The notes beneath the pieces are model-generated. The model worked only from the letters and a program-made list of their open reading frames with translations. It did not search any database and had not been told where the DNA came from. A stretch of 64,000 nt of DNA from Dichetophora obliterata (taxonomy: Eukaryota; Arthropoda; Insecta; Diptera; Sciomyzidae). Every line of letters begins with the position of its first letter. Position 1 is the stretch's first letter. The position numbers and the translations under genes are program-made. The stretch is from the NCBI GenBank assembly GCA_963920525.1, contig OY986438.1:78706560-78770559 (forward strand), read 5' to 3'. Below are positions 1 to 64,000 of this stretch, in pieces.

Positions 1-2276
1 GTCAATGATATTTTAAATATAAACCACAGAACCCTAGACCTTGATTATTTGTAGATAGATGCACTACTGTTAATCTCCATTGTTCGAATCCCGTATCTCT
101 TCCAGAAGATGAACATCATCCAACTCTTGAAATAACAGTTTTACTCCCCCACGAAAAAGAAGATAAAGTAACTTCTGATGCGCGAAATAAAAAAGTTTAT
201 AATTTTAAGAAAACGGACTATGTAAAACTTAATTCCTTACTTTCGCAGACTGATTAGTCTCCAATTTTAACATCATATTCATATTATGACGTCGAATCTT
301 CTGTACAGTTTTTCAATGATACTCTGCAAAGGTGTTTTTTATTGTCCGTCCCAAAAAATAGGTATTTCTTCAATCCTTTAAATCCACCCTGGCTAACAAA
401 TGATCTAAAGGCACTTAAAAATTTAAAAAATCGTTTATTTAAAAAATATAAAATATCTGGTTCTAGTTTAGACTTTGCTTCCTATTTTTCTTGTCGTTAT
501 AGATTATCGTTGTCAACTATTAAATAAACAATGCTATTCTGCTTATATAATTAACATAAAATCTCAATTTAAAGATGATCCAAAACTTTTCTATAGTTTT
601 GTTAACTCAAAACGTAAAGCCTCCAGTTTTCCACCCCTTATGAAATTCAATCAGGAAGAATCATCTTGTGACAATGTGATTTCTAACATGTTTGCAAACT
701 TCTTTAAATCAACTTACTCCGATATACCATTTATTACTAGCACTACGTATCCTTTTCTCCCGCCAGTTAACTCTTTTGAAACTCCTGTAATAGACCCAAA
801 TATTGTCATGTGTTATCTTCGACAAGTAAAATCCTCTTTTACGACCGGCCCTGATAAAATTCCAAGCTGTATTTTAAAGCAATGTGCTACAAACCTGTGT
901 ACTCCTCTAGCAAACATTTTTAATATTTCCTTGCATAGTGGTTATTTTCCTTTTATATGGAAGGATTCTTATATTATACCCCTTCATAAATCTGGCTCCA
1001 AGATAGATGTTTCTAACTATCGAGGAATTGCAAAATTAAGTGCAATCCCTAAGTTATTTGAGAAAATCATAACTGATAAATTAACCCACTCCGTGTCTTC
1101 CACTATTTCTGTCTTTCAACATGGTTTTCTGAAGGGCAAGTCCACTACAACAAACCTCTTAGAGTTTACTACGCGTGTTATAAATGGTTTTACTTTGGGA
1201 CTGCAGACTGATGTTATTTATACGGATTTTAGCAAAGCTTTTGACAGTGTTAATCATAATCTTCTTTTGAAAAAACTCCACCTTATTGGGTTTCCTGTCA
1301 CATTATTAAATTGGATAAATTCGTATTTATCTAGACTTACTCAAAAGGTTGTATATAAGAATTCTCTTTCAAAAAGTATTTCGGTCACTTCTGGCGTTCC
1401 TCAGGGCAGTCATCTTGGACCGGTTATGTTTTTACTATTTATTAATGATCCTCCTTCGGTAATAAAACACTGTAACGTCTTAATGTCCGCTGACGACGTG
1501 AAACCTTTTCTTTGTTACAAATCACCCGAAGAACGACATCTGATCTAAATAGACTTGTGGACTGGTGTAGCTTAAATATATTAAATCTCAACTTAAAAAA
1601 ATGTAAGCAAATGACATTCTCGCGAAGATCTACTAGTAACATATATTACACTATAAATAACACTAACTTAGAAATAGTTTCCAGTCTTCTCGATCTTGGT
1701 GTTATTATGGATTCAAAACTTCGCTTCGATCTCCACGTTAATATGGTGATAAATAAGGCAAGAGGAGTCCTTGGTTTCATTAAAAGATGGGCTAAAGAAT
1801 TCAGTGATCCCTTTACTACTAAATTATTATATACCTCTCTCGTAAGGCCAATTCTTGAATATGCATCAGTTGTATGGAACCCACAATATAATGTCTACAT
1901 CGACGCCACAGAATCCGTTCAAAAACAGTTTTTACTTTTTGCTTTACGCCATAGTCGTTGGAACCCCAATATTATGCTTCCATCGTATGAAATACGCCTT
2001 AAAATTATTTTATCACCTTCCCTAAGGAACCCTAGACCTTTTTTTTCTTTTCACCTTCCCTAAGGACCCTAGACCCTAGCTCTAAATTTTAACATCCCAA
2101 GGAGAGGAACTAGACATTTTCTGTTTTTCAAGTTGAGTCAGTGCAGTTCTAATTACGCTCTTCATGAACCTTTACGATGTATGTGCAGTGATTTCAATGA
2201 TAACTTCAACATGATTAATTTTTCTGATTCGGTAGACGTCTTAAAACGGAAAGTTATATTACATTTAAATAATTAA
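1..2276 (+). pseudogene. Jockey-type LINE, EN-RT linker and reverse transcriptase, decayed
   Basis: This is a non-LTR retrotransposon remnant cut by the left window edge. Positions 1-530 carry the linker between endonuclease and RT in shifting frames (for example YYDVESSVQFFNDTLQRC near 280-335). The RT runs from about 475 to 1548. Motif A, IYTDFSKAFDSVNHN, is near 1216-1258 and GVPQGSHLGP is near 1393-1422. The catalytic YADD box has become SADD near 1485-1500. A frameshift then moves the RT thumb and C-terminal part to 1512-2063. A small duplication of a CCTTCCCTAAGGA-type segment at about 2012-2058 breaks the frame again. The ORF end, DVLKRKVILHLNN then stop, is typical of Jockey-clade ORF2. 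The changed active site and frame breaks make it inactive. Clade assignment comes from overall motif style only. Confidence 0.85.
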
Positions 2277-3480
2277 ATCAATTTAACTTCATCCTATTAT
2301 ACCTAACGCAGTTTTATAACAATATAATATTGGTAATTGATATTGTTCTGTTTCTCTTTTTTGTCTCGATATTATGTTTTATAAAGTAAGCACCATCAAA
2401 TATGAATCGTTTTTAAAACTTACTTTTTAATTATTCAATAATTTAATTTTTAATCGAATTGGGATTTACGTGCTCACGTGGTTTCCTGATTTGAAATTAG
2501 ACTGAACTCACACTATCACCTGGATTGGTGTGCTAGAGTATATCTCTTTTCCATACAAGTTTATGCCTGCGTTGGCCCAAATGTATATCCAACTATTGTA
2601 ATTGGGATTTTGATTTGGCGGATATGATATTTATCTCATTTCCACGTAGGTCCTTGGGTTGGACAATGGCCGCAAACCAGTTAAAATGAGTTTAGTGTTT
2701 TTGATTGTTTTTCGGGTACCTTAAATTGATAATTACTATTATTTAATTCGATGTTGCTTATTTATATAGAATCAAGTATACTTAAATACGCGTTTATATA
2801 TATTCAATTTTTAAATTCCGCTGAAAAGCCAATTAATGTGCTTAGTGGAAAATCCTAATTGCCAATAGGGAGTATGTTTTAGTACGTAGGTGCATTCTGT
2901 CTGTCCCGGCTGATTCGGGCAGATTTTAGAATGTGAATCGTGCATGCGTATAGGACGGGTATACGTATCTTTGGAAGATTTCATACCTCCGGGCGAATCC
3001 AAAAAAAAAAAAAGGAGCTAAGGATACCAGTACAGGTGTCCAAGCCGTTAAAAATGGACCAACTGCAATTCATATTGAAGCAAGTGAACAACCTACAGCT
3101 ACAAATATTTCAATGAACGAAGATGATAGCTCCACTGAGGAAACAGGGCCTTTATTAATTTTTTGTAATAAGAAACGCAAAACCAACCGTGGTCGCGAAC
3201 AAACTTTACACAGTAGATAAAACCATTAATTTGATAAAGAGCGAAGCTATGGACATAAATGATGAATTATTAACTAAAATCGAAAACCTATGTGCAAATG
3301 AGTCTTTCATCTATTATCATCAATCATCAATAGACTCAAGCGAAGAAGAAGGAGACAATTAATTGAAAATAGTTTAGGAATTATATTAAGGACTTAATAT
3401 ATTTAATAAAGCTCGGAACTTTTATATATAACAGTTTTTATACTGTTATTAATGAAAGGTAAAACACTGTGAAAACTTTA
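2277..3480. other. Non-genic stretch with one coding-like fragment
   Basis: Positions 2277-3000 show AT-rich sequence with no gene I can support. After an A-run at 3000-3013, positions 3014-3363 read on the + strand as two acidic, Ser/Glu-rich pieces (containing EDDSSTEETGP, and later SSIDSSEEEGDN then stop) separated by a stop and a frame change. This looks like the end of an eroded coding region, perhaps from a transposon, but I do not recognise it. Confidence 0.3.
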
Positions 3481-4195
3481 ACTATAGGTTGTTCAATAAT
3501 TAAAGTCGTTTTTTCATATTTTCATGAATTTTTTATGTTAACAACAAACATTAATCAATGATGTATTGACCATTTTGTTGGATGACCTTTTGCCATCTTT
3601 CGGTAAGTTGAAAAATTCCACGTTCGAAGAAGCCTTGGTTTTTAAAAGGGCAAGACTGGTGAAACTTATTTTTAACAGCTTGATCGAAATCAAAAGTTTT
3701 ACCATTCAAATGATTTTGAAGGGAGCGAAACCAATGGTAATCTGATGGTGCTAAGTCAGGACTCGAAGGTCGATGTGGCATCAGTTCCCAATTGAGCTCT
3801 GTCAATTTTTGACGGATTATCAAAGAACTGTTCTTGCTTTTAGTAAGGCGTCCTCGCCATAAACATTATATAATTTCTTTGGAGCATGCACCGTTTTTTT
3901 GCCCTTTCGGAAATAAAACAATAAAATATGCTTTATTAACAATAAACCATGTTCTTTATTTTTAAATACATTGATGATGGATACGATTGACATTTTAGAA
4001 GACATACACAAAGGAATGATCGAACGCATTCAGACCAAGTGCGACACTGTATATATTTTTTAGTCGAATATAAAAATACTTGTTTAAAAAGAAACACACT
4101 TTTAAAAAAGTTTAAAGTAACAAAATATTGATAAAATAAATTTAATAAAGCTTGAAATTTGTATATATAACAGTTTGTATACTATTATTAATGAA
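3398..4195. repeat. About 55-bp direct repeats flanking a mariner remnant
   Basis: A segment at 3398-3455 beginning TTTAATAAAGCTCGGAACTT recurs in the same orientation at 4139-4195 with scattered substitutions; both include ATATATAACAGTTT. The copies bracket the mariner remnant. They could be an older repeat into which mariner inserted, or a duplication of flanking sequence. Confidence 0.6.
3551..4029 (-). pseudogene. Mariner-family transposase, internally deleted
   Basis: Two pieces of a mariner (Tc1/mariner superfamily, DD34D) transposase lie on the minus strand. Positions 3824-3960 encode the N-terminal helix-turn-helix region (ILLFYFRKGKKT, then LYNVYGEDALLKA). Positions 3551-3823 encode the C-terminus with SPDLAPSDYHWFRSLQNHL, which contains the third catalytic Asp, and the typical family ending WQKVIQQNGQYIID. 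The middle of the protein, with the first two catalytic Asp residues, is missing: the HTH region joins almost directly to the C-terminal part. Full mariner transposases are about 345 residues; about 150 remain. It cannot be active by itself. I could not fix the terminal inverted repeats. Confidence 0.85.
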
Positions 4196-4710
4196 ATCAA
4201 TAGAAAGCTGAAGATATACTAGTTGAAAGATGTGCTAGTTAAATTAATTACTTGAAGCTGAGATCTTATGCGCACTCGACACCTTCAACCCCCCAGCTGA
4301 CGGTCTTACCATCATTAGAAGTACAGCTGATTATTTTTTTTATCCTTTTGAAGGTGTTATAAATACGCCATAGAAGTTTCGTGACTTCAGAAATACATTT
4401 CACTTTCACATTTTTTGACGATTATTACCGAATTTCGAAATTCGCTGACGATTAATACCGAATTTTCTATGCAGCTGACTGTTATTTTTTCAAACTTAAC
4501 TATTCTAACAGTAACTCTACGAATTTTCAAGTCTTCAGAAATTCTTTTGTTTTAATTGTTTTTCTACATAGTTAACAGTTTTTCACGGCCAGCTCCAGTA
4601 AGACGCTAGCAGCTGATTCTTGTTTTGATTATTTATTATACTTAAACAAACAGTTTATATAAAAATTATTGTTTCAGAAAACCTTGAAAAGTTGCAACGC
4701 TGCCTCTCGG

Positions 4711-4775
4711 ACTAATCGCCGCTCGTGAGAAAAAAGCCAGTCTACGCTACTTCCCTGTCAGTAATTGCGCCATGA
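4711..4775 (+). repeat. Dispersed repeat, inverted partner at 17881-17937
   Basis: The stretch containing CGCCGCTCGTGAGAAAAAAG and then CCAGTCTACGCTAC is found in the opposite orientation at 17881-17937 with a few substitutions. Nothing in either copy looks coding. It is a dispersed element, family unknown. Confidence 0.65.
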
Positions 4776-5086
4776 GTGAGTCCAGCTTTACCCGATACGG
4801 AATCCGACGAGTTGAGTTCAAAAGTTGCGATATGAAAAATTATTTTATGGTGCCACTGCAATTGCAACTATTATGCCTGTTTAAGCCCTGCGACTGCCAG
4901 CTAGATTTGGCTGCACGCAACACATTATTGAATTCTGTACAGCATCTATTTATAGGTTCATTACGTGCGTAGAGAGTATGAAGCTGATATTCATTTAATA
5001 GCCGGGTATGCCTCGTTCTCCTTATTGGATTACTAAATTTTATCTTGTTTATTATAAACTCGCTGTCAATAACTCCAGTTATAACA

Positions 5087-7430
5087 TCAAAAGTGAAACA
5101 TCAACTGAGTAATGTTCTTCCTTGATGATAACGGCATTAAATTAAGAAGGCTAAGTCTATGTTCATAGGATGGAAAGTTACAGTAATCACGGGGATTATA
5201 GGTGTCTCTTAATGTAAGGAGCAGGAATTGTTTTTGAATAGATTCAAGTCTGTCGCTTTGTGATTCAAAAGCAGGGTTCCAAATAATGCTTCCATATTCA
5301 AGAAGAGGTCGCACTAATGTACAAAATAATGACCTAGTGACCCATCCATTTTTAAACTCTTTTGCACGACGTTTTATAAACCCGAGTTGTTTGCTAGCCC
5401 TAGATAAGATTTTATCGTAATTTAAATTCAATCGAAGCTTATTATCCAAGATAACTCCAAGATCTACGATATGATTTACTCTTTTAAGTTCAATGTTATT
5501 GAGGGTGTAGATATTATTTGCTATTAAATTCTTTCGAGAGAAAGTTATTGTGTAGCATTTGTTAACATTTAAGCAAAGATTATTTTGAATGCACCAGTGC
5601 TCAAGGGATACTAGTTTCGACTGTAAGAAAGTTACATCATGCTCTGATTTAATGACATAATACATTTTTAAGTCATCTGCATACATAAGATGAGGGATAT
5701 CATTTGATATATCAGATAAATCTGAGATGAGAATATTGAAGAGAAGTGGTTCAAGGTGGCTACCTTGTGGCACTCCGGATGTAACGGAAATTTGTTTAGA
5801 TAAGATACCTTGGAATTTAACGAACTACGACCTGCCTTGAGTTGAGTAGGGATCCTGTGATTCCAAACTTTTCTAATTTGGAAGCCAAAATAGCATGATC
5901 AACACGATCAAAGGCTTTGCTTAACTCAGTATAAACTGCATCCACTTGATGTCCTTTTTCCATATTACTTAAGACATCAGAGACCATGATCATTAGGTTT
6001 GTGGTGGTTGATCTACCTTTGCGAAAACCATGCTGCTATTCATTAAGTAAAGGATTTATGATGCTTGTCAGCTTATCACATATTATCTTTTCAAAAAGTT
6101 TTGGAATAGTCGATAATATAGCAATACCTCTATAATTTTCCACCGATCTTTTGTCACCATTTTTATAAATTGGTGTAAGATGTGATGTTTTCCAATAAGA
6201 AGGAAAAGTACCTTGGTACAAAGATTTATTAAAATTTATAAGTAAAGGCTTGATAAGTGGGTCTAAACATTGAATAATTAAGCTTGGTGGTATAAGGTCT
6301 GGGCCTGGTCCCTTATTTGGATCCAGTTCTTTAATTGCTTTGATTATCTCATCTTGTGTCAGACGAATGTGATTAATCTTGGGTAGTACGTTTGGATAGT
6401 GATGGGGGTTGCAACTTTGGTTTGTAGGTACACAGAAAACCTCCTTAAAATGATCAGCATAAAGATTGCAAATCTCTTGGGGGTTTGAGGAGATCACGCT
6501 ACCTTTAAACATCGAAGTAGGATATACGTTGGATTTGCGCTTAGCATTAACGTAGTCAAACAATTTTTTGGGTGTCTCAATAATTTTCTCACCAATAAGG
6601 TTGATATAGAGTTGATAGGCTTCTTTTGACTTTATAGAGAATAGTTTGGCAAACTCATCATATCTTGTTCTTAATTCTTCGCTTACATTAATGTCTTTTA
6701 TGACAAATTTGTATAGTTTATTTCTTTAATTTCTTAGATGTCTAAGATTTTGATCTAGCCATGGTTCTGAAAGTTTATTTTTTTTTCTTTATCTTTGTCA
6801 CATGTGTATCAATAATTTTGAGGATGCGCTGATAGAAAAGTGAAACAGTACTATCTAAATCCAGTGCTAACATATCGTTCCAGTCAAAGTGATTCAGACT
6901 GACTTTAATACTCTCATAGTCAGCATTAAGATAATTATATACAATCGAGTTATTGAACGAGTGAGTAAATGTCATATTAGAGGGGGATAGATCTGTATTT
7001 AAGGCTGTGTGATGCACACTGTTAGAAAAAAGTGTTCAGTCTCAAAAGATGGACGAACGCATAATTCATCATAGGTATTAGTGAATACTAAATCTAACCA
7101 TTTGCCATTCTTGTTTGGGGTGCTATTAACTTAATGTAAGTCATTGCCATAAAAAGTACTAAGTAAGGTAAAGTCAATCGAGTTAGAGAGGTTAACAGGA
7201 AGAAGATAACTGTCATTTTCATCAATGACAAACGAAACAATAGGGCGGTTAAAATCGCCAAAAATAATAATTTTATCTTCTTCATTTAAGGATGCAGTTA
7301 GTGACGAAATTGTTTCACACATTTTGTTATATATAGCTTCGATAGAACCAGGTGGAATGTAGATAACACTAATATATATAAAAAGATTATTATCCGATTT
7401 TTTGCACATAAAACCTTATTTTGTGCCTAA
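5087..7430 (-). pseudogene. Jockey-type LINE, endonuclease and reverse transcriptase, decayed
   Basis: On the minus strand, positions 7131-7409 give the end of an APE-type endonuclease (VIYIPPGS, then IIIFGDFN, the catalytic Asp/Asn box). Positions 6036-6563 and 5087-5773 give RT blocks. Between them, shifted reading shows QHGFRKGRSTTTN and motif A as YTELSKAFDRVDH, so the first catalytic Asp of motif A has become Glu. The later box LMYADDLKMY is intact and GVPQGS reads MPQGSHLEP. Several frameshifts and stops separate the blocks and the 5' part ends near 7430, so it is a dead 5'-truncated copy. Its sequence differs from the LINE at 1-2276, so the two are separate families or very old relatives. 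Confidence 0.85.
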
Positions 7431-7487
7431 AACTGGTATGCACTTCGTTTGTTATTTAATTTTCCCTAAAGATGAGCTATAAAATAT

Positions 7488-8876
7488 AATCGGATAAAAA
7501 TTGCTAGAGTTGTGATATTTCAGTTTCCTTATGCCCTTAAAATGTCCTTTCTTGTTGTAAAAAAAAATCTTAAAAATTCAATTTTGAAAAAATTGCAATG
7601 AAATTCTGTTGAAATGTTTTCTGAAAAAAGATTAAATTGAAATACAAAAAATTATGTGATTACGTTGAATAACTTGGTCGTTATGAAATTTTTTACTAGA
7701 AGTGTAACATTTTGCAAATTTTGAGTTTGGGTACTTTTACGAAAAAAATCTTAAAAAATCCAAAAATGCGGAATTTAAAAAAACGAGTGAATCTCGCATA
7801 GTCTTACGCTATTTTGTGCAAAAAACTACAAAAACCAAAATTCTGATGAAAAATATATAGCTGTTGAAACTTGATTTTTTTTTTAAATTCTTAAAGTTCC
7901 TGTTTTTGGCATTTCGAACACACAAAAAAAAATCATAAAAAATCGATAAAATTTTTCTTCGCATTTATAACTACTTCAGTAATTTTAAAAAATATTTTAG
8001 ATATTCCTTAAAAAAATTTAATTCCAGGGATGCCAGATCAGAGCCTAGTTAGTTTTAGGGTAAAAAATATTAAAAAACCCCAAAAATCAACAAATTTAAT
8101 TTTTCACCACCGCCGTTGGTGTCGAAAGCGCTGCTCGATTAAAAAACACTTCCTAATGGAATAAAATATTTAATTAACTTATATTGAATGTAGATTTATT
8201 TTGCAACATTAAATCAATTAAAAATTTAATAAAGCAAATTTTCCGATTTTTTTCCTTAAACTTGGTCATCCTTGGTTTCTGATCCGATTTTGGATATGGT
8301 GTGCTTGTTGGAATGGTGAAAAACAATAATTTACATATTGCGTGAAAATTAAAATTGTTAATTTTTGGGATCTTTTTAATATTTTGTATCCTAAAACCAG
8401 GGTCTGATATTTTGGCAGTCCTGGAATTAAATTTTTTTTAAGGAATATCTAAAATATTTTTTAAAATTATTGAAGTCATTTTAAATGCGAAGAAAAATTA
8501 TCGATTTTTTATGATTTTTTTTTTTTGTGTTCGAAATGCCAAAAACAGGAACTTTAAGATTTTTGAAGATGCCAGAGTCTCCCGTCAAGTCGTTATTTTA
8601 AATTCCGCATTTTTGGATTTTTTAAGATTTTTTTCGTAAAAATACCCTAACTCGAAATTTACAAAATGTTACACTTCTAGTAAAAAATTTCATAACGACC
8701 AAGTTATTCAACGTTATCACATAATTTTTTATATTTGAATTAAATCTTTTTCAACAGAATTTCATTGCAATTTTTTCAAAATTGACTTTTTAAGGTTTTT
8801 GTTTTTACTAAAACAAAAAAAAATGACATTTTTTCAAAAACTGAAATATCACAACTCTAGCAATTTTTATTCGATT
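7488..8876. mobile_element. Hairpin (long-TIR) element of about 1.4 kb
   Basis: The left arm starting AATCGGATAAAAATTGCTAG at 7488 reappears inverted at the right end (CTAGCAATTTTTATTCGATT, ending 8876). Arms of roughly 550-610 bp match with gaps, for example TGATATTTCAG / CTGAAATAT and TTTTACTAGAAGTGTAACAT / its complement. A central loop of about 230 bp (8100-8330) has no coding potential. This is the structure of a non-autonomous fold-back element. The arms have diverged, so it is not recent. No target duplication was identified. Confidence 0.8.
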
Positions 8877-9899
8877 GTTATGTTTAACAACTCATTTTTA
8901 CTTTTACAATTACTTACAATTTGATATTTTTATTGTTTTTGCATCAAAAGGAACGATTTTTCAGCCATCCTTCTTAAGAAAAGTATTTTAGAAAAATAAG
9001 GTCACCCTTAATATGCATACGTATTTAAGTCGCTATATCTGGGGTTGTGCTATTCCGATTAAGTTCGTTTTGAGTCTGGTAGATTGATAATTAGTTGTTT
9101 TTTAATTATATTGTAAAATGTATTTTTGTATGATTTAAAATAAATAAATCAAAATTTAATTAACTTTTTTGACAGCCCAAAAAACCGCGGCATAAGTTTT
9201 TACAAAATACTAAATTCTCAAAAGAATGGAGCGATTTTTTATAGGTTTTATATACTATTTTGTTCACCGCGCATTTTATGTGTGTATTAGACTGTAAAAA
9301 AATAACTTTGTTAATTTTTTGTACGGGTCAAGGGCTTAAATAATTTATAAAGGTGCAAAAACACACCTTAATGTCATTTACCTTGATCACGGGCATAAAA
9401 ACCGTTTTCATTGAATTTTTAGACATTTATTTTAAATCGTAAAAAAATTTACTGTACAATTTAAGAAAAAAAAAAATTATCTATCCAACAGGTAAAAAAA
9501 AAACTAAATTGCAATAGAACAATCCAGATATAGAAGTTGAAGCAACACAGAAATTAAAAAAATGTTGCCATTGTTCACAATTTTGACCGATAAATTGAGT
9601 GAAAAAATTAACTTTATTCTCGTTGATTTCCTCCTGGCAACCGCAAACATAAGTTCATTTGAAATCTGAATACGAACTCAGATTCAACGACCAATTTGAC
9701 ATGAGGATAGAACGTAATTTTCGGGTAGTTTTAATGTCAGTATGAAAATTCATAAATTGGAACTCATCCAGTTTATATAAAGTGTGGTTTCGTTTTTTTA
9801 GTTTTACTATTTTTATGCAAGTACCTTTCATACCAGTGGGGGGCACGGAGATTAAGCAGAAAAGTAGAATTTGACTACATCTATTGTATATTTATTTTT
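8877..9899. other. Non-genic AT-rich stretch
   Basis: I see no gene, RNA or clear repeat here. Short open frames on both strands have no recognisable motif. Confidence 0.4.
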
Positions 9900-10400
9900 A
9901 TTAAACAACGAAATAAAAAAAAATTTGGTCCCATCTATACCTATGGTGTTTATACAAATTTTCTAATCTTTTATGTACTGTATGTTGACTCCCAGAATAT
10001 GCTTGTCTTGCCGACTGGCAACGTCAATTTTTAAGGAAATCATTTTGTTTGTTGTAATTTCCGCTATTGCTCTTTTTATCTGTTGACTGGAATCGCCAAG
10101 CATAGCCGATATATTTCTTGAGTTCATTGTAGTGGCAAACTTTTCTTCATAGGGCTTTATTATTTCTTTAAAAAATTCTTTGTCGCCAAAAAGACAAAGC
10201 GGCAAATTTTTTGTTATACTAATCCTATACAACATATTATAAAATCTGCTCTGTTTAAGATTGTGTTTAATTTAATAACTGCGGCTTTTTTCTTTACATT
10301 CTCGAGATGCGTTTCAACTTAATTCGAAATACACTTTGCACTTTAGCTAGCTAGTTCTTTTCTGCAAGTTTCAACGTGACAAGTAAATTTTTCGCGTATT
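9900..10400 (-). pseudogene. BED-finger hAT transposase fragment
   Basis: The minus-strand frame at 9963-10235 contains IKRAIAEITTNKMISLKIDV and HILGVNIQYIKD. This matches the part of hAT transposases just before and at the first catalytic region (the usual pattern is ISLKxDxASR...GINxQY). Upstream, at about 10355-10400, the frame HVETCRKELAS looks like the second half of a BED zinc finger. Downstream, a stop follows IQYIKD, but KICINTIGIDGT then continues the family similarity near 9910-9950. The gene is broken by stops and lacks the RNase H core and the C-terminal dimerisation region. It is a remnant, not tied to the hAT-like element at 11856. Confidence 0.6.
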
Positions 10401-11059
10401 TTTTATAACAAAACTTTGCCTTTGCATTGTTTTTCATTGAAATATTTGCAACTGACACTATATCAGCGCAAAATATTTTCTAATTGACGCCGAAATTTAC
10501 TATATTTGGCCAAAAAAAAGTTCAATATGCTGCACAGCAATCAGAACAGCATTTGTTTTTTACGCCACACGACGGTAGTGAACGATTTTAATGACCGACA
10601 CCAGAGATAAAGAGATGGGAAACTCCGTTGGAGAGGGATAGCAATATGTTCGATTTAACGTCAAATTGGCTCCAATACTAGCACAAAACACTAATATTAT
10701 GTCGTAAAATCAACGGAAAACAACCCTGGTTGTATGGTAGGTTGAAGAAGTTCACCAGTTTCGTTTGAGGTCCGATGACTTTAAAACAGCATATTATTGG
10801 ATATAAAATGGATAACGAACGGTATAAAAAAATGCAGACGTAAAATGCAATGGAAAACTTCCCTGATTTATTGAGAATCATGGTGAAAATTTGCAACTAC
10901 AATACCGAGAAACGGTTGAAACATAACTGTCTGTCGAAAACTCACCTAGCAAGATAAGTATTTTTCCTCATTAGAAGGATTTCTTTCAAACGGACTAATT
11001 ATTTGCGCCTATTGAATTTTCATATTAAACAAGTTTATATTTCAGATTGAAAATCTAAG
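10401..11059. other. Non-genic stretch
   Basis: No gene is supported. A short motif at 10578-10613 (ACCAGAGATAAAGAGATGGG) reappears inverted at 22944-22979, so part of this stretch is a dispersed repeat. Confidence 0.35.
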
Positions 11060-11163
11060 ATGACGAACACGAGCAGACTAGATTGGAGGAAATGTGCTGT
11101 TGGATGTACAGCGATTGATGGTGACTCGATATTTAAATTCCCAGATGGAACGCAGATGGAAAG
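11060..11163 (+). pseudogene. First exon of a THAP-like protein, orphan
   Basis: The ATG at 11060 opens a frame containing KCAVGCTAIDG and SIFKFPDG, the opening C-x2-4-C and F-x-FP pattern of a THAP zinc finger. It runs to a GT donor (AAG then GTTAGT) at about 11163, after which the frame is non-homologous. No second THAP exon follows within the next kilobase. It is probably an orphan exon from a P-type transposase or a THAP gene; only about 35 residues support this. Confidence 0.4.
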
Positions 11164-11273
11164 GTTAGTAATTGCATTTATATATTTATTATTATTCAGT
11201 CTTGTTTTGTTTAAAGTTAAGAAATCATTTTATAACAAGGATGTGCAGGAGATAGGCACAAATGCAAATATTT

Positions 11274-11637
11274 GGTAAAACAAAAGCAGCAGCAGCAGCG
11301 TACAGTGTTAGTTTTCTTAATATAGATATTAGGATGTCTCAATAAAGTTACCATTGCCAACGACTCAAAGTTAACCTTGATTTCTTATGATGATTCCCAA
11401 TATATTTTGGCTGTCACGATAACCACCAGTGAGCTAAATCACTTTGGAATAACCTCCAAAAATCGTGTGTTTCGTAAAAATTTAGGCTATCGTGGCATCG
11501 ACAACTTTGTTTTTCTATGGAGTTCGAGGCTACGCTAAGGTGCTAACGTAAGATTGAATGAGTGATATTAAAAGTGATTCAATCGCTAAAGACTTAAAAA
11601 ACTACAATACCTGCTGCTGCTGCTTTGGTTTTATTCC
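11274..11637. repeat. Segment bounded by inverted CAG/CTG runs
   Basis: AAAACAAAAGCAGCAGCAGC at the left end is mirrored by GCTGCTGCTGCTTTGGTTTT at the right end, enclosing about 330 bp with no coding frame. It may be a small inverted-repeat element or an insertion at a microsatellite. Confidence 0.4.
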
Positions 11638-12230
11638 TTTTTTTAAATAAATTATGAAATGTGGACATATAACAAAACAAGACCTCTACAGATAAAAGAA
11701 TTTTAAAAAATTTAAATTATATCGATATGTTTTACGTTTTATTTATTTATTTATTTATTTATATAAAAACAATACTTTGAAATTCATTCTAAAAAAATTG
11801 ATATCTTGAGCTACCAACTTATGTATATGTTGGATGTATCAATATATCTATGTACCAGAGCTGTAAAAGAATGCATTCATTTGTGATTTAAAATCATTTA
11901 ATTGCCAATCAATGATTTGAAAAATTGATTGCATTCATTTTTTCAAATCATTGTTTGTGATTGAAAATTTAAAATCTCAATCAATGATTTGAAAAAATGA
12001 TTGCATTCTTTTTTTCAATTTTAAATTTTCAATCACAAACAATGATTTGAAAAAATGAATGCAATCAATTTTTCAAATCATTGATTGGCAATTAAATGAT
12101 TTTAAATCACAAATGAATGCATTAATTTTTTGTTTGTTTTTTTATTTAATTTAAAATATTTTGTTAAAAATGACAAAACTCAAATTTTTAAGGCGTGCAA
12201 ATTTTCATAACATTTTCGTTAGAGCAGTAC

Positions 12231-12310
12231 TCTGTTCCGCTGCGTGAAATTATCGCAACATGTTTCTGAGCAACATTTTTTCACGACAATTTAATTGTAC
12301 TGCCTGTTTA
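12231..12310 (+). repeat. PIF/Harbinger terminus relic inside the hAT-like element
   Basis: AGTACTCTGTTCCGCTGCGT here, followed by CGCAACATGTTTCTGAGCA and TTTTTTCACG, matches the complement of 38005-38056 over about 70 bp. It is a separated end of the same Harbinger family found at 27187-38158. Confidence 0.65.
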
Positions 12311-12712
12311 TTACTACTTTAACCACTGGGCTATTGCGCTATACGAAACAAAAGAAATAAACATGCATATGAACCGAATAGCCTAATATTGAGTTTCAAC
12401 ATTGCAATATTTCTTTGGTTTAAATTTCAGTACAGAAAAATTTTAGTTATGGATGAGTACTTGTGAAAGTTTAAGTTTTAAACAGCAAGGTTAAAAAATA
12501 TGCAGTATACTTTTAGCTGTACGAAAATTTATTCCAAGACTTTTAACCGTGTATAAGGAATTGAAATATTAAAAGAGTAAGCTAAACGTGTGAAGGAGCG
12601 CGAGAGCGAACCGTACAATAAATAACAAAATAAAATTAAAAAAAGCTCTTAAAAAATTAATTTTGCTTGCAAGTAACAAAGATAAACTGTTAAACAAATA
12701 ATATTAGCATTG

Positions 12713-12962
12713 GCGTCGGAAGCGGGGGGTAAGGTGGGCAGTTGCCCCCCACTTTTTTAGCTAGATAAACAATTTAAAAGGAAAAGTTATTCAAAATATC
12801 ACTTTTTTTACAACGATAATATTTTTGTATTATATATTTTCCTCTTCTTTCTCTCTTCTTCATGTTTCATGTGAAGAAATTTTGGTGAACTTTTTTTGCA
12901 CCACCATTTGTACTGCCCCCCCATTTGTACTGCCCCCCCAGATGAAATTCACTTCCGACGCG
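12713..12962. mobile_element. Small inverted-repeat element with C/G-run ends
   Basis: GCGTCGGAAGCGGGGGG at the left is mirrored by CCCCCCCAGATGAAATTCAC plus TTCCGACGC at the right. ATTG lies just outside the left end, and GATTG directly follows the right end. It is nested in the hAT-like element and non-coding. Its right end carries an internal 18-bp repeat (CCATTTGTACTGCCCCCC twice), and the tandem duplication starting at about 12912 breaks there. Confidence 0.55.
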
Positions 12963-13771
12963 ATTGAATATTAGTCTATGAATTTCCAATACTTGTTCAA
13001 CAGAGATATCAATTCTTTTGATAATAAGATATGTTACAGAAAAACTTGGAAGCCCGCTATAAAATGTGTTTTCTCACCTTGTCCCAAGGACTCAATCGAA
13101 GCCGGATTGAAGCATTGATCCAAACACACTGTTTAATAAAAAATATCGTACTTCACACTGATATTTTAAAACATTACATTATTGAGATTACAGTGACTTT
13201 TTTAAATGATTTAAATAAATGAGTGAAATATCGTGAATGCAGTCAATAATTTCCAACCAAAGATTTGAAAAAATTATTGCATTAATTTTTTTCAAATCAT
13301 TGATTGAGATTTTTAATTTTCAATCACAATCAATGATTTGAAAAATGAATGCAATCACTTTTTCAAATCATTGATTCGGACTTGAAATTTCAAATCACAA
13401 TCAATGATTTGAAAAAATTAATGCAATCATTTTCTCAAATCAATGATTGTGATTTGCAATTTCAAATCACATTCAATGTTTTGGAAAAATGATTGCATTC
13501 ATTTTGAATATAAATCACATGATTTAAAATCACAAATGATTGCATTCTTTTACAGCTCTGCTATGTACATACAATTATAATACGCTCTGCTTGGCATAAT
13601 TTTTATTATTTAATTATTTTTGTTTTTTAGTATGTAGAGTAAATTTATCTATAATTTTGGGATACTTTATCAAATATCTTGTGATATGTAAAAAGAAAAT
13701 ATACATTTATCAACATATTAAATCAACATTAGATGATAACATTTTCTTATTATTTTTTTTTATTTTTGCAG

Positions 13772-14072
13772 AGGACACGTTAAACTAGCCGACTTCGGTT
13801 TGGCACGCCTCTATAATGCAGAGGACCGTGAACGTCCTTATACAAATAAAGTTATTACGTTGTGGTATCGGCCACCGGAACTTTTGCTTGGCGAAGAACG
13901 TTATGGGCCTTCAATTGATGTCTGGTCATGTGGCTGCATTTTGGGTGAACTCTTTCTCAAACGCCCCCTCTTTCAAGCCAATGCTGAAATGGCGCAGTTG
14001 GAAACAATTTCAAAAATATGTGGCTCACCAGTGCCGGCAGTATGGCCAAATGTTATTAAACTGCCACTATTC
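13772..14072 (+). pseudogene. Cdk12: Cdk12-like kinase exon, copy A
   Basis: The exon begins after an acceptor (TTTTTGCAG at 13771) and encodes the centre of a CDK12/13-type cyclin-dependent kinase, the kinase that phosphorylates the RNA polymerase II C-terminal domain. Visible are the Mg-binding DFG in [15 protein letters not shown], the activation segment [20 protein letters not shown] (T-loop Thr in YTNK), and [14 protein letters not shown]. Residues run to [11 protein letters not shown], where family similarity stops. The expected continuation of the C-lobe is missing; the frame runs on into an unrelated tail and stops at 14211-14213. The kinase N-lobe and the rest of the C-lobe are not in the window. 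I call it a duplicated gene fragment rather than a working gene. An authentic exon with far-off neighbours is possible but would still lack a 3' splice donor. Confidence 0.85.
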
Positions 14073-14213
14073 CTCACATGCACATGGAAATGCAGCGGAA
14101 AATGTTTAGCAGTTGTAACAGCAAGCACAACAGCAACTGTGGCTGTCAAATACATACTAAATATAAATATCCTTAGCACTATAATTAATGTTTTAAAATG
14201 GTTGATTGATTGA
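14073..14213 (+). other. Non-homologous tail after Cdk12 exon A
   Basis: From 14073 the kinase frame continues (LTCTWKCSG...) with no family similarity. In the +1 frame the same bases read [14 protein letters not shown] then TAG. That could be the last coding exon and stop of a gene joined out of frame, followed by CAG-rich UTR-like sequence. No GT donor sits at the junction. Confidence 0.35.
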
Positions 14214-14410
14214 TCAATTTGTTAATTATTAAATGAATATTATCAATAGTTTTAATACTTACACTAAAATAACATAATTTTAAATTACTATATTACGTGA
14301 AGTTCATAACTTAAAAAAACTAGGCTAAGTTTTTCATTAAAAAATTTTTGCAAAAAATAATTACTGCAAAACAAATTTTTTTTAGTGCTAACAAAAACTT
14401 TGTATATTTA

Positions 14411-14680
14411 CAGCCCTATTCTGGAAACTTGATAATAGTCAACCAGTATTTTTATTATTTGTTTGTGTTTGTTGTAATTTTTTATTTCAAAACAAAATTT
14501 GAAGCTCAAAAAACAACATTTTTTTATGAAATTGTCAATATCTGAAAAGCAGTTGACAATTTTTATCAACATTTATTATTTTTGAGCTTCAAATTTTGTT
14601 TTGAAATAAAAAATTACAACACACACAAACAAATAATAAAAATACTGGTTGACTATTATCAAGTATCCAGAATAGGGCTG
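14411..14680. mobile_element. MITE, CAGCCC family, 270 bp (copy A)
   Basis: CAGCCCTATTCTGGAAACTT at the left is mirrored at the right end (CCAGAATAGGGCTG). The arms are about 100 bp and nearly perfect (TCAACCAGTATTTTTATTAT and its complement), with a short central loop. It is flanked by TTA on both sides (14408-14410, 14681-14683), a 3-bp target duplication. Non-coding. Related ends occur at 19898 and 62956. Confidence 0.85.
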
Positions 14681-15958
14681 TTAATGAATGAAAATCATCA
14701 TATTATGTTAAAAGCAGTATAGATTTACTGAAATTTAATTTAACGAATAATTCAACACTGTGTAATTAAGTTTTTTATTTGCTAACCTTAAACATTTACA
14801 GTTTAAATGAGCTTTTCGTCTTTCAAATTGAAAAAAAAAAACATTTTTAATGAAACTAGGCAATTGTATTTAATGCCAAGGGTTGATTTTAAAAATAACA
14901 ATTTGTTACTTGATTAAAGTTAAGCTCAATAATGAAAATTTAAATATTTTCTGTTACAATAAATGAGAAATTCTAAAATCTTACACAAAATTGTTATTTT
15001 TTCTAAAAACCAACAAAGCAAGCGGCTTTCAAGAAGAATTATAGTGATAGAAAAACTTAAAATTAAACAATTAGTATATTTTTATAAATTATTGGCATAT
15101 TGCACCACCATTTGTACTGCCCCCCCAGATGAAATTCACTTCCGACGCGATTGAATATTAGTCTATGAATTTCCAATACTTGTTCAACAGAGATATCAAT
15201 TCTTTTGATAATAAGATATGTTACAGAAAAACTTGGAAGCCCGCTATAAAATGTGTTTTCTCACCTTGTCCCAAGGACTCAATCGAAGCCGGATTGAAGC
15301 ATTGATCCAAACACACTGTTTAATAAAAAATATCGTACTTCACACTGATATTTTAAAACATTACATTATTGAGATTACAGTGACTTTTTTAAATGATTTA
15401 AATAAATGAGTGAAATATCGTGAATGCAGTCAATAATTTCCAACCAAAGATTTGAAAAAATTATTGCATTAATTTTTTTCAAATCATTGATTGAGATTTT
15501 AAATTTTCAATCACAATCAATGATTTGAAAAATGAATGCAATCACTTTTTCAAATCATTGATTCGGACTTGAAATTTCAAATCACAATCAATGATTTGAA
15601 AAAATTAATGCAATCATTTTCTCAAATCAATGATTGTGATTTGCAATTTCAAATCACATTCAATGTTTTGGAAAAATGATTGCATTCATTTTGAATATAA
15701 ATCACATGATTTAAAATCACAAATGATTGCATTCTTTTACAGCTCTGCTATGTACATACAATTATAATACGCTCTGCTTGGCATAATTTTTATTATTTAA
15801 TTATTTTTGTTTTTTAGTATGTAGAGTAAATTTATCTATAATTTTGGGATACTTTATCAAATATCTTGTGATATGTAAAAAGAAAATATACATTTATCAA
15901 CATATTAAATCAACATTAGATGATAACATTTTCTTATTATTTTTTTTTATTTTTGCAG

Positions 15959-16259
15959 AGGACACGTTAAACTAGCCGACTTCGGTTTGGCACGCCTCTA
16001 TAATGCAGAGGACCGTGAACGTCCTTATACAAATAAAGTTATTACGTTGTGGTATCGGCCACCGGAACTTTTGCTTGGCGAAGAACGTTATGGGCCTTCA
16101 ATTGATGTCTGGTCATGTGGCTGCATTTTGGGTGAACTCTTTCTCAAACGCCCCCTCTTTCAAGCCAATGCTGAAATGGCGCAGTTGGAAACAATTTCAA
16201 AAATATGTGGCTCACCAGTGCCGGCAGTATGGCCAAATGTTATTAAACTGCCACTATTC
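15959..16259 (+). pseudogene. Cdk12: Cdk12-like kinase exon, copy B
   Basis: This duplicates copy A at an offset of 2187 bp: same acceptor, same DFG, T-loop and VWSCGC motifs, same break after KLPLF, same tail to a stop at 16398-16400. I saw no coding difference between the two. Identity this high means the duplication is recent, or that it is an assembly duplicate. Confidence 0.85.
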
Positions 16260-16597
16260 CTCACATGCACATGGAAATGCAGCGGAAAATGTTTAGCAGT
16301 TGTAACAGCAAGCACAACAGCAACTGTGGCTGTCAAATACATACTAAATATAAATATCCTTAGCACTATAATTAATGTTTTAAAATGGTTGATTGATTGA
16401 TCAATTTGTTAATTATTAAATGAATATTATCAATAGTTTTAATACTTACACTAAAATAACATAATTTTAAATTACTATATTACGTGAAGTTCATAACTTA
16501 AAAAAACTAGGCTAAGTTTTTCATTAAAAAATTTTTGCAAAAAATAATTACTGCAAAACAAATTTTTTTTAGTGCTAACAAAAACTTTGTATATTTA

Positions 16598-16867
16598 CAG
16601 CCCTATTCTGGAAACTTGATAATAGTCAACCAGTATTTTTATTATTTGTTTGTGTTTGTTGTAATTTTTTATTTCAAAACAAAATTTGAAGCTCAAAAAA
16701 CAACATTTTTTTATGAAATTGTCAATATCTGAAAAGCAGTTGACAATTTTTATCAACATTTATTATTTTTGAGCTTCAAATTTTGTTTTGAAATAAAAAA
16801 TTACAACACACACAAACAAATAATAAAAATACTGGTTGACTATTATCAAGTATCCAGAATAGGGCTG
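16598..16867. mobile_element. MITE, CAGCCC family, 270 bp (copy B)
   Basis: This is the second copy of the MITE at 14411-14680, carried along by the tandem duplication rather than by transposition. Confidence 0.85.
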
Positions 16868-17285
16868 TTAATGAATGAAAATCATCATATTATGTTAAAA
16901 GCAGTATAGATTTACTGAAATTTAATTTAACGAATAATTCAACACTGTGTAATTAAGTTTTTTATTTGCTAACCTTAAACATTTACAGTTTAAATGAGCT
17001 TTTCGTCTTTCAAATTGAAAAAAAAAAACATTTTTAATGAAACTAGGCAATTGTATTTAATGCCAAGGGTTGATTTTAAAAATAACAATTTGTTACTTGA
17101 TTAAAGTTAAGCTCAATAATGAAAATTTAAATATTTTCTGTTACAATAAATGAGAAATTCTAAAATCTTACACAAAATTGTTATTTTTTCTAAAAACCAA
17201 CAAAGCAAGCGGCTTTCAAGAAGAATTATAGTGATAGAAAAACTTAAAATTAAACAATTAGTATATTTTTATAAATTATTGGCAT

Positions 17286-19897
17286 TTTAAATGAACTAAT
17301 ATTCAATAGCTAATAAAAAAATATATGAAATAAAATTAAATCACTCAAATAAGAGTTTATGTTACTAAACAATGTTAAACTTTGCAATTAGTAAAACGTG
17401 CGTCAGAGACTGAAAAAGAAAACTACAATATAAACACTAATGCAAAACTAAATCAAACGCAATTTCAATAAAACAACACTGCAAAAAAGAACAAAACTTA
17501 TATGAAAAACACTTAAAATCTTATATGGAAACATACTTCAAATTATGTTTGAAAAATTATGCTAATAGCATTTTATGCAGCTGCTAGTTAAATTTTGTAA
17601 AAAATTCTTATAAGTAAAATTTAATAAATTTATATATATATATATATATTGTAAAATACAGTTAAATCAAAAAAATCTGAAATAATTCAGTGAGAATGCA
17701 TAAAGCAACAAAAACAATGATGTAATAAATGAATAAAAAGGAAATAAATACATACACACTAAATCAATACGTGAGTGCACTTATTTTGTCCTACACAGTG
17801 TGATTTACTGCAGTGTTCTGTGCTTGCCCTCATTCATAAGAGTGAGAGAGTTATAATTGATCAACACCATGGTAAAATCATGGCACAATTACTGATAAGG
17901 TAGTAGCGTAGACTGGCTTTTTTCTCACGAGCGGCGATGGGTAGTTGTCAAAATTAGCTGTTCATGCAATTATTCAAAGAAAAGTGAAAAATAAGCGACG
18001 ACTTAAACTAAAAACATTTCAATAAACTTCGCGAATAAATTTAATAAATCAAAGAAAAGTTAAAAATAAGGACATAGCTAGTCAACAGCAGCAAATGGAG
18101 TTCGAAGAAGAGATCATATACTTGCATGTCATAAAGTTTTTAAAATGCTCCTTTCGAAATTTCTTAATTTTAAGATTATTGCTATGCTTTTATAGGCTTG
18201 TGAAAATCAATATACCACAGTATTTAATTAAAAATTTGAGTTTAGCCATTCCACAAATACACAAATAGTTATACCTAAAATATCATCGTCAATTTTTGAA
18301 AGGTCTTTCTTGGTACGCACTGCTGTTCGAAGTAGATTCCCGTTTCCCTGTGAAGCTTCTCGTGCACTTCAAACATCTTTAAAAACAAACTTCTGGTATA
18401 CAGTTCTTTACATGTGCTATAAATATTTATAATATGCTCAACTTAAGTTACAGAAAAATTTGCCTAACTATGACAAAATTTTAAAAATGTTTTAATATTT
18501 TTTTACATTTGGCGCTGCCTATGTGGGATGGATATAGCCATAATCTAAAAAATTGTCATTGATCGTATATTTATAAAAAGGGGTCGTATAATTTAGGTGT
18601 ATGCATAGAATAGTTTAGTTAATTATTAATATATAAGAAGATATGTATATTTGTTAAGTTTTAGCTTAGTTCTCTCTCGAATTCAAATTATTAACAAATT
18701 GTAACATCTGTGTCGATAAGCGATAACAGCTTAAGTCTGATTTCAAAGTTTCGAGAAATCTTGCTTTAAAGTTTTCAATAGCCACTCAATAAATACAACA
18801 GCATCCCACATTGGGTTAGGTAGTTCCAAAAAATTCGCTTTATTTCTTAGGTGTCTTCTTAAAAGTCGCACTTCTTTTCTGTATTACTATCTCTGAGTAT
18901 AGCCAATGAAGTAAATATTTGTCTTGACTTTTTTCTAGTCCAAATCAAAGATTAATTTAACTCTGAAGAATTTGCATAGCCCCATAATGCCTTATTGAAG
19001 TCCATTTTAACATAAATACAACATTGAAGTATTTTCCGAAACATTTGCTTTCAACATTAAAAAAATAGTTGTACTTTTATTAATCAGATCGTAATTAGTT
19101 TTCTCTACAATTTTTTTTTTTGCATTTTAACAATGTAGTAGAAATCGCCAGTGGTCGAAATTCGACCTTTTCACTGTGACTTTTCCAACTACATTGTGAT
19201 ATGAAATCACTTACGTTTTGAAATCACAAAAATACGCTGCACTGAGAAAAGTTACAGTTTTCGAGATATCGTCATAAATTTTATGTCAAAATAACGGGTA
19301 TTTTTCAAAATTTATTTTTTGTAAGAAATTTTACAATCCCAATATATGTACATTCGCACATTTTACATAAAATATGCTTATTGCAGGCTATCCGTAAGAG
19401 ATAGCGAGAAATGTCTGGCATATTTTATGTATATCTCAGCAATGTCTCCTTACACCGTGTTTTTCCATCTCTTATTGCTTAGCTTTTATTTAAGAAATTC
19501 TATTTTGAAAGCTCATATTTCAGGTCAAAAAAAAAAGTATTCGGTGCACTCCTTCTCCTTACTCTTATTCATTTGAAAGAAAAATTATCCAAATCGGTTG
19601 AGAAACACAGGAGAAAATGGTACCGAACTGTTTTGTCTACGCCTATTTATATATAGATGAAAAGGTAAGCTATTTTACATCTTTGAAATTTCACGAAATC
19701 AATTTTCGTTTACTTGATAAAATCTTAACTCTCTCTAGATCGAATATAAATCTTAAAATATTGTACTCTACAATTTCTACGTTGTTATATGAGCGTAATC
19801 GTATCTAATACGATATTTAATAGTTTGATATGTTTTGTTTACTGTAAAAGAAACCTCTTGGCACATGTACAAAACGGTTTCTAGTTTGAATCACTAT
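17286..19897. other. Non-genic stretch with dispersed repeats
   Basis: No gene is supported. A (TA)n run lies at about 17630-17651. The inverted partner of the 4711 repeat is at 17881-17937. A segment at 18717-18782 (AGCTTAAGTCTGATTTC, then TTGCTTTAAAGTTTTCAAT) resembles 36674-36738. The rest is AT-rich and unassigned. Confidence 0.4.
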
Positions 19898-20115
19898 CAG
19901 CCCAATTCTGAAGGATTTTCCCCGGGGAATTGGAAAGGGGAGTTTTTATTTTTAAGACAGCAGATTAAGATAAAATTTTTTTGTTTGCACTCATGAATAT
20001 TGCCGGTTGATGAACAAACTGGCATTACAAATTTCCAAAATGTTTTTAAATTTTATCTTAAAAACGACAACTCCCTTTTCCGATTCCCCGGGAAAAATCT
20101 TGCAGAATTGGGCTT
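19898..20115. mobile_element. MITE, CAGCCC family, 218 bp
   Basis: CAGCCCAATTCTGAAGGATT at the left is mirrored on the right (CTTGCAGAATTGGGCT). The subterminal inverted segment GGGGAATTGGAAAGGGGAGT pairs with ACTCCCTTTTCCGATTCCCC. TAT lies on each side, giving a 3-bp target duplication as in the other members. Non-coding. Confidence 0.8.
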
Positions 20116-20789
20116 TATTACTTTTACTATTTTTATTTCCTATTCTACTTGCATTAATTTAATATATTATTGGGGACGTTATGTGTGTCGAACATTAATA
20201 ATAGTTTTATATTTTATTTTTTTAGTTCTTGTTCTTACTCGCTTTATACACTTGTAATTTGTTTATTAAAACTAGAGGCTTTTAAATACATAGAATAAAA
20301 AATAAAAATAAGTATTAATAATTGAAAGGAATGTCCATTTTCTCCAATTTTTTTCAAACTATTTTGACCTATCTGATAAGAAGAGAAGAGACTGCTATTT
20401 CAACTAATAAACATCATGCTTTGAATAGATACAACACCAGTTCATGCTATTTCAAATTAAATGCATTTTTGTTTACTTCATTTTAAATGTTCTTTTTTAA
20501 AAAACTAAAAACACTAGTAAAAACAAATTTGTATTTATTAAATTTTATTTATTGCAAATTATTTTAATTAAATCCAGTTTTAATTAGATAATGTAAATTA
20601 AAAATTATTTTAATGCCATATGAAAGGTTGTGTTGTTTTTGTTCATAATTTGGCTAAGATTATGCCAGAAGATCCAGATTTTGTTTAATTATTAAATAAT
20701 TGGAAGTAAGCGTTATTCTAAGTTTTTTACAACAGTTAATAAAAAATTGAAAAAAGTGCTATAAAAATAGTATTAAAACATTTATTAAG

Positions 20790-20998
20790 TAATAGGAAGC
20801 GCATGTATTATTGTAATATTTTACCACCTGTTTTTTAAGAAATCGTATGTGCTCGCAGTTTACATAAGAGCACAAATTCATCACCTCAGTAAAAATAATC
20901 CATACGAAAGGATCTATATCCATCTTTAATATACTATCGGTAAGCACATTGCCACTCAAAAATTGAGCAAAATCGTTCTTTGTTTCCGAATTTTTTTA
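20790..20998 (-). pseudogene. Coding-like exon, unknown protein
   Basis: On the minus strand a frame from about 20998 reads NDFAQFLSGNVLTDSILKMD, then FVWIIFTEVMNLCSYVN and RFLKKQ, followed by GTGGTA that could be a donor. The composition looks like a globular protein and unlike the surrounding AT-rich noise. I do not recognise the family and no neighbouring exon is clear, so this is a weak call. Confidence 0.3.
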
Positions 20999-21362
20999 AA
21001 CTTCGTAGGTTAGTAGTGCCTATAAAAATAGCTTAAACTGTGTTTTTGTTTTTTGCGAAATTTTTTTTTTTCAAAAGTTGTATTCGTTATTTAAAAATAC
21101 TCGCATGCACACACACAGCAATCACACGGTTACGTGATTTTTTCAACCAAATCATCAAAATATAATAAGCCCATAGACCATAACAAATAACTATCTGTTG
21201 CAATATATACGCATTCCGAATCATAGGTGCTCACCATCCCTTAGAATTCCATTTTTGTTTTCATTTCTTTTTCTTGACAATGTGTAACCAGAAAATCTCG
21301 ACAATATTGGTGCCATCAACCGAGCATCGAATACCAGCTAGTGAAGCAAAAGTTTTTTAGAT

Positions 21363-22500
21363 TCATTTAATTTTTAATTTATTTATGTTTACCATTTTGC
21401 CAAATGTTTTCGTCACACTTGCTGGAACGAGTATTCGTCTATTAAGTACTACACAGGCATAACACAAGTGATCTGTAGTTGCCCCATTAATTGTGCTCCT
21501 GGGATTTTCTTCAATGCGTGACTTTATCGTCGCTAGGCATAAATTTAATAAGCCTCTTCGGCGGTAAAGCATTCACACAATTTTTTTAACAAATAACAAA
21601 TATGTATGCGACAATAGTGTTTGGTATCCTTGGCCATGGCTAACGCTGCCATGAAACGTATGAGCCAGTTGCGTTTTAGCCGACATAAAAAGCTCCTTAA
21701 CCATATCATCGGGCTTTTGGTCAAGTATAGCTAAAAAATATTTAATTTAAGAAATAGTAAGAGAAAGTGTCCACTAGCTAGTCACCTTTACGGCATCTAA
21801 AGATTTTTTTGCGCAAATAAAAACTGCCTCATAGGTACCACTTGGTTTCTGCGTATAAATAATGAAGAGGCGAGGCAGAAATTTCTTCGCATATTTGCCC
21901 AAAGTTTCTAGAGACCATCGAAGTTGGGTGTACGAAATTCTGTATACTTATCTAGAACATTGCCCAACATAGGCGCAATAAGACGAAAGCTTTCCGGAAC
22001 GATGGCAGCGACTATCGGTTGTTCAATTTGTATACGCAGCGCGCTTTGCGTATCGTAACTATTGGCGAGTGTAGCCAGCACTAAAAAAAAGTATAACTTC
22101 AGTAAAAATAAAATTTATTTAACTTTAACACTTACCTAAAATACTCGCCACACAGTTCGAAAAAGATGGAAAATGAGATTATTAAACACTTGCTCCCTTG
22201 GCAGTGTTCCACTTTCCATCGCTTCCACTGGTTTACGCTTTAGATTTGGCTTTTAATCCACATTCTCTTGACTTCGGCAACTTGTGACCTACAGTGGGAG
22301 CTGCTTTATTCAAAATATATTTTATCCTTAATGCTTCAGTACAGCTTTTCGTCTAAGACAGTCAGATCGTCAGGTGCTGCAGTAAATAAATCTTGCAGTG
22401 GTGTTCCAGGGCATGGTTTGAATTGCATTAAGTCGGGAAGCTTACTAAGGTTAGGCCAAGCCTCATCTGTTGTTGTACAGTGCTGCAAGACTTACCTGTG
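21363..22500 (-). pseudogene. Host gene fragment, RRP12-like, frameshifted
   Basis: Minus-strand blocks separated by what look like short introns read in order: LATLANSYDTQSALRIQIEQ with FRLIAPMLGNVLDKY (about 21930-22080), then LETLGKYAKKFLPRLFIIYT and GTYEAVFICAKKSLDAVK (about 21795-21910), then FMAALAMAKDTKHYC with ICYLLKKL, FTAEE and, after a frame change, LIKFMPSDDKVTH and a stop (about 21500-21670). These resemble the C-terminal half of RRP12, the HEAT-repeat ribosome biogenesis factor that ends in a similar LIxFxPxDDxVTH region. At least two frameshifts or stops break it. Further upstream pieces (about 22150-22500) look coding but I cannot place them. The RRP12 assignment is from memory and needs a search. 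Confidence 0.45.
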
Positions 22501-23633
22501 TATAAATGCGACTGGGTAAATGCGTTAGTATGATTTTAGGATCTTTGATAATAGTTTCTAAATTGGTGTCCATGAAATCGAATACGAGGGATTGGATGCA
22601 TATCCAAAAACATTTACCAAAACAAAATAACGTTGTCGGTCTGCAACTTATTCAGTAGCTTCTTTCAGTAGTAATTTCTAGCAGCGCCGAGCAATTCATT
22701 CCGTTTTGCGCTTCTTCCCGACTGCCAATATTTATTTTATGATGTGATATTGTTAATTTATTTCTTATTATGCATTTATTTTAATAAATTTATTACACAA
22801 AAGAAAACTTATTTGCAAATGGCTGAATTTAGGCTAAACACTTGACAGATCTGAGGTGAACTCACGTACACAATACATGAGTTTCACCAAAGTAGAAAAA
22901 AACGGAAAAATAAAATGAAATCATATGTTTTGACGTCACAAAATTTAAGTTTCCTATCTCTTTATCTCTGACCGACACAAACAAAGACAATTCATGTTGG
23001 AAAAAGAGTTCAACATGAGTTCAAAGAGTTCATGTTGGAAAAATTGTCTTTGCCTGCATTTAGCGGAAAGAACTGTTCCACAACTTTCAGGCTGAATGGT
23101 ATGCTCTCACAGAACATGTTCCTTGAGATGTCACAATTTATATAGCGAACATATTTTATGCTACTTCGCTACTTGGGCACTTTTTCGGCTAGAATGCGGC
23201 CTTTGTTTTGGTTTTGACAAAGGCCTGAATTCTCCAACATGAACATTTTGACGCAAACAAAACTGAAACACAGAGAATTGTGGAGATCGATCTTTAATTC
23301 ATTGGGTCTTTATTTTATAAGTACAATAAGAATATAAGAAATACAAACACCAAACATACCAAACACATTTATGAAACTGTTAATCACAACACAGTTATCA
23401 AATAAACAGTTCACTTCAATGAAGTTTAAAATTAAACGATAGAATGAAGACAGAATTAAAAAGAAAGAATAGAATGTAGACAGTGAAAATAAATGGTATA
23501 AGAGATGAGAAGTTAAGATTAATAATATTTTATGCATAATAAAAAATAATAAATTGATTTGAGAAAGTTAAGAAAATAAAGAAAATTAAATGTGACTAAC
23601 TTTCGTCTTACTAACTCTTACTCTTACTAACTC
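22501..23633. other. Non-genic stretch
   Basis: No gene is supported. At 22520-22570 the minus strand has a short frame (LETIIKDPKIILTHLPSRIY) ending at a GTAAGT donor, possibly an upstream exon of the preceding fragment. A short stutter of GAGTTCAACATGAG-type repeats lies near 22990-23045. Confidence 0.35.
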
Positions 23634-24121
23634 TTAAGAGTCACGAAAGCTCTCAGCATCTCCATCCTCCAGTTCACTTGACACAATGTTATGGAGTTCA
23701 TTTATATCTGTGACTACAATACTCGCATCACGCGCATACCTCTTTATACGTATACGGCCTCTCTTCACATAAACAGAATACAGTCTTCTGTTTCGCTTTA
23801 GTTTGACGGCACTTTAGAGAAGCTTGCGATCGCGCTTGGTTACGCTTTCATTTAAAAAAAAGCAGCCCGTTGACTCATGTCCGACATCACTCAAACATAG
23901 ATTCCTGTGATTATATCTTCGGAAAACAGCAGCGGCTCGAAGTACCATATCTCTCTCATAGGGACTGCAAAACTTCATAATAATAGGAGGGACTGATGAA
24001 TCACTATTGAGTCTTTTTCCTTTGACCCGAAAAATGCTCTTAAGTGCTGCTGGCCTATAGCCCAAGAATGATAGAATAAGAGATTGCGCTTTGCGCAGGT
24101 CCGTTACTTCTGCTAATCGAG
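23634..24121 (-). pseudogene. FP25K-like transposon ORF with one in-frame stop
   Basis: The minus-strand frame runs from about 24121 (LAEVTDLRKAQSL) through VPPIIMKFCSPYERDMVLRA, LCLSDVGHESTG and FFLNESVTKRDRKLL. A TAA at 23814-23816 interrupts it. The same frame then resumes with RNRRLYSVYVKRGRIRIKRY, VVTDINELHNIV, ending DAESFRDS then stop at 23634. This pattern (basic stretch, RPIIxKF block, xVNExLT block, then VWxRxGxIxVR) is the FP25K-like protein often carried as ORF1 by insect transposons. It faces away from the THAP transposase that starts 140 bp further on. Only one stop spoils about 160 codons, so decay is recent. I cannot say which element it belongs to. Confidence 0.5.
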
Positions 24122-26026
24122 TTTAACAATCAGCTGTTCAGTTGAGTACGTCACAATATTTAATTTCTTTGAGAAACGTATTGCGATCGGTTGTGTTTCA
24201 TTTAATTCTGTATTTATCGAAGTATATTTGCAAGTTTTTAACTTGAAATTAAAAAAAATGAAGTGTGCAGTTGCTAATTGCGCTAACAGTAGCAAAAAAT
24301 CGGCATCAGAATGCAGCTTGTTTACTTTTCCAGTGAACCTAGAGCTGAGGAAAAAGTGGATTAAATTTTGCCGGCAAAGCAAGGATTTCAGCTTTAAAAC
24401 TTGCTATATTTGCATGGACCACTTTGCAAGAGAAGATTTTGAAAACAGAGTGAAGTTCGAATTGAGTAAGATAGTTATTTGTTACGCTTATTGTGCTTAT
24501 ATTAATGAAAAAGTGTTTACATTTCTTAGGATTTGCAAAAAAAAGGATGCTTAAAGTAGGTGTCGTGCCATCAATTTATAAGCCAGGTGATGAAAATCCG
24601 GAGCGTTCCAAAAGAGTTCAGCGTCGTCGACAGAAAAAAATCGTTTCTGAACTTCTTCGGCAAAGAGATGCTTCTGTATTACAAAAAGGTAATGGTTGTT
24701 AACTATAGTTCAAGATGATATTTAGCTAAATTCAAATTTCAGTTGAATTTATTTTTGATGAAGCGATCGAGGATGCTGGAAAAGAGACTGACCTTCCACA
24801 GGCATTCGAGGGAAATGAGGAGAATTGTGCTCTTGAAGCCAACAGACTTTCTAATGCGTCAGCATTACACGTCCGTCTTGCAAATCGGTCCATGTCAGTA
24901 GAAGAAATCGAAAATTTGCAAGCAAAACTGTAAGTTTAGTTTTCATAAATTTGTAAATTTAAAACTTATGCGTGTATGTATGCAGAGAAACGCTACAAAA
25001 AGAAAAAACATATCGCCAAAAAGAAAACGCAAAACTTCGAAGTGAAGTCACGGCACTGAAACGCAGTCATTGCTCGAAGAAGAAGAATGCTTTCAACATG
25101 GATGTGATGAAAAAGCGTGCATGGAGAGCTGCTTGCAAAAAAATGGAGGAAAAATTAGAAGGGATTTTTACAAAAGGCCAGATAGAGAAGTTGAAGAAAG
25201 GCGTTAAAAGACCAACTTGGAGCGAGAAAGATATAGCCCAATCAATTACCCTGTACGCAGCTGATGCGAAATCTTACAAGTTAATGTATAAAAAGGGCTT
25301 CCCGCTTCCTGGAGTCCGAACATTACAGACATGGTCGCAAAAAATTGATGTTTCCAGAGGGTTATTACAGCCAGTACTAAAATTAATGGCAGCATGTACG
25401 CACATGACTGAAAGACAAAAGCTATCTGTCTTGTGCTTCGATGAGATGAAAGTAAGAAAGACGTACTGCTATGACGCTTCATCTGACTCGACGCTAGCTT
25501 CAGCCAGTTATGTTCAATTATTGATGCTAAGAGGTATATACAAACTTTTATAAAAATTATTACAACTAGCAATCTATGTATATATATGTATGTATATTTT
25601 TCCTTTTAGGCTTAATGTGCAAATGGAAGCAGCCAATTTTTTATGATTTTTTATGATATGACTGCAGGATGACGAATGACATTTTGCAGAACATTTTGCA
25701 AACGACAAAAAAATGTGGATACGGTGTTGTAGCTATTGCATGTGATCTCGGAGGTAGCAATAGATCACTGTTTAATGAGTTAGGTGTACATGAAGACCAG
25801 CCATCGTAATTAATATGTTTGAATTTTTTTATTGATACGTATTAAACCAAGTTATTCTTGCAGGTTTCTTTTCGATGAAGAAATTTTTGTATTCGCTGAC
25901 GTTCCGCATTTAATAAAATTATTAAGAAACCATTTCCTAGATCAAGGATTCATCATTGACGGAAAAGTGGTCAAAAAGGACATAATATTAGAGCTGATGG
26001 CATGCACCTCTAAAGACCCAGTTATA

Positions 26027-26468
26027 ATAGACGTAACATAATGTGGTCTTATGTCAATTGAGCAGTGTGTTCTTTCACTTATTGTTTCAAACAATACTTT
26101 CTTATACAAGTGATTATAATAAACGTAACGTAATGTAACGGAACGTAAAGATCCGTTGGATTTCGATTTCTACGTTACTTTACATTACGTCTGTTCAAAG
26201 AACTAAACATTGAGGTTAGATTCGATTATTGCACTATTTTATGTTGTTGAACTACGCTTTTTGTTGCGATTTCGTTATTAATGTGATAGTTCTATATATC
26301 CACAGCTATGGATGTCGAAGTTTTAATTGAACTTGTACGGGAACGTGCAATTATTTACGACAAAAAACTGCCTGGCTACTGCCTATTATAATTGCTACAA
26401 CGTTTTCTTACATAACGTCCCGTCCCAATGACAGTTGACAACATTTCGTTACATTACATTACGTCTAT
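26027..26468 (+). mobile_element. Small inverted-repeat element carrying a MADF fragment
   Basis: ATAGACGTAACATAATGT at the left and ACATTACATTACGTCTAT at the right form inverted ends, with TATA on each side. Related AACGTAACGTAATG and TTTACATTACGTC motifs lie inside. At about 26309-26385 the + strand reads MDVEVLIELVRERAIIYDKK followed by LPGY, the first helix of a MADF domain (a Myb/SANT-like DNA-binding domain), after which the frame ends. The element interrupts exon 6 of the P-type transposase. A MADF gene is the usual partner of some animal PIF/Harbinger transposases, so this is probably a deletion derivative of such an element. Confidence 0.6.
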
Positions 26469-27390
26469 TATAATTCTATCTTAAAGATCTTAGCATCACG
26501 CATAAGATTACCACAAGCCATCAAAAAGGTAATATTTCTAGACGTATTAGCAAGCATATATCTGTGTAATAATCTCTTTTACTTATCAGACAAATGATTG
26601 GCTCGACGTTATGAACGTCAAAGTGCCTCATGCTGATTCTAGGGCGAGGCGTCACGTTTACGGACTTGCAGCCGATATTCAAAATAAAATATTGGACGAA
26701 ATGTCAGAACTGATGGCAAATATCAGAGTCGTTGGAAGGAATGGACTATTACCCTTTCAAAAAGGTATATCAAAGTGTTAATTACGCTTCAAATTTGGAA
26801 TAAGATGTAGTTGCATAATCTTGTTTTTAATTTTAGGAATTATACAGTCAAATAAGGCCGTCAAAATGTTGCTTGCTAGCCTTCAAAGACGATTCGATGT
26901 CAAGTACATTCTGACGTATCATTTAAACCAGGATGTTCTAGAAAATTTCTTTGGAGTTATTCGCGCTAAAGGTGGGTTGCACGATCACCCCGACCTACAG
27001 GAGTTCAAATATCGGCTTAGATCGCATATTCTTGGGCGCATTGAGGGGGCCATTTCTACTGGTGGTAATGTCGAGGTTGATGATACCCTTGACTTAGAAG
27101 TGTCTCAGCCTTCTCTTACAGGTATTTCCAACTTTCTAATTTTAATACAATGTATTTAAACAGTAATGCAACTTTTTCTATAGCCTAGTACTCTGTTCGT
27201 TTACGTGAAATTTCGCTGGCAACATCTATTTATTTGTTGCGTGAAAATTTTGAAAGATACTATTTTGTTGCGAACAAACGGTTGACGTTCTACTCAAAAA
27301 TTTTGACACAAAAGATATAAAAAGCAGAAAATCACGAAGTTCTTTGATTTTTATATTTTTTTAACATATTAATATAAAAACCGTTCCAGA

Positions 27391-29285
27391 ATGGATATGC
27401 ACGCGGATTATGTTGTTTTTTTTGCAGCTGCACAAATCGTGAATTTATTGCTGCAAGCTGCAGAGATTTGCGAGCGTCCACACCGAGAGCAGGTGCACCC
27501 ATATTTGCAGCAACGTAAGTTAAAAGGACGATTCGCAAAGGATGTAAGTGATTGTTTGGAATTATTTATAATTTATGTAATACATATATTGAATATTTAG
27601 TTCGAAGATTTGGTGCAGTGCAACAAAAGATTCAAGGAAAACTTTCATATGGACTACGAAAGTTTCCAACGAATTTTAAATCTCGTTGAAGTCTCACTGC
27701 AGCCAAAGAGAAAGACACACCCACAGGATGCAATTTCACCCAAAGAAAAATTGGCTATTGTTTTAGAGTAAGTGAAACAATAGTAATGTCTTTCTGAAAT
27801 GCAGTTAGTAAGTAGGAATCAAGCAGTTTATTTCGTTTTGGAGTCAGACGATCTTCTGAAGTTGAGAGGTGTTCGGTATTTGATTGATCTTAGACAAGTT
27901 GTCGTCTGTCGACACTTTATTGTGCCGTACTAAAATAGTGCCGAATGTACAAGAAGTCGAATGATTAGTGCTCAAAATGGATAAATTTTTTTGACGAGGA
28001 CTAATTATTTACAGTACTTGAGGCAAATGACTTTTAGCTTAAATGGCCTTTTTTGTAAAAATGGCCTTTTTTGTAAAAATTTGTATTTGGAGTTAAATAA
28101 GCTAATAGTGTATAAATTAATGGCCACTCTGAAGCAGTTTAAAATTTAAATGATTCCAAAGTTGGAAAAAATGGCTTACAAACTTGCTGTTCAGTCTACC
28201 AACAAAACTAAGATTTATGGGTATTTAAAGAAAGCAAATACAAGTATACTCAACGAAATACCAAATAATCCATGCATATCTATAGAAGATATAACTCTTT
28301 TTGAACTAAGAAAAAGTATTAGATTGTGAATTTTTTGTTTCTTTTGCACCAACTTTTTGGTGAAAATAACGGCAAACAGAAAGTCGTATAGTTTCAAAAG
28401 GTATGCACGGATTTATTTACGGGTGATATCTCGTTGAATAAAATAACCTTCCTTTTGATACGTAAAGAAAGCGTAAAGCCTGCGTAGAAGCAAACCACTA
28501 GTTTTTCATATATACTTTTCTGACTTTGGACCTCTTTAACTCCTAAATCTGTTGAGAGCGGCCATTAATTTTCGAAAAATTTTAATTTTATAAACGGCAT
28601 ATTTTTTACCAACAGATATTTTGCGTGCGGAACATTACAACGATATATATCATCAGTTTACAGCATTAGTAAACAACACTTTGGAAAAATATTAACCGAA
28701 GTTTGCGATGCCATAGTCAGTGGACTGTTAAATGGCAATTTGCAATTTCCTAACGATTCTGGAAATTATGAAAATATTTTTCCTTGTGTTTTCGTCGGCG
28801 ATGATGCGTTTCCACTGCATCCTCGAATAATGAAGCCATATACTCCAGCGAAGAACAAAAAGCTCGAAGATTCTCAACAAATTTTTAATTACAGGCTTAG
28901 CCGAGCACGTAGATGCATTGAAAATGCTTTCGGAATACTGTGCTCTAAATTTTATTGTCTCTCCAAAAAATTATATTGTGCTCCTGAAAGGGCTCGAAAA
29001 ATAATTATTGCGTGCTGCTATTTGCACAATTTTATAATTCGTACTAAAAAAGAACAATATTGTCCTCCGAACTATGCCGATAGTTATAATGAATTTGGAG
29101 AAGTTATAAGAGGAGATCTTCACAGCAATCTTCCACCAGACTCTTTGTTTAACTCGGATATTCATCCAGTCCAAGCTGGCAGACACTCGAATTCGGCTAA
29201 GGACATAAGAGAAAAATTTAAAGTGTATTTTAATTCAGATGCAGGGTCCATCCCCTGGCAACGAAAAGCTGCATTTTTGGAATAA
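27391..29285 (+). pseudogene. PIF/Harbinger transposase with catalytic core deleted
   Basis: Exons read 27391-27543, 27601-27767 and 28616-29285. Domains in order: an N-terminal region (FEDLVQCNKRFKENFHMDY), a helix-turn-helix (SVYSISKQHFGKILTEVCDA), then PCVFVGDDAFPLHPRIMKPY, FNYRLSRARRCIENAFGIL (the last catalytic acidic residue is the Glu in IENAF) and IIIACCYLHNFI. Between NGNLQFPNDSGN and IFPCVFVGDD the family normally has about 100 residues holding the first two catalytic Asp residues (GxxDGxH and the VHDSRxF-type box). Here they are absent, although the frame is kept. The protein would therefore be a catalytically dead DNA-binding derivative. The 848-bp intron at 27768-28615 holds a 19-bp tandem repeat near 28040-28080 and no gene. 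The start at 27391 is the first ATG in frame. Confidence 0.85.
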
Positions 29286-29376
29286 TTTCTTTGACCAAAA
29301 TCTGCATACATACATAATGTAAATTTAATTAATGTTCTACAAAAGGTAAAATGTTTTTATAAAAGTTTACTAATTT

Positions 29377-32300
29377 GTTGACTTTATATGATTTAAATAC
29401 AAATTCTAAATGTTTGATAGTTTAAATCATACTTGATTTTAAATACAAATTCTAGTTGTTTGACAGTTTAAAATCGTTTATCGAGCTTAAGGTCAAAGTT
29501 AGAAACAATTAATTGTTCTAACGAATTTTTCTAAAGAAACAACAACAACAACAAAGTTTTTTCAATATGAAAGGAAAAAAACCACTAGCAAATTGATTTT
29601 ATTGTACAATTTCTGCGTGCTAAACGCGTCATCAGAAATCTTTGTGATTGCCCGTGCAAGCGCGTAGACGCACTGCACCATCGGGGCGATGAGATTTTGA
29701 AGCTTCAATTTCTCATTTTTTCCTTAATTTCATAATGCCACATTTGTTGTTGTATTTCTGTTTTACTTTAGTTTCTATGCCTATATTATATGTAGTCCAA
29801 CAGCCTGCTGGAATTCTGCACTAACAAAGCATGTTTACTGAAGTTGTTTTTAGAATTTTTGCTGATTTTGTTTTTCAGCTGTTTCCGTTTGGTCGAGCTC
29901 TACCATTTGATTAAAGTTTTTTCCTAAATGACCTCTATGTTTATTATGTTGACTTTATATGATTTAAATACAAATTCTAAATGTTTGATAGTTTAAATCA
30001 TACTTGATTTTAAATACAAATTCTAGTTGTTTGACAGTTTAAAATCGTTTATCGAGCTTAAGGTCAAAGTTAGAAACAATTAATTGTTCTAACGAATTTT
30101 TCTAAAGAAACAACAACAACAACAAAGTTTTTTCAATATGAAAGGAAAAAAACCACTAGCAAATTGATTTTATTGTACAATTTCTGCGTGCTAAACGCGT
30201 CATCAGAAATCTTTGTGATTGCCCGTGCAAGCGCGTAGACGCACTGCACCATCGGGGCGATGAGATTTTGAAGCTTCAATTTCTCATTTTTTCCTTAATT
30301 TCATAATGCCACATTTGTTGTTGTATTTCTGTTTTACTTTAGTTTCTATGCCTATATTATATGTAGTCCAACAGCCTGCTGGAATTCTGCACTAACAAAG
30401 CATGTTTACTGAAGTTGTTTTTAGAATTTTTGCTGATTTTGTTTTTCAGCTGTTTCCGTTTGGTCGAGCTCTACCATTTGATTAAAGTTTTTTCCTAAAT
30501 GACCTCTATGTTTATTATGTTGACTTTATATGATTTAAATACAAATTCTAAATGTTTGATAGTTTAAATCATACTTGATTTTAAATACAAATTCTAGTTG
30601 TTTGACAGTTTAAAATCGTTTATCGAGCTTAAGGTCAAAGTTAGAAACAATTAATTGTTCTAACGAATTTTTCTAAAGAAACAACAACAACAACAAAGTT
30701 TTTTCAATATGAAAGGAAAAAAACCACTAGCAAATTGATTTTATTGTACAATTTCTGCGTGCTAAACGCGTCATCAGAAATCTTTGTGATTGCCCGTGCA
30801 AGCGCGTAGACGCACTGCACCATCGGGGCGATGAGATTTTGAAGCTTCAATTTCTCATTTTTTCCTTAATTTCATAATGCCACATTTGTTGTTGTATTTC
30901 TGTTTTACTTTAGTTTCTATGCCTATATTATATGTAGTCCAACAGCCTGCTGGAATTCTGCACTAACAAAGCATGTTTACTGAAGTTGTTTTTAGAATTT
31001 TTGCTGATTTTGTTTTTCAGCTGTTTCCGTTTGGTCGAGCTCTACCATTTGATTAAAGTTTTTTCCTAAATGACCTCTATGTTTATTATGTTGACTTTAT
31101 ATGATTTAAATACAAATTCTAAATGTTTGATAGTTTAAATCATACTTGATTTTAAATACAAATTCTAGTTGTTTGACAGTTTAAAATCGTTTATCGAGCT
31201 TAAGGTCAAAGTTAGAAACAATTAATTGTTCTAACGAATTTTTCTAAAGAAACAACAACAACAACAAAGTTTTTTCAATATGAAAGGAAAAAAACCACTA
31301 GCAAATTGATTTTATTGTACAATTTCTGCGTGCTAAACGCGTCATCAGAAATCTTTGTGATTGCCCGTGCAAGCGCGTAGACGCACTGCACCATCGGGGC
31401 GATGAGATTTTGAAGCTTCAATTTCTCATTTTTTCCTTAATTTCATAATGCCACATTTGTTGTTGTATTTCTGTTTTACTTTAGTTTCTATGCCTATATT
31501 ATATGTAGTCCAACAGCCTGCTGGAATTCTGCACTAACAAAGCATGTTTACTGAAGTTGTTTTTAGAATTTTTGCTGATTTTGTTTTTCAGCTGTTTCCG
31601 TTTGGTCGAGCTCTACCATTTGATTAAAGTTTTTTCCTAAATGACCTCTATGTTTATTATGTTGACTTTATATGATTTAAATACAAATTCTAAATGTTTG
31701 ATAGTTTAAATCATACTTGATTTTAAATACAAATTCTAGTTGTTTGACAGTTTAAAATCGTTTATCGAGCTTAAGGTCAAAGTTAGAAACAATTAATTGT
31801 TCTAACGAATTTTTCTAAAGAAACAACAACAACAACAAAGTTTTTTCAATATGAAAGGAAAAAAACCACTAGCAAATTGATTTTATTGTACAATTTCTGC
31901 GTGCTAAACGCGTCATCAGAAATCTTTGTGATTGCCCGTGCAAGCGCGTAGACGCACTGCACCATCGGGGCGATGAGATTTTGAAGCTTCAATTTCTCAT
32001 TTTTTCCTTAATTTCATAATGCCACATTTGTTGTTGTATTTCTGTTTTACTTTAGTTTCTATGCCTATATTATATGTAGTCCAACAGCCTGCTGGAATTC
32101 TGCACTAACAAAGCATGTTTACTGAAGTTGTTTTTAGAATTTTTGCTGATTTTGTTTTTCAGCTGTTTCCGTTTGGTCGAGCTCTACCATTTGATTAAAG
32201 TTTTTTCCTAAATGACCTCTATGTTTATTATGTTGACTTTATATGATTTAAATACAAATTCTAAATGTTTGATAGTTTAAATCATACTTGATTTTAAATA

Positions 32301-35300
32301 CAAATTCTAGTTGTTTGACAGTTTAAAATCGTTTATCGAGCTTAAGGTCAAAGTTAGAAACAATTAATTGTTCTAACGAATTTTTCTAAAGAAACAACAA
32401 CAACAACAAAGTTTTTTCAATATGAAAGGAAAAAAACCACTAGCAAATTGATTTTATTGTACAATTTCTGCGTGCTAAACGCGTCATCAGAAATCTTTGT
32501 GATTGCCCGTGCAAGCGCGTAGACGCACTGCACCATCGGGGCGATGAGATTTTGAAGCTTCAATTTCTCATTTTTTCCTTAATTTCATAATGCCACATTT
32601 GTTGTTGTATTTCTGTTTTACTTTAGTTTCTGCAACAACAAATGTGGCATTATGAAATTAAGGAAAAAATGAGAAATTGAAGCTTCAAAATCTCATCGCC
32701 CCGATGGTGCAGTGCGTCTACGCGCTTGCACGGGCAATCACAAAGATTTCTGATGACGCGTTTAGCACGCAGAAATTGTACAATAAAATCAATTTGCTAG
32801 TGGTTTTTTTCCTTTCATATTGAAAAAACTTTGTTGTTGTTGTTGTTTCTTTAGAAAAATTCGTTAGAACAATTAATTGTTTCTAACTTTGACCTTAAGC
32901 TCGATAAACGATTTTAAACTGTCAAACAACTAGAATTTGTATTTAAAATCAAGTATGATTTAAACTATCAAACATTTAGAATTTGTATTTAAATCATATA
33001 AAGTCAACATAATAAACATAGAGGTCATTTAGGAAAAAACTTTAATCAAATGGTAGAGCTCGACCAAACGGAAACAGCTGAAAAACAAAATCAGCAAAAA
33101 TTCTAAAAACAACTTCAGTAAACATGCTTTGTTAGTGCAGAATTCCAGCAGGCTGTTGGACTACATATAATATAGGCATAGAAACTAAAGTAAAACAGAA
33201 ATACAACAACAAATGTGGCATTATGAAATTAAGGAAAAAATGAGAAATTGAAGCTTCAAAATCTCATCGCCCCGATGGTGCAGTGCGTCTACGCGCTTGC
33301 ACGGGCAATCACAAAGATTTCTGATGACGCGTTTAGCACGCAGAAATTGTACAATAAAATCAATTTGCTAGTGGTTTTTTTCCTTTCATATTGAAAAAAC
33401 TTTGTTGTTGTTGTTGTTTCTTTAGAAAAATTCGTTAGAACAATTAATTGTTTCTAACTTTGACCTTAAGCTCGATAAACGATTTTAAACTGTCAAACAA
33501 CTAGAATTTGTATTTAAAATCAAGTATGATTTAAACTATCAAACATTTAGAATTTGTATTTAAATCATATAAAGTCAACATAATAAACATAGAGGTCATT
33601 TAGGAAAAAACTTTAATCAAATGGTAGAGCTCGACCAAACGGAAACAGCTGAAAAACAAAATCAGCAAAAATTCTAAAAACAACTTCAGTAAACATGCTT
33701 TGTTAGTGCAGAATTCCAGCAGGCTGTTGGACTACATATAATATAGGCATAGAAACTAAAGTAAAACAGAAATACAACAACAAATGTGGCATTATGAAAT
33801 TAAGGAAAAAATGAGAAATTGAAGCTTCAAAATCTCATCGCCCCGATGGTGCAGTGCGTCTACGCGCTTGCACGGGCAATCACAAAGATTTCTGATGACG
33901 CGTTTAGCACGCAGAAATTGTACAATAAAATCAATTTGCTAGTGGTTTTTTTTCCTTTCATATTGAAAAAACTTTGTTGTTGTTGTTGTTTCTTTAGAAA
34001 AATTCGTTAGAACAATTAATTGTTTCTAACTTTGACCTTAAGCTCGATAAACGATTTTAAACTGTCAAACAACTAGAATTTGTATTTAAAATCAAGTATG
34101 ATTTAAACTATCAAACATTTAGAATTTGTATTTAAATCATATAAAGTCAACATAATAAACATAGAGGTCATTTAGGAAAAAACTTTAATCAAATGGTAGA
34201 GCTCGACCAAACGGAAACAGCTGAAAAACAAAATCAGCAAAAATTCTAAAAACAACTTCAGTAAACATGCTTTGTTAGTGCAGAATTCCAGCAGGCTGTT
34301 GGACTACATATAATATAGGCATAGAAACTAAAGTAAAACAGAAATACAACAACAAATGTGGCATTATGAAATTAAGGAAAAAATGAGAAATTGAAGCTTC
34401 AAAATCTCATCGCCCCGATGGTGCAGTGCGTCTACGCGCTTGCACGGGCAATCACAAAGATTTCTGATGACGCGTTTAGCACGCAGAAATTGTACAATAA
34501 AATCAATTTGCTAGTGGTTTTTTTCCTTTCATATTGAAAAAACTTTGTTGTTGTTGTTGTTTCTTTAGAAAAATTCGTTAGAACAATTAATTGTTTCTAA
34601 CTTTGACCTTAAGCTCGATAAACGATTTTAAACTGTCAAACAACTAGAATTTGTATTTAAAATCAAGTATGATTTAAACTATCAAACATTTAGAATTTGT
34701 ATTTAAATCATATAAAGTCAACATAATAAACATAGAGGTCATTTAGGAAAAAACTTTAATCAAATGGTAGAGCTCGACCAAACGGAAACAGCTGAAAAAC
34801 AAAATCAGCAAAAATTCTAAAAACAACTTCAGTAAACATGCTTTGTTAGTGCAGAATTCCAGCAGGCTGTTGGACTACATATAATATAGGCATAGAAACT
34901 AAAGTAAAACAGAAATACAACAACAAATGTGGCATTATGAAATTAAGGAAAAAATGAGAAATTGAAGCTTCAAAATCTCATCGCCCCGATGGTGCAGTGC
35001 GTCTACGCGCTTGCACGGGCAATCACAAAGATTTCTGATGACGCGTTTAGCACGCAGAAATTGTACAATAAAATCAATTTGCTAGTGGTTTTTTTCCTTT
35101 CATATTGAAAAAACTTTGTTGTTGTTGTTGTTTCTTTAGAAAAATTCGTTAGAACAATTAATTGTTTCTAACTTTGACCTTAAGCTCGATAAACGATTTT
35201 AAACTGTCAAACAACTAGAATTTGTATTTAAAATCAAGTATGATTTAAACTATCAAACATTTAGAATTTGTATTTAAATCATATAAAGTCAACATAATAA

Positions 35301-35900
35301 ACATAGAGGTCATTTAGGAAAAAACTTTAATCAAATGGTAGAGCTCGACCAAACGGAAACAGCTGAAAAACAAAATCAGCAAAAATTCTAAAAACAACTT
35401 CAGTAAACATGCTTTGTTAGTGCAGAATTCCAGCAGGCTGTTGGACTACATATAATATAGGCATAGAAACTAAAGTAAAACAGAAATACAACAACAAATG
35501 TGGCATTATGAAATTAAGGAAAAAATGAGAAATTGAAGCTTCAAAATCTCATCGCCCCGATGGTGCAGTGCGTCTACGCGCTTGCACGGGCAATCACAAA
35601 GATTTCTGATGACGCGTTTAGCACGCAGAAATTGTACAATAAAATCAATTTGCTAGTGGTTTTTTTTCCTTTCATATTGAAAAAACTTTGTTGTTGTTGT
35701 TGTTTCTTTAGAAAAATTCGTTAGAACAATTAATTGTTTCTAACTTTGACCTTAAGCTCGATAAACGATTTTAAACTGTCAAACAACTAGAATTTGTATT
35801 TAAAATCAAGTATGATTTAAACTATCAAACATTTAGAATTTGTATTTAAATCATATAAAGTCAACATAATAAACATAGAGGTCATTTAGGAAAAAACTTT
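29377..35900. repeat. Fold-back array of a 571-bp tandem repeat in two inverted arms
   Basis: The left arm (29377-32607) is 5.7 tandem copies of a 571-bp unit; the unit start TTGACTTTATATG recurs at 29378, 29949, 30520, 31091, 31662 and 32233. After a 25-nt loop (32608-32632), CAACAACAAATGTGG starts the right arm (32633-35900), which is the same array in reverse complement. Arms are almost identical; two right-arm units (near 33951 and 35660) have one extra T in a T-run, which opens spurious 63-codon frames. The 13-mer AGTTTACTAATTT lies on both outer sides (29364-29376 and 35901-35913), as a target duplication would. The right arm reaches about 38 bp further out than the left. No coding frame is conserved in the unit. 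This architecture is that of Foldback elements; an assembly or sequencing palindrome is the alternative. Confidence 0.95.
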
Positions 35901-36384
35901 AGTTTACTAATTTTTCATTATTTTATCTTTAATAATTACTGCAGATAACCAAATGAAAACAGAAGAATTGTATAATGATCTAACAGTGACGCTGTTCTGT
36001 AGTGCGCAAATCCACAATACTACCTCAGGTGACTGCGATAAAGCAAGTGCAGTCACCGAAAACACACATACTATCTACAAATGACTCTGTCAAAGCTGCT
36101 TCTAAGCTCTGACATTCAAAAATCAGAAAACGATTTTTATATCTGCAATTGTTATTATTAAATTTTATCTGAAAAATATAAATTATCATACATTGTTTTG
36201 GAGTTTATGAGATCTTTTGCAATTTTAATGACGTTGCTGTGTAGTAGAGGTAGGCTTGATTTTTCTTACTTTTTGACTTGGAGTGAGTTAAAACAACATT
36301 AAAAACTTCTTTTAATTCATAGTTGTATATTTCTTATTGAAATAATTTTGTTCTTCTTTTTTATAAGGTGAAAATATTTGATAT

Positions 36385-37843
36385 TTAATTATAATTTATT
36401 TTGTGCAGCTCATCGTAAGCCATCGCAACAAATTTGGCCCCTAATTCGTTGGCAGTTGAATCCGGCAGCTGCTCAATAATTGAGCCTAAATGAGCCAGGA
36501 GGTGATGATGCTTTAACTTGGCTACCTCATTTTTTCGCATCTCTAAAACTGTGGCCATTTGCTCTACCACTTTGTCAGCAGTAGCTTGCAGTACATTTAT
36601 TTGTGAACGACTTGTGCTGGGCGTGCTAGGTGTTGACAACTAAAATGAAAAAATTTAGTAAATTCTGTGCAGATAAGCAATAAAAGCTTAAGTCTGTTTT
36701 CGAATTTTTGAGAAATGTTGCTTTAAAGTTTTCAATCTATAAGCTATATGAAAGGGACTTTTGTGTTTGTGTCACAACTTTGGCTGCCGTCGTGCTCCTG
36801 ATTTTGTTCGATTATATTAATATGTATATGTATTAGGGCGGGTCAATTTGTATGGACGAATTTTTTGGTGGTCTGGCTCAGCGAAATTCGTAAAATACAT
36901 GTAATGTCAAGACTTTTTCTCCACTACAGCATATACAAATTCTGAAAAAAAGCTGTGCGGACTTTCGTAAATAGATTTTGTTCTCAATTATAAAATATGA
37001 ATGTATGAATGTATTTGTATGAATCTATTTACGAAAGTCCGCACAGCTTTTTTTCAGAATTTGTATATGCTGTAGTGGAGAAAAAGTCTTGAAATTACAT
37101 GTATTTTACGAATTTCGCTGAGCCAGAATTTGACCCGCCCTAATATGTATAATATACATATACATTGTATATGAATGAAACACATCTACATCAATAACTA
37201 TCTAAAGTCGGCTTAAGCTGTTATTGCTAATCTACACAGAATTATCGATAGCAAAAAACTTAAGCATAATTACATACAATGAATACGTCGGTTCTGGCTG
37301 AACAGTTAAATTATCGTTTTGCATCGTAGAATAAGTTCTGAAATGCAAGTATATGTATGCGTATGTTAAATTAACAATTTTATTTTTCAATAAAAAATAT
37401 TTTAACTTACACTCTTTGTGTAGAAGTATCACATATAAATGACATCTCTTCTGAAAAATTCCACGCTTCTGTTGATATCTCATCTTCAACGTCATCAAGT
37501 TCCAAATCACATGCGCTGCTGGATTTTTTGGACTTTTTGGCATGGTATCGCTTGCTGTCTCGCAAGCTTTTGCATGCAGCCTTGCAGTCTTCTACTGTAA
37601 AATTAAAAAAAAAAACATTACAAAACTTACAAGCAAACTAATAAATAACTTACCGCTTTTATTTATTTCGGCACTAATACTGGCCCAAGCATTGTTTACT
37701 GCATTTCTATTGCTGTGCTACTTTGATTGCTTGTCCCATATTATATTTAGTCGCTTTATGGAACATATCAACCTCTTTTTTTCCTCATCACTGAGCTGGT
37801 CCTTCCTTCTTTTGATAAGATTTATGTCCACTGCAATATTTAA
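36385..37843 (-). pseudogene. MADF/BESS gene of the Harbinger element
   Basis: Minus-strand exons: 37654-37843, 37411-37594 and 36385-36639. The first reads VDINLIKRRKDQLSDEEKKR and LNIIWDKQSK, then TAG, then HSNRNAVNNAWASISAEI. The second continues VEDCKAACKSLRDSKRYHAK, an acidic stretch (DLELDDVEDEISTEAW) and SEEMSFICDTSTQR. Together these form a MADF domain (tryptophan pattern with CxxxWxSLRD-type helix 3). The last exon has LLAHLGSIIEQLPDSTANEL and FVAMAYDEL, a BESS-like protein-interaction motif, ending KINYN. A stop in exon 1 and a one-base phase clash between exons 2 and 3 suggest decay. In Harbingers the partner protein helps import or position the transposase. No clear first exon with ATG was found. 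Confidence 0.7.
36836..37140. mobile_element. MITE, GGGCGGGTCAA family, 305 bp
   Basis: GGGCGGGTCAATTTG at the left is mirrored by TTTGACCCGCCC at the right, with TA on both sides. Arms of about 130 bp are close to perfect (TCTCCACTACAGCATATACA / TGTATATGCTGTAGTGGAGA; GAAAGTCCGCACAGC). It sits in the last intron of the MADF/BESS gene. The TA duplication would suit Tc1/mariner mobilisation. Confidence 0.8.
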
Positions 37844-38622
37844 CTAGAGACATTTTTAAAATAATACAAATATTATAAATGAAATTAGAAACTTACTTTC
37901 TTCTTTTGTTTGCACTTATTTTTGAATTAAAACTGACATTTTTTGACAACTGTCACTTTTCGCTCCAAAATAAATAGGCAGTCCAATTAAATTGCCGTGA
38001 AAAAATTTTGCTCATAAACATGTTGCGAGAATTTTTCACAGCGGAACAGAGTACTTCTCTGGCGAACATGTTGTGAAAATTGCCACGCTTGTTTCGCAGC
38101 TTTAATTTTTTGTATAGAGATTTGAGTGAAATTTCACGTGAAACTGAACAGAGTACTATGCATATAGGTGTGATATTGCGACCCATGAAAGTTTCAGAAC
38201 AAGTTGAACCGAAAGAGCTTGACGACTTAGAGTATGACGGTCTTGAAAATGTAGCCGGATATATATGTCACAGACTACGCGATGAGATGCCTAGCACTTC
38301 CGTCAAAACTCACGAAGATCCATCATTCTCATGGACGACCCACTAGAGTGAGGGTGGTTTATCACTGCCCAGTGCAAGTCTCATGGAATGTATGACCCAA
38401 CTTGAGGCAATTTTTGTAGCACTTAATGGGGAAACCCTTTTTATTACTAATGATTTTATTAAAAACGTCATAGAACAAGCATGATGTTCACTGTGATGTT
38501 AAAATTAAAAAAAAAATTTAGAAAAGTTTTTTAGAATGTTTGCAAAATTACGAAAATTAAATCAAGAAATTGTAGAAAATGCACACAAACGAAAACGAAA
38601 ATACAAAAATATATTGACTTAA

Positions 38623-39286
38623 CAAAATTTGTTTCATTATTTCAAAAGTTGGAACTATTATTTTTTTTGTCTTTATATTTACAGGTAAATTAATGGAAAT
38701 AAAATGAAAATGTGGAAATTACAACAATTCAACTCGTCATAAAAAGTTTGATTTATTAAAATAAAACTTACTGGTTTTAAATTACTGGTTAAATCTGTAT
38801 CTTTTATATGCAACATAAATTATAAAATTACAACAAAATGTGGCTAAGATGCGAATTTTTTTACTAGCTTTTGTTTTATAATGGAAGCTTATTCCTTTAT
38901 AAATAACTTGCAAATCCTCACTTGTAGACTTCCAAGTTATCTAAATCATTCTCATTCTCACGCACCTTTCATGATTTCATTAAGTTATTATTTTATTAAT
39001 ATCCATATAAAATTTTGTTTTTTGACGAAATTGTAGAACACTTAGTTTTTCAATAGCATACTTTTTTTTATATTTTGATTAAATACAAATTTTAACTTCT
39101 TTATTTATGTATCTTTTATAATATGAAATTAAACATCTAAAAATATAGTTATACGACAGACAAAATTAAGTTTAAAATAAGTCAAGATAAATGTTGAGCT
39201 ATGAACAAAGGCGATGTGATGTGCAATCTGACAACAAATGGACTTCAAACTACTGATCTGGCTGATGTTTGTTGCAATTGTTGTCT
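38623..39286. other. Non-genic AT-rich stretch
   Basis: This region holds the 3' flank of the P-type transposase and AT-rich sequence. I could not identify the P-element end or any gene. Confidence 0.4.
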
Positions 39287-39690
39287 TTAATGATTCGTGG
39301 TAGAGGCAACTACAATTTCTTCATTGCCATTGTTACTGTATGTACTGATAAAGGAGGAGGATTTATCGGTATCACGACTGTAACTAGGCGTTATGGTGGC
39401 CATGCTAATACCACTGTTGGGTGTTTGCAAAAAAATATCAGATGAGCTGGCGAGCTCATTGTTGTGATCGAAAATATTACATTCAGTCAATAGCTGACGA
39501 GTGTAATAATTGTTGGCACATTGTTGTTTCTGAGTTGTTCGGTTTCATTATTGCTTGCAACAGTTGTTTCAGCTAAATGATAGCCATCGTTATCCCCTTC
39601 GGAGCCATCAATATTCTCTTGTTGATGCTTTCATCATCGGAGACGATCAGCAATTGGATGATATAGGATTTTGCATTAGCGATTGGAGTT
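39287..39690 (-). pseudogene. Ser/Thr/Asn-rich coding fragment, unknown host gene
   Basis: The minus strand reads KHQQENIDGSEGDNDGYHLA and ETTVASNNETEQLRNNNVPT (about 39520-39630). After one frameshift comes NNYYTRQLLTECNIFDHNNE, then FLQTPNSGISMATITPSYSR and a stop at 39287. The low-complexity but protein-like composition and conserved codon phase suggest the C-terminus of a host regulatory protein or its copy. I do not recognise it. It lies about 100 bp from the aminopeptidase exon but need not belong to it. Confidence 0.35.
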
Positions 39691-39798
39691 GTCCACTAGG
39701 CCAGTGTGCGATGCAAGTATTTGTAAATCATATTTAGAATTAATTTCATTGCGATACAAATTAATCTTTTAAGACCTGCGCTGGCTCGCTTCACCTAC

Positions 39799-39920
39799 CT
39801 CCACCATAGCAAACATATCATCAACCAAACCCAAACGATCCAATGGCGGGAGCTCTGTATTTCTTGCAGCTGGCACTAGTTTCTTCAGTATATTTTCAGA
39901 GTAACGCGTGCGATAATAGC
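39799..39920 (-). pseudogene. Orphan exon of a puromycin-sensitive-aminopeptidase-like gene
   Basis: A 122-nt minus-strand exon, bounded by a TTCTATAAG acceptor and a GAG/GTAGGT donor, reads YYRTRYSENILKKLV, PAARNTELPPLDRLGLVDD and MFAMVE. The block RxRYS...LPPxDRLGLxxDxF is characteristic of the C-terminal helical domain of M1 metallopeptidases of the puromycin-sensitive type. The catalytic HExxH domain and other exons are absent. A tiny possible exon (LRSNLLEREK, then GTAAAT) lies upstream near 40100-40135 but its family is unclear. This is probably a gene fragment carried by a transposon or left by a segmental duplication. Confidence 0.6.
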
Positions 39921-42900
39921 CTTATAGAACAAGCAAGAAAGTTTTTGCAATTTTTGTTAGATGCTCTGAAGTAGGTTAGCTCGAAATATAATGCAAATCT
40001 AATTGAATCTCTTACAAATTTGTTGTGACTAAGCTGTTTACTGGCTGTAATAAAATAAAAGTAAAAGCAATGTTTGCAAAGGAGTAATAAATAAATTTAC
40101 CTTTTTCTCGTTCCAATAAATTGCTTCTCAGTTCTTTTATTTTACAGGCATGCTACACAGGCCAGTATACTGGCTCTGTAGTTCGAAAAACTCAATACAT
40201 TCATACTATTTTACAAATACACTCACACTGGATTCACTTTCACGCCACTTTCATCGCTACTGGCAACGAAATTTCAGAGCCAGTGGATTTTGACAGCAGC
40301 GGCCAGTGTATGTCAATAATGGGGATATCAGTGTTATTTTTAATTACTTTTGATGGGTTTATTCCGGGCTATCGTCGATTTCGTACAGGAAGCAACACTG
40401 ATGGCTTGTGTAACAATTAAAAGAAAAAAAAACAACAAATAAAGCACACGCAAACTGCAATAGCAGCGGGAACCTTCGCGTTCGATAGAATTTTTTTAAT
40501 GAACTTTCACGAGCATGTGTAGCACCTCTTGCTACTACCATGAAAGTTCGAAATTTTTCGAATCATTCGAACAGTACACGTATTCTTTCGCACTTTCACT
40601 GTCACAGGCCTGTGTAACCCGCCTGTTAATTATACAAACTAAAATTTGTATAATACATACAAATCGTATGCACTTTGACAGCTTGCCAGAACAGAATTGA
40701 TATTATGACGTACATGTGCAGAACGTCAATTTTGTTGTACACTTTTTTTTTGTCTTCAGCGCAATCTTTGTATTCTATGATTCTTGCCTGCAGCCGATGG
40801 TGAAGCACAGTTTATTAAAAATAAAAATAAAGACGGTTTATGACGCACAAGCAAATATTAAAAAGAAGAATTCATGTTGGATGATCAACAACACGCCAAC
40901 TCCGTTACACACAAAAAGGGAAATGAAAATAAAATTGTGTGTTGTGTGCTTCAAGCAAATGTTTGTGAGTGAAGGAATGTGTATATTCTGAGCCCTGATT
41001 AATATTTAATGAAATAATAAAATCGCATATTTGAATAATTTTTTAATAATATGTAATAAACACAAAACTTTATGGCAATATAAAATAATAAAATATTTTA
41101 AGCAGACGGATAACTGCAATATATACAAGAACAAAGCCGAGTAGGGTTCGAAAATGCTGTCGTTTTTTCATTTCATTTGCTTCGGCTGTGCCCTGACCGA
41201 GAAATTTGCAAGCACAACAGCAAGGCCATAGAAATAACAACAAATACGAAGTTGTAGTGTCGCACTGTCGATTTGCTTCGAAAATAATAGCAGCGTGAGA
41301 GCAAAGCTACAGCAATATCGACCATTGCTGTGCTGTGAAAATCTCAGCAGCACGAAAGCAAAGCGACAGCAAAAAATCCGAAGTTCGACTGTTGCTTTAC
41401 TTTCGTAGCTGGATTTTTTGGCAGTGCGAGCCGAAGTTAATAAAGCGAAAACAATTAAAGCCTTTTTAAATGCGAAAAAAAGATAAAGTAAATAAAAGTT
41501 TATAATATACAATAGGGGCATTAACAATAGGGGTATTCACGATGTGTTTGGTGTATTTGTCTTTGTGTTGGGTATTTTTGATAAGTTTGATGTTTGTAGT
41601 AAATTTTGTAAATTTACAAAAACCCTAGCCCTAGTATTAATTACTATTGAATTATTAATATTTATTGAAATAGAATAAATTCTAACCACGATCAATTGCA
41701 GTCAAAAACTAATGTTCCCTATATTCTTATATTTCACTCAGTTTTCAAGTAAAACATGCAGTGTTTCATATTCGTATTTCATAGCTGTCGTTGTTCGGTA
41801 GTCAAAGCAACAGCACATTTCATCAAACAAAGATGAACTGTGCTTCGACTGCACTATTTCAATATGCGCAGTCAAAGCAACAGCAGTTACATGAAAAATA
41901 AATTTCGGCTGTGCTGCGGCTTTGCTATTGAAATGTGCGCAATAAAGCAAAGTCAAAATTATTTTAAGTAAAAAAATTGCTTTCGCTGCACAGCGATAGC
42001 ATATTTTTAAGTGCTCATACTGTTTTGCTGGCAGTTTTTTAAACAATGACTATAACATACGATTATCTTTCATCCCCCAAGCATTGATGTTTCACTGATT
42101 TAACATTTGTGAAAGAAAATAACATTAAGTCACTTTTTAACTTCTGATAAGAATTAAAAAAAAAAAACTTTTTAGTTGCCAAAACTAAAACTTTACAGTA
42201 ACACTTTGTAAAAGCAGTCAAAAGTCAAGAACTTAAATCACTAAATAAAATACAATACAATACTTGCTTTTGTGATAAATGCATAATATAACCTCTGTTT
42301 GAGAAGTTTTATATTAACATTTAATATTTACAGATCTATTTAATTGAATAATCGTTATTATTTTACATATTATTAAATATAAAATTATATAAAAAATACA
42401 CTAATGGCCTTAACAGGTATCACACCTTTCGTTAATATCGCGAATAGCGTTTGGTACAGACGAAAATATTTTGAGTATGATATCTGGCAGGTGACTCATT
42501 AGTCAGTCTGAGAAAATTACGTAATAAAAATTAAAAAATTTAAATTAGTTATTGTAAAATATTAAAAAAAAAATTATTATATTTCAGGTTTATCACGAGT
42601 TGCACAAAAAAAAAACTCAAAAGGATCACTGAATCAGTATTAGAACAAACCAAATTTTGGTCATTGCACTTTTTATCGTGATTGGTAAACCAGTTAATGA
42701 AGAAGTAAAACATTTTATAAAATTAAATTGATAGAAAACACCAGTTATCTTGTCAGTGGGTGTTAGTATTGCGTAAACAAAACCAAACGCAAAAAATCAA
42801 TTTTTAAAATCATGTGGGTTATCATGTTATTGCAATAAATAAGCCTTTCAATTGAAGATCTTATTGCAAGAACATGATATGCCACATAAAAAATATTTTC

Positions 42901-43068
42901 AAAATAACTTTTAAGTTTTGAAAAAATTAATTTTTGTATAAAGAAATAGAATTGTACAATGAAAGTTTTACAAATGGGTTCACAATTTAATAGAGAATAG
43001 CCAAAATTTCTTACTGTGGTTGTTGGTAATTCATTAAGCAATAAGATCTCCAATTGAATTCTTTTTTA

Positions 43069-43126
43069 AAATGATAATTTTGAAATGCCAACTTTTTGAA
43101 ATGATAATTTTGAAATGCCAACTTTT
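43069..43126. repeat. 30-bp tandem duplication
   Basis: AATGATAATTTTGAAATGCC with the following AACTTTTTGA occurs twice head to tail. Confidence 0.85.
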
Positions 43127-43728
43127 TATCCGACTTTTTTTTGGCAACAGAGAAATTTTTCAATATTGATTGACAATGCAAAAAAAAGTGAATGCGTAAA
43201 GGTTGTTTTGGAAAAATGTAAAACCTAACTGAATTAAATTTCTGAGGTGAGGCGGCAGCTAACGCACTGCCAGTTTTACGTGAGGCGAAATACCTTATAA
43301 GGCCATAAATAAGTAAACGCTTAAAAAGCATGCGGAGTAGAAATTAAAATTGGTTAATCAAATTAAAAATTTACTTATTAACAGGTGCAAGTACACTAAA
43401 ATATTCATTTAAAATACTGCAGTATTAAGGAAACAAAAAGTACTGCAAAACCTTCAGGCCAGATTCTCTTTATAATTCTGAAAAAAAAAACAATTTTGAT
43501 ATAAATAAAAGTACAATAAGGGTTCTTATCTAAGCATGTAACCGACCCGTAAATATTGTGAACTTACATGTGCGTCAACTATCTGTCAAAATTTGTATGG
43601 GCGTGAGTTTCCATAATTTCCGAGCCTTTTTTGTAGTGCAAACTAGCATGTTAATCTACGTGTGTTTAATGAAGGTTGCCTTTGGCGTTAATCATTGCAT
43701 ACTTAAAGTAATTGAAGTAAATACAATT

Positions 43729-43738
43729 TTTATTTATT
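43729..43738 (-). terminator. Poly(A) signal of Klp61F
   Basis: On the minus strand two overlapping AATAAA hexamers lie about 165 nt after the Klp61F stop codon, a usual distance for a short fly 3' UTR. Confidence 0.55.
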
Positions 43739-43899
43739 TTTCTATGTTAACAAAGGTTTTTAAAAGATTTAAAATTGAATAAAGGTGATTTCGCAACCCT
43801 AACCGCAGCTGTCATTTTGTCGAAATTTACGCTATTTACACTTTATCGCTCATCAAAAGTTTAAATGTTTACCATGTGTACATGCTTAGATGAGAACCC

Positions 43900-46800
43900 T
43901 TATTGATTAAAAACAAATTTATTTACTTTTAAACTAGACGGTGAGTTGCTGCGTGAAGATGGTTTGTACGGAGACAGCTTACTCGGCAATGAGTTATTCC
44001 GGTGGTGTTGCGGGGGCTTTAGTGTGTTTGAATTTCTGTGACTATAATTTCCATGATTTTCTTTCAATCCAGATCCATTAATAGGAGTTGAATTAAGTAA
44101 AGTTTCTGTATCAGAAAGTTCTTGGGATATGTTCTCGCTATTTTCTCTATCCTGAATCATAATAAATTAAAAATATAATACGTTAAAACAATATTTATAA
44201 AGAATGCTTTAAATCAGTACCTCTTCATCAATTGTTGACGTTGTGTCGGCATCAGACCAATAATTTTCTTGCTTAATCCGATTCAAAATTTTGTTATGTG
44301 GTGAAGTAACAGCTAATATACGTGGATAAGAGAAATCACGCTTTGAAGGTGTTTTCCCTTAAAAAAAGAAAAATGTTATGTTAAACAATTATTTAATACA
44401 ACTTTGCAATATTCAGTCGGTTCAGCATTCAGTTTGGCTGAAATTTTAGTAGAATGTCCTAATGCTATAAGGAATTTAAAACTTACCAGTTGGCACATAT
44501 AGTTTCAGCTCGCTTTGCCTAAAATTTCTCAAATCCTTTTCACAATTTTCTAATTCTTTCGTATAGAGCATAGCATATTCGCGAACGCGATCCTCCAAAG
44601 ACGTGGCAAAAGCGAGCGTTTGTGTTATGTGTCCTTTAAGACGCTTGCTGTCTTCGCTCAAAACAATTTTTATTTGTGAACATCCGTGCAAAATATCTTT
44701 CTTGTTTTCTAACCGTAACCGTTTCACGTTTGATGAATAGCCTGATACCAGTTTTTTTGTAATACAACTGTCATTGCATTCCTTATTATTTAAATTGTCT
44801 ATGTGCATGGCAGATTCGTGACAAAGATTATCAACTTGTGTTTGTAATGTCGAGCATTTGGCTACATTTTGGTCAACAATAGACTCCGCTTTAGTTGAAA
44901 TATCGGTAAAAGCTTGCATTGCTGATTGGTTTTTAGCACAGCGTTTCTGACAATACATTTGCACCTGGTGTGACGTTTCCTGAAGACCACTCATAATTTT
45001 TTGTTCGTTAAGTTGAGTTTCCTGGACATTTTTCTGTATTGCTTCTAAACAACTATTTCGTTTTTCTTTTATTGATTGGAGTTGGTTTACAAAACTTTCT
45101 ATGATTCGTGATTCTTCTGCATCCAATGCACGTCCAATCTCTATTTCCTTACTGGCTTTGGCAATTTCTAACGAGTTCACTTCAGCAGTGTTTTCTATAT
45201 TTTTCAATAGTTTTTGAACTTGAACGGTGTTTGCTTCCAAATCATTTTTACAAACTGTCAACATTGTCGAAACGTTTTCATGCATTAAGCTAATTGTGGA
45301 CTTTTGTTCTTCATGACATGTCATCAAAACTTCTAAATTTGTCTGTATTTCATTTTTTGTAGCAATTTGTTTTCTTTTTAGTTCTTCAAATAATTGTAAA
45401 AGGTTTGATTTGTGGTCTTCACTAAGATTTGTTATGTTTTCAATAAATTTTTCACATAGAACATGTGTATTATCGATAGCATCGCTGCAACTTTTGTTTA
45501 CGTTTTCAATTTTACTTTGAGCATCAGTTAATAATTTATTTTGCACTTTTGTACTATTCGCTAGAATATGTGGAATTTCAATAGTTTGCAAATGTTTCGA
45601 ATAAGTTAAATAATTTTTTGTTTGATTTTAAACTTACTTATTTCCTCTAATATTAAATTAGAATGTGATTTGTGCTGTTCCTGGAAGTTGTCCAAATTAT
45701 GATTCAAAATTTCAAAATTGTTAAGCATGCGTCCACAAAATTGCTCACACGCTGATTGTATTTTAATGTCAACGTCCTTGCGCCGCTCAATTGTATTCTA
45801 AGAGAAAACAAGTATTTATTCAACTTTGGTTGAAAATTTGGCAGAAATTTAAAATTAAACTTTTTCTAGCTGAATATTTGTTGAATTTATCACAAAGTAT
45901 CTGAAAATTACACAACCGAGATAAAAATCAGTCATAAAAAGAAAGAAAATTCCGCAAAAAATGTTTTAAAATTAATTTTCATGATAACAATCTCTTCATT
46001 TGTGTAAAAACCTATAGAGAAGGTAACGCTTCGTCTCAAATGTCAGTAGCACTAATGACAACTATCAGAAACAGGAATTATTTCTAATTAATTGCTATTC
46101 AAAGTTTTCCTTTTAATTACAATTCAATGTAGTCATGTATAATTATTTCACTATCAATTATATGCAGAAATTTTCAGTATTTTAATGCGAGGAAGCTTCG
46201 GTTTCTTTTAATACTAAAATGCATTTGAGATGTGGAAGTATTATTTTATTTTATGAATTGTAAATAACAATTATTTACAAAAGAAAATCTAAAATGTATT
46301 TCATTGATTGAAGATATTTTTCGTATTATATTCACCCAAAACGACATGCTATTTACACTAAACTTTCCAGAAAAATAAATGTTAAAAATAAATAAATGTT
46401 AAAAATAAATAAATAAACAAAACAAATTCAACCAATTTCTTATTAAATTAATGCCGAACTTTGCTAAAAAAATTAGGTTTAAAATTACTCTGCATAAGCT
46501 TAGTATGCTGTAGGAACGAAAATTTTGAGGCATTTAATTCTACACGCGAAATTTTGGTGTAGACTCAACACTAACACATACTTACTATAACCTGTTTCTT
46601 GAATGTGTTAGTTGAACATTATTGTTGAATGTCAAATTTCCACGCCAATTAAATGTACGGAAATATAAAAGACAGCGAAATTTTGACATTTTAACTCTCC
46701 AATCATGATTGTGAACTTGGCTGCATTGACCAACATTTTCGGTTCAACAGCATACTAACCAACAAAAAAAATTTCGCTACTTTTTCGCTGTCAAAAACGC

Positions 46801-49800
46801 AATGCATATCTTACGGAAGATTTATTTTCACTTCTACAGCATACTTAGCTATAAGCTTAATTTTTGCTTTTAAAAATTGTTGCATAATTCAAATTCGAAT
46901 TTAAAGATATTTGCATTTCCTCTCGATCTCTTCGTAGTTTTCAGACAAAGTTTATTACAGTGTACATTAAGCCGGGTTAATTTGTACTGAAGGAAAAAAA
47001 TTGACAAAGAGTATAGCAAAAACGAAATCTACGTGCATTGCAAGAAACTTTAATCAAGAAACCTTTGGTCTGAAGTCAATATTGAGATGCCGGAAAACTT
47101 GTTTAAGTTTGGAAGTCAGAAAAAATACATTCTCATACAAATGGTATTAAAAAATTATTAATAATTTTATAAAAACTTGCCAGGGGGTCTTTGATCCATA
47201 TAAAAAACAATTATTACTTTAATTGCTCAGATTTTTTTTGATATGACAAATTTGAATTATTACAACATTTTATTGGAACCACCATTTACAGCAAATATTC
47301 CAATACGAACATTTGGTACAGTACATTGACTTTCAAGATCAGCCGTTCCTTGAACCCGATATTGCTTGCCATGTACAGCTGTGTGAACATGTACAGATGT
47401 GCCCTTATATTCAGACATGTTTGGATAAATATTGCTAGTCTACAAATTTCGGATCCTGTAAACCCATTATCATTCTTGCATGTACTTTTAAAACTGGTTT
47501 CAAATCTGTATTCAGTCTTCCCCTATATTGTAAAATTTTCAAGTTACAGGGTGTTTTACGATATTGGTAGCACGTGCCTTGTAAACTGATCTAGAATATA
47601 AACTACTCACCATAAAATAAAAAATAATATTTTGTATTTTAGAATCAATATGAAATCTTTTATCAATATATCAACCACTGCCGTGTCATGTGCTGTAGCG
47701 GAGCTAACATTTTCAGATTATAGAACGAAATATGAACAAATTTTGAATCTTTTGTTTTAGCTGTAATGGTCGTAAAAAGCAATAGAACGACATGTTCAGC
47801 TCTTAAGTAGCGTTTCACGACTTGTTACCAACAAAAATCGAGAAGGAGCTATGGCAGCGATATTAGAAAGTCGATGTAAAGTACCCAAAATTTAAAGTAA
47901 AAAATTTACAAAACTTGTAGTCTTTATTAAAAAAATTTAAAAATATCAAAATTAATGTTTATTAAATTAAAATTTGCTTCTTCTTTCGTATTTCAAATTC
48001 ATAAAAATAAATTTTTTAAAAGAAAAAACAATTTTTTTAATTTTTCAGAAGAAAAACCAAAAAATAAAATCAAAAATAGATTCCTCGTACCAAAAAGTTA
48101 CTCCTGGCAAGTTTTTATAAAAATGTGTATAATTATTCAATCCCATTTGTATGAGAAAGTATTTTTTCAGGCCAATGATTTTTTGGGCAAAGTTTTACAA
48201 TTGCCGTAGATGTTGTTTTTGCTATACTCTTCGTTGTCCAAAAATTTTACCCGGCTTAGTGTACATTAAGCCGGATTGAAATTTTGATTTCGCCGGACAC
48301 CGACTTAAAAGTTAGAGGGCGAAATCCACATGAAGCGGTTTTGGTTCGCCTTAGCCCCTTTCTTTTTTGGCAAAAAAATCATGTTTTTTGCGTGTAACTT
48401 TTTTCTTCAGAATGCATAGCCAAGATAAGCAAAATAAAGATTTTGTTCATACACATATTTTGGATAAACAAAATTTCATTTTCGAAAAGGCGGTTTTTTT
48501 AACACCTATAAAATATTTATTTTTTATGGTATTTACATTAATTTTAGCTTATTGATAAGGTATTGAACTCTTCTTTCCATTGGTATACCGTATAGTGTGG
48601 CTTTACCAACACTGAGGGCCAATTTTTCAGTGCTGGTTTAAGCCCCAGTTAACAAGAGTTTAGTTAATCGTAGATTAAAGTTAACCAGAGTTTAACCACA
48701 CAATCACTTTTTCAGTGCTTGGTTAAGTAACTAGCACTTTTGTGTTTATTGATATGGTAGCACCATTAAACGTCATTAAAATTCAAATAAATATCTGTAA
48801 AATCTGAAGTTTCAATAAAAAAAACAAAATGAGTAAAAGAAGAATCTGCAATTTTTCATTAAGGAAATTGAATTTCTGTTAGCAACAATGAACAAATCGT
48901 CGCTGCGCCTACAAAAATGGTAATGCTTTAGAAAAGCAACACATTTATACAACAGGAAGAAGACCGAAACCGTCCTCAGCAATTACAGCTTTGCTCAGTG
49001 TGAATTTATTTTTTTGTATAAATGAAGTAAAAAAATCATTTGTCAAAATCGAACGGTAAGTTAACAAAAGTTTAACCAATGAAGTTTAACCAATTGAGCG
49101 GTTAACCTTAGTTTAAACTTTGGTTAATATTCACTGAAAAACTTATTTCTTGGTTTAAATTTAGTTTAACCGAGGAACAGAGTTAAACTTGCGCTGAAAA
49201 ATTGGCCCTGAGTGTCACAAATATATAAAACATGAGAAATCCATATTCAAAGGGATTTTTTCAGCTTAATTATTATTTAATTAGCACAATAACTGTCCAA
49301 TTTTGACAAATCTTGGTATATATGAGGTTTTAGGATCTCAAAAGAGTTTCTCATTGATTTTCAAATTTTTCTCATTGATTTTCAAGAGATTCAAAAGATT
49401 GGGGTCTCAAAAGAGGTTGCAAAAAAAAAACTTAAAAATTTTTTTTAGCCAAAATTGCATTCTGAAGAAAAAAAGTTATATACAAAAACATTTTTTTTTT
49501 TGGCAAAAAAGGGATCCAGGAAAACCAAAACCGCTCCATGGAGATTTCTCCGATCCAAAAAAAAAATATGCCCAAATAGTTTTTAAAGAGTCCAACTAAC
49601 TTTTGAGCCGGTGGTGTCCGGCCAACATTTTTTCTCCATACAAATCGATCCGGCATAGTGTACTTAATAAATGACAGAAATATGTACTGAATATTAAGCA
49701 AAAATTTTTTCTTAAATTGCATATAGAATGATTGGTACTAAAAACTCACTAAATCACAAAAAAATACGTTGGGCCGGTTTTGAGAAAGGACCTCGCATAA

Positions 49801-52800
49801 ATTGTATGAACATTGGCTTCCAGTTCAATTGATGTGCTGCAGTGCTGATTTTTCTGAAAAGGCGATATGGGCACAGAATATAATGTTTTAGATTTAGTTA
49901 TTTTTTACTGTCAAGACAATTTTTTATTCTTAGGGGGGTCCATTAATTACGTGATGCGTTTAGGGGGACGGGAGGGTTAAGCAGAATCTCACTAACTCTC
50001 ACGTGGGGGAGGGGGTTCTCGCAAAAATTACGTAATATTTTATCAGCAAGCAACAATGTAGAATTATGAGATAACTGGTTAAATTGAGTAAAACGCGTTT
50101 CTCTACTAAAATATGGCTAAATTTTTCACTATAATCTTTTTGGTGAATATGCGAGTGCAACAAAGTAGCATAGTATCTCGTCGATTGCGATTGTTTTAAC
50201 ACCTGCTAGCCGAACACGCTATTGGACGAGCGCTGTGGCTTGTCTCTACTTGTTGTGTTTACGTCTGTAAATGTTTAGTGCAGTGGTCGGCACACATGAA
50301 GCACATCCCAGTAAGTACATTCATGCATACAGCATTGATGATGTAGGCATACGTTTGATGTTTTGTATGCATGCCACCATAAATGCAAGCTCATTTGCAT
50401 TTTACATGGCGATGTCATACAAGAGCATGCGTACTGTGTGCATACCTGCACAATTACTAATGCTGTATGTATGGGGAATAAGTAGTACTCTATGCATTCA
50501 ATGTCATTAATACTGCATGCATACATTACCATTAATGCTGTTTGCATACATTGTCATTAATATTGTAAGAAAAAAATTGCTGTTGTCATTAACTAATCAT
50601 CTTATTTATTTTTGTTTTTAAAGTTGTTACATTCTGTTATATTAAGATAATAAATTATGTACAACCGCACTCCTTAAAGTTTAAATGCACAATGGGAGTT
50701 CATATTTTTTAAGCAAGAATATTATGCATGCAAGGTTCATGTCTTAGAACCAATACAGCATGCATATTTTAGTATGCACGCTACTGTGTATAAACAACAC
50801 GCATACTACTAGAATAAAATAACGGCAACATAAGCATTTCAGCGAATATGGATAATTGTTGATTTTTTATGGTTTATGGTTTTTTTTTTTTAAATCGAGT
50901 TATTTTGTAATAGAGCCCTGCGTAGGTGCACTTAAAACCGGCTTCAAAACATTTGTTCATTTCACACTACACTGCACTGTCTTGCTTGGTGCAAAGAAAT
51001 CATATGTGTGATTGCAGCGAAGACGAACAAAACACGATAGAGCAATAAAAAAAAGATCATTGATATTGTTGATCTAAGATATCGTTGTCAGAGAGCTCAC
51101 TGCATCAGAAATTATGGTGGCAACCCTATCCACCATCTAGAATTTTAAAATTCTGACTTCAGATTCGATATCAGCGACCCCCTAACATTGATAAATCATG
51201 TTTAAAACTTTTAAAAATACATATTATTAGGTGGCAACCCTATTATTTCAAAATTTTATAATTTTCAAATTCTGACCACGGATTCGGATTCAGCGACCCA
51301 TTTTTACCTAGTCAATATAGAGATTTGAGTGGAATTTCACATGAAACTGAACAGAGTACTATGCTTAAGGGTGTAGTGGTATCACGAGACCGCAACACTA
51401 GCTGAAATTATGCAGCGACAAATATTAATTTTCTTTCGTCACACATAACGCCTATTGACTGATGCATTTTTGGATTCACCTTTCGAGTATAGAGAGTTGC
51501 TCTGCGTTCTAAAACGATGTAAGGAAAATAAAGCGCCAGGAATAGATAGAATTAGTTATGAGTTTTATGAGGGAAACCGGAGGCGAACCTTTACAGGGTA
51601 ACATGTCTAACTGTCTCAACCTGGCGAGGCCAGCATAATCCTTGTGAAATCTCCTCAAGCAGACTCAAGCCTCCACGTGGTGTTTCCTGGGCAACGTCAA
51701 AACTGACAACCGTTAGTTTGGCGGCTTATCTGAGCGGCGGGCCTTCCTGAGCTTAAAACAGGTTGTGCGTCGGGTTTGAGGCCCATCCGTAAAGACCAAT
51801 TTCAATGAAAACAGATAAGAATAGAAGAAAACTGATCTCCAAATCTGATGACGACTAGCGCAAACGAAAAACTGATAATGATTTACGGATATGCATCTGG
51901 AATGTCCGAACCCTTAATTGGGAAGGTGCCTCTATCCAACTGACTGATGTCTTGGAAAGATACAAAGCTAATATCACTACTATCCAAGAAATGCGATGGA
52001 AGGAACAGGGTTGCATTCAGCATGCACCCTGTGATATCTACTACAGCGGCCATGCGGAGAAGCACGAGTTTGGATGCGAATTTGTAGTTGGAGAGAGACT
52101 ACGGCCCCACGTCCTGCGATTCACACCTGTGAACGAACTTCTTGCCATAATCCACATCAAGGTTAAATTTTTAATATAAGCCTAATATGTGCGCACGCTC
52201 CGACAGAAGACAAGAACGATGAGACCAAGGAAATTTTCTACGAGTTGTAACTTGTTTCAGCTGGTTCTTAACTATTTTGGGTTTATTTGTATATATTAGT
52301 TTTTTTTGTTTATTTTTGCAACCGAAGCATAAAAAAAGCCACATGATTTCGTTCATTAATTTTGCTTTCCTCAAAACAGCGGACAACAAGTGCAGAGACG
52401 AAAATGCGAAACTGCAAGTCGTTTCAAGTCACTGGAGGTACCAGCTTGTTTCGACTTTTTTCGCAAGTGTTTTCTGCTGGTTTTTGTTGCCTTCTTGTTG
52501 TGTTTTTATTTCAAATTTTTTTTAGACAAAAAAGAAGATCGTAGAAAGAACGCACATTAAAAAAACGTACATCAGCTGCTGGCCCAAGATTTTTTGATGC
52601 TACGACTCAGCTAAAACGCACTTCAAGCCGCATGAAGCCACTTGATTATCCAACTGGTTTAAACTTTTTTAACTTTTTTCTTTAGGTTTTGTTTTTTTTT
52701 TATTATTTTTGATTTTGCAACAAAGCAATACAAAACTAATCTAAACAAAGTTGTTATCTTGTTGCTGCTATTTTTGTTTGTTTACTTTTGTGCACAAAAT

Positions 52801-55800
52801 CAAATGGACAGGAAGAGTGCTCATAAGAAAATTTGATAATCTTCGATTCTCTGTTTTAGATGAACCGCACTTCCAGCCGCTAATCGACGAATTGCTTCAC
52901 CGGCTGGTTTAGCTTTTTTTCACTATTTCTCTTATTGTTTTCTGTGTGCAACAGTTGATAGAAATTTATCTTCGTTGCTTCTTTATAATGCTGTTTCTGT
53001 GCGTATTTTGTGCGGGCAAGAAAATACAGCATAACAACTGAGCGCAATTTAATGTTCTTGTGTGCTTATTATTTTTCTTGTTGGTGTTCTTTGTTGCTAT
53101 CGTGTGTTTTTTGTTTCCTTGAATGAATGAATTCAAGGAAATACAGAATCGATCGCTACGCTGGCAGTCAAGTGTGCTGCATTTTGTTGTTTTTTTCGTA
53201 TATCAATATTTTTTCGAGGAATTTAGTTTGTTGCCATACATTTGCGTCATATTATTATATCGCTATTCTTTTCCGCGCTTAATTAATCGCGACCGCTTGC
53301 AGCTGAAGTGTGATTTATACATTGTTTTACGTGTAAAATGAATCAAAACACATGCAAACCGTGCGAGCGAGCGAGAAAGCAACATTTGGGAAGATGGAAA
53401 CCAGCGGACAAGTCACTTGAAGTTGCCAGCTCGGCTGGCACTATACGCACTTTGAGCTTGTTTCATATGATTGTATGTGCAGTGTTTTCCAGCTTTCCTT
53501 TTCGCTTCGGTTCGGTCCAGCAACAAGTCGCCACTATAAACGCGCCCTAACGTGGGCAAGGAAAATATATTTAGTTCAACTGTCGAAAGTTCAGCCTCCA
53601 CGACAACACCTCCGATAACGGAATGAGGCTGATTGACTTCGACGCAGCACGAAACATGGTCGTAAGTAGCACTAGATTCAAGCGTCTCAATATTCATAAA
53701 GCCACCTGGATGTCCCCTGATCAAAAAACAAAAAATCAAATTGATCACGTTTTGATCGATGGAAGGCACTCTCCAGTGTTTTGGATGTACGCACGATCCG
53801 TGATGCAAATCACTATCTTGTCGCTCGTCACTCGGATCACTATCTTCTCGCAGCCAAGATCCGTACACGTCTGTGCGCAGTTAAAAATACACGCAACCCT
53901 ACACAGACAAAGCTAGACGTTGACAAGCTGCAATCGAAACAGACAGCCGTAGCTTTCGCCACTCGACTCTCACTCCTGCTTCAAAGCACTGCTCCAATCG
54001 ATATATATGCGCGATATAAACCGATATATGCGCGCAGTGGACACACATTTCCAACTCCATGCGTGCGGCTGCTGAAGAGGTGTTTGGCTACCACCACCCT
54101 CGCCGAAACCAGTGGTACGACCAGGAGGCCGCGACGCCACTGCAGAGAAAGACGCCGCCTACAAAGCTACCCTGCTAAGCTTCTAAATGGCGACGCTGAC
54201 AACAATCCCGCCAATAGAGATGATATCCCGGAAACCCCAATTAGCGTCGAAGTTCCGCTGACCGAGTATGATGAAGTTCTGACAGCTATAGCTCGGCTTA
54301 AAAATAACAAAGCCGCGGGAGCTGATGGCTTATCTGCTGAGCTGTTTAAGAACGGAGGCGAAGCTCTTTGTAAACGCATTCACGAGCTTCTATGCAGAAT
54401 ATGGTCGGAAGAATGCATTCCGAACGATTAGAATCTCAGTGTGCTCTGTCCAATCCACAGGAAAGGCGATCCTACTAGCTGTGGGATAAGCCTTCTTAAT
54501 ATCGCATACAAGGTACTTTCGAGCGTTTTATGTGAAAGATTGAAGCCCATTGTAAGCGAACTGATTGGACCTTATCACTGTGGCTTCAGACCTGGAATGT
54601 CCACCATCGACCAGATTTTCACGCTAAGACAAATCTTGGAGAAGACTCAAGAAAAACAAGTAGACACCCACCATCTTTTTGTCGACTACAAAGCCGCCTT
54701 CGACAGCCCAATAAGGAAGCACCTGTACTCCACCATGTCTAAATTTGGTATTCCTGCAAAACTAATACGACTTTGCAGGATGACACTGAGCAACACCAGC
54801 AGCGCAGCTAAAATCGGGAAGGACCTCTCCCTACCATTTGTTACCAAACGAGGTTTCAGACAACGTGATTCCTTATCGTACGACTTTTTCAACCTAATGA
54901 TGGAAAAGATCATCCGAGATGCTGATCTGAGACTTAGTGTCAGAATATTCTACAAGAGTGTTATGCTGCTTGCGTATGCTGATGACATCGATAGCATTCG
55001 CCATAACACGCGCGAAGTCAGTGCAGCATTTTCCAGATTAGAAAGAGAGTCAAGTCGAATGGGTCTGGCAGTGAATGCAGACAAGACAAAATACTTGGTG
55101 TCAACAAACAAACAGTCCCAGCGTCTTGGAACCCACGTTACCGTCGAAAATACCGCCTTCGAGGTTGTGAAGGACTTCGTTTATCTGGGATCCTGCATAA
55201 ACTCAACCAACGACATCAGCATTGAGATCAAACGAAGAGTAACTCTGCCAACAGGTGTTACTTTGGGCTCAGTAGGCAATTGAGAAGCAGAGCCCTCTCT
55301 CAACGAACGAAAATCAAGCTCTATAAATCGCTCATCATGTCCATCCTACTTTATGCATCGCAAACCTGGACGCTGCGCAGTTCAGATGAAAAGACTTTAG
55401 GAGCATTCGAGAGAAAGATTCTTCGCAAGATCTACGGACCAATCTGCGTCAATGGCGAGTACCGAATACGGTGGAATGAAGAACTGTATGAGCTGTACTC
55501 TGACATCGACATAGTCAAACGCATTAAAATCGAGCGGCTTCGCTAGCTAGGTCATCGCATGAAAGACGATGCTCCAGTGAAGAAAACATTCGATTCGGTA
55601 CCCAGCGGCGGTCAACGCAGAAGAGGACGACCTGACGAAGCTTGGAATTTCCAACTGGCGCCAGCAAGCGAAAGACAGAAATGGCTGGCGCAAATTCTAA
55701 GATGAGGCCAAGACCGACATACGGTTGTAGCGCCAAGCCAACTAAGTAAGAAAGTAAGTTATGAGTTTTATAAAAATGCTCCACGCTGTTTTTTAGAAGA

Positions 55801-58800
55801 AATGCTACTGGTTTTTAATATAATTTTCTTACGAACTGAGATTCCATATTCTTTTAGAAAATCGTTAATAGTTCCGCTATTTAAAAAAGGAGATCCAAAC
55901 TGTGTTGGTAACTACAGAGGACTGTCATTGTTGGATTCAAACTACAAAATCTTCACAGGCTTACTTCTTGACATAGTTGGATTAGTCGAAACAATATTGT
56001 AAATTAATACCAAGCGGGTTTTCGTAGAGTAATTAACAGTTGACAATCTTTTTAATTTGTCAAGCATAACTTTTTTAAACTTTAAACAAAAAAAGGAAAC
56101 GTACGCATTTCTTACTGACTTCTCATGTTCGACAATATACCAAGAAATTCCCTTTTTTATAAGATTTCCAAGTACGGGCTATCAAGCAAAATTGTAAAGA
56201 TTCTACAATTGCTTTATAAAAATACCGCTAGTCATGTTTGGGTTGGCGAATCATTATCAGAATCGTTCTCAGTAGACCAAGGAGTAAAACAAGATTGTTT
56301 ATTAAGTCCTGCTCTGTTCTCTCTGTATCTCAACGACTTGCACGAATCACTTCCTGGTGGTATAGAAGTGGCAAACACAAAAGTAAAAGTTCTTATGTAT
56401 GCTGATGATATTGTTCTCTTGTTCACTTCTCCTGATGAATTACAATCTATGATAGATTCCTTATATAGCTACTGCCTGCTATGGCAGCTTAAAGTAAATC
56501 TTTCTAAGTCTAAAGTTTTAATTTTTAGGGAAAGTACGAGAACCAGTAAATCGCTTGCTTGGTCGTTTGGGGACCAGCAAATTGAAATTGTTAACGAATA
56601 CAAATATCTTGGTGATCTTTTGACCTACAACTTGTCGTATCGCAAACATTTTCCAAAATCCAAAAATATCATTGTCAAATAAATTGAAAATTTTCAAGAC
56701 CGCCTCTAGGTCCATTATGTTGTACGGAGCCCAAGTTTAGGGCCACAAACAATACGATGACGTTGAAAAGCTTTTCAGATTCTTACTTAAGAAAATATTG
56801 CTATTGCCAACAAATACGCCAAACTATATGCTTAATTTAGGGACCGGCTTAAAATCTCAACTTATTGAAACTTTGCGCTTGCATTTTAACTATGGTAATA
56901 GTCTTTAGCCTACCTCCTCACAGACTCCCAAATATTTTAGCTAAAGAAGTATTTGAGAAGGGTGTTTTTTGTGCAGCGGAATGGAATAAGTTAAATGCTG
57001 ATCATCGTGTAAATATGCCATGAAACCTTAGTTCAAATACATTGTGGAGTATTACACAAACTTAACTACAAACTTAATAAACAAAGGGTTCAGTACATTG
57101 ACAGTGCAAAAACATCTCAAAATCACGACTTATATTCACAACTAGAGCACGAAGGGGTTCAGTATTTTCTACAAAACACATCTGCAAAAGTCGTAAGCTT
57201 ACTTTTTAAAGCAAGAGGTGGGTTGCTTGATTTAAATGCACTAGCTTTTAGAGGTGTGAGTCTAAGTACCTGCACTTTTTGTAATTTAAATAAAATAGAA
57301 AACACATATCATTTCGTAGGCGATGTCCTATCTTGAAAACAAGCAGAATCAGGTGTTTTGGCAAAAAAGAATTAAAGGTGGCAAGTTTAAGACTGCTTAA
57401 TGGAAGTAATAACAGTGCGCTTTATGAGTTTTTAGATAGCTCTCTCAAATATTGATACTTATTATTAAATTAATTTATATAATATATAATATTTTGTTTT
57501 TTTAATTTTACATGAAATAATATTAGCTTTCTAGGTAGTAAACTTCTTCAAACGACACACAACTTAAAATGTTACTGTCAATATATTAAGATTTTTTATT
57601 GTGTATTTCTTATATTTTGAATTTTTATAATAAAATCTTATCTAATCTAATCACATAACGCTTATTGAATGGCATTAGGTCATGACTAACAAATGTAAAC
57701 AATGCGCTCACTGGCCAGCTAACCCAATTAGCAAGTCCAAGCGCAGCATAGAATCTCAAAGTCGATCAAGGAGTCAATGAGGAAGCGAAAAAAAAAACAA
57801 ATAGTAAACAACGCGGAAAGAAACGTGAGCTTCAATGTATAAAACGATGTTGAAAGTGAAATAGTGTTGAGGAGTTTAAGAGACAATGTAAAAATTTTAA
57901 TTTAGTTAATACTGGATTTAGTAAATATCAGCACTTTTTGCAAATAAAATTAAAAATGAGTTTCACCTTAAAGCCAAATAGTTCTCACTAAATTCTTCCT
58001 TCTCAAGTACGGCATTTTGGCCATTGTAAGGTTTGGCCAAATTAATTCGGCAATAAGTTTCTACAAAAATGAAATAAAATAGATATACCTTCATCGCATT
58101 ATGCCATATTGTAGTGAATTACCGAGTTTAATGGCGTTGACGAAAAATAGACGTTTAGAATGCCAAGTCTTAAAGTTTGGTATAATTAGATTGCCAGTTC
58201 GATTGGAAACACTTAAACGCAATTTATTTTAGAGGTAAGATGGGGTTTTATTATATATTAATTTGTGTAAAAATAAACAATTCCTTGCGTTTAAGTAGTT
58301 AATAATGCTACATCCTAATATGCTACATCATAATGCTACTTTTTACAGACACGTGATCAAAGCTACTCAATCCAAACACAATTCATGTCATATCATTAAA
58401 TGCAACTAGAATTTTATTCGTAGAGTGAGAGTCAAGATTACTATAAACTGGTCCAGAATATGTAATTATAGGGACTATCAATTGAACAGCTAGTCTCTTT
58501 TTTTGGTCTCAATGGGAACATACTGTGAGGACAACCGTAGGCATCGTAGAATGAAATAAACTCGTTTAACAACATTATTAATATGATCAGAACTGAAGAG
58601 TTTCGAATTGACATAAAATCCTAAGTTCTTAACAACTATTTGGAGCCTATCATCATTTAAAAATAGAGGAGGAACTTAAAGATGGGCAATCTTATCCTTA
58701 GAAATTGGGAGAACATACAATTTTTTTGGTATTCAAACAAAGATCATTATCAAATGCCCACTTTGAAATAGCTCTAAGATCATCATTTATTCTGTAAAAT

Positions 58801-61800
58801 AAATCATCAACTAGACCACGGCGGTAAGAGGAATATAATTGAATGTCATTCGCATATGCATGCAAAGTAACGTCATTGCAAATGGTAAAAATATCGTTAA
58901 TAAAAATACTAAATAACAGAGGACCAAGAATCGACCCATAAGGAACACCCATTTTAGTGTCCTTATTGGTAGAAAATATATCGCCAACCTTCAGTCTCTG
59001 AATTCAACTTTAAAGATAATTTGCTATTACAGTAACAGCATTATTATTAAAACCAAACAGTAGCTTACGTTTTTGGACTAAAATAGAGTGAGCTAGTATT
59101 GCACCTCATTCATGGTTTACGAAACACAACAATTTTTCATGGTTTCGCCATACTTACATACCTTTTTTTGACCCTGATATTACTATAGCAGCCCTGATAT
59201 TACTATAGTTCAACTTATATCAGCGACTTTTTCTGATAGTGACAAAAAATCTAACTATGTAAGTAATAAAATTAAAAATTTTTCATTTGAAAACAATTTG
59301 AAAACAAACGAAGTAAATAACAAAAAAAAAAAACGGTTCGCTTGAATTAATATTTATTTAAATTTTTCTTTTCTTCTTAAAATAAGAATTTTGTTTAAAT
59401 GTAAATAATTTTTTTAAGCAATTGTCAAACAAAACTATTTCGATATATGTGTCACTACTTTCATACCACATAGTTTAAAGTCGTTCATGGTTTCAATACT
59501 ATAGTATCAATTCCATATGTGTGTCCTTAGTATTAGTCAAAAAACAAAACTTCTTATTTATAAGGTCAGTATACGTTCGGTAATGGTCTATGCTTTCCCT
59601 ATTTGATTCCCCATATCCCCAACAGTGGCAAAAGAATAAGAAATTGTTTAGAGAAAAATATTCGCTGTGTTCGATCTTCGACTGTAGTCGAATGGCGTGA
59701 TCGAACGAATTTGCATTTGGTATTATAACGTGCTTTCGACAAAGAGTAGCGTTATTGTGATTTTCGTTAATTTGTTTTATTCACGGTAGTATATTTTTAT
59801 CAGCTGACGGTCATTTTATTTCAACAAAATACGATTTGTTTGGAAGTTAATTGCATTGAGGGACGCTTTCTTTAGCTAACCTTAAGCCAATTTGCTGTTG
59901 TACTAACAATAAAAGACAAATTCTTCCCATTTCGTTGTCACCTGAACTTTGGAACAAATAGCCTTTGCAGTTAAGGCTTACCTCCATCAATGAGACCATT
60001 TTTTTAACTCAGATTTGTTGTTCACCACCTTAACCTGCATAAAATTTACGAAAACAGTTCAAAATTAGTTTTTAGTCTTTAAAACGCAAAACACAATCAG
60101 AAAATACTTATATTTTTAACAATTATTGCTCAGCACGCACCGCATCGAAAGCGAAATCCTATTCGACTGAAAATTTTATGAACAACAAACATTTCGACAG
60201 GGTTGCACTGCTCATAATAAGAATTTGACGTTCGATACTCGTTGTTCGATAACCAGCGAAGATCGAACGTAAAAAGCAACTCATAATAAGAGCCTAAGAC
60301 TTTGCGTTAATCGTTATTATGAATTTCATTTAGAAATATATTCTAAACTTTTCATTTATAGCGAACCGTTAGTCAAACCGCTCTGCCTGTACTCTCTTTC
60401 TTTACTTCAGAAATTTGTTTCAAATTTACACTGTCATGAAAACAGTCTAATGGTTGATATTTATAATAACCAAATTTTCTTTAACTGGTTTTCTAGTGTC
60501 TACCTTTTACCTATTGGTATTTTAAATGAAGATATTTCTACAGAAATTGATTTAACGGCTTCGCTCTTACCTGAGTTTTACACATGTATAGTTTCGGCTA
60601 ATAAAAAAAAAATGATTTCGTCAGACATTTATATAATACTAACACAGCAATATAATCCTTTAGTTATGCTTAAGTTACTTCATATTTAGTTTTAAGTTTA
60701 TTATTAGGTTAATTTAAATTTAACAAGATAATACATCTATCGTTATGACAAATGTGCCGAGAGCAAGCACATCCTTTTACTCACTATTACCCGACACTCC
60801 TTTCTACTTCCCATGTAAAAATAAGCAAGCTGCATTAATCCTTTAACCCTTTTAGAATAATACTTTATAGTTCTAAGTTATGTTTGTAATACAATATATC
60901 TTAAAACTTTGAAAAAATCCAAGTAAGACTCAATAAATGGATTTGATTTGATTAGAAGATGTTATTAAAAAAGGGTTAAATCGGGCCGCATCATAGCTCA
61001 GCTCCAGACCGTCTGAAAAAAATAAGATACAAAAAGATATGTTGACAAAATTCCACAACAAAACCCAAAAAGTAACGTAAACAAAATATTAAACTCAAAT
61101 ACTTTTCGATGCACTTAGAACCCTTTACACTTGTGCCGCTATTTGACGCACAAGCATAAGCGCGACAGAGAGTGTTGTTACAAGAGCATTGCACAGAAAA
61201 ACACAACACAACAACAACAAGTGATGAATTGAACTAGTGCCAGTGACACTTTAAAGTCATGGACAAATAAACTGAACCAATATATATTGGTGAAGATTAT
61301 AAATTTGAGGGGAAGTGTCAAGAGTTTAACAAACTGAAACTGATTGGTCAATCATTGATTTTTTAAACTAAAATTTTAATATTGGAAATTAAGGAGGAGT
61401 CTTGGAAATAGTGGTAGAAATAATTTTAAGAAAATAATGTTTTTTTGTTTTATAAGCAAAACATTTTTAATAACAAAATCATTTTTTGAATGGACAGTTT
61501 GAATTAATCAAACAAAATTAAGTCTCTTGTTTTATATAAAATAGCCTTGTGACTTGTAATAAGATAGCCATTGTATACAAGAGAATACAAAAATAGCCTT
61601 GTGGCTAATAATAAAAACTTATATGCCCAAAAAGACTTGCGGCTGTTTAAAAAGACGTGTGCGCCTCCAATACACCAAATTCCTTTAGACTACACTAAAC
61701 GAGTACCCATTATGTCAACACTACACTCTCGTTCCTTCGTAGGTTACTGCCTACGCCTGTCTGCCTGAATCAACGTTCACTCTGGCCGCAAAATAAGGAG

Positions 61801-63972
61801 TAAGTCGCGAGTCGGAGCTGACACGCAAAAGTGGTTTTTGTAAATTTCAAATCTTGTTGACGCAGGCGAACTTAATGACGTAATTTTTAATAAGGTTGTT
61901 TTTTATTAATGTATGTATTTCAAACCCATTAGCTGTAAAGGATTGCCACATTCAGGCATGTTCTACATTCCACTCCCGAGTGGAAATGAAATTAAATCAT
62001 AATTCAATTCGATATATGGTGTTCTATATATGACTTTTTTCGTTTGTATTTTATTTAATTTATTAATATTATTAATTGTATTAATGAAAAAAAGTTATAT
62101 ATAATACACCAAATATCGAATTCAATTATGATTTATTTTCACTTCCACTCGAAAGTTGAATGCAGAACATGCCTGATTATCTTTTAGGTGTTTCTTCAGC
62201 GTAAATTGCACATAAACAAAAAAGAGGTTTCCTGTAAATAAAATCCCAAAAATCGTCAAAAGAAATTCCCTCTATTTAAATAATGTTAAAAGAGTTCGTT
62301 CTTTAGCTAATTAAAACTTCTTTGTACGTTATCTATTATTAATAAAAGAAAGTTCTCTGGAATTTTGGGAGTATAGTTATGCCCCATAGAACTCTTTCAA
62401 TAAAAACACTAAGGGTGACTTCGTAAACACATTTATGCAATGCATCACTGTGTTTTATTTTGCATTGATTCGAAGCTTATTAACCAAACAGCGGAGCTAT
62501 ATTTTTTTTAAGAGTATCACCAGAGTTGCGCAGTTTTGGTTAGTAAGCTTCGGACCAATTAAAAATTAAAGCCACTGATACATTGCATAAATACGTTTAC
62601 GAAGTCAGCCTAATATTAATCTTCTACTCTCATTTTGTGAATTTAATCAATTTTAAAGAACTATTTTGTAGCCAATTTAATTTTCTCTATTTGTATTTCC
62701 TTTTAAATAATATCGTTCAGACCAAACCACCAAGGCATGCGCCTATACAAAAAGAGTTTGGTCTTTGATCTGAAAGGAAAGAGATAGATTATTAGAGGAA
62801 GAATTGATTGGAACCATACGTGAAAGACAATTTGAATTACATATAACCGATGCTAGTGTTATGCCTTTACCTCGGCAAGCATTTCCAGCCCTCAGTTGTT
62901 CCTGTTTTATAATTCCACACTTTCCACAATTTAGTTGTGGATTTTTTGTTTCAATCAGCCCTATCATGAATAATTTTTCACGCGGAATCGGAAAAGGGAG
63001 TTTTAATTTTAAAGATAAAGCTTAAGAACATTTTGAAAATTTTTAATGCAAATTTCTTAACCAACCGTTGATGCAGAAATTTGCATTAAAAATTTCCAAA
63101 AAATTCTTGAGTTTTAGATTAAAAGTGAAAACTCCCTTTTCCGATTCCGCGTGAAAAATTATTCGTGATAGGGCTGAATAATTCTTAATTGTTGTAAAGA
63201 AGAAAGAAAGCGAAAAGAACCATGCCCGAAGCCGGATTCGAACCGGAGACCTCTGAGTTGATAGTCTCTAAGTCCCTCTGAGTTAGTAATATTTAAACAA
63301 AATTGTGAATTATTTACTTACATGTAATTGATGGGTATCATTGGTAGCAATATCAGCTACTTCCAATAATTTTGTTGCCTGTGACGTTAGAGCTTGTTCA
63401 GTTTTAACATGAGATTGCAATAGAACGGTTTTTTCTTTAAAGCGCCGTTTGGTGGTGTTTAAGACCTATGATATGTGACTAGTTTTTATTTTTCAACGTT
63501 CTTGTTAAAAATAATACCAGCTTTACCTTCTTAGTTTGTAATAGTTCTCCTTTGGTGTGCATTAAGTTATTTTCTGTACGCTTTAACTCTTCAGTTTTTT
63601 CAACCAGATTAAAGCTGACTTCATTGAAGATTTTCTCTTTGTTTTGTAGCTCATCTTTCAGTGCCTTTAGAAGTAACATTTTTTCGTTCAGCTCGCGATT
63701 TTGTGAATCCATTTTAAGAGTTAACTCATTATAGGTTTCCTCTGCCAAATATATGCCGTTTTTATCTCTAGCAGCCATTAAGTCACGTTTTAACTTGTCG
63801 ATTTCTTCAGTGTACTCTTTGAGAACCGTTTTCTTAGTGAGTTTCTGATTCACTTCTGGCTTATTTTGAATATTCTTCGCGCGATGTGCGTACTCCAAAG
63901 TACTCAGTGTCTCTTCGATATCTTTATGGCCTGGAGAAATCGTGGCAATAATTGAGGTCTTTGTACGCCCAC
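43900..63972 (-). CDS. Klp61F: Kinesin-5 bipolar mitotic motor, 5' end outside the window
   Basis: Six coding exons in transcript order: 63527-63972, 63322-63465, 45638-45797, 44487-45560, 44221-44357 and 43900-44151. All have GT/AG borders and matching phases. The first carries the end of the motor domain ([32 protein letters not shown]) and the start of the stalk ([20 protein letters not shown]). The middle exons encode the coiled-coil stalk and tail. Exon 44221-44357 holds the BimC box ([11 protein letters not shown]) with the Cdk1 site Thr that targets kinesin-5 to spindle microtubules, and the Trp-Ser-Asp acidic stretch. The last exon ends in a Ser/Pro-rich tail. The tetrameric protein slides antiparallel microtubules apart in mitosis. 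No stop or frameshift was seen. Introns are 61, 17524, 77, 129 and 69 nt. The intact frame and correct splicing say it is functional; the N-terminal motor lies beyond 64000. Confidence 0.95.
46971..48263. mobile_element. Inverted-repeat element 1, GTACATTAAGCCGGG ends
   Basis: The left end GTGTACATTAAGCCGGGTTA is mirrored by TTTACCCGGCTTAGTGTAC at the right. Further in, GAGTATAGCAAAAAC pairs with GTTTTTGCTATACTC. The interior is AT-rich without a transposase frame. Its right end abuts the start of the next element. Exact ends are uncertain by a few bases because the TGTACA edge is itself shared. Confidence 0.65.
48264..49664. mobile_element. Inverted-repeat element 2, TTAAGCCGGAT ends
   Basis: The left end TACATTAAGCCGGATTG and the subterminal GCCGGACACCGACTTAAAAG are mirrored on the right by CTTTTGAGCCGGTGGTGTCC and GATCCGGCATAGTGTACTTA. 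Related to, but distinct from, element 1 immediately to its left. It carries a nested 593-bp element at 48616. No transposase. Confidence 0.65.
48616..49208. mobile_element. Nested MITE, GGGCCAATTTTTCAG ends, 593 bp
   Basis: GGGCCAATTTTTCAGTGCTG at the left is mirrored by GCGCTGAAAAATTGGCCC at the right, with TGA on both sides (48613-48615 and 49209-49211). Subterminal blocks contain many GTTTAAC/GTTAAAC motifs in both orientations. Non-coding. Confidence 0.8.
49931..50035. repeat. Dispersed repeat with GGGGGTCCATTAATTACGTG end
   Basis: GGGGGGTCCATTAATTACGT, then a G-rich middle and CAAAAATTACGTAATATTTT, has the look of a common arthropod repeat family with similar ends. I see no coding sequence and no clear duplication at its edges. 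Confidence 0.35.
50280..50830. repeat. Degenerate ATGCATAC-rich repeat
   Basis: Irregular tandem copies of a unit such as TGTCATTAATACTGCATGCA plus TACATTA recur across this stretch, best preserved at 50460-50570. Long frames on both strands here reflect the repeat, not genes. Confidence 0.5.
51115..51302. repeat. Direct repeat pair of about 70 bp
   Basis: GGTGGCAACCCTAT...CAGCGACCC occurs at 51115-51180 and again at about 51230-51302 with moderate divergence. Confidence 0.55.
51313..51360 (-). repeat. Solo PIF/Harbinger terminus
   Basis: AGAGATTTGAGTGGAATTTC, then ACATGAAACTGAACAGAGTACT, matches the right end of the Harbinger element at 38110-38158 at almost every base. No left partner is nearby. 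Confidence 0.75.
51569..55756 (+). mobile_element. RTE-like LINE inserted into the other LINE, 4188 bp
   Basis: It is flanked by an exact 15-bp duplication AGTTATGAGTTTTAT (51554-51568 and 55757-55771). The endonuclease is of the type often annotated craniofacial development protein 2-like: [46 protein letters not shown] (51880-52180), resuming at 53620 with [19 protein letters not shown] and [12 protein letters not shown]. The GDFN box and neighbouring residues are lost to a nested insertion. RT at 54200-55283: [43 protein letters not shown] (normally RQGD) and LAYADDID. The C-terminus continues in another frame ([20 protein letters not shown], 55280-55546). A stop after PND at 54429 and frameshifts make it inactive. 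The 5' end appears complete. RTE assignment is by motif memory. Confidence 0.8.
52247..53548. mobile_element. Unclassified insertion inside the RTE-like LINE
   Basis: The endonuclease frame stops at ...FYE (about 52246) and resumes at VGKENIF (about 53548). The 1.3 kb between is T-rich and carries degenerate internal repeats around GGCTGGTTTAGCTTTTTT (about 52650 and 52895, and weaker copies near 52255 and 53405). No coding frame or clear ends. About 75 nt of the LINE, including its GDFN box, seem lost at the site. Confidence 0.55.
58400..59085 (-). pseudogene. Jockey-type LINE RT fragment
   Basis: The minus strand reads [34 protein letters not shown] (normally GVPQGS), [14 protein letters not shown] (YADD changed to YAND) and [13 protein letters not shown] at 58698-58990. 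RT C-terminal blocks such as [20 protein letters not shown] and [18 protein letters not shown] follow down to about 58400, with a possible continuation to about 58100. Both the motif B and the active-site change make it inactive. Confidence 0.8.
60390..60957 (+). pseudogene. 3' end of a LINE
   Basis: A C-terminal-type frame ([20 protein letters not shown] at 60390-60450 and the frame to 60689) is followed by a UTR ending CAATAAATGGATTTGATTTG, a tail typical of Jockey-clade elements. No RT core is present. Weak coding evidence; the tail is the better sign. Confidence 0.45.
60958..61952. other. Non-genic stretch
   Basis: No gene is supported. A TAGCCTTGTG-type phrase repeats between 61540 and 61600. 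Confidence 0.35.
61953..62175. mobile_element. MITE, CAGGCATGTTCT ends, 223 bp
   Basis: CAGGCATGTTCTACATTCCA is mirrored by GAATGCAGAACATGCCTG. Arms of about 90 bp continue through CGAGTGGAA and AAATCATAATTCAATTCGAT. ATT lies on both sides (61950-61952 and 62176-62178). Non-coding palindrome with an AT-rich loop. Confidence 0.8.
62413..62610. mobile_element. MITE, GGGTGACTTCGTAAAC ends, 198 bp
   Basis: GGGTGACTTCGTAAACACAT is mirrored by TACGTTTACGAAGTCAGCC, followed inward by ATTTATGCAATG / CATTGCATAAAT and a second inverted pair CGAAGCTTATTAACCAAA / TTTTGGTTAGTAAGCTTCG. TAA on both sides (62410-62412, 62611-62613) fits the TWA target duplication of PIF/Harbinger MITEs. Confidence 0.8.
62956..63176. 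mobile_element. MITE, CAGCCC family, 221 bp
   Basis: CAGCCCTATCATGAATAATT is mirrored by AATTATTCGTGATAGGGCTG. The subterminal CGGAATCGGAAAAGGGAGTT pairs with AACTCCCTTTTCCGATTCCG and is shared with the copy at 19898. AAT lies on both sides. Non-coding. Confidence 0.85.
63224..63285 (-). repeat. tRNA-like 3' half (possible SINE head)
   Basis: On the minus strand GGTTCGAATCCGG is a perfect RNA polymerase III B box and T-loop, with TCTCC before it and CTTCGGGCA after it as an acceptor-like stem. The 5' half lacks an A box or D-loop, and AACTCAGAGG is repeated instead. It is therefore a tRNA fragment or SINE remnant, not a tRNA gene. Confidence 0.5.
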
Positions 63973-64000
63973 CTGAAAAATAATCGTTAAGAAACGATAC

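Follow-up and report, generated by a model that had tools for sequence, protein, structure and literature searches.

The window analysed here is a stretch of 64,000 nt from Dichetophora obliterata (GCA_963920525.1, contig OY986438.1, positions 78,706,560-78,770,559, forward strand). Directly behind a Harbinger-type transposase frame it contains an inserted fold-back whose two arms are built of a 571-bp tandem repeat. Unit positions are counted from AGAAACTAAAG, and 'sense' refers to the plus strand of the right arm. The locus has the following features:

28740..29285, plus strand: DDE_Tnp_4 (Harbinger-type) transposase frame; the insert lies in the 3' part of the element copy that carries this frame
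29364..29376, no strand: left copy of the target duplication, 13 bp, AGTTTACTAATTT; present as a single copy at the paralogous sites L089 (exact) and L090 (two mismatches)
29377..35900, no strand: the whole inserted element, 6,524 bp, a probable head-to-head retrozyme array
29377..32631, minus strand: left arm, 5.7 units, with the minus strand as sense strand; its outer (sense 3') end is of type A, at unit position 400 (..GTCAAC), and its inner end is at unit position 1
29580..29649, minus strand: the hammerhead-like motif nearest to the outer end of the left arm; cleavage is predicted between 29600 and 29599
32608..32632, no strand: unduplicated centre at the junction of both arms, 25 nt
32633..35900, plus strand: right arm, 5.7 units, with the plus strand as sense strand; its outer (sense 3') end is of type B, at unit position 435 (..GGAAAAAACTTT), and its inner end is at unit position 25
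32736..32805, plus strand: first type I hammerhead-like motif of the right arm, with CTGATGA at 32750 and predicted cleavage after 32785, recurring every 571 bp
35866..35900, plus strand: extra 35-nt end of the right arm past the A site, corresponding to the Penelope 'tail' (PMC11167929)
35901..35913, no strand: right copy of the target duplication, 13 bp, AGTTTACTAATTT

Comparison of the window with itself showed that positions 29373-35870 are 99.63% identical to their own reverse complement over 6,502 aligned bases, and that the 571-bp period is continuous in both arms (5.71 and 5.72 units). An exact inverted repeat of 6.5 kb is far beyond chance. The arms measure 3,259 and 3,269 bp and, with one real unit of the window as reference, neither of them has a single substitution; the sole changes within them are two 1-nt T-run insertions, both in the right arm. 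An earlier note on this DNA had described a near-perfect 571-bp fold-back with a 25-nt loop, arms that differ only in T runs and a 13-bp direct repeat on both outer sides. This description was confirmed, including the exact outer coordinates of the direct repeat, with one more 1-nt difference at the outer left end, within the target repeat. The offset between the outer ends of the arms, put at about 38 bp in that note, was found to be 35 nt (unit positions 400 and 435), and the argument that such an offset speaks against a mirror artefact still holds. No frame of at least 110 aa overlaps the element.

The right flank of the insert has two relatives in the same genome, with 90% and 87% identity. 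When short stretches were aligned to the joined flanks of the window, L089 and L090 were identified as paralogous sites that are continuous across the target and do not contain the 6.5-kb element. L089 carries the exact 13-mer and also a 26-bp gap elsewhere in the left flank, and L090 carries the 13-mer with two mismatches. As two paralogous sites lack the element, the fold-back is an insertion and not an artefact, and it is a young one. The near-perfect mirror symmetry, taken at the window locus alone, would be compatible with a palindrome made during sequencing or assembly, but this is extremely unlikely given the differing flanks, the exact target repeat, the offset ends, the two empty sites and the recurrence of the same layout, with other arm lengths, at 27 further mapped loci.

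These loci were found by searching the unit against its own genome (1.31 Gb, 76 contigs), which gave 125 matches from the best 40 of 618 candidates; because the best-scoring 40 were examined, the sample leans to the youngest copies. In total 35 near-identical loci were mapped, the window included, with two stretches that proved to be the same locus counted once, and after the divergent older pieces beside L045 and L062 had been excluded. Two arms were present in 28 loci and one arm in seven, among them L065, whose single arm extends beyond the fetched stretch. All 28 two-armed loci have the minus-then-plus layout with the sense 3' ends outward. Both outer ends could be typed in 26 of them, and each of these 26 has one A end (at about 400) and one B end (at about 435), with A on the left in 15 loci and B on the left in 11. 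The two other loci each have one outer end at neither site; L012 shows a 9-bp repeat and L043 no target repeat. Arms span 0.14 to 11.5 units across the mapped loci. Where both ends of a two-armed locus could be typed (26 loci), the range is 0.24 to 9.4 units, and the arms of one locus vary independently. At the centre junctions the BLAST pieces overlap by 1-22 bp in 10 of the 26 loci and leave gaps of 1-17 bp in 16.

Other copies flanked by 13-bp duplications, for which the earlier note had suggested a genome search, are common: an exact target repeat of 12-16 bp was detected in 30 of the 35 loci (13 bp in 18, 14 bp in eight, 12 bp in three and 16 bp in one). It is present in all 26 typed two-armed loci, with an A+T content of 91%, and, being the longest exact match near the ends, may include 1-2 bases of microhomology. 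No exact repeat of at least 8 bp was found at L040, L043, L053 and L065 among the mapped loci. In raw counts, 12 of the 26 loci have AAT on the B side and 11 have ATT on the A side.

Drosophila Foldback elements have long inverted repeats built of subrepeats and 9-bp duplications, and the earlier note had considered a new Foldback-like family with a 13-bp duplication. The genuine insertion, the existence of a family and the 13-bp type of duplication were borne out, but the assignment to Foldback was not. A DNA transposon of this type would explain the general look of the loci, with inverted repeats of tandem subrepeats beside a target duplication. However, the family differs from it in the length of the duplication (mode 13 bp, not 9), in its ends, which are unlike in 26 of 26 loci, in its one-armed copies (7 of 35), in its freely varying arm lengths and in its hammerhead-like motif. 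On the features tested the Foldback reading was rejected, and its probability is close to nil.

In LINE-1 twin priming two primers act on one RNA and give an inverted product, the second priming being internal and variable. In the present family, by contrast, all 26 typed loci have their second end at the other of the two fixed sites, and LINE-type twin priming, by which the second site would be anywhere, was rejected.

The earlier note had also proposed a palindrome made by hairpin replication. A multi-unit cDNA that folds back and copies itself would give equal arms and a small loop, as seen in the near-equal arms and 25-nt centre of the window locus, and self-priming has been proposed for palindromes of Penelope-like elements (PLEs; PMC3846280, partial text). 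Of the 26 loci, three have arms equal to within 60 bp, a little more than expected from re-pairing (p 0.046), but in the other 23 the arms differ by more than 60 bp, and by up to 4.6 kb. Inner ends lie within 30 nt of each other in only 4 of 26 loci (p 0.33), and back-copying predicts like ends, whereas the ends are 35 nt apart in 26 of 26. Arm lengths were not significantly correlated over 27 loci including L043 (Spearman 0.27, p 0.17), and A arms tended to be longer in the same set (p 0.026). Because arm lengths within a locus are mostly very unequal and the outer ends are offset by 35 nt, self-copying of a hairpin is unsupported; it is disfavoured at the level of the family and we regard it as very unlikely. 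The near-equal arm lengths of the window locus are best taken as a coincidence: both arms happen to be 5.7 units long, so that the product resembles a near-perfect palindrome.

Additionally, we aligned about 189 units to one reference unit and counted substitutions at positions covered by at least 3 units and at least 12 nt from the arm ends. Of 25 locus-specific substitutions, 14 were found in every unit of the locus, nine in a single unit and two in an intermediate number of units. Two of the nine singletons, both in L056, are close to a junction. The intermediate cases are one in 13 of 14 units of L054, the remaining unit being altered in run length at that position, and one in 2 of 6 units of L062, beside a G/A run. 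Among the recurrent substitutions covered by both arms, 11 of 13 were present in all units of both arms. All 8 units of L029 carry T111C, all 12 units of L055 and all 10 of L056 carry A215T, and all 12 units of the single-arm locus L065 carry G313A. Run lengths vary from unit to unit, chiefly in the T run near 195, as copying slippage would produce. In L050 a 1-nt deletion at 424 is present in three of four left-arm units and in neither of the two right-arm units, which speaks for a change of template. With 14 of 25 substitutions array-wide and nine confined to single units, the pattern suggests that a single monomer, likely circular, served as template. It is explained if this monomer was copied repeatedly, for which a circle would be the simplest form.

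The main rival to a circular template is a linear one, a multimeric transcript from an array whose units were already alike, likewise primed on both strands in the manner of PLEs, with the hammerhead as a passenger and no circle. In favour of it, a lizard PLE inserts unprocessed RNA in vitro and hammerhead mutants are without effect (PMC11167929), and the hammerhead-like motif of the unit is not recognised by Rfam. Copying of a multimer should, however, transmit the singletons (9 of 25) as mixtures at the same offset in both arms, and the variants were nearly always found in one unit or in all units. We consider a linear template unlikely.

The sense strand of each unit contains GAUUU-CUGAUGA, a GCG/CGC stem-loop, GAAA, a three-pair stem with a GUAC loop, A and AAAUC. 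The motif is enclosed by an outer stem AAUCAC/GUGGUU, which gives it a type I layout with cleavage predicted after unit position 177. A motif descriptor that allows a mismatch at the base of stem II, composed post hoc with the motif already seen, matched the unit and 0 of 20,000 dinucleotide-preserving shuffles on both strands. Rfam hammerhead models gave no match in left-arm units or in 20 older copies (E up to 10 in both cases), nor in the window at the gathering score. In the young family the base of stem II is a C.A mismatch (unit positions 149 and 163). A search for an older subfamily, which diverges from L045:295-1148 by about 10-20%, gave 6,098 first-look candidates, far above the 618 of the young family; 40 were scored and 20 copies (L068-L087) were sampled from the best matches. 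In these 20 copies CTGATGA is kept in all and GAAA in 19, stem II is GCC/GGC instead of GCG/CGC in 15, and the stem II base is A.C in 18, A-U in L069 and G-C in L084. Between young C.A and old A.C both sides of the base were altered and the mismatch was retained. A U.U mismatch is reported at this place in an axolotl retrozyme, whose cleavage is much more efficient in the dimeric form (PMC7229834, partial text). Judged by its sequence, the 571-nt unit RNA is a candidate for ribozyme cleavage.

Searching the genome with the Pfam GIY-YIG model yielded one match, which is no census of PLEs, and these were therefore sought with a motif probe. This probe gave 150 scored matches among 858 candidates (E up to 0.004); as far as this motif identifies them, PLE genes are abundant in the genome. 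Among PLE neighbours less than 20 kb apart there are seven pairs on opposite strands, all seven minus-then-plus, and ten pairs on the same strand, five of them from one array on contig C8. On this contig, six PLE-motif matches form a regular array at about 91,600-168,300 with a period of about 15.3 kb. One tandem PLE period (L088) combines RVT_1 (2e-11) with GIY-YIG (4.8e-5, 24.0 bits, cut-off 22.6). Upstream of its frame is CTGATGAG-GTGCAT..ATGCAC-GAAAC, which resembles the minimal PLE hammerheads of PMC7761336 (partial text) and is accepted by neither Rfam nor our descriptor. Comparison of the 571-bp unit with this one PLE period gave only chance-level matches (best BLAST E 0.025).

The protein of the lizard PLE starts reverse transcription at two adjacent sites, with a spacing that equals the 30-40 bp genomic tail, prefers ATT, and cleaves and extends both strands (PMC11167929). 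In the rotifer, Penelope copies lie head-to-head and one of the inverted ends bears the tail (PMC3846280, partial text), and PLEs have been proposed as a 'strong candidate' for the movers of animal retrozymes (PMC7229834, partial text). The head-to-head layout is common to the array family (28 of 28 two-armed loci) and to PLEs of the same genome (7 of 7 opposite-strand pairs), and the outer ends are about 35 nt apart, within the 30-40 nt of the PLE tail, in 26 of 26 typed two-armed loci. By analogy, the 35-nt step, the A+T-rich duplications and the two-armed layout appear to agree with the behaviour of the lizard PLE.

We think it likely that the fold-back is a retrozyme-type element inserted by PLE machinery and primed from both cut strands, with a presumed circular RNA, self-cleavage and a helper enzyme. 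This reading starts from the insertion, the duplication, the two fixed ends, the head-to-head arms and the shared monomer variants, all of which were observed directly. The hammerhead would excise a 571-nt sense RNA from longer transcripts, and the RNA would close into a circle. An endonuclease, presumably the GIY-YIG enzyme of a PLE, would cut the AT-rich target on both strands about 13 bp apart, the stagger that the duplication records. The freed 3' ends would then prime reverse transcription, each target strand using one of the two fixed sites, which are separated by about 35 nt; both ends are observed, and priming of both strands may have occurred in one event. If the template is a circle, both reverse transcripts could make differing numbers of turns on it, producing multi-unit arms in which the substitutions of the monomer recur. 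The cDNA ends would finally be joined at a variable centre, which would yield the observed head-to-head fold-back with its sense 3' ends outward. A possible reason for the rule of one end of each type is that a first primer started at A leaves the downstream RNA with B free for the second. For the window insertion, the template was probably a small self-cutting circular RNA, round which copying proceeded several times from either side of a single DNA break. More specifically, and with a slight preference on our part, a Penelope-type dimer may be at work, in which two reverse transcriptases, each primed by one strand of the break staggered by about 13 bp, copy the same 571-nt circle from sites 35 nt apart, one per strand, for up to at least 9 turns, and the cDNAs are joined head to head, as a two-headed rolling-circle retrotransposition. 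Points against the PLE and retrozyme reading are the silence of Rfam, the mismatched stem II base, the lack of a sequence link between the unit and L088 and the lone genomic match to Pfam GIY-YIG. The L050 deletion, the L062 change in 2 of 6 units and the outer ends of neither type in L012 and L043 are exceptions to it. It is also in tension with the in vitro results of PMC11167929, where start sites are alike on both strands and hammerhead cleavage is dispensable.

Like retrozymes, the family consists of tandem non-coding repeats of a few hundred bp dispersed over many loci. Metazoan retrozymes lack LTR, PBS and PPT, and have target duplications of more than 4 bp, here 12-16 bp in 30 of 35 loci, and a type I hammerhead in each unit; here the motif and its putative helices are present, with Rfam silent and the stem II base mismatched. 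They are expressed as circular RNA, at which the one-monomer pattern of the present arrays may hint indirectly. In the axolotl, non-LTR retrozymes likewise show a mismatched stem II base together with a short stem III capped by a tetraloop, but metazoan retrozymes measure about 170-400 nt, compared with 571 nt here (PMC7229834, partial text). The present arrays are head-to-head with two fixed outer ends, and the terms 'inverted' and 'head-to-head' are absent from the available text of PMC7229834. PLEs (green anole PAc, PMC11167929; rotifer Penelope, PMC3846280, partial text) are likewise head-to-head with a 30-40 bp tail at one inverted end, and likewise occur in tandem copies. Their targets are AT-rich and are cleaved on both strands at ATT, and they have a hammerhead motif, with possible counterparts here in the A+T-rich duplications and the hammerhead-like motif. 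However, PLEs encode a reverse transcriptase and GIY-YIG, whereas the 571-bp unit is non-coding and contains neither reverse transcriptase nor endonuclease; the present arms, unlike those of PLEs, comprise many full turns; and the duplications of rotifer Penelope are 8-10 bp (PMC3846280, partial text), compared with mostly 13 bp here.

Retrozymes, PLE tails and a PLE tail at one of two inverted ends (the latter in PMC3846280, partial text) are already known; what is new is that retrozymes and PLE tails come together in head-to-head arrays in which each arm has one start site and each insertion a single monomer. A limited literature search found no report of head-to-head retrozyme arrays. The interpretation as Foldback element or replication palindrome should yield to that of a non-autonomous, hammerhead-bearing retroelement with Penelope-style priming of both strands. 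The array copies bear the Penelope tail signature and suggest two rules that can be tested in any genome, namely that an arm has one start site and that an insertion has one monomer sequence. The latter rule would amount to a footprint, left in DNA, of a circular RNA template, and would account for the homogeneity of hammerhead satellites.

Elsewhere in the window, an R2 retrotransposon RNA element (RF00524) was matched at 2780-2994 on the plus strand (60.9 bits, E 1.3e-9), following a broken RVT_1 frame (475-2063). R2 normally resides in 28S rDNA, which makes this match odd. Two frames at 24972-27159 match TNP-like RNase H domains, the N part with 23.2 bits, below the cut-off of 24.6, and the C part with 29.4 bits, above it; they are perhaps a P-element-type relic. 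Further inverted repeats or palindromes of 81-89% identity, which look MITE-like, are located at 7467-8900, 36872-37127, 61952-62176 and 62955-63177. A 2,188-bp tandem duplication at 12911-17285 has 99.8% identity and carries the same 137-aa protein-kinase fragment in both copies.
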